Shown: positions 1 to 41,108 of the stretch, in pieces
Layout: the number at the start of each line of letters is the position of its first letter
How positions within the stretch are numbered: the first letter of the stretch is position 1
Source of the DNA: a virus
Reading direction: 5' to 3' (one strand)
Virus record (IMG/VR): IMGVR_UViG_3300013093_002926
Coordinates: 1 to 41,108 of that record
DNA: 41,108 nucleotides
Program-made: the position numbers and the translations under genes
The notes under the pieces: generated by a model
The model's input: only the letters and a program-made list of their open reading frames with translations
Told to the model about the DNA's origin: nothing
Database searches by the model: none

Positions 1-2
1 AT

Positions 3-146
3 ACGAATACTGCATTTGGTTATCAATACCTTTCTGTGATACAAGATTCATTAGATGAGACGACAGAATTAGCAACAAAAATACAAAAATTGTTATCTGA
101 AACAAAAGATTCTTTTCCTGAAGTTAAAAATGATATATTACATTAA
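3..146 (+). CDS. C-terminal end of an unrecognised gene (partial)
   Basis: An open frame runs from the window edge to TAA at 144-146 and gives 47 residues ending in ...NDILH. It is rich in Glu, Lys and Thr and has the helical, hydrophilic look of a protein tail (ELATKIQKLL). The gene starts outside the window, so its length and function cannot be judged and I do not recognise the tail. It has the same strand and base composition as its neighbours, and a promoter follows directly at 152-180, so it closes the upstream transcription unit. Confidence 0.5.
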   Translation, partial: TNTAFGYQYLSVIQDSLDETTELATKIQKLLSETKDSFPEVKNDILH

Positions 147-151
147 AACTA

Positions 152-180
152 TTGACTTTTTTATAATTCTATAGTATAAT
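152..180 (+). promoter_or_regulatory. sigma70-like promoter upstream of gene 55
   Basis: TTGACT at 152-157 and TATAAT at 175-180 are separated by exactly 17 bp. The -10 lies inside the 11-mer TATAGTATAAT, which recurs in three other promoters of this window. It sits 30 bp upstream of the gp55 start and should let unmodified host RNA polymerase transcribe the 55-47-46 group early. Confidence 0.8.
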
Positions 181-209
181 TGGAAAAAGTGTAATAATAT
201 GAGGTTAAA

Positions 210-881
210 ATGAAAGAATTAGATTTAGATTTAGATATAAGGTTTGATGAAGTCATACCAGAAGAAATTATTCCTGAGGAAATCTTTTTAGATGATCCTA
301 TAAAAGACGAAACTGTAAAAGTTAAAAGGAAGAAGGTTCCAAAGAATTATATTAATAATGCAGATTTTTATGAAGCTATTGTAGAATATAAGAAAAAATG
401 TGATTTAGCTAAAGAAAATGGAACAAAAAAACCGATTGTTTCCAATTATATTGGTGAGTGTTTTACAAAGTTAGCAGAGGGTCTTTCTAGAAGACCAAAT
501 TTTTTCGGTTATTCTTATCGTGATGAAATGGTTTCTGATGGTATAGAAAATTGTTTGAGATATATTGAAAATTTTAATCCAGAAAAAACAAAAAACCCTT
601 TTGCATATTTTACCCAAATATTATGGTGGGCTTTTGTTCGTAGAATTAAAAAAGAAAAAACACAACAATACATCAAATATAAAGCTACAGAAAATTTTGG
701 TATTTTAGATACTGCTGAATTGATGGAATTGGGTGATGGAAATATTAAACAAATTGAAGTTTATGATAATTTATATGAGTATATTAAGAAATTTGAAGAA
801 ACATCTTTAAAGAAAACAGAAAAACCCATAAAAGAAAAGCAAATTAAAGTTTGTGGAATTGAAACTTTCTTGGAGGGTTAA
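210..881 (+). CDS. 55: late-transcription sigma factor gp55
   Basis: This is the T4 gp55-type sigma factor, which binds host RNA polymerase core and directs it to TATAAATA late promoters, together with the gp45 clamp and gp33. The diagnostic block is the sigma region 2-like stretch at residues 85-150: KLAEGLSRRPNF, then DEMVSDGIENCLRYI and FAYFTQILWWAFVRRIKKEK. The acidic N-terminus (about residues 1-35) is unlike T4. At 223 aa it is slightly longer than T4 gp55 (185 aa). The start has the SD-like gaggt at 201-205. The stop overlaps the next start (TAATG at 879-883), so translation of gp47 is probably coupled. Late promoters recognised by this factor are present at 8986, 33376 and 37313. Confidence 0.93.
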   Translation: MKELDLDLDIRFDEVIPEEIIPEEIFLDDPIKDETVKVKRKKVPKNYINNADFYEAIVEYKKKCDLAKENGTKKPIVSNYIGECFTKLAEGLSRRPNFFGYSYRDEMVSDGIENCLRYIENFNPEKTKNPFAYFTQILWWAFVRRIKKEKTQQYIKYKATENFGILDTAELMELGDGNIKQIEVYDNLYEYIKKFEETSLKKTEKPIKEKQIKVCGIETFLEG

Positions 882-1948
882 TGAAATTCGTTTTTCTTGG
901 CGATACACATTTCGGTTGTAGAAATGCGAATCAACACCTTCAAGGTTTATTTGAAAAATTTTATTCAGAAACATTCTTTCCATATTTACTTAAAAATGAT
1001 ATAAAATTAGTTATACAACTTGGTGATATTTTTGATTCTAGAAAATATTCTAATCATAATGCTTTGCATGAAGCAAAGAAGATGTTTTTCTCTAAATTCG
1101 AAGAATATGATATAAAACTTATAACATTACTTGGGAATCATGATATTGCTTTTAAAGAATCGTTATCTGTCAGTTCGTCAGATTTATTTTTATCTCAGTT
1201 TGAGAATGTTGAAGTAATAAAAGAACCATCTAGAATATTAAAAGATGGTGTTAGTATAGATATTATTCCGTGGATCTGTAAAGAAAATTATGAAGAATGT
1301 GTTAAATTTATAAAACAATCAAGTTCTGAAATGTGTGTCGGCCATTTTGAAATCCAAGGTTTTAAAATGTATCAAGGTGGTATTTCTTCTGAGCATGGAT
1401 TATCAGAAAAAACTTTTTCTAATTATGATAGAGTTTTGTCTGGCCATTATCATCACAGGTCTAAGAAAGGTAATATAGAATATATTGGTACACCTTATGA
1501 AATGACTTGGCAAGATTTTGGCGACCAAAAAGGTTTTCATTTGTTTGATACAGAAACTAGAAAACTACAATTTATTAAAAATCCCTTTTCAATTTATGTA
1601 AAGGTTGATTATGATGATACTGGTGTTGAAACAACAAATTCAAGTTATTTGGATAAAGAGTATCTTGAACAATTTAAATCTAAATATGTAAAAATACAAG
1701 TAAAAGAAAAAACAAATCCATATCTTTATGATTTGTTTATTGATCAAGTATATGCACAAAACCCTATAGATGTTTCTACAATAGAAGAAATTGTTGATAC
1801 TGAGGTTGAGGATTCTATTGATGAAACAGATGATACATTGACAATCACATACAAATATATTGATGGAATAAATCAACAAGATTTAGATAAAGTTAAATTG
1901 AAAGATATAATGAATAGTTTATATAATGATGCGTTGGCGGTAGAATGA
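881..1948 (+). CDS. 47: gp47 recombination nuclease subunit (SbcD/Mre11-like)
   Basis: This is the nuclease subunit of the gp46/gp47 complex, which resects double-strand ends for recombination-dependent replication and host DNA breakdown. Calcineurin-type metallophosphatase motifs appear in order: DTH (D8, H10), GDIFDS (D49), GNHD (N86-H87-D88), GHFEIQG and SGHYHH. The length of 355 aa matches the family (T4 gp47, 339 aa); the extra residues lie in an acidic C-terminal segment (about residues 295-325). The start overlaps the gp55 stop, and the end overlaps gene 46 by four bases (ATGA), the usual arrangement for this stoichiometric pair. Confidence 0.95.
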   Translation: MKFVFLGDTHFGCRNANQHLQGLFEKFYSETFFPYLLKNDIKLVIQLGDIFDSRKYSNHNALHEAKKMFFSKFEEYDIKLITLLGNHDIAFKESLSVSSSDLFLSQFENVEVIKEPSRILKDGVSIDIIPWICKENYEECVKFIKQSSSEMCVGHFEIQGFKMYQGGISSEHGLSEKTFSNYDRVLSGHYHHRSKKGNIEYIGTPYEMTWQDFGDQKGFHLFDTETRKLQFIKNPFSIYVKVDYDDTGVETTNSSYLDKEYLEQFKSKYVKIQVKEKTNPYLYDLFIDQVYAQNPIDVSTIEEIVDTEVEDSIDETDDTLTITYKYIDGINQQDLDKVKLKDIMNSLYNDALAVE

Positions 1949-3657
1949 TTATTTTTACAAAAGTAAGATTTAAAAATCTATTATCTTATGGGAATACATT
2001 TACTGAAATTGAATTAAATACAGCAAATAAAACATTGTTGTGTGGAAAAAATGGTTTTGGTAAATCTGTTGCTATTGATGCAATAACATTTGCATTATAT
2101 GGAAAGCCATTCAGGAAAATAAACAAATCGGGTTTATTAAATTCAATTAATAAATTAGAATTGGTTACTGAAATTGAATTCTCTATTGGGTCACATTATT
2201 ATAAAATAATTCGTGGAATTAAACCAAATATCTTTGAAATTTATTGCAATGACGTTTTAGTGCAACAAGACGCAAAAGTTAAAGATTATCAAGATCATCT
2301 AGAACGTTATATCCTCAAAATGAGCTATAAATCCTTTACTCAGGTGGTGATTTTAGGTTCAGCGAGATATACTCCGTTTATGCAATTATCAGCTTCTGAT
2401 AGACGCTCAGTTATTGAGGATTTACTTGATATCCAGATTTTTTCGAATATGAATCTTATTGTAAAGGATAAATTATCTGCGTTGAAAGAATCAATACAAG
2501 ATTGTAAATATAATATAGAATTGTATAAAGATAAAATTGATATTCAGAAATCTAATATAAAGCAAAGTAAAAAAGCATCAGAAGAAATAATATTAAAAAA
2601 AGAATCTTTAATTGCTAATACATTTAATGATGTTGAATTGCATCAAAATGAATTAAATACTTTGTTGGAAATTAATCAATCTTTATCTGAAATTATTTTA
2701 GATTTTGATTTAGTAGAATCAAAAAAACAAAAATTTGTTGTTATCCAAGAAAAATTTAAAACAAATAAGTTAAAATTTGAAAAAGAAAATTCTTTTTATG
2801 ATTCTAATAATAATTGTCCAACATGCAAACAATCAATAGATTTGGAATTTAAATCGTCAATTGTTGAAAGTAATAATACAAAACTACAACAATTAAAGGA
2901 TGGTGAAGAGAAATTATCTGGAGAATTATTAAGTGTTAAAAAAAGATTAGAAGAAATTAATATAATAAACAAAACTATATCAGAAAATAATATAGAAATT
3001 TCTAAACTTAATGCTTCTATCGTTTCAGCTCATAAATATATAAAATTGATTTCTCATGAATTGCAAGAACTAAATGTTGTAAATCAAACTGAAGGGAGTG
3101 ATAATTTACAGTCTTTGGTTGAGAGTCTTGATGTTTATGTTGAAAATTATGAAGAATATATAATTGAAAAATCTTATTATGATTTTATATCTGTTATGTT
3201 GAAAGATGGTGGGATTAAAACGCGGATAATTAAACAATATCTTCCAGTTTTAAACAAATATATAAATCAATATTTGACTCAATTAGATTTTTTTGTTAAT
3301 TTTAATATAAATGAAAATTTTGAAGAAGTAATTAAATCTAGACATAGAGACGAATTTACATATTCAAATTTTTCTGAGGGCGAAAAGATGAGATTAGATC
3401 TTGCTGTCTTATTTTCGTTTAGACAATTAGCAAGATTAAAAAATTCAGTAAATACAAATTTATTGATTTTGGACGAAGTTATGGATTCTAGCTTAGATGC
3501 TAATGGAACAGATGTTTTTATGGATCTCATTTCTTCTACAGATAAACATACAAATATTTTTGTAATAAGTCATAAAACGGATCAGATTTCTGATAAGTTT
3601 GATAGAATATTACAATTTGATAAAGTGAAAAATTTCTCTAAAATGACGGTGATCTAA
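1945..3657 (+). CDS. 46: gp46 recombination ATPase subunit (SbcC/Rad50-like)
   Basis: This is the SMC-type ATPase partner of gp47. The Walker A box GKNGFGKS lies at residues 34-41. A long coiled coil fills about residues 165-400 and is interrupted by the zinc-hook CPTC (C291, C294), which dimerises two molecules. The ABC signature FSEGEKMRLDLA and the Walker B box LLILDEVMDSS are in the C-terminal lobe, followed by the D-loop and the VISHK switch His. At 570 aa it matches T4 gp46 (560 aa), and no key residue is missing. It overlaps gene 47 by 4 nt, and the deformylase-like gene follows after 2 nt, all in one operon. Confidence 0.96.
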   Translation: MIIFTKVRFKNLLSYGNTFTEIELNTANKTLLCGKNGFGKSVAIDAITFALYGKPFRKINKSGLLNSINKLELVTEIEFSIGSHYYKIIRGIKPNIFEIYCNDVLVQQDAKVKDYQDHLERYILKMSYKSFTQVVILGSARYTPFMQLSASDRRSVIEDLLDIQIFSNMNLIVKDKLSALKESIQDCKYNIELYKDKIDIQKSNIKQSKKASEEIILKKESLIANTFNDVELHQNELNTLLEINQSLSEIILDFDLVESKKQKFVVIQEKFKTNKLKFEKENSFYDSNNNCPTCKQSIDLEFKSSIVESNNTKLQQLKDGEEKLSGELLSVKKRLEEINIINKTISENNIEISKLNASIVSAHKYIKLISHELQELNVVNQTEGSDNLQSLVESLDVYVENYEEYIIEKSYYDFISVMLKDGGIKTRIIKQYLPVLNKYINQYLTQLDFFVNFNINENFEEVIKSRHRDEFTYSNFSEGEKMRLDLAVLFSFRQLARLKNSVNTNLLILDEVMDSSLDANGTDVFMDLISSTDKHTNIFVISHKTDQISDKFDRILQFDKVKNFSKMTVI

Positions 3658-3659
3658 CT

Positions 3660-4256
3660 ATGCAAGAAATAATTTATAATACAAATGAATTAAACCCTCC
3701 AGCGAAAATAGTTCCAGAGTTTGAACCTTATACGTTGGCTCCTCAGGATGCTGAAATATTAGGATCGAAAATACAAATTTTTGATTTTGGATATCCAAAT
3801 CATGATCCATTAGAAATTGGTTCTAGATTAGTAGAAACTGCAAAATTGCATAATTCTTTTGGGATTGCAGCAAATCAATGTGGTGAAAGATATAGGGTTT
3901 TTGTTGCTGGTGCTGATGAAAATTATATTGCATTTTTTAACCCAGAAATTATACTTGAATCTGAAGAAACGTCATTAATTCCTGAAACAGATTTGAGTAA
4001 TATGGGTTTGTTGTTGCATGTTAAACGGCCAAAATCTGTAACTGTTCAATTTCAAGATTTAAATGGTCAACTACAAACATTACACTTCGATGGTTTAACT
4101 GCAAGAATTGTACAACAATGTATTGACAGGTTAAATGGTATTGGGTTTGAGATGCGAGTTTCAAAATTGGTTCTTGATAGAGCAACTAAAGCTCTTGATA
4201 AAAAGGTTAAAAAATTCGTAAAACAAAATACTTATATAAAAACGGTGAGAAAATAA
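3660..4256 (+). CDS. peptide deformylase homologue lacking catalytic residues
   Basis: The fold is that of a bacterial or phage peptide deformylase: motif 1 is SFGIAANQCG (residues 66-75, for GxGxAAxQ), with the usual NPEI and the hydrophobic strands around motif 2. The catalytic motifs are destroyed, though. Motif 2 (EGCLS) reads ETDLS, so the metal-binding Cys is Asp111. Motif 3 (QHExDHLxG) reads QQCIDRLNG at residues 152-160, so both His ligands and the catalytic Glu are Gln153, Arg157 and Cys154. Deformylases are common in T4-like marine phages and normally keep these residues. The frame is intact at 198 aa, and the gene sits 2 nt after gene 46. It is probably a pseudoenzyme with a binding or structural role; deformylation is not expected. 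Confidence 0.8.
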   Translation: MQEIIYNTNELNPPAKIVPEFEPYTLAPQDAEILGSKIQIFDFGYPNHDPLEIGSRLVETAKLHNSFGIAANQCGERYRVFVAGADENYIAFFNPEIILESEETSLIPETDLSNMGLLLHVKRPKSVTVQFQDLNGQLQTLHFDGLTARIVQQCIDRLNGIGFEMRVSKLVLDRATKALDKKVKKFVKQNTYIKTVRK

Positions 4257-4279
4257 TTTTAATTTAAAGGTGAAATATT

Positions 4280-5074
4280 ATGGAAATAAAAATTAGTAAA
4301 AAAACATTGGAAGGAAAATCAATATTTATTGCAACACCAATGTATGGTGGTCAATGCCTTGGTATGTATATGAAATCTTGTTTGGACCTTCAAACATTAT
4401 GTATCCAATATGGTGTTGAAATTAAATTCTCATTTCTTTTTAATGAGAGTCTTATCCAAAGAGCTAGAAATTATCTAGTTGATGAATTTGTACGGTCTTC
4501 ATGCACACATATGATGTTTATTGATGCAGATATTTCTTTCAATCCAATTGATATTCTTGCAATGATCTCTTTGGATAAAGATATTATTGGCGCACCATAT
4601 CCAAAGAAAACTATTAAGTGGTCTAATGTCAAAAAGGCTATTTTAAAAAATCCAGATATTGATGTTGGGGAATTAGAAAAACTTGGTGGTGATATTGTAT
4701 TTAATCCAGTTGCTGGGACAGAAAGATTTAGTGTAACAGATCCTCTTGAAGTATTGGAAGTTGGTACTGGAATGATGATGATTCGTAGAGATGTTTTTGA
4801 GCGATATAAAGAAGCATATCCAGAATATTCTTATCTTCCTGATCATGTTGGTACTGCAAATTTTAGTGGTGATAGAGAGATTATGTCATATTTTAATGTT
4901 GAGATTGATCCAGGATCAAGAAGAACTTTGAGTGAAGATTATCACTTCTGTCAGCATAGTAGAAAAATTGGTATTCAAATTTGGATGGCTCCATGGATTA
5001 TTTGTGGTCATACTGGAACCTATATGTTCCAAGGAAGTCTTCCTTCAATTGCAGCAAATTTGGGCGAATTATAA
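4280..5074 (+). CDS. phage glycosyltransferase, GT-A fold
   Basis: This 264-aa protein resembles the glycosyltransferase-like proteins found among replication genes of marine T4-like phages. The N-terminal half is Rossmann-like (IFIATPMYGGQC), followed by a DxD metal/nucleotide-sugar motif in MFIDADISFNP. The block TGMMMIRRDVFERY and the acidic SEDYHFCQHSRKIG (catalytic ED region) are typical of GT-A enzymes. The start has an SD-like aaggtg at 4267-4272. It is separate from the large sugar cassette at 18583-33295 and lies next to dNMP kinase, which suggests an older, conserved role such as modifying phage DNA, protein or glycan. The acceptor cannot be told from the sequence. Confidence 0.75.
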   Translation: MEIKISKKTLEGKSIFIATPMYGGQCLGMYMKSCLDLQTLCIQYGVEIKFSFLFNESLIQRARNYLVDEFVRSSCTHMMFIDADISFNPIDILAMISLDKDIIGAPYPKKTIKWSNVKKAILKNPDIDVGELEKLGGDIVFNPVAGTERFSVTDPLEVLEVGTGMMMIRRDVFERYKEAYPEYSYLPDHVGTANFSGDREIMSYFNVEIDPGSRRTLSEDYHFCQHSRKIGIQIWMAPWIICGHTGTYMFQGSLPSIAANLGEL

Positions 5075-5081
5075 AAAGTGC

Positions 5082-5110
5082 TTGACAATTTAAAATATAT
5101 GCTATACAAT
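5082..5110 (+). promoter_or_regulatory. sigma70-like promoter for gene 1 and the tRNA cluster
   Basis: A consensus TTGACA at 5082-5087 and TACAAT at 5105-5110 are 17 bp apart. The promoter lies in the 67-bp gap before the dNMP kinase start at 5142 and can read through into the tRNA block. Confidence 0.75.
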
Positions 5111-5141
5111 AATATTGTAGTTTGAATTTGAGAAATATGTT

Positions 5142-5741
5142 ATGATTATTGGTTTATGTGGTTTAATTGGTTCAGGAAAAGGCACTGCTGGTGAAATCTT
5201 AGTGGAACATGGTTTTGTTCCACTATCATTTGCTGGTTCTCTTAAGGATGCTGTTTCTGCTATCTTTGGATGGGAAAGAGCATTACTTGAGGGTGATACT
5301 GATGAATCAAGAGCATTTAGAGAAGAATATGATGTTTTCTGGACCCAAAAGTTTGGAAGAATTATTACTCCTAGAATAATTCTTCAAGAATTTGGAACAG
5401 AAGTTGTTCGTAATAATTGTCTTGATTCTATATGGGTAGATTCTTTAGAAAGAAAACTTTCATTATATGAAAATGTTGTAATTACTGATGTAAGATTTCC
5501 TAACGAAATTGATTTTATAAAAACGATGGGTGGGAATATATTTCAGATAAATCGGGGTGATTTACCTGAATGGTATCGTGTTGCTGAAATAAGTAATACT
5601 GGAAATAATGATCTTTTTATTAAACTATTTCCAGATATACATAAATCGGAATGGGGTTGGATAGGTAATAAAGGTATTGACTATATAATTGACAATAATG
5701 GTTCAAAAGAAGATTTAGAACAAAAATTGTTGAACAGGTAG
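5142..5741 (+). CDS. 1: deoxynucleoside monophosphate kinase (gp1-like)
   Basis: This is a P-loop kinase that phosphorylates dNMPs for phage DNA synthesis. The Walker A box is GLIGSGKG (residues 7-14). The region around residues 65-115 (FGRIITPRIILQEFGTEVVR, then ERKLSLYENVVITDVRFPNE) contains the DVRFPNE block seen in phage dNMP kinases of this family. At 199 aa it is a little shorter than T4 gp1 (241 aa). A consensus promoter directly precedes it. The start is the first ATG after that promoter and has only a weak SD (gag at 5128-5130). The tRNA-Asn precursor helix begins 10 nt after its stop. Confidence 0.85.
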   Translation: MIIGLCGLIGSGKGTAGEILVEHGFVPLSFAGSLKDAVSAIFGWERALLEGDTDESRAFREEYDVFWTQKFGRIITPRIILQEFGTEVVRNNCLDSIWVDSLERKLSLYENVVITDVRFPNEIDFIKTMGGNIFQINRGDLPEWYRVAEISNTGNNDLFIKLFPDIHKSEWGWIGNKGIDYIIDNNGSKEDLEQKLLNR

Positions 5742-5763
5742 AATAGTGAAAAGTGAGCAGTGC

Positions 5764-5848
5764 TCTTAGGTACTCTAATGGTAAGAGATTTGACTGTTAA
5801 TCAAACGTATACAGAAATGTTATGGGGGTTCGAGTCCCTCCCTAAGAG
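5764..5848 (+). tRNA. tRNA-Asn (GTT) with an unusually long variable arm
   Basis: The cloverleaf is clear: acceptor TCTTAGG/CCTAAGA; T8-A9; D stem CTCT/AGAG with AATGGTA loop; anticodon stem TTTGA/TCAAA with loop CTGTTAA (anticodon GTT, 5796-5798); T arm GGGGG-TTCGAGT-CCCTC; discriminator G5848. Acceptor, D arm, anticodon and discriminator resemble bacterial tRNA-Asn. The variable region is 18 nt (5806-5823) instead of the usual 5 for Asn and can fold a small hairpin around ACA-GAAA-TGT. Removing 13 nt would restore a normal CGTAT loop. CCA is not encoded. The acceptor helix continues into the flanks (see the findings). Confidence 0.85.
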
Positions 5849-5869
5849 CACTGCTCATTTAAATAAATT

Positions 5870-5961
5870 ACAAGGTAAAATCTTGAAAGAAAACACTTCA
5901 AAGGTCGGGAGATACACTTTGAATAGTGGTGCAGTAAAAGTCTGTGATATCTCCCCCTTGT
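5870..5961 (+). ncRNA. structured small RNA inside the tRNA cluster
   Basis: The segment between tRNA-Asn and the next tRNA-like gene is not a cloverleaf but is dense in complementarity. ACAAGG (5870-5875) pairs with CCTTGT (5956-5961) and closes the structure. GGGAGATA (5907-5914) pairs with TATCTCCC (5948-5955), which abuts the closing strand. TTGAA/TTCAA (5883-5887/5897-5901) forms a small hairpin. An alternative 10-bp hairpin, CACTTCAAAG (5894-5903) with 5917-5928 (2-nt bulge), leaves GGGAGATA in its loop, allowing an H-type pseudoknot. The T4 tRNA cluster also encodes stable non-tRNA species (RNA C and D), so position and size are comparable. The function is unknown. Confidence 0.5.
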
Positions 5962-5964
5962 TTT

Positions 5965-6040
5965 GAGGATGGTAGCTCAATGGTAGAGCAGTTTGTTAGA
6001 AATAACATTTAAGCATGGGTTCGAATCCCATCGTTCCTCA
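5965..6040 (+). tRNA. tRNA-like gene with an abnormal anticodon arm
   Basis: It has a normal D arm (GCTC-AATGGTA-GAGC, 5975-5989), a normal T arm (ATGGG-TTCGAAT-CCCAT, 6015-6031) and an acceptor GAGGA/TCCTC (with T5964-A6040 outside it), weakened by T-T and G-G mismatches. The anticodon arm does not form the usual 5-bp stem with a 7-nt loop. The best fold is TGTTA-GAAA-TAACA (5994-6007), a GAAA tetraloop with no place for an anticodon; a forced canonical alignment would give AGA. It is either a decayed tRNA or a tRNA-shaped RNA that does not decode. It shares the AGAAAT-in-palindrome feature with the extra arm of the tRNA-Asn just upstream. Confidence 0.5.
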
Positions 6041-6050
6041 CTTAGTTTAT

Positions 6051-6123
6051 CTCTCTGTAGTGTAGTCTGGTAACATGATGCGTTTGGGGCGCATTGTCCT
6101 TCGTTCAAATCGAAGCAGAGAGA
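6051..6123 (+). tRNA. tRNA-Pro (TGG)
   Basis: Acceptor CTCTCTG/CAGAGAG; D arm GTGT/ACAT; anticodon stem ATGCG/CGCAT with loop TTTGGGG, anticodon TGG at 6085-6087; short 4-nt variable loop; T arm CTTCG-TTCAAAT-CGAAG; discriminator A. The CCA end is encoded at 6124-6126. All stems pair, and it reads CCN Pro codons, chiefly CCA, in line with the AT-rich codon use of the phage. Confidence 0.9.
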
Positions 6124-6130
6124 CCAGTTT

Positions 6131-6218
6131 GGAAGAGTGGTTGAGTGGTTTAAGACAGCAGTCTTGAAAACTGTCGAGGGTTAATACCCCTCCGTGGGTT
6201 CGAATCCCACCTCTTCCG
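6131..6218 (+). tRNA. tRNA-Ser (TGA)
   Basis: Acceptor GGAAGAG/CTCTTCC; discriminator G; encoded CCA at 6219-6221; anticodon loop CTTGAAA with TGA at 6165-6167. A long class II variable arm (CGAGGG...CCCCTCC) is as expected for Ser, and the T arm GTGGG-TTCGAAT-CCCAC is perfect. It begins only 4 nt after the CCA of tRNA-Pro, so both come from one precursor. Confidence 0.93.
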
Positions 6219-6226
6219 CCATTTTC

Positions 6227-6301
6227 GCACCACTAGCTCAATTGGTTAGAGCTCTCCGCTCATAACGGATAGGTTCTGGGTTCAAATCCCAGGTCGGTGC
6301 A
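6227..6301 (+). tRNA. tRNA-Met (CAT), possibly elongator or Ile2 type
   Basis: D arm GCTC-AATTGGTTA-GAGC; anticodon loop CTCATAA with CAT at 6261-6263; T arm CTGGG-TTCAAAT-CCCAG; A discriminator and encoded CCA at 6302-6304. The acceptor 5' strand GCACCAC pairs with GTCGGTGC only if one C (6295) is bulged, giving eight nucleotides on the 3' side. The G1-C72 pair argues against an initiator tRNA. A CAT anticodon could also be a lysidine-modified Ile tRNA reading ATA, which would suit an AT-rich phage; sequence alone does not decide. Confidence 0.85.
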
Positions 6302-6314
6302 CCAAATAAAATAC

Positions 6315-6343
6315 TTGACAAAATCTTAATTATAAGTTATAAT
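6315..6343 (+). promoter_or_regulatory. consensus sigma70 promoter for gene 45
   Basis: TTGACA at 6315-6320 and TATAAT at 6338-6343 are both perfect and 17 bp apart. The promoter sits between the tRNA cluster and gene 45 and gives the clamp/clamp-loader operon its own strong early start. Confidence 0.85.
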
Positions 6344-6379
6344 TATATCTGATTTAAAATTTTAACATGAGGAAATAAA

Positions 6380-7063
6380 ATGAAAATATCACCAGAAACA
6401 AATGCGATTCTAAAAAACTTCGCACATATTAATCAATCATTATTCTTTAAAAAAGGTTCTGTCATCTCAACTATGAGTCCACAAAAGAATATTCTTGTTG
6501 ATGCAACAATTACAGAAACTATACCACAAGATTTTGGTATTTACGATTTAAATAATTTTTTATCTGTGACATCATTATTTAAAGATGGCTCTGAATTAGA
6601 ATTTGATCAAAATCATGTAATTATCAAAGGTTTGAATGGTAGGTCAAAAATTAAATACCGTATTACTGATCCATCAATGATTGTAGTTGCTCCAGATAAA
6701 CGTCCCAAACTTCCAGTTGTTGATGTTAAATTTACATTCTCAAAAGAAGATCTAGAATGGGTTATTAAAACAGCGTCTGTTATTGGTGCACCACATTTAG
6801 CTGTTGAATCAGACGGTACAACTGTATCATTAGTGACATTTGATGAGAGTAATGATGCAGGTCATACAAACTCATTAGAAATGAGTGATGTGGATCCAGA
6901 AGGAAATGTGTTTAAATTAGTTTATAAAACTGAAAATTTAAAAGTTATTCCTGATTCATATTCTGTTGAAATTAGTTCTAAAGGTATTTCAACATGGACT
7001 TCAATAACTAATGAAATTAAATATTACATTACATTAGAAACATCAAGTAAATTTGGAGGGTAA
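6380..7063 (+). CDS. 45: sliding clamp gp45
   Basis: This is the trimeric DNA sliding clamp: processivity factor for gp43 and, in T4, the mobile activator of late transcription with gp55 and gp33. At 227 aa it is the same size as T4 gp45 (228 aa). The opening MKISPETNAILKNFAHINQSLFFKKG aligns with the clamp N-terminal strand-helix as two shorter blocks (residues 1-14, 15-26), and the C-terminal half has the repeated clamp beta-sheet pattern. An SD (gagga at 6369-6373) precedes the ATG. It leads the 45-44-62 cluster and follows a perfect promoter. Confidence 0.93.
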   Translation: MKISPETNAILKNFAHINQSLFFKKGSVISTMSPQKNILVDATITETIPQDFGIYDLNNFLSVTSLFKDGSELEFDQNHVIIKGLNGRSKIKYRITDPSMIVVAPDKRPKLPVVDVKFTFSKEDLEWVIKTASVIGAPHLAVESDGTTVSLVTFDESNDAGHTNSLEMSDVDPEGNVFKLVYKTENLKVIPDSYSVEISSKGISTWTSITNEIKYYITLETSSKFGG

Positions 7064-7064
7064 T

Positions 7065-7292
7065 TTGCAAACAATTGAATTTATTTTGTCTGAAAATAGT
7101 ATAAAAGTTTTAGATTCGCAACAATTAACTGAAAAACATAAATTATTAGTTAGTGTTGATATTGGCGATTTATCATATGAAAAAGCGCAAGAATATTTGT
7201 CTGCTGTGACTGAAGCATTTAAAAGTGTTGTTGATCCAGCTTCAGTTTTGGTTTATCCAGATAGCATTGATGTAACATTGATTGAACAATAA
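7065..7292 (+). CDS. small conserved phage protein of unknown function
   Basis: This is a 75-aa protein. I place the start at TTG 7065 because GGAGGG at 7055-7060 is an excellent SD at the right spacing; a longer reading from TTG 7053 would include that SD and overlap gene 45. The core VSVDIGDLSYEKAQEYLSAV followed by an FKS..DPASVLVYP strand gives a beta-alpha-beta pattern that resembles small hypothetical proteins of T4-like marine phages. It lies between clamp and dsbA and is presumably cotranscribed with them. No function is assigned. Confidence 0.6.
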   Translation: MQTIEFILSENSIKVLDSQQLTEKHKLLVSVDIGDLSYEKAQEYLSAVTEAFKSVVDPASVLVYPDSIDVTLIEQ

Positions 7293-7308
7293 AATTAGGA
7301 AATATATT

Positions 7309-7590
7309 ATGAGTAATAAAATTAGTATTGAAACAGTATTTGGAACATTAGACGATAACCAATCACAAACTCTTCGTGAAGGTATTAAAGAAATATCTGT
7401 CCATCTGTCTAGGATGGATATTGAAAAGGAAGCGATTAAAGATATTGTCGCTTCCGTTTTTGATGAAACTAAAGTTCCTAAAAAAATGATTAATAGATTT
7501 GCTAAAGTTTATCATAAACAATGCTTTTCTGAAGTAGTTGTTGAAGACAACGAATTCCAATCACTATATTCTGCTTTATTTAGTAATTAA
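7309..7590 (+). CDS. dsbA: DsbA-like double-stranded DNA-binding protein
   Basis: This is a 93-aa helical protein. Its C-terminal half matches the T4 dsDNA-binding protein DsbA (89 aa): KKMINRFAKVYHK, acidic E-V-x-E stretch, then SLYSALFS at the end (T4: KMFNRLLALYHK ... ELYDTVFSK). In T4, DsbA binds DNA near late promoters and is encoded next to gene 33; here it is between 45 and 44. The start is the ATG at 7309, preceded by aggaa (7298-7302). An intrinsic terminator follows directly. Confidence 0.75.
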   Translation: MSNKISIETVFGTLDDNQSQTLREGIKEISVHLSRMDIEKEAIKDIVASVFDETKVPKKMINRFAKVYHKQCFSEVVVEDNEFQSLYSALFSN

Positions 7591-7602
7591 ATTATGATTT
7601 TT

Positions 7603-7632
7603 GCCTCGCTGAGAAATTGGTGAGGCTTTTTT
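7603..7632 (+). terminator. intrinsic terminator after dsbA
   Basis: GCCTCGCT (7603-7610) pairs with GGTGAGGC (7619-7626), an 8-bp stem including two G-U pairs, with an 8-nt loop followed by six T (7627-7632). It lies within the 58-bp gap before gene 44 and should reduce clamp-loader expression relative to the clamp. Confidence 0.85.
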
Positions 7633-7648
7633 ATGTGAGATATATAAT

Positions 7649-8590
7649 ATGGTAAGAGAAGAGATTCTGTGGGCTCAAAAATACAGACCAAATAAAATTG
7701 CAGATTGTATTCTTCCTGAATCAATCAAAACATCATTTCAAGAATTTGTTAACCAAGATAAAATCCCAAATCTGTTGATTTCTGGTTCTCAAGGTTCTGG
7801 TAAAACAACACTTGCAAAAGCTCTTTGTGAAGAAGTTGGTTGTGATTACATAATTATTAATGGATCTGATGAAAATGGTATTGATGTTCTTCGTGGGAAA
7901 ATTAAAAATTATGCTTCTTCAGTTTCTTTGAGTGGAGGGAGAAAGGTTGTAATTATTGATGAGGCGGATTATCTTAATGCAAATTCGTTACAACCAGCAT
8001 TGCGTAACGCTATAGAAGAATTTTCTATTAATTGTTCTTTTATTTTCACATGCAATTATAAAAATAGAATTATTGAACCATTACATTCAAGATGTTCTGT
8101 TATTGATGTGAAAATATCAAAGGAAGATAAACCTAAATTGATGGCTCAGTTTTTTAAACGAGTTTGTTGGATTTTAGGTGAAGAAAAGATAGAATATAAT
8201 AAAGAAGTTGTAGCTCAAGTTATTTCTAAATATTATCCAGATAACCGTAGAATCCTTAATGAATTACAACGTTATGCGATGGGTGGAACAATTGATGTAG
8301 GTTTATTGTCTCAAGTTTCCGATATTCAATTAACACCTTTAATTACAGCGTTAAAAGAAAAGAATTTTGCAGATACTAGAAAATGGTTATCTGATAATGA
8401 CGATATTGATTCTGTAACACTTTTCAGAAAATTGTATGATAATTCTTATGAATTGTTAAAACCAAATTCAATTCCACAATTAGTTTTATTGATAGCAAAA
8501 TATCAATATCAAAACGCTTTCGTTGCTGATCAGCAAATTAATACGTTAGCATTGTTTACTGAAATGATGATAGAATTGGAATATCAATAA
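7649..8590 (+). CDS. 44: clamp loader large subunit gp44
   Basis: This is the AAA+ ATPase subunit of the clamp loader (gp44 4: gp62 1), which opens gp45 rings onto primer-template. Walker A is GSQGSGKTT (residues 46-54), Walker B is VVIIDEADYL, and the SRC sensor/arginine-finger motif is in LHSRCSVID. The N-terminal WAQKYRPNKIAD is the typical opening. At 313 aa it matches T4 gp44 (319 aa). The stop overlaps the gp62 start (TAATG at 8588-8592), which couples their translation. Confidence 0.96.
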   Translation: MVREEILWAQKYRPNKIADCILPESIKTSFQEFVNQDKIPNLLISGSQGSGKTTLAKALCEEVGCDYIIINGSDENGIDVLRGKIKNYASSVSLSGGRKVVIIDEADYLNANSLQPALRNAIEEFSINCSFIFTCNYKNRIIEPLHSRCSVIDVKISKEDKPKLMAQFFKRVCWILGEEKIEYNKEVVAQVISKYYPDNRRILNELQRYAMGGTIDVGLLSQVSDIQLTPLITALKEKNFADTRKWLSDNDDIDSVTLFRKLYDNSYELLKPNSIPQLVLLIAKYQYQNAFVADQQINTLALFTEMMIELEYQ

Positions 8591-8970
8591 TGGATTTATT
8601 TAAGGATTTGCTTCCAGGTATATTGCAAAAAAAGAATTATATCCTTAATGAAGATAACGAAAAAGAATATAAACCTTATATTGTTAATATGGCATTATCG
8701 CAACATACTGATTGTGTATTATATGTAAATGAGATGAATCAATATCCAAGTCTTGATAATAAGATGCAATATGATTTTTATTATTATGCTTTACGAGCGC
8801 AGAAACGTCCGTATCAAAAGTGGTTTAAATCTACAGAATCAAAAGACCTATTAAATGTGAAAGAATACTTTGGATTTTCTTCTGAGAAGGCAAAAGAAGC
8901 TTTGAGAATACTGACAACAGAACAATTAGGACATATAGCTAAAATTGTTGATAAAGGTGGTAGGGAATAG
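8590..8970 (+). CDS. 62: clamp loader small subunit gp62
   Basis: This 126-aa protein sits in the gp62 position, directly overlapping gene 44. The block VNMALSQHTDCVLYVNEMNQ followed by LDNKMQYDFYYYALRAQKRPYQKW is the conserved core of gp62. T4 gp62 is larger (187 aa), but shorter versions are usual in marine T4-like phages. It acts as the wedge subunit of the clamp loader and has no ATPase motif, as expected. Confidence 0.88.
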   Translation: MDLFKDLLPGILQKKNYILNEDNEKEYKPYIVNMALSQHTDCVLYVNEMNQYPSLDNKMQYDFYYYALRAQKRPYQKWFKSTESKDLLNVKEYFGFSSEKAKEALRILTTEQLGHIAKIVDKGGRE

Positions 8971-8985
8971 CAACATTTTATGTTT

Positions 8986-8993
8986 TATAAATA
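8986..8993 (+). promoter_or_regulatory. T4-type late promoter upstream of regA
   Basis: This is an exact TATAAATA, the gp55-dependent late -10, 39 bp before the regA start. It overlaps the left arm of an 8-bp palindrome: ATGTTTTA at 8980-8987 pairs with TAAAACAT at 9003-9010. Late transcription from here would give regA without gene 62. Confidence 0.65.
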
Positions 8994-9031
8994 CTTTTAT
9001 TTTAAAACATAAGGATTTATGGAGCTATATT

Positions 9032-9436
9032 ATGAGTGATATTTTTAATGGATTTGGGGTTGAGGTCTTCATTGATGAAGAAAATTTTTTAAAAATAAAA
9101 GAAACGTTATCAAGAATTGGTGTTTTATCAAAAAAAGATAATTCATTGTATCAGTCTTGTCATATATTACATAAACAAGGCAGATATGTTGTAATTCATT
9201 TTAAAGAATTATTTGCTCTTGATAATAAACTACATAGTATTGATGAAAATGATATTGCTAGAAGAAATACAATTGTAAAATTATTACAAGATTGGGAACT
9301 TCTTGAGATTCAAAATCCAGATTCTTGTAAATCTCCATTAGTTCCAATATCTCAAATAAAAATTCTTTCTTATAAAGAAAAATCTGATTATAATTTAGTT
9401 AGTAAATATAATATTGGCAAAATAAAATCAAAGTAA
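9032..9436 (+). CDS. regA: translational repressor RegA
   Basis: This RNA-binding protein represses translation of many early phage mRNAs by binding AU-rich initiation regions. It matches T4 RegA closely over the first 75 residues: FLKIKETLSRIGVLSKKDNS, then LYQSCHILHKQGRYVVIHFKE. The end has the family pattern (ISQIKILSYKEK, LVSKYNIGKIKSK). The length is 134 aa against 122 in T4. I start at ATG 9032, with ggag at 9021-9024; the frame is open upstream to 8945, but that stretch contains the late promoter and hairpin. Its operator is probably its own AU-rich leader, inferred from T4. Confidence 0.94.
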   Translation: MSDIFNGFGVEVFIDEENFLKIKETLSRIGVLSKKDNSLYQSCHILHKQGRYVVIHFKELFALDNKLHSIDENDIARRNTIVKLLQDWELLEIQNPDSCKSPLVPISQIKILSYKEKSDYNLVSKYNIGKIKSK

Positions 9437-9451
9437 ATTTGGAAATTAATC

Positions 9452-10246
9452 ATGCCTTGTCATAATGAATTAAATTCGCAATTAAAGGGTCTTCAAGCTA
9501 GGTTAGAACAAGCTGAGAATGATATAAATGCACATTATGCTGGTATATCTCAATTAGCGTTGTCGTTAGCTGCAAATCCATTTACTGCTGGAAGTGCAGC
9601 AGCTACTGCAGCAATTTATAATTTAAATCCTATAGGGATGAAAATCCTTCGTGCATTATTATCAGCCTTGATTCCAAAGGAACTTCAAAATACAATGAGA
9701 ATGTTGACCATGTTGTCGGCTTCAAGTATTGATGATTTAGCGGAAGGTATTGTTGATTCTGCTGCTGCACAAGTTGTTGGAGCTGTTAATTATGGTATTG
9801 ATTCGATAACTGAAACAGCATTAAGTGAAATGATTTCTGTACAAAACGAATTAAATTCTTTGGTACCAAATGCGGTCAATGGGACCGTTCAAGCATTAGC
9901 AATGTCATCATTAAATAATGATAAATCTTATAATATTAATTTAGCGCAACAAGCATATGATGCTTGGTATTCAGCTTCTATTGCTCCTGTTGGAGAATTT
10001 ACACAAAGTCAAATTAATTCTTTAAGAGTTGCATATCTTAAGGCTCAACAAGTTGTTAATACAATTAATGCGGGTGTTGCTGGTGTTGTTGCTCAAGCTG
10101 GAGGTCTTTTATCTGGAGCTTCTCCAACCATCCAAGAAATAAATACTGCATTGCAACAATTTAATAATATTGCTGCTTTTATTCTTACACAAAATGATAT
10201 TTCAAGCTGTAAGTCTAAAGCAATGAAGATTGGACCAAATACCTAA
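9452..10246 (+). CDS. Ala-rich alpha-helical protein, unknown function
   Basis: A 264-aa protein I do not recognise. It starts MPCHNELNSQLKGLQ with a predicted coiled coil (residues 5-30), then alternates Ala/Ser/Leu-rich helices (LALSLAANPF, TAGSAAATAA, NAGVAGVVAQAGGLLSGA), some moderately hydrophobic but not clear membrane spans. Only three Cys occur, at residues 3, 254 (SSCKSK) and none in between being paired obviously. The composition suits a structural or membrane-interacting virion component, but that is inference. It sits between RegA and Hsp20 and ends before two tandem hairpins. Confidence 0.6.
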   Translation: MPCHNELNSQLKGLQARLEQAENDINAHYAGISQLALSLAANPFTAGSAAATAAIYNLNPIGMKILRALLSALIPKELQNTMRMLTMLSASSIDDLAEGIVDSAAAQVVGAVNYGIDSITETALSEMISVQNELNSLVPNAVNGTVQALAMSSLNNDKSYNINLAQQAYDAWYSASIAPVGEFTQSQINSLRVAYLKAQQVVNTINAGVAGVVAQAGGLLSGASPTIQEINTALQQFNNIAAFILTQNDISSCKSKAMKIGPNT

Positions 10247-10252
10247 ATAGAA

Positions 10253-10306
10253 TTTGTAGGGTGTTCCTACAAAGCTTAAGCCTGCTTCGGGGGTTTAAGA
10301 ATTTTT
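10253..10306 (+). terminator. two tandem hairpins, the second with a UUCG loop and U-run
   Basis: Hairpin 1 pairs TTTGTAGG (10253-10260) with CCTACAAA (10266-10273), a perfect 8-bp stem and 5-nt loop. Hairpin 2 spans 10275-10299: ten pairs with one bulged G, capped by a C(TTCG)G tetraloop, followed by AA and five T (10302-10306). UUCG-capped hairpins are common between genes in T4, where they act in termination and mRNA stabilisation. Only one base separates the two helices, so they could stack. Confidence 0.7.
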
Positions 10307-10338
10307 AAATAAAATCTTGCTTTTTAAAGGAGACTAAA

Positions 10339-10788
10339 ATGACACAATTAGAACAATTTAGAACAATTCACAATACTGCGTTAATAGGTTTTGATGATCT
10401 ATTTCGTAGAATCAAAGAATTAGAAAGTCCAAAAACAAATTTCCCTCCCTATGATATAATTAAAACATCTGATGATGCTTTTGTTATTAAATTGGCTGTT
10501 GCTGGTTATACGAAAGATGATATTTCTGTAACATTAGATTCTGGAAGATTATTTGTGGATGGATCAATAAGACCTGATGATTATTCATTAGATTCTTTAT
10601 TGGATAAAAAAGAAAAATATCCCGAATATCTTTATAAAGGAATTTCGCAAAGGAATTTCAAAAGAGAATTTACTCTTGCAGATACTGTTGAAGTTTCTGA
10701 AGTAAAATTGTCTGAAGGTATGTTATCTATACATTTAAAAAATGTAATTCCAGAAAGCCAAAAACCAAAAACTTTTGAAATTATATAG
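10339..10788 (+). CDS. hsp20: small heat-shock protein Hsp20 (alpha-crystallin family)
   Basis: This is a 149-aa small heat-shock protein. The alpha-crystallin domain (about residues 35-149) begins FPPYDIIKTSDDAFVIKLAVAG (given here as the usual opening of the domain), then has the VTLDSGRLFVDG strand pair and FKREFTLADTVEVSE. The family C-terminal pattern I-x-I/V is loosely met by VIPESQ. Such genes are a hallmark of marine T4-like phages and may hold virion proteins during assembly. An AAGGAG SD precedes the ATG. A strong terminator follows at 10805. Confidence 0.92.
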   Translation: MTQLEQFRTIHNTALIGFDDLFRRIKELESPKTNFPPYDIIKTSDDAFVIKLAVAGYTKDDISVTLDSGRLFVDGSIRPDDYSLDSLLDKKEKYPEYLYKGISQRNFKREFTLADTVEVSEVKLSEGMLSIHLKNVIPESQKPKTFEII

Positions 10789-10804
10789 GTTTAATGTTCT
10801 AAAT

Positions 10805-10832
10805 AAAACGGCAAATTAAACCTTGCCGTTTT
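10805..10832 (+). terminator. intrinsic terminator after hsp20, nested with a promoter
   Basis: AAAACGGCAA (10805-10814) pairs perfectly with TTGCCGTTTT (10823-10832) around an 8-nt loop, and the 3' arm supplies the T-rich tail. The same 3' arm contains the -35 of the next promoter (TTGCCG, 10823-10828). Confidence 0.82.
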
Positions 10833-10851
10833 ATCACTTTTATAGTATAAT
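10823..10851 (+). promoter_or_regulatory. sigma70-like promoter for dCMP deaminase
   Basis: TTGCCG (10823-10828) and TATAAT (10846-10851) are 17 bp apart, with the -10 in the shared 11-mer TATAGTATAAT. The deaminase ATG is 24 nt downstream. Confidence 0.75.
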
Positions 10852-10874
10852 AAATTTTTAATTTAGGATTTTTT

Positions 10875-11390
10875 ATGAAACAAAAATTTATTGACTATTT
10901 TATGTCTGTTGCAGAATTAACTGCAAATCTCTCTCATGCTAAAAAATTAAAAGTTGGTTCTGTTATTGTAAAAGATGATAGAATAATTTCTTGTGGATAT
11001 AATGGATTACCTGCAGGATGGAATTCAAATATATGCGAGAAAGTTTCATTTCTTTCTGATGCTGAATATTTCAATTCTACAACCGAAGAAAAGCAAAAAT
11101 ATACCCCAATAGATGGGATTTATTTTTGGAAGGGTTTAAAAACATATGATGAAGTAATACATTCTGAAGCAAATTCAATCTCAAGATTAGCGAGTTCAAC
11201 TGAATCTGGAGTTGGTGCGATAATGTTTTGCACGCATTCTCCTTGCATTCAATGTAGTAAAATAATTTATAGTGCTGGAATTAAAACTGTATATTATAAA
11301 CACGAATATCGTTCAACAGAAGGAATAAAATTTTTAAAAATGTGTGGAGTTGAGATTATAAAATACATTGACGAAAGAGCTAATGTATAG
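10875..11390 (+). CDS. cd: dCMP deaminase
   Basis: This zinc enzyme converts dCMP to dUMP to feed dTMP synthesis. The catalytic zinc motifs are HSEANSI (His and Glu, in VIHSEANSISRLA) and PCIQC (both Cys, in THSPCIQCSKIIYSAG). The N-terminal block VGSVIVKDDRIISCGYNGLPAGW is the usual substrate pocket region, with the NGLPAG loop. The length is 171 aa against 193 in T4 Cd. It has its own promoter at 10823 and an SD (aggat, 10864-10868). The promoter of the next gene lies in its last codons. Confidence 0.95.
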   Translation: MKQKFIDYFMSVAELTANLSHAKKLKVGSVIVKDDRIISCGYNGLPAGWNSNICEKVSFLSDAEYFNSTTEEKQKYTPIDGIYFWKGLKTYDEVIHSEANSISRLASSTESGVGAIMFCTHSPCIQCSKIIYSAGIKTVYYKHEYRSTEGIKFLKMCGVEIIKYIDERANV

Positions 11391-11394
11391 TATA
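11366..11394 (+). promoter_or_regulatory. sigma70-like promoter inside the end of the deaminase gene
   Basis: TTGACG (11366-11371) and TATAAT (11389-11394) with a 17-bp spacer; the -10 again lies in TATAGTATAAT. It drives the LSm-like gene and probably gene 43. Confidence 0.75.
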
Positions 11395-11425
11395 ATATAA
11401 TCTTAAATACAATAAAGGAAAAATC

Positions 11426-11737
11426 ATGACAGATATTAGAATGTTTAGAACAATTAGTGGTGAAGATGTTATTGCGGAATTTGTGGAAACAAACAAAACA
11501 GGTGATGTTTATAAAAATGCCATACAATTAGTTATTGTGCCTAAAAGAAGTAATCCAGAAGAGCAATCCTATGCATTTGCACCATTCCCACAATATGCTC
11601 AACAAAATACAGAAGGTAAAATTACATTTAATACAAATTTAATTTCATTTTTTATTGATATTGATGAACAATTCTTAGAACAATATAATTCAATTTTCGG
11701 AATTATATCGGCACCTGCTCCAAAAATTATTATTTAA
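11426..11737 (+). CDS. small LSm-like conserved phage protein
   Basis: This 103-aa protein has an opening strand pattern, MFRTISGEDVIAEFVE, then KNAIQLVIVP, FAPFPQY and a final FFIDIDEQFLEQYNSIFG. That layout (a GEDVIAE hairpin, then K-N-A/P-x-x-hhhVP, then an APW-like turn) matches a widespread small beta-barrel protein of T4-like marine phages that I associate with Sm/LSm-like folds. Such folds usually bind RNA, but no function is established here. It has its own promoter and an SD (aagga, 11414-11418) and lies just upstream of the polymerase. Confidence 0.65.
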   Translation: MTDIRMFRTISGEDVIAEFVETNKTGDVYKNAIQLVIVPKRSNPEEQSYAFAPFPQYAQQNTEGKITFNTNLISFFIDIDEQFLEQYNSIFGIISAPAPKIII

Positions 11738-11775
11738 AAATAATTCTAAATATGATAATTGATAGGAGTTGATAT

Positions 11776-14322
11776 ATGGAAAGTGAAGGTTCTTCCTTCT
11801 ACACAAATGTAAGAGTTATTGGAAATAATATTTGTTATAGGGGTGTTGATGACTCGGGCCAACAGATCAGATTTAAATATGAATATAGCCCAAAGGTTTA
11901 TGTTCCTTCTAATAAACAATCGAATTTTAAAACTTTGGATGGAAAGTATGTAGATGAAATTGAACCTGGATGTATCAAAGAAACAAGAGATTTCATAAAA
12001 CGATATGAAGAAGTTGATAATTTCGATATTTATGGTGATATTGGATTTGATGTACAATACATTTCAGATAAGTTCCAATCTAATGTAGATTGGGATATAA
12101 ATAAAATTTCAATTCATATCTTAGATATTGAAACTGCTTCTGAAAATGTAAATGCTGTGTCTCATAAATTAACAGCACCAGAAGAAATTCTTTTAATTTC
12201 TATGACTGAATTGTCTACAAAAAAAGTCACAACATTCACATCAAGAGATTACAATGGGACAAATGATGATAATGCTGAAATTATTTTATGCCAAGATGAG
12301 TATTCGTTATTAAATCAATTTCTTGATCATTGGAATCGTATTGGTATTGATATCGTTTCTGGTTGGAATATTGATGGTTTTGATATACCATATTTGATTA
12401 ATAGAATATCGAATGTTATGGGAGATGATCATGCTAAACGATTAAGTCCATGGAAAATGGTTTCTTCTAGAAAAATAAAAGGTAAGTTTGGTAAAGATGA
12501 TATTGTTTATGATATTGCTGGAGTTAGTTGTTTGGATTTTATGCAACTATATCTCAAATTTACATATGTTAAAAGAGAAATGTATTCTTTAGATTATATT
12601 TGTCAAGTTGAATTGGGTAAAGGTAAATTAGATCATAGTGAATTTGCTACATTTAAAGAATTTTACACTAAAGGATTTGATAAGTTCATTGATTATAACA
12701 TCATTGATACGATTCGAGTTATTGAACTTGAAGAGAAATTAAAGTTAATTGAACTTTGTTTAACAATGTCATATTTGGCAAAAATAAATTATAATGATGT
12801 ATTCTCACAAATTAGAATGTGGGATTCAATCATTTATAATCATTTAAAACATCAGAACATTGTAATACCTAAAAAAGCATCTGGTTCTAAATCAGAACAA
12901 TTTGAAGGCGCATTTGTAAAAGAACCAGTTCCTGGATTATACAATTGGGTTGTTAGTTTTGATGCAACTTCACTTTATCCTAGTATTATGCAGACATGGA
13001 ATATTTCTCCAGAAACTTATATGGGTGTTGATACATCAATTTCTGTATCTGGGTTAATGGGTAAGAAATGTGAGATATCAGAAGAATATGCTACTGCTGC
13101 TAATGGAGCTATGTATAAAAGAGATAAGAAAGGGTTGCTTCCAGAACTTATTGATATTTACATGGCAAAAAGAAGATCTGCTAAAAATAGTATGATTGAA
13201 GCAGAAAAACAGTTGGAAAAATTAAAGAAAATTAAATTTGATTCTGATATTGATGAACAAAAAGAATACAAACGTCTTGTTAATGAAATATCTAAATTTA
13301 ATAATGAACAAATGGCGTTTAAAATTGGTCTTAATAGTCTCTATGGGGCGATTGGAAATGCTTACTGTAGGTATTTTGAATTAGAAAATGCAAGAGCTAT
13401 TACTTTGACTGGACAATATATAATTAAAACGGTCGGTGAAGGATTGAATAGAGATCTTAGTAAATTATTTAAAATTGATGATTACGATTGGTCTTTTTAT
13501 TCTGATACAGATTCTTGTTATGTTTCTTTGGAACCTATGGTAAATAAGTTTTATAAGGATTTGTCTGATGAAAAACTTGTCAATCTTATCGATAAGATTT
13601 CTAAAGAAAAAATAACACCTATTATTAATGATAATTGTTTAGACCTTCAAACATATACAAATTCTTATAGAAATATGATTTCTTTTAAACAAGAGGGTAT
13701 TTCTAGTAATGGCATTTGGGTTGCTAAAAAACGTTATTTTTTGAATGTTCTTGATAATGAAGGGGTAAGGTATGCTTCTCCAAAATTAAAAGTTATGGGT
13801 TTAGAAGTTGTAAAATCTTCAACTCCAGGTGTTGTAAGGGAGAAATTAAAGACGTGTTTATCTTTAATTCTTGATAACAAAGAAGATGATTTACAAAATT
13901 TTATTGAGGATTTTAGATTAGAATTTAAATCTCTTCCTGTTGAAGATATTGCATCTCCAAGAGGAGTTAATGGTATTGAAAAATATTCTAATTCCACTAC
14001 GGTGTATAATTCTGGGTGTCCTTTGCATACAAAAGGTGCAATTATTTACAATAAAAAATTAAGGGAATTAAAGTTGGATAATACTTATCCTATTGTTGGT
14101 GAAGGTGATAGAATTAAATATACATATTTAAAATCGCCAAACCCAATTAAAGATATTGTTATTGGATTTCCCTCTGAACTTCCAAAAGAATTTAAACTTG
14201 AAAATTATATCGATTATGATAAACAATTTGAAAAAACATTTTTAGAACCAATAAAATCTATCCTTCAAATATTAGATTGGACAACTGAAAAAACCAATTC
14301 TATTGAAGACTTTTTTTCTTAA
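11776..14322 (+). CDS. 43: DNA polymerase gp43, family B
   Basis: This is the replicative polymerase with 3'-5' proofreading. Exonuclease motifs are ILDIETAS (Exo I; D117, E119), NIDGFDIPYL (Exo II) and YNIIDTIRV (Exo III). Polymerase motifs are DATSLYPSI (motif A; D396), KIGLNSLYGAIGN (motif B) and YSDTDSC (motif C; D577, D579). The length of 848 aa is somewhat under T4 gp43 (898 aa), and no catalytic residue is missing. AGGAG at 11764-11768 sets the start. It is a single intact gene, unlike the split or intron-bearing gene 43 of some relatives. UvsX follows after 14 nt. Confidence 0.97.
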   Translation: MESEGSSFYTNVRVIGNNICYRGVDDSGQQIRFKYEYSPKVYVPSNKQSNFKTLDGKYVDEIEPGCIKETRDFIKRYEEVDNFDIYGDIGFDVQYISDKFQSNVDWDINKISIHILDIETASENVNAVSHKLTAPEEILLISMTELSTKKVTTFTSRDYNGTNDDNAEIILCQDEYSLLNQFLDHWNRIGIDIVSGWNIDGFDIPYLINRISNVMGDDHAKRLSPWKMVSSRKIKGKFGKDDIVYDIAGVSCLDFMQLYLKFTYVKREMYSLDYICQVELGKGKLDHSEFATFKEFYTKGFDKFIDYNIIDTIRVIELEEKLKLIELCLTMSYLAKINYNDVFSQIRMWDSIIYNHLKHQNIVIPKKASGSKSEQFEGAFVKEPVPGLYNWVVSFDATSLYPSIMQTWNISPETYMGVDTSISVSGLMGKKCEISEEYATAANGAMYKRDKKGLLPELIDIYMAKRRSAKNSMIEAEKQLEKLKKIKFDSDIDEQKEYKRLVNEISKFNNEQMAFKIGLNSLYGAIGNAYCRYFELENARAITLTGQYIIKTVGEGLNRDLSKLFKIDDYDWSFYSDTDSCYVSLEPMVNKFYKDLSDEKLVNLIDKISKEKITPIINDNCLDLQTYTNSYRNMISFKQEGISSNGIWVAKKRYFLNVLDNEGVRYASPKLKVMGLEVVKSSTPGVVREKLKTCLSLILDNKEDDLQNFIEDFRLEFKSLPVEDIASPRGVNGIEKYSNSTTVYNSGCPLHTKGAIIYNKKLRELKLDNTYPIVGEGDRIKYTYLKSPNPIKDIVIGFPSELPKEFKLENYIDYDKQFEKTFLEPIKSILQILDWTTEKTNSIEDFFS

Positions 14323-14336
14323 TTAAAGGAAATATT

Positions 14337-15245
14337 ATGAGTTTACTTGAAAAACTTAAAAAAAATTCAACGATAAAAGAATCATCTATTTTATCTGTAT
14401 CAAAATTTTTTACTAAAAAGGATATGATAACAACTCCAATTCCTGCGTTTAATGTTGCATTATCAGGCAGATTGGATGGCGGATTAACTCCAGGACTTTC
14501 ATTATTTTGTGGTCCTAGTAAACATTTTAAAAGCCTTTTTTGTTTGATTTTAGCTAAAGCATATATGGATAAATATCCAGAATCTGTATTAGTATTTTAT
14601 GATTGCGAATTTGGTACACCCGAAGCATATTTTGATTCATTAGGTATGGATAAAGATAGAATTCTCCATACCCCAATTATGAATATGGAAGAGTTTAAAT
14701 TTGATATTATTAATCACCTTCAAAATATTACTAGAGGCGACAAAGTAATATTTGTTGTTGATTCTTTAGGAAATATGGCTAGTAAAAAAGAAACTGATGA
14801 TGCTATTGATGGTAAATCTGTTGCTGATATGACTCGTGCAAAATCTATGAAATCTATGTTTCGTATGATTACACCATATCTAGTTAAATATGATATTCCT
14901 ATGGTAGCAGTAAATCATATCTATATGACTCAGGAAATGTTCAGTAAACCAGTCGTTAGCGGGGGTTGTGTTGTAGCAGGCACTAAAATTCAAATGTTTG
15001 ATGGATCGTCAAAATCTATTGAGGATATTACACCTGGATGTTTGGTTAAAACTCAAGATGGTCCTAAAATTGTTACACATAGTTGGAACCCAGAGACACT
15101 TTTAGATGGAAATCCAGAATGTTATAAAATTACATTTGAAGATGGTTACTCTGTAATTTGCTCTGATGAACACCCATTTCTTAAAAATTCAGAATTTGTA
15201 TCGGCAAAGGAACTTAGTATTGGAGATGATATAACAACATTGTGA
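14337..15245 (+). CDS. uvsX: UvsX recombinase N-terminal part fused to an N-intein
   Basis: Residues 1-210 are the N-extein: the RecA-like recombinase core with Walker A GPSKHFKS (59-66, T4-type FKS) and the Walker B-like VIFVVDSLGNM, ending in PVVSGG. From Cys211 (codon 14967) the protein becomes a 92-aa N-intein: CVVAGTKIQMFDGSSKSIED (block A, nucleophile Cys1) and a block B, GYSVICSDEHPFL, with the conserved His. It stops at TGA 15243-15245. The rest of UvsX is encoded at 15807-16364, so functional UvsX should need protein trans-splicing at SGG/TGV. An SD (aagga, 14325-14329) precedes the start. Confidence 0.93.
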   Translation: MSLLEKLKKNSTIKESSILSVSKFFTKKDMITTPIPAFNVALSGRLDGGLTPGLSLFCGPSKHFKSLFCLILAKAYMDKYPESVLVFYDCEFGTPEAYFDSLGMDKDRILHTPIMNMEEFKFDIINHLQNITRGDKVIFVVDSLGNMASKKETDDAIDGKSVADMTRAKSMKSMFRMITPYLVKYDIPMVAVNHIYMTQEMFSKPVVSGGCVVAGTKIQMFDGSSKSIEDITPGCLVKTQDGPKIVTHSWNPETLLDGNPECYKITFEDGYSVICSDEHPFLKNSEFVSAKELSIGDDITTL

Positions 15246-15248
15246 AAT

Positions 15249-15265
15249 TATAAATCTTATAAATG
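15249..15265 (+). promoter_or_regulatory. tandem late-promoter-like boxes before the endonuclease
   Basis: TATAAATC (15249-15256) and TATAAATG (15258-15265) each differ from the TATAAATA late consensus only at the last base and are spaced 9 bp apart. They lie just after the uvsX N-part stop and 55-70 bp before the endonuclease ATG. Late-promoter control of homing endonuclease genes is known in T4, which makes this placement suggestive only. Confidence 0.35.
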
Positions 15266-15319
15266 ATATCAGCAGAGTAATAAATGCCTGTGTCGAATTA
15301 ACTATTTATAGGAAACATA

Positions 15320-15810
15320 ATGCATATAGTATATTTATTTAAATTTAAAAGAAACAGGTTACCAAATTTATATATTGGGTCAAAAAGCAATTGTTATATT
15401 AAAGAAGGAAAAATATTTGATAAAAATAATAAATTATATGAAGGATCTTGTGATTCTAATGTGTATTTAGAAGCATTATCAAAATGTAATTATGAAGTTT
15501 TTATTTTAGGCGAATTTGATGTATATAATGATGCATTATCTATGGAACAAGATGCACATATTGCTAAAGTAATGCACATAGACAGGCATGTTCTAAAGCA
15601 CATAAAGGAACATTAACTGTAAAAAATGTTTTAACTGGTGAAATACAAAAAGTGGAAAAAAATATATTTGATACTGTTATGGATAAAGATGTTTGGGCAA
15701 CAACATCATCATTTCAAAAACGTGAAATTTGCATATATTGTGGGAAAGAAAGTGTGGTCGGTAATATTAAACGCTGGCATAATGATAATTGTAAAGAGAA
15801 AAAAATATGA
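15320..15810 (+). pseudogene. GIY-YIG homing endonuclease gene, frameshifted
   Basis: The first frame (15320-15616) gives a GIY-YIG-type N-terminus, VYLFKF...NLYIGSKSN (residues 4-25), with SD AGGAAA at 15310-15315 and a candidate catalytic Glu in SMEQDAHIA. It then runs to a stop, but a different frame (open from 15568 to TGA 15808-15810) continues with the expected C-terminus: CSKAHKGTLTV and a zinc-finger-like CIYCG...RWHNDNCKEK (CxxC...HxxxxC) typical of phage homing endonucleases. A -1 shift, an inserted base or a small deletion around 15565-15595 separates the halves. The final TGA overlaps the ATG of the C-intein gene (ATGA at 15807-15810), which supports the second frame as the original. 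No clear slippery heptamer is seen. Confidence 0.75.
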
Positions 15811-16364
15811 AAATTGTTAATATAGAAAAAGTTGGTAAAAGAAACGTATTTGATATAACTGTTGCTGATAATCATCAATATGTACTAGAAAATGGTGTTA
15901 TCACACATAATACTGGTGTTTATCTTTCTGCTGATAATATTTACATCTTGGGCAGACAACAAGAAAAAGAAGGTACTGATGTTGTTGGGTATAATTTTAT
16001 TATAAATGTTGAAAAATCAAGACATGTTCGTGAAAAATCAAAAATACCAATTACTGTAAAATATGAAGGCGGTTTAAGTTCTTGGTCAGGTTTAATTGAT
16101 ATGGCTCTAGAATCAGGACATGTTGTAAAACCATCTAATGGTTGGTATTCGCGAGTTAATACTGCGACAGGCGAGGTTGAAGAAAAGAAATATCGCCTTA
16201 AAGATACAGATACAAAGGACTTCTGGAATAAAATATTATTAGATAAAACTTTTCAAGATTGGATTAAATCTAATTATCAAGTATCTCATGGAAATATTTT
16301 AGCTTCAGATAAAGATATAGAACAAACATTTGCAGAAATTGGGGATGATGACGAAGAATTATAA
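15807..16364 (+). CDS. uvsX: C-intein fused to the UvsX C-terminal part
   Basis: Residues 1-35 are a C-intein: block F RNVFDITVADNHQYV and block G NGVITHN, ending in His34-Asn35, the residues that cyclise and cleave. The extein restarts with Thr36 (codon 15912) as TGVYLSADNIYILGRQQ, which continues T4 UvsX exactly where the N-part stopped (T4 GGTG.MYSA.). The 150 C-extein residues include VEKSRHVREKSKIPI and ALESGHVVKPSNGWYSR, as in T4 UvsX, and end acidic. Together with the 210-aa N-extein this gives a 360-aa recombinase (T4, 391 aa). Translation is probably coupled to the upstream endonuclease frame through ATGA. Confidence 0.93.
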   Translation: MKIVNIEKVGKRNVFDITVADNHQYVLENGVITHNTGVYLSADNIYILGRQQEKEGTDVVGYNFIINVEKSRHVREKSKIPITVKYEGGLSSWSGLIDMALESGHVVKPSNGWYSRVNTATGEVEEKKYRLKDTDTKDFWNKILLDKTFQDWIKSNYQVSHGNILASDKDIEQTFAEIGDDDEEL

Positions 16365-16548
16365 AAATTGTGCTGAATTGACAGGAGCAATATTTGCAAT
16401 TTGTCTTATTGTTGTATTATTATCAGCATGGATAACTCATGTTGTTGTTTGTATTAAAACTGCATCTTGGGGTTTTTTGATTGCTGGTGCTATTGCATTT
16501 CCTGTTGCATGGGTTCATGGAATTGGATATTGGTTTAATATTTGGTAG
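16348..16548 (+). CDS. small two-span membrane protein
   Basis: About 66 aa with two hydrophobic segments: FAICLIVVLLSAWITHVVVC and WGFLIAGAIAFPVAWVHGIG. Small membrane proteins of this type sit between uvsX and gene 41 in marine T4-like phages; the function is unknown. Consecutive ATGs at 16345 and 16348 are possible starts, both inside the end of uvsX-C and with no good SD, so the exact start is uncertain and expression may depend on translational coupling. Confidence 0.65.
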   Translation: MTKNYKNCAELTGAIFAICLIVVLLSAWITHVVVCIKTASWGFLIAGAIAFPVAWVHGIGYWFNIW

Positions 16549-16557
16549 GAGAAAATA

Positions 16558-16896
16558 ATGCTTGACTATAAAGAGGAAATAGATTATACTTTCATTGAGG
16601 CTAATGGTGCTGCTGGTATAAAGATTATTAGTGGTAATTTTGAAGATGTAATTTATACATATTCTCGTGTTTCAATATCAGAAGCAAAAGATGATGTTAC
16701 AGATGAAGATCTTCCGGCAATGTTGAGTTTTAATTATGATATTGTTGATTCGTCTGGTTACACTGAAGAAGAGTTTCAGACAATTGAATTTAAAACTAAA
16801 ATTGGTGATATTTTAATGTCAATTTTAGCAAAAAGTGCGGAGAATACTATTGAACTTGAACAAACTGATTCTAAAGAATCTGCAATATTGGGATGA
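16558..16896 (+). CDS. acidic small protein, unknown function
   Basis: A 112-aa acidic protein with no motif that I recognise. The first half alternates strands (DYTFIEANGAAGIKIISGNF), followed by an Asp/Glu-rich linker (SEAKDDVTDEDLP), a strand-rich middle and a C-terminal helix (GDILMSILAKSAENTIELEQ). AGGAG at 16547-16551 sets the ATG at 16558. Its last 47 nt overlap the start of gene 41 in another frame. Position and size match unnamed proteins preceding gene 41 in related phages. Confidence 0.65.
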   Translation: MLDYKEEIDYTFIEANGAAGIKIISGNFEDVIYTYSRVSISEAKDDVTDEDLPAMLSFNYDIVDSSGYTEEEFQTIEFKTKIGDILMSILAKSAENTIELEQTDSKESAILG

Positions 16897-18247
16897 TTAT
16901 TCTCGAAAAGTTTTACCGTTTATAAAACAAGATTATTTTAGTGAAAGAAGTGAAAAATTAATATTTAATGAAATAACTTCTTTCATTGGAGAATATGGTA
17001 ATTTGCCAACTTATGAATCATTAATTATCCAATTAGAAAATAAATCTTTATCTGATGGAGAATATAGTGATGCAATTGGATTATTAAACGAGTTTCATGA
17101 ATCGAAAGCAGAAACAGTTGAATTGGAATGGTTGATTGATAAAACAGAAACATTTTGTCAAGAAAAAGCAGTATATAATGCTGTTGTTGAATCAATTTCA
17201 ATTTTAGAAAATAAACATCCTGATTTATCTAAAGGATCTATTCCAAAATTGCTATCTGATGCATTAGCTATTTCTTTTGATTCTAGTGTTGGTCATGAAT
17301 ATGTTGATGATAGTGATTCGAGATATGAATACTATCATAGAACTGAAGAAAAAATTCCATTTAGTTTAAATTGGTTTAATAAGATAACAAATGGAGGTTT
17401 ACCTAAGAAAACATTATCAATAATTCTAGCTGCTCCACATTCTGGAAAAAGTTTGATGATGTGTGATTTTGCAACAAGTTTTTATCAATCTGGTAAAAAC
17501 GTTCTTTATATAACTGCTGAAATGGCAGAAGAAGAAATTGCAAAAAGAATTGATGCAAATTTATTAAATGTCTATATGGACGATTTAATGAATATGACAA
17601 AAGCTCAATATGAGAAAAAAATAAATTTCGTAAAATCTAAAACTTCTGGAAAATTGTTTATAAAAGAATATCCAACATCTTGTGCTTCTGTGACACATTT
17701 CAGAACTCTTTTAAATGAGTTAAGATTAAAAAAGAATTTTGTCCCTGATGTTATATTTGTTGATTATTTAAATATCATAGCGTCTTCAAGAATGAAGATG
17801 TCGGGGGCAGTTAATTCCTACACATATATTAAAGCTATTGGTGAGGAATTAAGGGGTTTGGCTCAAGAGTTTAATGTTCCTATTGTGAGCGCCACACAGA
17901 CCACCAGAGGCGCAGCAAATTCTAGTGATACCGATATGACCGATATCTCAGAAAGTTTCGGTATTGCTCATATTGCGGACTTTATGGTGTCTATTATTAA
18001 CTCTGAAGAACTTCAAGAATTGAATCAATTGATGGTAAAACAATTAAAAAATAGATTTAGAGATTTAAATTTAAATAAACGTTTTGTTGTTGGAATTGAT
18101 CGTGCAAAAATGAGGTTGTACGATGTTGAAGATTCAGCTCAAGACGGATTAGTTGATACTGGTTCTCCTGAACCTGAATATAATGCTGCTTCTTTTGGAA
18201 GTAAAAAGAAAATAGATAAAAACTCATTTAGTGGATTCAAGGTATAA
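16850..18247 (+). CDS. 41: replicative helicase gp41 (DnaB-like)
   Basis: This hexameric 5'-3' helicase unwinds the fork and activates the gp61 primase. The Walker A box is APHSGKS (residues 195-201), preceded by the usual LPKKTLSIIL. Walker B is VIFVDYLNII, followed by the Q-containing IVSATQTTRGAANSSD and the ISESFGIAHIADF region. I choose TTG 16850 because GGAG at 16839-16842 is well placed; upstream GTG 16835 has no SD. The 465-aa length fits T4 gp41 (475 aa). The gene starts inside the preceding gene, so the initiation region is translated in two frames. Confidence 0.95.
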   Translation: MNLNKLILKNLQYWDDYSRKVLPFIKQDYFSERSEKLIFNEITSFIGEYGNLPTYESLIIQLENKSLSDGEYSDAIGLLNEFHESKAETVELEWLIDKTETFCQEKAVYNAVVESISILENKHPDLSKGSIPKLLSDALAISFDSSVGHEYVDDSDSRYEYYHRTEEKIPFSLNWFNKITNGGLPKKTLSIILAAPHSGKSLMMCDFATSFYQSGKNVLYITAEMAEEEIAKRIDANLLNVYMDDLMNMTKAQYEKKINFVKSKTSGKLFIKEYPTSCASVTHFRTLLNELRLKKNFVPDVIFVDYLNIIASSRMKMSGAVNSYTYIKAIGEELRGLAQEFNVPIVSATQTTRGAANSSDTDMTDISESFGIAHIADFMVSIINSEELQELNQLMVKQLKNRFRDLNLNKRFVVGIDRAKMRLYDVEDSAQDGLVDTGSPEPEYNAASFGSKKKIDKNSFSGFKV

Positions 18248-18250
18248 AAT

Positions 18251-18586
18251 ATGGAAAAACGATATACAGTTGTTGGTGAAGATATTGATATATCTGATGG
18301 TTATCATACAATGTCAGAATTATATGCACATAGATGTACACTATTTGCTGCATTGTTAAAGTCTCACCCACAAGCTTCTTGGAAGAGTAAAAAACACAGC
18401 GATGGTACATCTTGGGATGGTTGGTTTATTGCTGGTATGAGATTACCAACAGGTGATGTTACATATCACCTTCCTGTAGACGAATTTTGGGAAATTCTTC
18501 CGATTGCTGAGTTGGAATTTGGTGTCGTTTGGGATGGTCATACATCTGATGATGTTGTGAGACGAATTATGGAATGGATAAAATGA
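18251..18586 (+). CDS. conserved phage protein of unknown function
   Basis: A 111-aa protein with many aromatic residues. It contains WDGWFIAGMRLPTGDVTYHLP and ends VVWDGHTSDDVVRRIMEWI; the pattern 'xYHLPxxxW...WDGHTSxDVVxR' marks a family of hypothetical proteins found across many phages. No catalytic motif is evident. It lies 3 nt after gene 41 and overlaps the first glycosyltransferase by ATGA (18583-18586), the left edge of the sugar cassette. Confidence 0.7.
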   Translation: MEKRYTVVGEDIDISDGYHTMSELYAHRCTLFAALLKSHPQASWKSKKHSDGTSWDGWFIAGMRLPTGDVTYHLPVDEFWEILPIAELEFGVVWDGHTSDDVVRRIMEWIK

Positions 18587-19293
18587 GTAGTGCTGTTGTA
18601 ATAATTCCAACAATTGGTTCTGTTGTTTTAGATCAAACATTAAAAAGTTTAGAGAATCAAACTCATAAAGATGTAACAACATTAATTGTTGTTGATGGTC
18701 CTGAATATAAATCTAAAGTTGATAATATTATAGATAAACATCCAAATTTAAACAAACAGGTTGTTTATTTACAAGAAAATGTTGGCGCAAATGGATTTTA
18801 TGGACAAAGAGTATATGCTGCATTTTCCCATTTAGTAAATAAAGATTATGTTTTCTATCTTGATCAAGATAATTGGTATGAGCCTAATCATATTGAATAT
18901 ATGATTAATACAATAGAATCTACTGGATGCCAATGGGCATATAGTTTAAGAAATATATATTCTCCTGATGGCGATTATTTGCTTCAAGATAATTGTGAAA
19001 GTTTGGGGAAATGGAACGCTTATACAAATACTAACATGGTTGATACTAATTGTTATTGTATTCCAAGAAATATAGCTGTAGAAATATCAAGATTTTGGCA
19101 TTGTGGTTGGGGTGAAGATCGTGTTATTTTCTCTATTTTAAATGAACATTTTCCTAATTATGAATGTTCTGGTAAATATACAATAAATTATAGATTAGGT
19201 GGAAATGTGGGTTCTGTATCAAAAGATTTTTTTGAACAGGGAAACAGTGTAATTGATAGTCAATATAAAGGAAAATATCCATGGGCGAAATAA
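18583..19293 (+). CDS. glycosyltransferase family 2
   Basis: This is a GT-A enzyme. AVVIIPTIGSVVLDQTLKSL opens the nucleotide-binding fold, and LIVVDGPEY and the DxD-type motif YFYLDQDNWY-like stretch (YVFYLDQDNWYEP) follow, with a C-terminal acceptor region containing HCGWGEDRVIF (the GEDR acid region). The 236-aa length is that of a single GT2 domain with no membrane span, so it is a soluble enzyme. ATG 18583 overlaps the stop of the preceding gene (ATGA) and starts the cassette. Donor and acceptor cannot be told. Confidence 0.8.
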   Translation: MSSAVVIIPTIGSVVLDQTLKSLENQTHKDVTTLIVVDGPEYKSKVDNIIDKHPNLNKQVVYLQENVGANGFYGQRVYAAFSHLVNKDYVFYLDQDNWYEPNHIEYMINTIESTGCQWAYSLRNIYSPDGDYLLQDNCESLGKWNAYTNTNMVDTNCYCIPRNIAVEISRFWHCGWGEDRVIFSILNEHFPNYECSGKYTINYRLGGNVGSVSKDFFEQGNSVIDSQYKGKYPWAK

Positions 19294-20048
19294 AAATATT
19301 ATGTTATATATTTTCTTGGAAAGGTCAGTTTGAAAATGCTGTCAAATTGCAAGAACAATTATCTCCGTTATTAGATGTAGTTGTAATAAATTCTGATGAT
19401 GATAATACAAAAGAGGGTTGGATTAATATTGGGAACGAATGTTATTTTTCTGATCAGTTTAGAACTGCTCTAGATGCATTTGATGATTCAAAATATGATG
19501 TTTTGTGGCATATTCAAGCTGATGCTTCTTATTCTGAGTGGGAACCAATTATAAAATCAGCAAGAGAAAGTTATAATACTTATAATTGGGGTGTATTTGC
19601 TCCAAATGTTAACGATACATTTTACATTTCAGAAAGAACTGATGTTTCAGATTTAGATGGAAATTTAAAACTTGTTGCAACAACTGATAATACTTGTTGG
19701 TTTATTCATAAAGATTATATTAATGCAATGAAAGCTAATTATCATTTAATGAGAGAAAATATTTTAGGTTGGGGTTGGGATTTAATTATTTGTGCTCTTA
19801 GTCATCTTGATGGTCGATATGTCATAAGAGATTATTCTTTCGAAGTTAATCATCCTACTTCAACAGGATATATGAAAGATAAAGCAGAGAAAGAAATGCA
19901 AGAAATGTTTCAAAAATGTGATTTAAAATTACAAGAAACTATTTATAATATTAAGGTAAAACCAAGAGAATTGGGAAAATTATATAATATTCAACAAGTT
20001 TCTAATTCTGCTGAAATAATTTATAATACTGCAACAGGAATTTATTGA
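19281..20048 (+). CDS. probable glycosyltransferase
   Basis: A 255-aa soluble protein with GT-A-like order: N-terminal Rossmann strand (ILCYIFSWKGQFENAVKL), VVVINSDDDN, a WHIQADASYSEWEP segment where Q-A-D replaces a classical DxD, and LGWGWDLIICALSHLDGRY, similar to the acceptor/catalytic region of GT2-type enzymes. It overlaps both neighbours (13 nt upstream; TGATG downstream), indicating translational coupling within the cassette. Family assignment is tentative. Confidence 0.6.
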   Translation: MGEIKILCYIFSWKGQFENAVKLQEQLSPLLDVVVINSDDDNTKEGWINIGNECYFSDQFRTALDAFDDSKYDVLWHIQADASYSEWEPIIKSARESYNTYNWGVFAPNVNDTFYISERTDVSDLDGNLKLVATTDNTCWFIHKDYINAMKANYHLMRENILGWGWDLIICALSHLDGRYVIRDYSFEVNHPTSTGYMKDKAEKEMQEMFQKCDLKLQETIYNIKVKPRELGKLYNIQQVSNSAEIIYNTATGIY

Positions 20049-20887
20049 TGAAAATTTCATATTTAGATTTTTGGCCAGGATTTGATCCTTCTTCAAATTG
20101 GTTTAATTTACTATTGCGTGGTGCATTTCCTGACAGAGAAATAAAAATAACAGCACCTGAATATGCTGATGTTATTTTCTTTTCATGTTTTGGTAGTGAA
20201 CATCAAGTATATAAAAATTCTAAAGCAATTAAAATTTTATATATTGGCGAAAATGAAAGACCCAATTATTCTGTTGCTGATTATTCGTTAAGTTTTGATT
20301 TTGATGATTATTCAGGAAGAAATTTTAGACTTCCTCATTGGTATCTATATATAAATTGGTGGGACGAACCAAATTTTCAACATGCTGAAATTCCATTGAT
20401 TGCTTTGACTAAATGGATTGACTCTAAAGAAATTTGGAATAGAAAAGAATTTTGTTCTATAATAATTGGTAATCCAGTTCAAAATAGAATAGATACTACA
20501 GCAAAATTAAACGAATTTAAACCTGTTCATGGATTTGGTAGGGTGTTTAATAATCCTGTAGATGATAAACTTAAACTTTTGTACAACTATAGGTGGAATA
20601 TTTGTTTTGAGAATTCTATATATGATGGATATGTGACAGAAAAATTATTACAAGCTAAAATTTCTGGGTGTATTCCTTTATATTATGGATCTAATGCAGC
20701 TACTATAGATTTTAATAAAGATTGTTATCTTGATATTACAGGTCTTTCATTAGAACAAATTTATAAAAAAGTTGTAGATATTGAAAATGATAAAAATCTA
20801 TTTTTGGCTATTTCTTCTGAGCCATTATTTAATACTTTACCAACATTAGACCCATTATATAATTTTTTAAAGGATAAATTAAAATAA
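20048..20887 (+). CDS. alpha-1,3/1,4-fucosyltransferase-like, GT10
   Basis: The C-terminal half has the GT10 donor-binding signature: WNICFENSIYDGYVTEKLLQ followed by AKISGCIPLYYGS (family: FENS..DYVTEK...A...G.VPV..G). The N-terminal half has ADVIFFSCFGSEH and ILYIGENERPNY, equivalent to the family's E/N-rich acceptor-lobe motifs. GT10 enzymes transfer L-fucose from GDP-fucose to GlcNAc-type acceptors, and GDP-fucose synthesis genes occur in this same cassette (26759 and 28528). The 279-aa length is short for bacterial GT10 but complete over the core. The ATG at 20048 overlaps the upstream stop (TGATG). Confidence 0.85.
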   Translation: MKISYLDFWPGFDPSSNWFNLLLRGAFPDREIKITAPEYADVIFFSCFGSEHQVYKNSKAIKILYIGENERPNYSVADYSLSFDFDDYSGRNFRLPHWYLYINWWDEPNFQHAEIPLIALTKWIDSKEIWNRKEFCSIIIGNPVQNRIDTTAKLNEFKPVHGFGRVFNNPVDDKLKLLYNYRWNICFENSIYDGYVTEKLLQAKISGCIPLYYGSNAATIDFNKDCYLDITGLSLEQIYKKVVDIENDKNLFLAISSEPLFNTLPTLDPLYNFLKDKLK

Positions 20888-20888
20888 T

Positions 20889-21812
20889 ATGCAAAAAGAT
20901 TTTTATGAAATAAATGATTTGATTGGTGAGCGATTACAATCTGGAGAACCATTTTCTGTTTTGCGTATTGATAATACTGCTGGATATGTTCTTGATTGTT
21001 TACACGAAAAACAATCTCCAAGCGAAGAATTTTACAATAATTATACGTTAGTTGAAAGTGGAATTTATCCGACTGATTTAAATTATTCATTTCAGGTTGT
21101 GATGCCTAAAACTATAGAAATGATGAAACAATGTAATATTTTAGGGTTTGTTGATGTTTCTGGTAAAATTAAAGCAAATGAAAATAAATTTTTAGATCAA
21201 TTCCCAGATAAACCCACATTTTTTGATTTTCATATTTTTGATGCTGGATATATAATGGGGTATTCTAAGTTTGGAAAACTAGAAAATCCTTGGACAAAAT
21301 ATCTCAAAGGGAAAAAGGTTCTTATTATTTCTTCCCATGCAAAAACGATTTTACATCAATGGAAAAATATTAATAAAATATGGGGCGATAGAGTAGAAGA
21401 AATAGTTCCTTTTGAATTGGTTGATGCAATCAGTACGCCATTTCATCCTGCTATTGATGATAGACAATATAAAGATTGTGGTGATTTTGAGCAATTAGTA
21501 AATATAACGAAAGATAGAATTGATCAATATGATTATGATGTATTATTAACAAGCGTTACAACACAATCTCCGTTTTATGCAAATCATGCTAGAGAAAGAG
21601 GGAAGGTTGGTATACAAACTGGCGGTGCTTTACAGTTATTTTTTGGTATTTTAGGTGGAAGATGGTTGAATCCTGATTATTATAATTATTGTTATCCATC
21701 ACCAGAAAAATTATTTAATGAGCATTGGATTTATCCTCTTGAAGAAGATGAACCACAAAAACGAAACGAAATTGGATTTCTTGAAACCTCAACTGCATAT
21801 TGGAAAGTATAA
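20889..21812 (+). CDS. putative GT-D-fold glycosyltransferase
   Basis: A 307-aa protein. FSVLRIDNTAGYVL near the N-terminus, KVLIISSHAKTI in the middle and DVLLTSVTTQSPFYANHARER then VGIQTGGALQLFFGILGGRW near the end resemble the layout of GT-D-type glycosyltransferases and related phage/bacterial proteins (conserved R-x-x-x near the start, then a Rossmann core with a G-G-A-L-Q type loop). It lies 1 nt after the GT10 gene and 3 nt before the RfbH-like gene. The family call is from pattern memory, so moderate. Confidence 0.55.
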   Translation: MQKDFYEINDLIGERLQSGEPFSVLRIDNTAGYVLDCLHEKQSPSEEFYNNYTLVESGIYPTDLNYSFQVVMPKTIEMMKQCNILGFVDVSGKIKANENKFLDQFPDKPTFFDFHIFDAGYIMGYSKFGKLENPWTKYLKGKKVLIISSHAKTILHQWKNINKIWGDRVEEIVPFELVDAISTPFHPAIDDRQYKDCGDFEQLVNITKDRIDQYDYDVLLTSVTTQSPFYANHARERGKVGIQTGGALQLFFGILGGRWLNPDYYNYCYPSPEKLFNEHWIYPLEEDEPQKRNEIGFLETSTAYWKV

Positions 21813-21815
21813 ATT

Positions 21816-23150
21816 ATGAATAATAATGATTTAAGTGAAATTTTAGCATCAGTAAAAAGTTATGCTGAAAATAATTTGTTGACAAAAAAATGGGAAGCTG
21901 GTATTGATTATGTAAATTATGCTGGTCCATTTTTTGATCATAATGAATATGTTGCTGCCGTAAATACTATTTTAAATGGTTGGCTTGTGATGGGAAATGA
22001 TAGTTTGAAATTTGAACATAAATTTCCTAAATTTTTTGGTAAAAATCATGGGATTCTAACAAATAGTGGATCTAGTTCAAATTTGTTAATGATGTATAGC
22101 CTAACAAGCAAAAACGGTCATAATTTCCCAAAAGGAACAAAAGTCTTGATGCCTATTGCTGGTTTCCCGACAACATTAAATCCGACACTTCAAGTTGGAT
22201 TTGAACCTATATTTCTTGATATCGAATTAGATACTTTAAATCTTGATTTAACTAAAGCTGAAGACTTGATAAAAGAACATGACATTAAAATAATAACATT
22301 TGCTCATGTTTTAGGTAATCCGCCAGATATGGACAAATTGATGGATTTAGTTAACAAATATAATTTGATTCTTTTGGAAGATTGTTGTGATGCTTTAGGT
22401 TCTAGTTATGATGGAAAACCATTAGGCAGTTTTGGTGAGATGGCTTCTTGTAGTTTTTATCCAGCACATCATATTACAATGGGTGAAGGTGGATTTGTTT
22501 CTTGTAACACTAAAGAACAAGAAGTTATTTTAAGAAGTTTAAGAGAGTGGGGTCGTGGTTGTTATTGTGTTGGTCCCAAAGCAAATACCCTAAAATGTGG
22601 AACATGTAAAAATAGATTTAGTAATTGGATTCCAGCATTGGAAAATGAAACTTTTGATCACAAATATGTTTATGATGAAATTGGATTTAATTTAAAGCCT
22701 ATTGAAATGCAAGCATCAATTGGTCTTCATCAAATTGAGAAATTGGATACTATTGGACAATTAAGAAAGAAAAATTATAATCTGTTATTTCAAATTTATG
22801 AAAAATATGAAGAATTCTTTCATCTTCCAAGAGCTAGAGATAAATCTGATGTGAGTTGGTTTGCTTTTCCATTGACTATTAGAAAAGGTGCTCCATTTAC
22901 ACGATTTGAGTTTGTTAATTATCTTGAAAATAAAAAAATTCAAACTAGACCATATTTTGCTGGAAATATTATGTTACAACCTGCGTATACACATATTATG
23001 GATACAAATACTGCAAAAGTGAATTATCCAAATGCAACATATACTACTACACATACATTATTCCATGGAACAAGTCCAGTAATTAGCGATGATCAAATTG
23101 CCTATATAAAAATAGTAGTAGATGATTTTATGAAACAGTTTATAGGATAG
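21816..23150 (+). CDS. rfbH: RfbH/E1-like sugar 3-dehydratase (PLP/PMP, Fe-S)
   Basis: This is a DegT/DnrJ-fold enzyme, but the active-site Lys is His218 (SFYPAHHITMGEGG, residues 213-226), the hallmark of CDP-4-keto-6-deoxyglucose 3-dehydratase (E1, RfbH/DdhC). The E1-specific iron-sulfur Cys region is present in modified form: C190/C191, C249-x-C251, then C261 and C264 (CGTC), followed by FDHKYVYDEIGFNLKPIEMQ as in E1. It removes the C3 hydroxyl of a nucleotide-linked 4-keto-6-deoxyhexose, the committed step to 3,6-dideoxysugars. At 444 aa it is full length. Neither a CDP-glucose cytidylyltransferase (RfbF) nor an obvious E3 reductase is in the window, so the true nucleotide carrier is open. 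Confidence 0.88.
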   Translation: MNNNDLSEILASVKSYAENNLLTKKWEAGIDYVNYAGPFFDHNEYVAAVNTILNGWLVMGNDSLKFEHKFPKFFGKNHGILTNSGSSSNLLMMYSLTSKNGHNFPKGTKVLMPIAGFPTTLNPTLQVGFEPIFLDIELDTLNLDLTKAEDLIKEHDIKIITFAHVLGNPPDMDKLMDLVNKYNLILLEDCCDALGSSYDGKPLGSFGEMASCSFYPAHHITMGEGGFVSCNTKEQEVILRSLREWGRGCYCVGPKANTLKCGTCKNRFSNWIPALENETFDHKYVYDEIGFNLKPIEMQASIGLHQIEKLDTIGQLRKKNYNLLFQIYEKYEEFFHLPRARDKSDVSWFAFPLTIRKGAPFTRFEFVNYLENKKIQTRPYFAGNIMLQPAYTHIMDTNTAKVNYPNATYTTTHTLFHGTSPVISDDQIAYIKIVVDDFMKQFIG

Positions 23151-23153
23151 GTT

Positions 23154-23840
23154 ATGATTTTATTGGCATCGATTCATACCCCATTAAATGGGTATGAACA
23201 AAATGATTTTTCTGAAGTTGCAAATATTACTTGGAATTTAAATAAGGTAAATTATGCTAAAAAACATAATTATCTTGCAATAAGTAAATCGAATGGTTTT
23301 TATAATGTTCAAATAGGGTTTGAAAAAATAATTTTTCTTTATGATTTGTTAGTTAGCGTTCCTCAGTGTTCTTGGATTTGGTGGACTGGTTGTGATACAC
23401 TAATTACAAATTTTAATGTTAGAGTTGAAGAAAAGCTTGAAGAAGCATTAAACATAAATCCAAACGCAAATATTATTATGAGTGGTGATTTTAATTTCCC
23501 TATTAATAGTGATTCTATTTTGATTAAAAATACTGAAGAATCGAAATTGTGGTTAAAATTTATACTTGATAATTTTGAGGTATATTCACAAAAACCATAT
23601 TTTGAACAAGAATGTATGATTGATTTTTTATCAAATTTTGATAAACTGATTCAAATAATGCCACAAAATTTTATGAATAGTTATGATGAAAATTCGGCTG
23701 ATAGTGAAAAGATAAAATTTGATACAAAAGGTAATAGAGGTAATTGGGAAAAGGGTGATTGGTTATTACATCTTGCTGGAATTAGCTGGCAAAAACGTGC
23801 CCAATTGGTTAAACAATATTCTAAAGAAATAATATATTAA
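23154..23840 (+). CDS. probable glycosyltransferase, GT34-like
   Basis: A 228-aa protein. VNYAKKHNYLAI, WIWWTGCDTLITN (a D-containing nucleotide-sugar site) and the C-terminal NWEKGDWLLHLAG resemble the galactosyl/mannosyltransferase GMA12/MNN10 (GT34) layout, where an R/A-D-x-D site is followed by a G-D-x-x-x-H-h-x-G end motif. The D-x-D is not classical. It is 3 nt after the RfbH-like gene and 1 nt before the TPP pair, so it belongs to the same operon. Confidence 0.6.
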   Translation: MILLASIHTPLNGYEQNDFSEVANITWNLNKVNYAKKHNYLAISKSNGFYNVQIGFEKIIFLYDLLVSVPQCSWIWWTGCDTLITNFNVRVEEKLEEALNINPNANIIMSGDFNFPINSDSILIKNTEESKLWLKFILDNFEVYSQKPYFEQECMIDFLSNFDKLIQIMPQNFMNSYDENSADSEKIKFDTKGNRGNWEKGDWLLHLAGISWQKRAQLVKQYSKEIIY

Positions 23841-23841
23841 T

Positions 23842-24468
23842 ATGAAAGATCAAGAACTTATTGAATTTGAAAACAAAGTTGCTGATTTGTTTAATAATAA
23901 ACAAATTAGAGCTCCTATCCATTTATATCATGGAAATGAAAAGCAAATACAAACAGTATTTGAAAAAATAGATACTGAAAATGACTGGGTTTGTTGTACA
24001 TGGAGAAATCACTATCAATGCTTATTAAAAGGTGTTCCTGAAGAATTGTTGATAGAGAAAATCCTTGCTGGTAAAAGTATGGTAATAAACTTGGAACAAT
24101 ATAAAATTGTATGTTCAAGTATTGTTGGTGGAATTCCTAGTATTGCAGCTGGTATTGCAAAAGCAATCCAACTTAAAGAAGAAAAATCTAGAGTCTGGTG
24201 TTGGTTAGGGGATATGAGTGCTGAAACTGGAGCTTTTCATGAAGCATATAAATATGCTGTTGGATTTAATCTTCCAATAACATTTATTGTTGAAGATAAT
24301 GGATTAAGTGTTACATCTCCAACTTCAGAAATTTGGGGTAGACAAACTCCTTGGTATTTACCTGAAGAGTTTACTGGTGATAAATTTGAATCAGAACATT
24401 TAATATACTACAAATATAAAAACGAAAAATATCCTCATGCTGGTGCTGGGGTTAGGGTGGAATTTTAA
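23842..24468 (+). CDS. TPP-dependent E1 alpha-like subunit
   Basis: A 208-aa protein with the TPP pyrophosphate-binding motif GDMSAETGAFHEAY...VEDNGLSV (GDG-x(25-30)-N type, with the FHEA of E1 alpha subunits) and the upstream DWVCCTWRNHYQCLLKGVP, equivalent to the E1 alpha 'H...L..G.P' region. It is much shorter than a dehydrogenase E1 alpha (about 330-400 aa). No E2 lipoyl acyltransferase or E3 is nearby, so 2-oxoacid oxidation is unlikely. Paired with the next gene, it looks like a two-part carboligase that moves a two-carbon unit onto a ketosugar, as proposed for branched-chain sugar pathways. That role is inference. Confidence 0.75.
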   Translation: MKDQELIEFENKVADLFNNKQIRAPIHLYHGNEKQIQTVFEKIDTENDWVCCTWRNHYQCLLKGVPEELLIEKILAGKSMVINLEQYKIVCSSIVGGIPSIAAGIAKAIQLKEEKSRVWCWLGDMSAETGAFHEAYKYAVGFNLPITFIVEDNGLSVTSPTSEIWGRQTPWYLPEEFTGDKFESEHLIYYKYKNEKYPHAGAGVRVEF

Positions 24469-24469
24469 T

Positions 24470-25012
24470 ATGAATGAACAACAATTATATAATAATGAAT
24501 TGATCGCTGCCATGAAATGGCTTTCTGAGCAAGAAAATACTTTATTTTTGGGTCAGGCTGTTAAATATCCAGGAACTGGATTATTTCAAACATTACATTC
24601 TGTTCCTGACGAATTGAAACTTGAATTTCCTGTTACCGAAAATTTACAAATAGGATTTAGTATTGGAATGGCATTAAATGGTATTGTTCCAATTTCTATT
24701 TTCCCAAGGTGGAATTTTCTTGTTTGTGCCGCCGATCAACTCGTCAATCATTTAGATAAATTGCCATCAATGAGTCTTGGTGAATATAACCCAAAAGTTA
24801 TCATTAGAGTTGCTGTTGGGTCAGAATTACCTATCGATCCACAAGACCAACATAAAGGTAATTTTTCTGAAGGATTTAGAAATTTGTTTAAACATGTAGA
24901 TATTATTGAATTACACACACCTGATGATATTTTAAAAAGTTATCAGTATGCATATAATAGAACTGATAATAAAAGTACAATATTAGTAGAATTTTCTGAT
25001 TATGGAAAATGA
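24470..25012 (+). CDS. TPP-dependent E1 beta-like subunit (Pyr domain)
   Basis: A 180-aa partner of the preceding gene. The block FPVTENLQIGFSIGMALNGI carries the conserved Glu (TEN) that activates TPP in E1 beta subunits, followed by ISIFPRWNFLVCAADQLVNH, matching the E1 beta FxDF...A.DQI.N region. The C-terminal transketolase domain of full E1 beta proteins is absent, so this is a minimal Pyr-domain subunit. The start is ATG 24470, 1 nt after the alpha stop; an upstream extension to 24437 lies inside alpha. It overlaps the next SDR gene by 11 nt. Confidence 0.75.
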   Translation: MNEQQLYNNELIAAMKWLSEQENTLFLGQAVKYPGTGLFQTLHSVPDELKLEFPVTENLQIGFSIGMALNGIVPISIFPRWNFLVCAADQLVNHLDKLPSMSLGEYNPKVIIRVAVGSELPIDPQDQHKGNFSEGFRNLFKHVDIIELHTPDDILKSYQYAYNRTDNKSTILVEFSDYGK

Positions 25013-25796
25013 TTCTGATATTTTAATATTAGGATCTACAGGATTTATTGGTAATTTTCTTTCAAAGAATTTAAATTGTGTTTCATTGTCTAGAAACGAT
25101 GTCAATTTTTTGGATTTTGATTCTTTGTATAAATGTATAAAAAAAATAAAACCAAAAGTTGTTGTTAATTGTGCGTCTAATGTTGATACCCAATTAACAA
25201 CATTTAAATTTGAATGTTTCCATGAAAACTTAACATTATATAATAATATATATAAAATGAAAGACGAATTTGAATTTGTTCTTCATTTTGGTTCTGGGGC
25301 TGAATTTGATAGATCTTCTTCTATTGATTATGTTAAAGAATACGAAATCTTTAAAAAATTCCCAAAAGATCATTATGGTTTTAGTAAAAATATAATTTCA
25401 AGAAATATTTATGAGGTTGATAATTTTTATAACCTTAGATTATTCGGTTGTTTTCATGGCTCAGAAAAATCTAGATTGTTGTATAAGGTATTATTAGAAG
25501 ATAATATAATACTAGAAGATAAGTTGTTTGATTATTTTTGGTTGAATGATGTTCTTGAAGTTATAAATTATTATTTAAATCCGAAAAACGAAAAAATAAA
25601 AGATTTGAATTTGGTATATAAAGAAAAATATCTGTTAAGTGAGTTTGTAAATAAATTTTTAACATTCCATAACATTCAAAAAACAATTAAATTCAAAGAT
25701 TCACATATAAATTATACAGGTTCGTCTAAAGTATTAGATTCATTAAATTTAAATTTTGGCGGTATTGAAAAGGGCATTAAGGATTATTTTAAATGA
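25002..25796 (+). CDS. SDR-type nucleotide-sugar reductase/epimerase
   Basis: A 264-aa extended-SDR protein with the NAD(P) motif GSTGFIG (residues 11-17), VVNCASNVDTQ, a LHFGSGAEFDR strand carrying the Ser region and YGFSKN, which fits the catalytic YxxxK (DHYGFSKNIISRNIY). It lacks clear family signatures for a specific product. Its position directly after the TPP pair suggests it reduces the keto group left by acyl transfer, as YerF does after YerE in yersiniose synthesis; that comparison is by context only. It overlaps the next gene by 4 nt (ATGA). Confidence 0.7.
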   Translation: MENDSDILILGSTGFIGNFLSKNLNCVSLSRNDVNFLDFDSLYKCIKKIKPKVVVNCASNVDTQLTTFKFECFHENLTLYNNIYKMKDEFEFVLHFGSGAEFDRSSSIDYVKEYEIFKKFPKDHYGFSKNIISRNIYEVDNFYNLRLFGCFHGSEKSRLLYKVLLEDNIILEDKLFDYFWLNDVLEVINYYLNPKNEKIKDLNLVYKEKYLLSEFVNKFLTFHNIQKTIKFKDSHINYTGSSKVLDSLNLNFGGIEKGIKDYFK

Positions 25797-26740
25797 AAAA
25801 GATTATTTATGTTACAGGATGTCTAGGGTTTATAGGTTCTGAAATAACAAGAGCATATTTAGATAAAGGTTGGTATGTTATTGGTGTTGATAAAGTCACA
25901 TATGCTGCAAATGAATCATTAATACCAGAATTTGAATCATATTCAAATTTTAAATTTATAAAATCAGATATAAACGATTTAGAATATCTTTATGATTGTG
26001 ATTATATTATTAACACAGCAGCCGAAACACATGTAGACAATTCTATAATAAGTTCTAGCGAATTTTTAAATAGTAACATTAATGGTGTGCATCATCTATT
26101 GGAGTTAATAAAACAAAAACATAAATTTAAAATGCCAACATTACTACATTTCAGTACTGATGAAGTTTATGGTGATATAGTTGATGGGTTTCATAAAGAA
26201 TATGATTTATTAAAACCTTCAAATCCTTATTCGGCAACAAAAGCTTCTGCGGATATGCTTGTTCTTGCATGGAATAGAACTTTTAATATTCCTTATGTTA
26301 TTGTGCGTCCAACAAATAATTATGGTATTGGTCAGTATGTTGAAAAATTAATACCTAAAACATGTAAATATCTGCAATTAGATAGAAAAATTCCTGTACA
26401 TGAAAATGGAAAACCAAAACGAACTTGGTTACATGTTTCTGATACTGTTTCAGCAGTTATACATATAATTGAATCGGGAGTAACAAATTCAATTTTTAAT
26501 ATTTCTGGAAATTATGAAGATGAGAATATTAAAGTAGTTGACAAAATCATAAAATTATATTATAATACTTCTATAGATTATAATAATTATGTTGATTTTA
26601 AATATAATAGGATTGGTCAAGATGTTAGGTATGCTATTGATGATTCAAAATTAAAATCTCTTGGATGGAATCCTGTTGCAAATTTTGATTTAGAATTAGA
26701 GAAAATTGTTGAATATAATAAAAATCGCTTTATATGGTGA
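25793..26740 (+). CDS. RmlB-like nucleotide-sugar 4,6-dehydratase
   Basis: A 315-aa extended SDR with dTDP-glucose 4,6-dehydratase signatures: VTGCLGFIGSEI (NAD-binding), VDKVTYAAN, NTAAETHVDNSI, FSTDEVYGD (catalytic TDE) and NPYSATKASADML (YxxxK). VRPTNNYGIGQYVEKLIP and GKPKRTWLHVSDT complete the RmlB pattern. It would supply a 4-keto-6-deoxyhexose, the substrate needed by an RfbH-type dehydratase. No thymidylyltransferase (RmlA) is in the window, so the NDP-glucose would come from the host. A strong promoter-like sequence lies inside it (26538-26566). Confidence 0.87.
   Translation: MKKIIYVTGCLGFIGSEITRAYLDKGWYVIGVDKVTYAANESLIPEFESYSNFKFIKSDINDLEYLYDCDYIINTAAETHVDNSIISSSEFLNSNINGVHHLLELIKQKHKFKMPTLLHFSTDEVYGDIVDGFHKEYDLLKPSNPYSATKASADMLVLAWNRTFNIPYVIVRPTNNYGIGQYVEKLIPKTCKYLQLDRKIPVHENGKPKRTWLHVSDTVSAVIHIIESGVTNSIFNISGNYEDENIKVVDKIIKLYYNTSIDYNNYVDFKYNRIGQDVRYAIDDSKLKSLGWNPVANFDLELEKIVEYNKNRFIW
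26538..26566 (+). promoter_or_regulatory. consensus sigma70 promoter-like sequence within a gene
   Basis: TTGACA (26538-26543) and TATAAT (26561-26566), both perfect, are 17 bp apart, inside the RmlB-like coding region and about 190 bp upstream of gmd. It may be an internal promoter for the GDP-fucose half of the cassette; chance occurrence in AT-rich coding DNA cannot be excluded. Confidence 0.45.
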
Positions 26741-26758
26741 TTAATTGAAGGTGAACTT

Positions 26759-27766
26759 ATGAAGAAAGCGTTAATATTTGGTGTAACTGGTCAAGATGGG
26801 AGTTATCTTTCTGAAATTCTTTTAGAAAAAGGTTATGAGGTTCATGGTGTAAAACGAAGAAGTTCTTCATATAATACATCACGAATCGATCATATCTATG
26901 AAAACAAAAACTTTAAATTACATTATGGTGATGTTACTGATTCGCTTAATGTGACAAGTCTTATTCAAGCAATTCAGCCTGATGAGATCTATAATTTGTC
27001 CGCTCAATCTCATGTAAAAGTTTCTTTTGAAATTCCAGAATATACTGCGAATGTTGATGCTGTAGGTACTCTTAGAGTTCTTGAATCTATTCGTTTACTT
27101 GGTATGGAAAATCGAGTTAAATTTTATCAAGCATCAACTTCTGAATTGTATGGTTTAGTGCAAGAAATTCCACAAAAAGAAACAACTCCATTTTATCCAA
27201 GAAGTCCATATGGCGTTGCTAAACTCTATGGATTTTGGATTGTAAAAAATTATAGAGAATCATATAATATATTTGCGTGTAATGGTATTTTATTTAATCA
27301 CGAATCTGAGAGAAGAGGTGAAACTTTTGTCACTCAGAAAATTGTAATGGGATTAAATGATATTTCTCAAGGCAAATCAGACATATTGACGCTTGGTAAT
27401 TTAAATGCATTAAGAGATTGGGGTCATGCTAAAGATTATTGTTATGCCATGCATTTAATGCTCCAACAAGATACTCCAGATGATTATGTCGTTGCTACTG
27501 GCGAACAATATTCCGTTAGACAATTTGTAGAAGCTTGCGCCCCGCATTTTAATATGAACATTGAATGGCAAGGTGAAGGCTTGGATGAAACTGGAATTGA
27601 TGTTAATACTGGAAAAACTATAATTGCAGTTGATCCTAAGTATTTTAGACCAGCAGAAGTTGCAACATTATTAGGTGATTCTACAAAAGCTAGAACTGTA
27701 TTAGGATGGAAACCAGAATATAGTTTTATTGATTTGGTTGAAGAAATGTGTTTAGGGGTTCAATAG
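26759..27766 (+). CDS. gmd: GDP-mannose 4,6-dehydratase
   Basis: This enzyme converts GDP-D-mannose to GDP-4-keto-6-deoxy-D-mannose, the shared precursor of GDP-L-fucose and GDP-colitose. The signatures are unmistakable: [44 protein letters not shown] and [16 protein letters not shown] (YxxxK), and [18 protein letters not shown]. At 335 aa it is the usual length. SD aaggtg lies at 26748-26753. The NodZ-like gene and GDP-fucose synthase follow immediately, forming a functional unit. Confidence 0.96.
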
Positions 27767-28525
27767 GTGAGCATAGTTTTACGTGAAGAATCTGGTCGTG
27801 GATTTTTGTCAAATTATATTACAATTTTAAATTCGTATAAAAAGTTTGTTGGTAAAGAAGGAATATCTTATAAAGATATACACATTTCAACAGAACATTT
27901 TAAATTGTATGGTGGAAATCCTAGAGAATGGTTTGATGTTTATAATTTTTCTGATGGCGACGAAAACTCGGAATTCTGGAGTACTGGAGAGTTAAATGAA
28001 ATTGAAGAATATCCAAATGTTGAATCCTTAAATTTATTAAGTTATTCAAAGTTTATACCATATAATACAAGACTTAAAACATTTCTTAATAAAAATATAA
28101 AATCATTAAATAAATGTTTAGGTGTTCATTATAGAGGGACTGATCATTTTAATGCTATTATTAAACCTGATATTATGTTTCTTAATGTAGAAGAACAGTT
28201 AAAAACAGGTAAATATGAGCAAATTTTTATTTGTAGCGAACAACAAAACTTTATTGATCTTATAGCAGGTTTTGTTCAAATTAATTTTAATGATGTTGAT
28301 ATAATTGTTAATGATGTTGAACGATGTGATTCAACTCCTGTATTTTATTTAGATACCAATAAGATATCATTAGGCGATCAAGTTTTATTGGATGCTCATA
28401 TGTTATCAGCTTGTGATTTTGTATTGGGTAAATCATCAAACATTGTTAGTTATGCACGGATTCTAAATTTAAGTTTGAATGGTTTTTATTTAGATACTCA
28501 AAAATATTTTTTAATTGGTAATTAA
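27767..28525 (+). CDS. NodZ/GT23-like (fucosyl)transferase
   Basis: A 252-aa protein with LGVHYRGTDH (family H-x-R-x-T-D, GDP-binding) and the C-terminal LLDAHMLSACDFVLGKSSNIVSYARI stretch (two blocks: DAHMLSACDF and LGKSSNIVSYA), which corresponds to the donor-binding end motif of NodZ/FUT8-type alpha-1,6-fucosyltransferases and related O-fucosyltransferases. It starts at GTG 27767, immediately after the gmd stop, with AGGGG at 27754-27758 as SD. Its place between gmd and fcl supports use of GDP-fucose. Confidence 0.7.
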   Translation: MSIVLREESGRGFLSNYITILNSYKKFVGKEGISYKDIHISTEHFKLYGGNPREWFDVYNFSDGDENSEFWSTGELNEIEEYPNVESLNLLSYSKFIPYNTRLKTFLNKNIKSLNKCLGVHYRGTDHFNAIIKPDIMFLNVEEQLKTGKYEQIFICSEQQNFIDLIAGFVQINFNDVDIIVNDVERCDSTPVFYLDTNKISLGDQVLLDAHMLSACDFVLGKSSNIVSYARILNLSLNGFYLDTQKYFLIGN

Positions 28526-28527
28526 TT

Positions 28528-29460
28528 ATGGAAAAGAATTCAAAAATTTATGTTGCTGGCCATAATGGCTTAGTTGGTTCGGCAATTGTTAGAAAATTAA
28601 AAGAATTAGGATATACTAATCTTGTTTTAAAAACAAGAAAAGAATTAGATCTTAGGAATCAATATGCTGTTGACAGGTTTTTTGATATTGAGCGACCTGA
28701 ATATGTTTTTGTTGCTGCAGCAAAAGTTGGTGGAATTAATTACAATAAAATGTATCCTGCAGAATTTATTACTGAAAATTTACAAATTCAAACAAATATA
28801 ATCAAAAGTGCTTTTGATTATAGAATAAAAAAGATTTGTCAATTGGGTACTGCTTGCATTTATCCTAAAATAACAGAACAACCAATAAAAGAAGAATACT
28901 TAATGACAGGTCCATTAGAACATACTAATGAAGCTTATGCATTAGCTAAAATTTCTGGTTTGATGATGTGTAAAAAATATTATGAACAATATGGATTTAA
29001 AAGTATTAATGTGATGCCAACAAATCTTTATGGTATAAATGATAGATTTGATGTGAATCATGGTCATGTTATTCCTGGATTAATTAATAAATTTTTAGAA
29101 GCTAAAGAAAGCAATTCTAGTAGTGTAGAATGTTGGGGAACTGGTACTCCTACAAGAGAATTTTTATTTTCTGATGATTTAGCTGATGCATTGATTTTTC
29201 TGATGAATACTCAAGAATATGTTGATTTGATTAATATTGGTATTGATAATGAAATTACTATTAAAGAATTGGCAGAAAAGATTAAAGATTTGGTTGGATA
29301 TGAAGGTGAAATAATTTGGAATTCTGATAAACCGGATGGAACTCCAAGAAGAAAGATGTGTAATGCTAAATTGAAAGAACTTGGTTGGAAACCAAAATAT
29401 ACTTTAGAAGAAGGATTAAAAATAACATTAGATTGGTATTTGGAAAACATTAGGTCATAA
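28528..29460 (+). CDS. fcl: GDP-L-fucose synthase (epimerase/reductase)
   Basis: This enzyme makes GDP-L-fucose from the Gmd product. Signatures: YVAGHNGLVGSAIVRKL, AAAKVGGINYNK, QLGTACIYPK, NEAYALAKISG (Tyr/Lys pair) and NHGHVIPGLI (conserved His), with the typical FLFSDDLADA. The catalytic Ser of the family's LGSSCIYPK is Thr here (LGTAC), a conservative change that keeps the hydroxyl, while the second Ser is Ala. At 310 aa it is full length. ColC-type enzymes of GDP-colitose synthesis belong to the same family, so a colitose role is an alternative given the ColD-like gene next door. Confidence 0.9.
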   Translation: MEKNSKIYVAGHNGLVGSAIVRKLKELGYTNLVLKTRKELDLRNQYAVDRFFDIERPEYVFVAAAKVGGINYNKMYPAEFITENLQIQTNIIKSAFDYRIKKICQLGTACIYPKITEQPIKEEYLMTGPLEHTNEAYALAKISGLMMCKKYYEQYGFKSINVMPTNLYGINDRFDVNHGHVIPGLINKFLEAKESNSSSVECWGTGTPTREFLFSDDLADALIFLMNTQEYVDLINIGIDNEITIKELAEKIKDLVGYEGEIIWNSDKPDGTPRRKMCNAKLKELGWKPKYTLEEGLKITLDWYLENIRS

Positions 29461-29462
29461 TA

Positions 29463-30641
29463 ATGAAAAAATTGAAATTGAAATGTGGTTGGAAATTGAT
29501 GAATAATTCTATCACAATAAAAGATAGAATTAATTTGGCTAAATTTGTTTTATTTTCTGATAGATTCACTATGGCAGATAAAGTAAACCAAGTAGAGAAA
29601 GAATGGGCTGAATGGGTTGGCGCTAAACATTCTTTATTTGTTTCTTCTGGAAGTACTGCAAATTTTTTATTATTAGCTGCGATTAAAGAAAAATTTAATT
29701 TAAAACAAAAAGATAAAGTTTTAGTTTCTTCTTGTACTTGGATGACAAATGTTTCTCCAGTAATGCAATTAGGTTTTACTCCTATCTTTTGTGATGTTTC
29801 TTTTGATAATTTCAGTTTTGATGAATCTGAATTAGCATATATTTCAGAAAAACATCCTGACATTAAAGTTGTTTTTACAACACACCTTTTGGGATTTAAT
29901 TCAGATACTAAAATATTAGAATCATATTTTCCAAATGCTATCATATTAGAAGATGCGTGTGAAGCAATGGGTGCAAAAGCTAATGATGGAACTTATCTTG
30001 GTGCAAATTCTTTAGGGTGTACATTCAGTTCATATTTTGGTCATACTATTTCTTCAATTGAAGGTGGTTTTGTTACTACAAATGATACAGAATTATATGA
30101 TTTGATGAAAATGAAAAGAAGTCATGGTTTAGCGAGAGAATCAATATTTTTTGATGATTATGCTGCCAAATATCCTTATATTGATAAACAGTTTTTATTT
30201 ATTACTGATGGTTATAATTTCAGAAACCACGAAATATGTGCAATTTTAGCTTCTTCTCAGATTAAAAGATTAAAATCCTTTGTTGATATTAGAAGTAAAA
30301 ATCATAAATTGTTTTCTGAGATGACTGAAAAATATTTAGATAAAATTCAACAGATTAAATTTTATGAAACTAGTGCGAGTTTTTGTTTTCCTATTATATG
30401 TAAGGATGCAGAATCGTTATCTAAATTAAAATCGTTGTTGGTAGAATATGATATTGAATATAGACCAATTTTATCTGGAAATTTATTAAAACATCCATTT
30501 CTAAAAGATTATATATTGACAACGAATCGTTTAGTCGCTAATGTTGATGTATTACACACTAATGGATTATATATAGGAAATAATCAATTTGTATCTGAAA
30601 AACATTTAAAGTTATTGGATAAAGTTTTAAGTTTATTATAA
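29463..30641 (+). CDS. ColD-like PLP sugar 3-dehydratase
   Basis: This is a second DegT/DnrJ-fold enzyme with His in place of the Schiff-base Lys: SSYFGHTISSIEGGF (His194), as in GDP-4-keto-6-deoxymannose 3-dehydratase (ColD). Other fold motifs are FVSSGSTANFLLL (phosphate-binding), ILEDACEAMGA (PLP ring Asp) and DGYNFRNHEICAILASSQI (NxR/H region). No Fe-S Cys cluster is present, as expected for ColD and unlike the RfbH-like gene. The substrate would come from Gmd two genes upstream. Start uncertain: ATG 29463 (392 aa) or ATG 29499 (residue 13), whose downstream sequence looks more family-like. Confidence 0.82.
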   Translation: MKKLKLKCGWKLMNNSITIKDRINLAKFVLFSDRFTMADKVNQVEKEWAEWVGAKHSLFVSSGSTANFLLLAAIKEKFNLKQKDKVLVSSCTWMTNVSPVMQLGFTPIFCDVSFDNFSFDESELAYISEKHPDIKVVFTTHLLGFNSDTKILESYFPNAIILEDACEAMGAKANDGTYLGANSLGCTFSSYFGHTISSIEGGFVTTNDTELYDLMKMKRSHGLARESIFFDDYAAKYPYIDKQFLFITDGYNFRNHEICAILASSQIKRLKSFVDIRSKNHKLFSEMTEKYLDKIQQIKFYETSASFCFPIICKDAESLSKLKSLLVEYDIEYRPILSGNLLKHPFLKDYILTTNRLVANVDVLHTNGLYIGNNQFVSEKHLKLLDKVLSLL

Positions 30642-30648
30642 GGGTTTT

Positions 30649-31494
30649 ATGAATTCAATTAGAGAAAAGGTAAAAGAACTTAGTGTTGTTTTTGTAGGTC
30701 CAACAAGAGATAGTTCTGGAAATCTTACAAAAATATTTGAGAATATTGAAAGAATTGGTGGACTATTTAAATCTTTTTCTTGTGTATTTGTGGAAAGTGA
30801 TTCTTCTGATAATACTTTAGAAATTCTTAAAAATTATAAAAGTGGTCGCGATAATATTCATATACTTTCTTTAGGGAAATTAGAAGATAGAATTAATTCT
30901 AGAACATGTAGGATTGCTACAGCAAGAAATGTTGGGATTGAATATTGTGAACAAAATAATATCTTAGATACTCATGATTATTATATTCATATGTGTGTTG
31001 ATGATGTTAATAGTGAAAAGATTGAAGAAGAAGATTTCTTAAGTTGCTTTAAATACGACATATCTTCTTGGGAAGGTATGACAGCAAATCAGTTAAATTA
31101 TTATGATATTTGGTGTTTACGAGCAAAAGGTTGGGTTGAAAATGATTGTTGGTATGCAATTCATAATAGACCTTCTTATATGTCTTATGATGAAGCATTT
31201 ATAATGTATGTAGGATCTAAATTTATACAAATTCCAAAAAATTATGGTTTAATTGAAGTTGATGCTGCTCATGGCGGTTTTGGAATCTACAAAAGTTCTT
31301 TTGCTAAAGGTTCTCGGTATAGAGGTTCTTCTGAAGCTGGTAATGCAGAAGAATGTGATTTAGTAAATTTCTGTAGTGATGTTAAGAAGAAAGGTGGAAG
31401 AATATTTATAAACTCAGAATTGATGAATATGAATAATGTAAATAATAGACATGATACCACAGTTCAAAGTTTACGATCTTTAGGTAAATTGTAA
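30649..31494 (+). CDS. probable glycosyltransferase, GT-A type
   Basis: A 281-aa soluble protein. LSVVFVGPTRDSSGN opens the fold; FVESDSSDNTLEIL, RIATARNVGIEYC and a D-x-D-like DDVNS in YYIHMCVDDVNSEKI follow. The C-terminal half has a G-G-F-G-I-Y element (AAHGGFGIYKSSFAKGSRYRG) seen in capsule-related mannosyl/glycosyltransferases of the CAP59-like type. It shares its last base with the next start (TAATG). The donor is unknown. Confidence 0.65.
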   Translation: MNSIREKVKELSVVFVGPTRDSSGNLTKIFENIERIGGLFKSFSCVFVESDSSDNTLEILKNYKSGRDNIHILSLGKLEDRINSRTCRIATARNVGIEYCEQNNILDTHDYYIHMCVDDVNSEKIEEEDFLSCFKYDISSWEGMTANQLNYYDIWCLRAKGWVENDCWYAIHNRPSYMSYDEAFIMYVGSKFIQIPKNYGLIEVDAAHGGFGIYKSSFAKGSRYRGSSEAGNAEECDLVNFCSDVKKKGGRIFINSELMNMNNVNNRHDTTVQSLRSLGKL

Positions 31495-32279
31495 TGGGAA
31501 ATATTACTAATACAAATATTCATGGGTCGTGTCTATTAGGGTCTCAAATGTTTGAGTATTCTTATTTAATTGCTGTTTCTTTAGAAAATCCTGGAGTTGT
31601 TCCAGGATTTTATTTAAAAAATCTTCCTGGAATGTTTGGTTTGTTAATAAATTTTCCATTTATACATAAACCTAAAATTTTTGAAGGAGAATGTGATTAT
31701 TCTGGTATAAACTACAATCCTTCTGATGTTTTAGCTTTTGATCGTAATTATGATATACATTTCAATTTCGATTATAGCATTTTTCATAAACATAAAGAAT
31801 ATTTGTTAAATTTATATACATTTTTGCCAGAAATATATTCTAATTGTAATACATGGATAAAAGATAATTCTTCACCAGACGAATTGTTAGTTTCAATCCA
31901 TTTTAGAAGAGGCGATTATTTATCGATTTCTTCATTAAACCTTTCTTTAGAATATTTTTATGGAGCAGTTGAAACAATTAAAAATAAACTTCCAAATTCA
32001 ACATTAAAATTTGTGTGTTTTTCTAATGATATTACATGGGTGAAAGAGAAATTTGTTGGTATAGATAATATGATATTTGTTGAATCGTTATCTGATCCTG
32101 AACAAATGTGTTTAATGTCTTTATGTGACCATAATATCATTGCAAATAGTAGTTATAGTTGGTGGGGTGCATATTTAAATAAGACACCTGAAACAATAAC
32201 TATTTGTCCATCAAGTTATGGTAGTGCAGATGTAATAAGTTATTATCCTGATGAATGGATAAGAATGAACGTGCTTTAA
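31494..32279 (+). CDS. alpha-1,2-fucosyltransferase-like, GT11
   Basis: A 261-aa protein with the GT11 signature VSIHFRRGDYL (H-x-R-R-x-D), the middle LKFVCFSNDITWVKEKF and the C-terminal HNIIANSSYSWWGAYLN, all diagnostic of bacterial alpha-1,2-fucosyltransferases such as FutC/WbsJ. The end has CPSSYG...YYPDEWI, also typical. It should take GDP-fucose; members of this family can also use the related sugar colitose, which matters next to a ColD-like gene. It is coupled to the upstream gene by TAATG. Confidence 0.9.
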   Translation: MGNITNTNIHGSCLLGSQMFEYSYLIAVSLENPGVVPGFYLKNLPGMFGLLINFPFIHKPKIFEGECDYSGINYNPSDVLAFDRNYDIHFNFDYSIFHKHKEYLLNLYTFLPEIYSNCNTWIKDNSSPDELLVSIHFRRGDYLSISSLNLSLEYFYGAVETIKNKLPNSTLKFVCFSNDITWVKEKFVGIDNMIFVESLSDPEQMCLMSLCDHNIIANSSYSWWGAYLNKTPETITICPSSYGSADVISYYPDEWIRMNVL

Positions 32280-32290
32280 TTGAGATTAAT

Positions 32291-33295
32291 ATGATAATAG
32301 AATCTGATGTAAATAATATAATAAAATCTATAGATTTTGAAAAACTAAGGAATAAATCTATCTTAATCACAGGATCTTCTGGGTTATTAGGAATTTATTT
32401 TGTTTCTTGTTTAAAAACAATACAGAAAGAATATAATATTGATGCTTATTTTTGGATAAAAAGTGATATTGATTCAAATTTTAAATCCTTTTTTGATTTT
32501 GATTGTCATATAATTAAGGAAGATATTAGCGATCTAAAAGCATTCGATTCATTACCTATGTTTGATTTTATTATTCATTCATCAGGTTATGGTCAGCCAG
32601 ATAAATTCTTAGAAGATCAGATAAAAACCATCCAAATAAACACCACAGCTACAATTAATTTATTTGAAAAATTAAATCCAAATGGAACATTTTTATTTTT
32701 AAGTTCTAGTGAAGTTTATAATGGTTTAGATAAGTTTTCTGTGTCAGAAGATGAGATCGGGGTATCAAATACAACTAACCCTAGAGCGTGTTATATTGAA
32801 TCAAAGCGTTGTGGTGAAGCTATTTGTCATATTCAAAAAAATATGGGTAAAGATGTAAAAATTGCTAGATTGAGTTTAACATATGGTCCAGGAACAAAAC
32901 CGTTTGATACTAGGGTTGTTAGTTCTTTGATTCAAAAATCTATATTAAATGATTCTATAGAATTGAGAGATAGGGGCGAAGCTATTAGAACTTATTGTTA
33001 TATTTCTGATGTAATAGAAATGATGTGGAATATTATTTTGCATGGAAAAGAAGTGACTTATAATGTTGGTGGAAATACTACATTTAGTATATTTGAAATG
33101 GCAAATATTATCTCTACTAAAACGAATAAACCAATACTTTTGCCAGAAACATCAAAAACGTTAACTGGCAGCCCTAAAGTTGTTAATATTAATATTGATA
33201 AGTATATATCCGAATTTAACAAAACTTCATTCATTGCTCTTGATGAAGGTTTAAATAATACAATTCTTTGGCAACAACATATATACAAAATTTAA
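32291..33295 (+). CDS. SDR-type nucleotide-sugar epimerase/dehydratase
   Basis: A 334-aa extended SDR: SILITGSSGLLGIYFV (NAD-binding), FDFIIHSSGYGQP, LFLSSSEVYNG (catalytic Ser region), ACYIESKRCGEAIC (YxxxK) and RLSLTYGPGTKPFDTR. The RTYCYISDVIEMMW block suggests the UXS/GalE-like group; the exact product is not deducible. I prefer ATG 32291 because the first ATG at 32255 lies inside the GT11 gene and adds 12 residues not expected in the family. The 3' end runs straight into a relic of a cupin gene, marking a recombination scar at the right edge of the cassette. Confidence 0.8.
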   Translation: MIIESDVNNIIKSIDFEKLRNKSILITGSSGLLGIYFVSCLKTIQKEYNIDAYFWIKSDIDSNFKSFFDFDCHIIKEDISDLKAFDSLPMFDFIIHSSGYGQPDKFLEDQIKTIQINTTATINLFEKLNPNGTFLFLSSSEVYNGLDKFSVSEDEIGVSNTTNPRACYIESKRCGEAICHIQKNMGKDVKIARLSLTYGPGTKPFDTRVVSSLIQKSILNDSIELRDRGEAIRTYCYISDVIEMMWNIILHGKEVTYNVGGNTTFSIFEMANIISTKTNKPILLPETSKTLTGSPKVVNINIDKYISEFNKTSFIALDEGLNNTILWQQHIYKI

Positions 33296-33369
33296 CATCA
33301 GAAAATGTGATAATATTTGAAGTTCAACATGGTGATAAGTGTATTGAAGAAGATATTATTAGAATTTAA
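33292..33369 (+). pseudogene. relic tail of a ManC/phosphomannose-isomerase-type cupin
   Basis: Directly after the SDR stop, another frame reads LTSENVIIFEVQHGDKCIEE followed by DIIRI and TAA. This matches the final strands of the cupin domain of mannose-1-phosphate guanylyltransferase/phosphomannose isomerase type II proteins (N-x-x-x-x-x-x-I-I-E-V-Q-x-G-x-x-x-x-E-D-D-I-x-R). Only about 25 codons remain, and no start or SD is present, so it is a decayed or truncated remnant left by recombination. The full gene would have produced or recycled mannose precursors for GDP-mannose. Confidence 0.6.
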
Positions 33370-33375
33370 TTGATT

Positions 33376-33383
33376 TATAAATA
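33376..33383 (+). promoter_or_regulatory. T4-type late promoter for the virion operon
   Basis: An exact TATAAATA followed by C, 29 bp upstream of the ATG at 33413. It precedes a run of ten tightly packed genes whose products look virion-associated, as expected for gp55-dependent transcription. Confidence 0.8.
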
Positions 33384-33412
33384 CTTAAATAACTTTTAAA
33401 TTTTGGGTACTT

Positions 33413-34345
33413 ATGAAATCTTTTAGACAATTTATCGTAGAATCTGTTAGACAAGGTTTACCACACATTTCTACAATGACACATGAACAATTCGGTAATC
33501 TTACAAAAGGTGGAAAAGTTCATATTAATCATGTAACAGAAAAAACTGATGGTCAAACAATGGTTTTTGGGCATGATGAACATGGTTTTTATACTCAATC
33601 TTCTGGTTCTGGAAATGAAAAAATGCGAGCTCCGGAACATTATGCTGAAAGAGCAAAACGTAGAGCAGAAGAAACAGGAAAACCATTTGATCCAACTTCG
33701 TCAAACGCATTTGGTGATATCCATAAGCACCTCCAAAATAATAAAGCCCTCCAAGAACACCTAAAATCAACATATAAAAAAACTGGTAATGAAGTAAAAG
33801 TTAGGGGAGAATCTTTTTATAAACCTTGGGGTAGACCTAGCGAAGTTCCTGGAGAAGTAAAATTTGTTGGCACTTCCTATGACCCTAGTCATATGGGAAC
33901 GGTTGGTAAATTTGTGATTCATAGTAAATTGCCAGAAAATCAAGGTCATGATTTAGAACATTTTAAAAAGAATTTATCTGATAAAAATATAAATTTTGAT
34001 GATGATATTATAGAGCATAAGTCTGGTCATGTTGATGTTTCTCCAGAAAAGAAAGATTTTGATGATTTAAATCATGAATTATTAAAATCAAGAAAAACTA
34101 AAAAAAATTCAGAAGATAAAGAAGTTGAGACTGCTAAATTTAATGCAATAAAACAAAAAGTTTCTGATAAAGTTGATTCTCACATCAAATCTCAAAATAT
34201 TAAACCGAAATGGGGTACAGGTACTGAAGGTGCTGTAATACACCCTCCAAAAGAAAATCCTGATGCTCCAAGATTTAAAGTGACAAGTGATGCATTTAGA
34301 AAATATAAAAGTTCCGATGAATCTAAAAACTTATTAAAGAGATAA
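33413..34345 (+). CDS. KxDG nucleotidyltransferase (ligase-like) with capsid leader
   Basis: A 310-aa protein with two parts. The N-terminus MKSFRQFIVE-S resembles T4 internal-protein capsid-targeting signals (MKTYxEFIxE-A) and their gp21 protease site (I/L-x-E, then a small residue). The body has covalent nucleotidyltransferase motifs: TEKTDGQTM (KxDG, K44-D46-G47), VKVRGESFY (GE of motif III), EGAVIHPP (motif IV, EGxV) and RFKVTS near the end (motif V-like). These define the RNA/DNA ligase-capping superfamily; the C-terminal OB domain of DNA ligases is absent, so an RNA ligase-like or adenylyltransferase activity is more likely. It is expressed from the late promoter at 33376. Confidence 0.72.
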   Translation: MKSFRQFIVESVRQGLPHISTMTHEQFGNLTKGGKVHINHVTEKTDGQTMVFGHDEHGFYTQSSGSGNEKMRAPEHYAERAKRRAEETGKPFDPTSSNAFGDIHKHLQNNKALQEHLKSTYKKTGNEVKVRGESFYKPWGRPSEVPGEVKFVGTSYDPSHMGTVGKFVIHSKLPENQGHDLEHFKKNLSDKNINFDDDIIEHKSGHVDVSPEKKDFDDLNHELLKSRKTKKNSEDKEVETAKFNAIKQKVSDKVDSHIKSQNIKPKWGTGTEGAVIHPPKENPDAPRFKVTSDAFRKYKSSDESKNLLKR

Positions 34346-34349
34346 TTAA

Positions 34350-35825
34350 ATGCTAAATTTTAAACAATTTTTACAAGTTTTAACAGAAGGCGGGAACATT
34401 AAGATTGGAGAATCAGAGGCTAATCCAATTCATATTACACCTGAAAATAGAAAATCTGTTACTTCTGATATTGGTGGTTTTTTACATGGATTGAGTAATT
34501 CTCATAAAATGGTTCATGGTTCTCATTTATTTGGAAATAATTCTTCGGCACTTGATGATGGGTCAGCATTTTCTGGTTCCACTCATCATTTATTTGATAA
34601 AACGATCAGTGATAAAGAATTCGCAAAACATAAACCTGTTGTTGGTGATATTGATGTAAAAGTTCCAAAACAACATCTTGCTACATTAGAACATCATTTA
34701 GTTCCAGGAAAACAAATAGGAAAATATACTGTTGTTGGTGTTAAACATGGAGCTGGTGGACATCATGCTTTAATAAAACACGAAAATGGACAAATACATC
34801 AAATAGATTTTGAAGGTTCAAATTATGAAAATGATAAACCATCAGATTTTGATAAATTCGCACATAGTTCTAATTGGAAAGATGTAAAAGAAGGAATTAA
34901 AGGCGCACATCATAAGATGCTATTGAATGCGATTGGAACTGATAAACACAAATTTTCAATTCTTTATGGTTTAGGTTCTAGAGAAGGAACTGACCCAAAA
35001 TGGGAAAACAATAAAAATAAAATATCTTCTACATTATTTGGAGAAAAAGCTCCAGTTAAAAATTTAGAGTCGTTTCATGGATTAGTTAAAAGTATTAAAA
35101 ATCATATTCCAGAAGAAAAACATCAAGAAATTTATGACAAATTTAAAGATTCTGCAAAATCTTCTAGAGGAATAAATTTTTCTTCTGCATTATCTCATAT
35201 GAGAAAACATCTTAATGTTCATGATAATACTATTCAAGAATCTGTTGAAGAAGTACATCATGCATCAGTAGTGCCAATAACTGGGTTTGTTCCAATTTCT
35301 CATGAAGGGCATAAATTGGATTTAGGAAATACCCTAAATAGATTACCTGGAAGTAAACATATCGGAATTTCAGGAAAATCTGATGCTTATTCTCCAGAAG
35401 AAAGAAAGGATGTTCTTGAAAGACAATGGGGAAAAGGAGTAACGGCACATAATGTTTCCGGTGCTGGGCAAACAATAAGAGCAGCATATGATTCTTTACC
35501 AAAAACAGGAAAAAAAGTATTGCATTTATTGGTGGGTCATGATAGAAAATCCCTTGCCGATGGATTAAAGTCTTCTTTAGAAGCAGGAAAACTTAAGGAA
35601 ATGCATGGTTTAGCTTTTGATGAAATACACATTCATCATCCAGAAGATACAAAAAGAAGTCATGGTATGAGTGGAACAAAAATGAGAGAAGCTGCAGCAG
35701 CAGGTAACATAGAAGAATTCCATAAACATTTAGGTCCAAATTTTACTAGAAAAGAAGCTGAAGAACATATGTCAAGATTCCAAACTGGTATTAAAAATGG
35801 AACAATTCCTCTAAAAAGAAAATAA
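34350..35825 (+). CDS. two-domain NTase / HIGH-type nucleotidylyltransferase with capsid leader
   Basis: A 491-aa protein. Leader MLNFKQFLQVLTE-G ends in an L-x-E/G gp21-like site. Domain 1 (about 50-220) has pol-beta-type NTase features: GSHLFG and VVGDIDVKV with D100 and D102, then HQIDFEG as a third acid. A second site, I295-Q-E297/S298, lies in the linker. Domain 2 (about 305-491) is a HIGH-superfamily nucleotidylyltransferase (NMNAT-like): GFVPISHEGHKLDL for the GxxPxHxGH motif, KHIGISGKSD and SGTKMREAAAAG for the ISxTxxR-type motif. The protein could be cut by the prohead protease into two enzymes. Substrates are not deducible. Confidence 0.7.
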   Translation: MLNFKQFLQVLTEGGNIKIGESEANPIHITPENRKSVTSDIGGFLHGLSNSHKMVHGSHLFGNNSSALDDGSAFSGSTHHLFDKTISDKEFAKHKPVVGDIDVKVPKQHLATLEHHLVPGKQIGKYTVVGVKHGAGGHHALIKHENGQIHQIDFEGSNYENDKPSDFDKFAHSSNWKDVKEGIKGAHHKMLLNAIGTDKHKFSILYGLGSREGTDPKWENNKNKISSTLFGEKAPVKNLESFHGLVKSIKNHIPEEKHQEIYDKFKDSAKSSRGINFSSALSHMRKHLNVHDNTIQESVEEVHHASVVPITGFVPISHEGHKLDLGNTLNRLPGSKHIGISGKSDAYSPEERKDVLERQWGKGVTAHNVSGAGQTIRAAYDSLPKTGKKVLHLLVGHDRKSLADGLKSSLEAGKLKEMHGLAFDEIHIHHPEDTKRSHGMSGTKMREAAAAGNIEEFHKHLGPNFTRKEAEEHMSRFQTGIKNGTIPLKRK

Positions 35826-35827
35826 CT

Positions 35828-36733
35828 ATGCAAAAATATCAAGCAATCTTTGTTATTGGTAGTCCAGGTTCTGGTAAAGATGTTATTATCAGAGATACAA
35901 TTTCAAATTTCAATATTGTTGAATTTACATCAACACAAATAGATGAGATGTTATCTGATGACTCTGCATTTAAAAGAGCAAAATACGAAAAAAGAAATTC
36001 TCTTTTAGAAAGAAAATCTATTTTAGTAACCGCAAATTCTTTTGACTTGGGATTTATTCTTACAAAATCTGTATTAGAATCTGTTGGATATACTCCACAT
36101 TTAATTTTTGTTGAAGCCAATCTTTCTGTTTCTTATGATAGATTACATAATAGAAATAATCTTAAAGAGTCTCTTGAAAGAATAAGTATTGGAAATAATA
36201 ATAAATCTTCTATTTTAGAATTATTTGATTCTTTGTTTGTTGTTGACAATTCAGAAAATTTAGATTTAACTGAATCAAGAGAATTTATTTCAGATATTTT
36301 GAGCGAATTATCATTTAAATCTGATCTAACTGTTGAGCGTGTATTAAATGTAAATTTGAGAGATAAATTACAAAAAACATCAAAACCAACAATATCAAGA
36401 CAAGTTCCTGGACCTGCTGCAATAGTTTTACCTATTATTGATAGTTTTGATTCTAAAGAAAAGAAAAAAACAATAAAAAAATACCCAAAAACACCAAGTT
36501 ATTTTTTTGATGGTAGTGGAGATCAACAACCAAACATTGCGTTGGGTGAAGCGGAAGATTGGCCTATTGCTTCTCCAGGATTTGGTGATGCAATGATGGG
36601 AGCTCCTGGACAACAATCTTCTGCTCCAGTAACTAATTTGGGTTCTGATCAACAAAAACAAGATATAAAAAAAGTTTTGAATAAAATTAAAAAAATTCAT
36701 TTTAAAACTGCAATACCAAAACAAATTGGATAA
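35828..36733 (+). CDS. P-loop kinase-like protein
   Basis: A 301-aa protein. Walker A GSPGSGKD (residues 11-18) opens an AAA/adenylate kinase-like fold, followed by LIFVEANLSVSYDRLHNRNN, whose Arg-rich segment fits a kinase lid (family R-x-x-R-N). The second half (residues 175-301) is low in complexity, rich in Pro, Gly and Lys, and has no fold signature, which suggests a virion-association tail. It lacks the MKSF-type leader of its neighbours. Set among ligase-like, NTase and HAD-phosphatase genes, it may be a polynucleotide or nucleotide kinase. Confidence 0.6.
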   Translation: MQKYQAIFVIGSPGSGKDVIIRDTISNFNIVEFTSTQIDEMLSDDSAFKRAKYEKRNSLLERKSILVTANSFDLGFILTKSVLESVGYTPHLIFVEANLSVSYDRLHNRNNLKESLERISIGNNNKSSILELFDSLFVVDNSENLDLTESREFISDILSELSFKSDLTVERVLNVNLRDKLQKTSKPTISRQVPGPAAIVLPIIDSFDSKEKKKTIKKYPKTPSYFFDGSGDQQPNIALGEAEDWPIASPGFGDAMMGAPGQQSSAPVTNLGSDQQKQDIKKVLNKIKKIHFKTAIPKQIG

Positions 36734-36765
36734 AATATTTTAAATCATTTAAGTAAGGAATTTTA

Positions 36766-37305
36766 ATGAAACTTCAAGATATACAAAAAATGTTAAGTGA
36801 GAGAAAATTAACAAAAGCAGAATCAAAAAAGAAAGAAGAAATTGCTCAAGCAATGGAAAAAGAACATCCTGGGATGGGTTCGACTCCAGAAGGAATGTCA
36901 AAAAAAATGGCAATTGCAACTGCTCAAGCAAAAAAGTGCTGTGAAGAAATAGAAGGCGAATTAGAAACTGAAGAAACTTTAGATGAAGTTTCTAATTATG
37001 ATTTAATTGTAAACTATTATAGACATTTAGGTTTAGATCCATATAAACTACGTGGCGTAGTTGGCAAACAATTAAGAACAAAAATTAAAGCTTCTCCAGC
37101 ATTTCAAGCATGGGCAAGAATTAATTCTAGTTTTGAATATGAAAAGAAATATACTCAAATTATCGAAAAAATAAAAGAAGCTAAAAAAGAAGCAAAGGGA
37201 AAAGTTCAAATTGATTTTTTTGGATATCCTGAATCAACAGCAAATACTTCTAATTCAGATAAAGATATTGCTCAAACTGATGATAATTTCATAACCCCAA
37301 ATTAA
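36766..37305 (+). CDS. virion-associated protein, capsid leader-like N-terminus
   Basis: A 179-aa charged protein. The N-terminus MKLQDIQKMLSE-R resembles the other leaders, with an L-x-E site. The motif KKKEEIAQAMEKEHPGM followed by SKKMAIATAQAKK is shared with virion proteins of marine T4-like phages; the HLGLDPYKLRG and ASPAFQAWARI blocks follow. The composition (Lys/Glu-rich, helical) is similar to T4 prohead core and internal proteins. Its SD is aagga (36754-36758). Confidence 0.6.
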   Translation: MKLQDIQKMLSERKLTKAESKKKEEIAQAMEKEHPGMGSTPEGMSKKMAIATAQAKKCCEEIEGELETEETLDEVSNYDLIVNYYRHLGLDPYKLRGVVGKQLRTKIKASPAFQAWARINSSFEYEKKYTQIIEKIKEAKKEAKGKVQIDFFGYPESTANTSNSDKDIAQTDDNFITPN

Positions 37306-37312
37306 AATTTTT

Positions 37313-37320
37313 AATAAATA
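37313..37320 (+). promoter_or_regulatory. probable late promoter (AATAAATA)
   Basis: AATAAATA followed by C differs from the late consensus only in its first base and lies 39 bp before the structural gene at 37360, in the only sizeable gap (54 nt) of this stretch. Confidence 0.5.
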
Positions 37321-37359
37321 CTATTATAATTTTTATCATATTAAAAAAGGAATAAAACT

Positions 37360-37932
37360 ATGTCAGGTTGGAAAAATACAGACGCTCAAGCAAATAACGA
37401 ACCATCTTATATTACCCATATTGGGATAACACAACCAATAACAAATAATTATAGCAACAATACGGTTTTAGTTGATGCTTCTCGTTTAGCAAATGCTAAT
37501 GTTCAATTTGGAGTTTCTTCAAAAGGAACATCACATACTGGTTGGGTTCATTACCAACATGGAACAGGTTCTTTGGCTTCTATTACTGTTGCTAATGTTA
37601 CTCCAGGACTTGTATATTCTAATGATTATTTAACTATTGTTGGCGCAAATACAGCTTCTTTTGTTAATACTCCTTATGTCGCAGCTAATGCTCAAATTAT
37701 TGTTACTGGTGCAAACACAATTACCATTCAAATTAATAGTGTCGGTTCTGGTTTTATTCAAGACCCAACTGTAGTTTCTTCTACTTCAGGTAATGCAAAT
37801 AATGCAACTTTAGTATTTACTGGTAAAGCAGGTGGAAGAGCTAATAGAGTTAAATCTGAAGTTTTAGTTGCTTTGTCATCTCCTACTTCAACAAATGCTA
37901 ATGGCGCTGAACCTTGGTTCCATGGCGTATAA
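37360..37932 (+). CDS. virion structural protein of marine T4-like phages
   Basis: A 190-aa, Asn/Thr/Ala-rich, beta-strand protein. It begins MSGWKNTDAQANNEPSYI and contains GTSHTGWVHYQHGTG and, at the end, GKAGGRANRVKSEVLVALSS; the pattern 'MSGWK...HxGWV...GTGGRAxRVxxExLVA' is a recurrent virion protein in these phages. Asn- and Val-rich repeats in the middle (about 60-150) look inserted relative to shorter homologues. It has its own late promoter and an SD (aagga at 37346-37350), which suggests high expression. Confidence 0.7.
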   Translation: MSGWKNTDAQANNEPSYITHIGITQPITNNYSNNTVLVDASRLANANVQFGVSSKGTSHTGWVHYQHGTGSLASITVANVTPGLVYSNDYLTIVGANTASFVNTPYVAANAQIIVTGANTITIQINSVGSGFIQDPTVVSSTSGNANNATLVFTGKAGGRANRVKSEVLVALSSPTSTNANGAEPWFHGV

Positions 37933-37935
37933 TTT

Positions 37936-38322
37936 ATGAAGTCGTTTAAAGAATTTAAATCGTATCTACAGGAGCATCAATCTCCTGTAGCATATATTGA
38001 TACTACTGGAACTCAAGATATCGCTATTCCTGAAATTCGTAATGAATTAAACCGCCATATAAGTTTGATTTTTCGTCAAAGTTTTGTGACAGTTGAATCT
38101 GCAGTGCAAAGATTAGCAAAACTTTTATCTATGTATAGTCTTGATATTCCACAAGTTGATTCAAATGATAAAGATTCGGATACATTAAAAATAATTGTTG
38201 GGCATAATAATACAAAATGGGACGAATTTGATGGAAAAGTTGAAAATGATAACCCATGGATTTTAATATTTTCGTATAAATTAGAAGACGGATTGTATAA
38301 GTGCTCAGCTAAAATAAAATAA
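37936..38322 (+). CDS. unknown protein with a capsid-targeting-like leader
   Basis: A 128-aa protein. The N-terminus MKSFKEFKSYLQE-H matches the MKSFxxF leader and an L-x-E cleavage-like site. The rest, from YIDTTGTQDIAIPEIRN to FSYKLEDGLYKCSAKI, is an alpha/beta pattern that I do not recognise. It lies 3 nt after the structural gene and is probably a small head protein. Confidence 0.55.
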   Translation: MKSFKEFKSYLQEHQSPVAYIDTTGTQDIAIPEIRNELNRHISLIFRQSFVTVESAVQRLAKLLSMYSLDIPQVDSNDKDSDTLKIIVGHNNTKWDEFDGKVENDNPWILIFSYKLEDGLYKCSAKIK

Positions 38323-38328
38323 TATATT

Positions 38329-38715
38329 ATGTTTGATGAATTGACTCCAGAAAATTTTGTATTATTTGCTGCAAAACACTATTGGTCTATACACTATTCA
38401 ATGGCTGAGTTTGAATCAGATTTACAAAGAATAGTGTATATAAAAAGGCTTTTGAGGAAATACAAAAAAACTGGAAAAGTTTCAGAAAGGTTAATTCTTA
38501 ATCATCTTATATTATTGTATAATGTCTTTGAACCGACTGTTGCTGTTAATAGAATGTTATTTTTTAAAATAGATTCAGATTGTTACTCTAGTTTAAAAAC
38601 GTTTCTGGTATATTTAAATAGGATACCAGAAACAATTATAATAAATAATAATATAGTTGTTTCTTCAGATATTCAAGTAGATATGAATGTTGCAAATTTA
38701 TTAAGGGTTTTATGA
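38329..38715 (+). CDS. conserved protein of marine T4-like phages (unknown function)
   Basis: A 128-aa helical protein with the block NFVLFAAKHYW, LQRIVYIKRLLRKYKKTG, RLILNHLILLYNVF and AVNRMLFFKI. This combination is characteristic of a ubiquitous family in cyanophages and pelagiphages located among structural genes. No enzymatic motif is present. The end overlaps the next gene by 4 nt (ATGA at 38712-38715). Confidence 0.72.
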   Translation: MFDELTPENFVLFAAKHYWSIHYSMAEFESDLQRIVYIKRLLRKYKKTGKVSERLILNHLILLYNVFEPTVAVNRMLFFKIDSDCYSSLKTFLVYLNRIPETIIINNNIVVSSDIQVDMNVANLLRVL

Positions 38716-39551
38716 AAGGTTTTAAACAATTTGTATTAGAAAAAGTAGAACATGAAAATCCGAATGCCGGAAGTTTACACGTTCTAGATGTTGATGATAC
38801 ATTAGTACACCCAAAAGCACAAATCCATGTTGTTCAAAATGGAGAAAGAGTTAAATCGCTACATAATTCCGAATTTAATACCCACAAACTAGAACCTGAT
38901 CAACACTATGATTTTAGTGAATTTAGAAATTCTGATACGTTTAGCAAATCTGCTCCAATTCAAAAAATGATTTCTAAAGTAAAAGCAATCCATAAGAATA
39001 TCTCAAGTAATCCAAATCATAGAATTATTATCAATACTGCTAGATCAGATATGGATAATAAACATACATATCTTAATACTTTTAAGAAATTTGGTCTTCC
39101 GATTAACGATATACATGTATATAGAGCTGGTAATGATACTGGATCGGATACAGTTGCTGTTAAAAAGGCAAATGTAATATCAAAAATATTAGAAAAACAA
39201 CCATATAAAAAAGTTCATGTATATGATGACGGAAAAGAAAATTTAGATGCCGTTCATAAATTAAAACAAAAACACCCTGAAACAGAATTTCATACCTATC
39301 ATGTTCAACATGATGGTTCTGTTAAAAAATACAAACCTACAAATTTAAATGAAGATGGTGGTGCTGCAGGCGGTATTGGCGGTGGTGGTGGAAATACTGT
39401 CGGTGGCGGAGCAATAGCTGGAGTTGGGGTAAATAATCCTTCTGTTGGGCCAAATCAAGGGGAACCTGGAGTTTTTCCAAAATATAAAAAAAGAAAATCG
39501 GATTTTCCAAAAAGTCCTGTCTTAACACAAATTCTTGCGAGAAAAAACTAA
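38712..39551 (+). CDS. HAD-family phosphatase with capsid leader
   Basis: A 279-aa protein. Leader MKGFKQFVLE-K resembles the neighbouring capsid-targeting sequences. The HAD motif I is LDVDDTLV (nucleophile D26, D28), motif II is IIINTARSD (Thr/Ser), and motif III/IV is KVHVYDDGKENLDAV. The core resembles polynucleotide 3'-phosphatase and sugar/nucleotide phosphatases of phages. The C-terminal tail is Gly-rich (GGAAGGIGGGGGNTVGGG) and then basic, a likely flexible or virion-binding tail. It may remove phosphate from DNA, RNA or nucleotides. Confidence 0.72.
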   Translation: MKGFKQFVLEKVEHENPNAGSLHVLDVDDTLVHPKAQIHVVQNGERVKSLHNSEFNTHKLEPDQHYDFSEFRNSDTFSKSAPIQKMISKVKAIHKNISSNPNHRIIINTARSDMDNKHTYLNTFKKFGLPINDIHVYRAGNDTGSDTVAVKKANVISKILEKQPYKKVHVYDDGKENLDAVHKLKQKHPETEFHTYHVQHDGSVKKYKPTNLNEDGGAAGGIGGGGGNTVGGGAIAGVGVNNPSVGPNQGEPGVFPKYKKRKSDFPKSPVLTQILARKN

Positions 39552-39552
39552 A

Positions 39553-40092
39553 ATGGACAAATATCTAAATAAAATTAAATCAATCGTTGATAATAATGGT
39601 TTTGAGCGTCATTATAAAGAAACAGAAATTGTTGAATCTGTTGATGATACGTTAGAGAGAGTATTGTTTGAAGCAAGAAGTCCAGCCAATCCCCCAGAAG
39701 AAGCTAACGATCCATCTTCAAAAGAAGGAATTTCAAATACTGTTGCTAGTGAATTTTTTGCTAGAGCAAGAGCTTTAGCGACTGTTACTCATTTTGCACA
39801 TTTAAGTACAGATTCGTTTTCTGAACATATAGCTTTAGCTACATTTTATGAAGAAATTGTTGAATCTATTGATACTTTTTGTGAAGCGTATATTGGAAAA
39901 TATGGTAAATTTATAAATCTTCCTCCAATCGCTGCTGAGATGCAACAAGCAGTTGATGCAATAATTGAATTTAGAGATTGGATGGATAAGAATCGTAGTT
40001 TAATTACTGATGATAGTTCTCTACAAAATATAATAGATGAAACAGAACAATTATGTAATAGTACAGTATATAAATTACAGAAATTAAACTAA
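39553..40092 (+). CDS. helical virion-associated protein, possibly processed
   Basis: A 179-aa protein; the start is ATG 39553. A charged N-terminus (MDKYLNKIKSIVDNNGFERH) is followed by two matches to the T4 prohead protease site, IVE28/S29 and LFE40/A41. The body has a ferritin-like helical pattern (ARALATVTHFAHLSTDSFSE, then HIALATFYEEIVESIDTF). It resembles a family of structural-region proteins in marine T4-like phages. Cleavage at 40/41 would remove the leader. No iron-binding set is complete. Confidence 0.6.
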   Translation: MDKYLNKIKSIVDNNGFERHYKETEIVESVDDTLERVLFEARSPANPPEEANDPSSKEGISNTVASEFFARARALATVTHFAHLSTDSFSEHIALATFYEEIVESIDTFCEAYIGKYGKFINLPPIAAEMQQAVDAIIEFRDWMDKNRSLITDDSSLQNIIDETEQLCNSTVYKLQKLN

Positions 40093-40119
40093 ATTATTTT
40101 CTCTTTTTAGGTATTTTTT

Positions 40120-40302
40120 ATGGTAACTTATGAACAAATAAATACTACGTTATATTATAATGAAGTATTGTCTACTAAGAAAGAAGAAAGAATAGATTTT
40201 AATAAATGTCAGAAAATATTAGATTCTTTTGAGTCGTATTCTAAAAAATTAGATAAATTAATAGAAACTGTAAATACCGAAAAAAATAATTATAAGGATT
40301 AA
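40120..40302 (+). CDS. small protein, unknown function
   Basis: A 60-aa, Lys/Glu-rich helical peptide beginning MVTYEQINTTLYYNEVL. No family is recognised. The SD is weak (taggt at 40108-40112). It lies 3 nt before the coiled-coil gene, in the same orientation. Confidence 0.5.
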   Translation: MVTYEQINTTLYYNEVLSTKKEERIDFNKCQKILDSFESYSKKLDKLIETVNTEKNNYKD

Positions 40303-40305
40303 GTT

Positions 40306-40746
40306 ATGGCAGAAAACCAACTTGAAAATTCTATTATTATGGATTTAAAAGTTGAAGTGGCTATGTTAAAAAAAGAAGTTTCGTTCATTAATAAATTATT
40401 TGAAAAAATGGATGTTGTGATTAATAAAATTGATTCACAACATGACATATTAATAGACAAAACTACTAAAGTTGAATCAACCCTTTCTTTTACTAAAGAA
40501 GAATTGGTTAATTTATATACATCTTTTGAACAAACTGAAAAAGAAATTTCTGAAAGAATAAATTCTATAGAAAGATTATTAACAGAAGAAATTAAAACAA
40601 TTAATCACGATTTGTCAGTAAGATTAGATAAACAAGAAAAAATTACTGGTAATCTATCAAATATAAAGATGATGGCTTTAGGAATGATTGCTCTTGTTAC
40701 TTGGTTAGCTTCTAATCTTGATTTTATAAAAAATGTGTTACATTAA
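40306..40746 (+). CDS. coiled-coil protein with a C-terminal membrane anchor
   Basis: A 146-aa protein. Residues 10-115 form a long heptad-type coiled coil (VEVAMLKKEVSFINKLFEKM, then TKVESTLSFTKEELVNLYTS), followed by one membrane segment, MMALGMIALVTWLASNLDFI, and the tail KNVLH. A cytoplasmic coil with a C-terminal anchor is found in several T4-like phages at the end of structural operons; the function is unknown. It is the last gene before the 40753-40810 promoter/terminator. Confidence 0.6.
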   Translation: MAENQLENSIIMDLKVEVAMLKKEVSFINKLFEKMDVVINKIDSQHDILIDKTTKVESTLSFTKEELVNLYTSFEQTEKEISERINSIERLLTEEIKTINHDLSVRLDKQEKITGNLSNIKMMALGMIALVTWLASNLDFIKNVLH

Positions 40747-40752
40747 AATAAC

Positions 40753-40781
40753 TTTACAAATTGTGTATTTTATAGTATAAT
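40753..40781 (+). promoter_or_regulatory. sigma70-like promoter for gene 61
   Basis: TTTACA (40753-40758) and TATAAT (40776-40781) with a 17-bp spacer; the -10 is inside the shared TATAGTATAAT. It lies 40 bp before the primase ATG and overlaps the upstream operon's terminator. Confidence 0.72.
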
Positions 40782-40810
40782 AAAGCCTGGATATAATTTC
40801 AGGCTTTTTT
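40782..40810 (+). terminator. intrinsic terminator between the virion operon and gene 61
   Basis: AAAGCCTG (40782-40789) pairs with CAGGCTTT (40800-40807) around a 10-nt loop, in a T6 run (40805-40810). The left arm lies right after the -10 of the gene 61 promoter, so RNA newly started there (near 40788) would lack that arm and should escape termination. Confidence 0.8.
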
Positions 40811-40821
40811 ATGGATATTGT

Positions 40822-41108
40822 ATGAGTATTTACATTGATCGAAAATATATTCTTTTGTTATCTCCAAAATTAGAACAATTTAAACAAAAGAATACAAATC
40901 TTTTTAATATGCGTTGTCCATATTGTGGGGATTCAGAGAAAAACAAATCAAAAGCAAGGGGATTTGTTTATGAAAAAGATAATCATTATTTTTTTCGTTG
41001 TCATAATTGCGAAACTGGAACAACTTTAAGAAATTTAATTAAATTCCTAGATCCATATCTTGAGAAAGAATATGTTATGGAAAATTTTAAAGATTTGAGT
41101 TCTGAAAA
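40822..41108 (+). CDS. 61: DNA primase gp61, N-terminal part (cut by window end)
   Basis: The first 95 residues of the primase that makes pentaribonucleotide primers with gp41. A zinc-binding domain is clear: CPYCGD (C32, C35) and CHNC (C60, C63), with KSKARGFVYEKDNHYFFR between, as in T4 gp61 (CPVCGDS...KARGW...). The start is ATG 40822; an earlier ATG at 40811 stops after four codons. No SD is obvious, since the terminator T-run occupies that position. The gene continues beyond the window. Confidence 0.9.
   Translation, partial: MSIYIDRKYILLLSPKLEQFKQKNTNLFNMRCPYCGDSEKNKSKARGFVYEKDNHYFFRCHNCETGTTLRNLIKFLDPYLEKEYVMENFKDLSSE

What the first reader, a model, noticed from the sequence alone, without database searches (positions are those of the whole stretch)
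14337..16364. UvsX recombinase made as two genes joined by a split intein, with an endonuclease in the break
The recombinase reading frame ends in an N-intein (Cys211, blocks A and B), and a separate gene starts with a C-intein ending His-Asn, followed by Thr and the rest of UvsX. The joint SGG/TGV falls in the conserved GGTG of T4 UvsX. A GIY-YIG endonuclease frame fills the 560-bp gap. 'Fractured' genes of this type are known from phage metagenomes; this copy interrupts the essential strand-exchange protein and keeps all splicing residues I can see (Cys1, block B His, His-Asn, Thr+1).
Basis: partly seen in the sequence, partly recalled or inferred. Interest (0 to 1): 0.93.

Follow-up and report, generated by a model that had tools for sequence, protein, structure and literature searches.

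The report
Phage recombinase split by trans-splicing intein
A T4-like phage makes its DNA strand-exchange protein as two separate pieces that very probably splice themselves together; the DNA-cutting gene that once spread this break is a broken remnant here, and relatives show stages from fresh invasion to apparent repair.

Summary
Window 14337-15245 encodes UvsX residues 1-210 plus a 92-aa N-intein; 15807-16364 encodes a 35-aa C-intein plus 150 aa of UvsX. Cys1, block B His, His-Asn and Thr+1 are present; the joined product would be 360 aa. Trans-splicing itself is inferred. Two corrections: the endonuclease in the break is dead (358 bp deleted and frame lost, relative to L004), and uvsX is not strictly essential in T-even phages. 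The arrangement is widespread: the N-intein matches 25 of 50,697 phage records (19 phages), and the 81 intein-positive uvsX loci tallied here are 72 split and 9 continuous. The cassette moved recently: window and L004 differ at 29 of 928 cassette positions but 291 of 1,071 extein positions, with sharp edges. A sister contig (L101) has a larger endonuclease deletion. In another intein type, near-identical alleles run from split with an HNH-like endonuclease, through split without it, to one continuous frame that keeps the ribosome-binding site and ATG as a scar: an apparent healed fracture. The window is a new member of the known 'fractured gene' kind; the allele series is the surprising part.

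The parts
14337..14966 (+). UvsX N-extein, residues 1-210, ending SGG
   Evidence: phmmer to T4 UvsX 3io5, E 1e-64; PHROG 97 and 8337
14967..15242 (+). N-intein, 92 aa, Cys1 = Cys211, block B CSDEH; stop codon 15243-15245
   Evidence: 25 of 50,697 phage records match it
15320..15616 (+). 98-aa remnant frame: first 82 codons (15320-15565) of a GIY-YIG-like homing endonuclease, then 16 out-of-frame codons
   Evidence: PHROG 7504 homing endonuclease E 7.2e-11; alignment with the intact gene of L004
15566..15582 (+). Approximate junction of a 358-bp deletion relative to L004 (exact breakpoint ambiguous)
   Evidence: gap lengths 561 and 919 nt
15583..15810 (+). 3' end of the endonuclease gene, 75 codons in another frame, with the zinc-binding-like CIYC..RWHNDNC tail; its TGA (15808-15810) overlaps the ATG of the C-half
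15807..15911 (+). C-intein, 35 aa, ending Thr-His-Asn
   Evidence: Intein_splicing 20.7 bits, below cut-off
15912..16361 (+). UvsX C-extein, 150 aa, beginning Thr-Gly-Val; stop codon 16362-16364
   Evidence: T4_UVSX_C 65.4 bits; PHROG 18112 for the whole C-half

Best explanation
This is a fractured uvsX gene of a T4-like phage. Shown: two genes each carry half of UvsX and half of a class 1-type intein with the splicing residues, and the homing endonuclease gene between them has lost 358 bp and its frame relative to L004. Shown by sequence comparison: the intein-endonuclease cassette moved recently between divergent phages, with edges sharp to 6 nt on the 5' side and 5 nt on the 3' side. Inferred: the two precursors meet, the intein halves fold into one HINT domain, and Cys211, the C-intein Asn and Thr+1 splice UvsX into a 360-aa recombinase. 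Inferred: an intact endonuclease of the L004 type cuts empty uvsX alleles in mixed infections and recombination copies the cassette in. Once resident the endonuclease is dispensable and decays, while the splicing halves stay under selection because full-length UvsX depends on them.
For: Anatomy and residues. Cys1 in 81 of 81 loci, block B His in 80 of 81, His-Asn in 79 of 81 at the scored place and a 39-aa C-intein in the other two. dN/dS of the halves 0.04-0.21 where it could be estimated. 358-bp deletion against L004; L001-L003 share it; L101 has a further 396-bp deletion in the same phage type. Window/L004: cassette 29 of 928 nt differ, exteins 291 of 1,071, Fisher p 3e-55; dS 0.035 in the N-intein, 2.2 and 2.5 in the exteins. 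Extein and intein trees place window and L004 differently. Best solved match gp41-1, a split intein used in many trans-splicing papers (listing).
Against: No splicing, cleavage or homing was measured. The AU test does not reject a window + L004 extein clade (p = 0.065). The C-intein and N-intein alone fall below Pfam's cut-off. The AlphaFold2 model of the L102 intein is weak (pLDDT 61); its fold-search hits are headed by inteins including gp41-1 but none reaches E 0.001. L255 lacks the block B His. The close relatives are metagenome contigs.
Confidence: 0.87

Rival explanations
1. The two halves work as non-covalent pieces of UvsX, with the intein halves serving only to bring them together (as in the 'genes-in-pieces' ribonucleotide reductase cited in PMC10448857).
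For: A case of a nuclease gene splitting a functional enzyme without splicing is cited there (passage).
Against: The nucleophiles Cys1, Asn and Thr/Ser+1 would not need to be kept, yet they are in the loci tallied.
Confidence: 0.06
2. The split uvsX is a decaying pseudogene and the phage relies on the host RecA.
For: UvsX is not strictly essential in T6 (PMC13096335 passage); the endonuclease between the halves is already broken.
Against: Both halves are open, low dN/dS, conserved in window, L001-L004, L006 and L101.
Confidence: 0.05
3. The break or the deletion is an assembly artefact.
For: All close copies are metagenome contigs, and near-identical cassettes in co-occurring phages can mislead assemblers.
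Against: L001-L003 have the same break and deletion, L003 with its own differences; 15 cultured phages examined have the same break.
Confidence: 0.02

Closest known systems
'Fractured genes' with split inteins and free-standing endonucleases (Dassa et al. 2009; title seen in reference lists, paper not held; content recalled)
   Same: Gene cut in two, each half with an intein half, endonuclease ORF in the break
   Different: Gene is uvsX; nuclease is GIY-YIG-like or HNH-like, whereas the new endonuclease family of that paper is recalled as the EDxHD/Vsr-like type; here the nuclease is broken
gp41-1 split intein (6qaz)
   Same: Best solved sequence match of the intein (E 4.6e-6), similar split place
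   Different: Different host gene; gp41-1 splicing is measured, this one is not
Split intein in DNA polymerase of T4-like Aeromonas phages (Aes123 PolB1; PMC11923092, passages)
   Same: Split intein in a replication gene of a T4-like phage
   Different: That intein is cysteine-less; this one uses Cys1; different gene
SegA of phage T4 (PMC2988022, passages)
   Same: GIY-YIG homing endonuclease whose target is uvsX
   Different: SegA lies between intact uvsX and beta-gt, without an intein
Split uvsX halves in GenBank phage records (e.g. Yersinia phage TG1, Proteus phage Pm5461; PHROG 8337 and 18112)
   Same: Same insertion point, same intein family, endonuclease in the break
   Different: Exteins and inteins 50-60% identical to the window; most have a full-length endonuclease frame

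Membership tests
Class 1-type split intein | Cys or Ser at position 1, block B His, C-terminal His-Asn, Cys/Ser/Thr at +1 | tested here: met
   Window residues; 81-locus tally
Class 1-type split intein | Homology to known inteins over both halves | tested here: met
   gp41-1 6qaz aligned over residues 6-140 of the continuous homologue L102, E 4.6e-6; window halves 53% and about 60% identical to L102 parts. Window halves alone are below Pfam's cut-off
Class 1-type split intein | Splices in trans | not testable with these tools
   Needs expression and mass spectrometry
Fractured gene (Dassa et al. 2009) | Two genes with intein halves flanking an endonuclease ORF | tested here: met
   in this copy the endonuclease is a remnant
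Fractured gene (Dassa et al. 2009) | Endonuclease of the family named in that paper | not tested
   Paper not held
GIY-YIG homing endonuclease (SegE-like) | GIY...YIG motifs and catalytic Glu | tested here: inconclusive
   Tyr5, Tyr18-Ile-Gly and Glu76 invariant in 11 aligned rows; PHROG 7504 E 7.2e-11; SegE_GIY-YIG only in relative L022 and below cut-off (18.4 of 25 bits); fold search of a poor model gave nothing
GIY-YIG homing endonuclease (SegE-like) | Intact enzyme in the window | tested here: not met
   358-bp deletion and frameshift
UvsX recombinase | Homology to T4 UvsX over both exteins | tested here: met
   3io5 E 1e-64; T4_UVSX_C 65.4 bits

The most novel reading that the evidence does not exclude
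Fracture by a split intein is a reversible, circulating state. The cassette homes into uvsX, the endonuclease dies by deletion (as in the window), and a further deletion re-fuses the halves into one gene with a cis-splicing mini-intein that keeps the old ribosome-binding site and start codon as a coding scar. The same break also accepts different nuclease domains (GIY-YIG-like or HNH-like) on a shared DNA-binding tail.
Probability: 0.7. Interest if true: 0.75.

Novelty: new member of a known kind. Interest (0 to 1): 0.62.

Why it matters
Homing in T4-like phages uses RecA or UvsX (PMC2988022 passage), yet this element sits inside the recombinase gene and makes its product depend on trans-splicing. 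Near-identical alleles from fresh to dead to re-fused make the homing cycle of split inteins testable, and give natural pairs of trans- and cis-splicing versions of one intein for biochemistry.

Tried and rejected
An intact GIY-YIG endonuclease in the window: rejected after alignment with L004. A single-assembly accident: rejected from L001-L003 and cultured phages. Pfam gave no GIY-YIG hit for the intact L004 enzyme, only NUMOD3; a profile of 11 such enzymes matched the DNA-binding part of I-TevI (1i3j, 1.8e-5). AlphaFold2 of the L004 enzyme was poor (pLDDT 44) and its fold search gave nothing. Five protein alignments misplaced C-halves or C-exteins and were not used for trees. AU test of a window + L004 extein clade: p = 0.065, not rejected. 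In the first tally L225 was mis-scored as split because its contig ends before a stop codon; corrected (9 continuous, 72 split). L184's C side differs from L188's (C-extein 68%); it may be a recombinant or chimeric contig and is not used for the healing argument. Literature: nine searches listed no paper whose title or abstract describes a split-intein uvsX; I read passages of a few only, and the library holds open-licence papers alone, so this is weak evidence of absence.

Full report
Observation. UvsX residues 1-210 end in SGG, a 92-aa N-intein begins with Cys211, and the second gene begins with a 35-aa C-intein ending His-Asn before Thr and 150 aa of UvsX. The N-extein aligns with T4 UvsX (3io5, E = 1e-64) up to the GG at the joint, and the second gene carries T4_UVSX_C (65.4 bits). 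PHROG families 8337 and 18112 match the two halves including intein parts (4.8e-81 and 9.3e-66). Upstream lies a family B DNA polymerase and downstream a DnaB-like helicase, as in T4-like phages.

The endonuclease is a remnant. L004 (89% identical over the N-half) has an open frame of 282 codons from ATG 2651 in the break. The window has the first 82 codons, then a 358-bp deletion that is not a multiple of three, then the last 75 codons in another frame. L001-L003 carry the same remnant; L003 matches the window at 99.945% over 10,909 columns. L101 is the same phage type (99.46% over 1,111 nt and 99.95% over 3,937 nt) with a further 396-bp deletion between two GTGAAAT repeats, which keeps the N-half stop codon. 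So in this phage type two deletion forms of the endonuclease exist while both splicing halves are kept. L101 is a single contig.

Recent movement. Leaving out the deletion and 17 nt at its junction, window and L004 differ at 29 of 928 aligned cassette positions but at 291 of 1,071 extein positions (Fisher p = 3e-55); dS is 0.035 in the N-intein and 2.2 and 2.5 in the exteins. The shared stretch ends 6 nt before and 5 nt after the cassette. On the extein tree of 45 chosen rows L004 joins empty L016 and L021 (100/96) and the window type joins empty L019 (97/91); on the intein tree of 26 rows window and L004 are together (100/98). Presence of the intein needs nine changes on the extein tree, at least four forced by starred branches. 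An AU test did not reject a window + L004 extein clade (p = 0.065); the DNA contrast is the stronger evidence. L005 (with cassette) and L021 (empty) share 96.5% of N-extein DNA.

Breadth. The window N-intein finds 25 of 50,697 phage records at E <= 1e-4; six are RefSeq copies of others in the list, leaving 19 phages. Of 16 cultured phage records that I opened, 15 are split with an ORF in the break and one, Serratia phage PS2, is uninterrupted. A scan of viral contigs with the N-intein alignment matched 169 stretches, 151 of them relatives, 80 kept. From all loci held, after dropping duplicates, L018, L035 and L117 (second insertion site) and loci cut before or far from the C-intein, 81 remain, some of them near-copies: 72 split and 9 continuous. 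Of the split ones 52 have a gap of 500 nt or more, 16 under 160 nt and 4 between (with L225 moved to continuous). All 81 have Cys1; 80 have the block B His (L255 has Gln there); 79 read His-Asn at the scored place, followed by Thr (78) or Ser (1), and the other two have a 39-aa C-intein. dN/dS of the halves is 0.04-0.21 in the pairs where dS was finite; several dS values are near saturation.

Two nucleases, one tail. Breaks hold either a GIY-YIG-like enzyme (L004, L022, L024 and the cultured phages opened) or an HNH-like one (L008, L009, L144; broken in L132; L184 and L188-L190 by motif). Pfam's HNH model hits L008 and L144 just below its cut-off and misses L009; it passes in L018, which is at the second site. 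About the last 130 residues of the L004 enzyme match the HNH-like ones at 31-36% identity (L106 3e-14, L115 8e-14, L132 1e-13, L144 4e-17). That the nuclease domain was exchanged over a shared DNA-binding tail is an inference.

Apparent healing. One intein type (N-intein DNA 96.7-100% identical) exists as split with an HNH-like gene in a 732-nt gap (L184, L188, L189, L190), as split with two different endonuclease deletions (L183, gap 36 nt; L185-L187, gap 52 nt, still holding the gene's 3' end), and as one continuous frame (L102, L103, L180). L103 and L185 align over 5,175 columns with a single 46-nt gap and 29 mismatches; L103 and L186 over 6,563 columns with the same gap. L188 and L180 have identical exteins. 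The continuous frame reads GAATAC|GAGGAAATTATG, a ribosome-binding site and start codon kept as coding sequence, which points from split to continuous rather than the reverse. The junction is the same in two phage backgrounds, so the fused allele itself has probably moved. Caution: near-identical cassettes in co-occurring phages can produce chimeric contigs; L184 may be one. On the 81-row intein tree split/continuous needs seven changes (bootstrap 5-7; at least three forced by starred branches), with few columns for so many rows. Four of the nine continuous loci lack the ATG scar (L195, L202, L203, L225), so they may be older fusions or never split.

Known or new. Fractured genes with split inteins are known by title (Dassa 2009; not held), and a split intein in the DNA polymerase of T4-like Aeromonas phages is described in PMC11923092 (passages). 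Decay of endonucleases in resident inteins is the homing cycle described in PMC3229294 (passages). No paper on a split-intein uvsX turned up in nine searches, but several GenBank records annotate both halves as recombinase, some with the endonuclease. The window is therefore a new member of a known kind. What would surprise a specialist is the allele series, above all the apparent re-fusion.

Correction.

Noticed in passing
L018 5001-7244; L035; L117; L119: A second split-intein insertion site in uvsX, nine residues upstream (YM|TQE), with an HNH endonuclease (24.8 bits, cut-off 21.4); empty relative L016 is 96.5% and 94.5% identical in extein DNA.
   Followed up: partly
L009 1827-4982: DNA polymerase also fractured, at the DTDS site, by another split intein with an 81-nt gap and no endonuclease, directly upstream of the fractured uvsX: one phage with two fractured replication genes.
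   Followed up: partly
L090 833-3375 (Vibrio phage vB_VmeM-32): DNA polymerase annotated in three pieces upstream of the fractured uvsX, with a C-intein-like match at 2644-2736.
   Followed up: no
window 18574-33295: Glycan and nucleotide-sugar gene cluster in a T4-like phage: GT2, two DegT aminotransferases, E1/transketolase-like pair, GDP-mannose 4,6-dehydratase, epimerase, GT11 fucosyltransferase-like; nine of its proteins scanned.
   Followed up: partly
window 3660-4256: Peptide deformylase-like gene (85.5 bits).
   Followed up: no
L184 5033-5421: N side 99.97% identical to L180 over 3,441 nt, C side only 75%: a recombination point or a chimeric contig at the C-intein.
   Followed up: no
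L084 4472-5426 (Yersinia phage TG1); L090 4348-4897: Endonuclease in the break of these cultured phages is also in two frames, suggesting decay.
   Followed up: no
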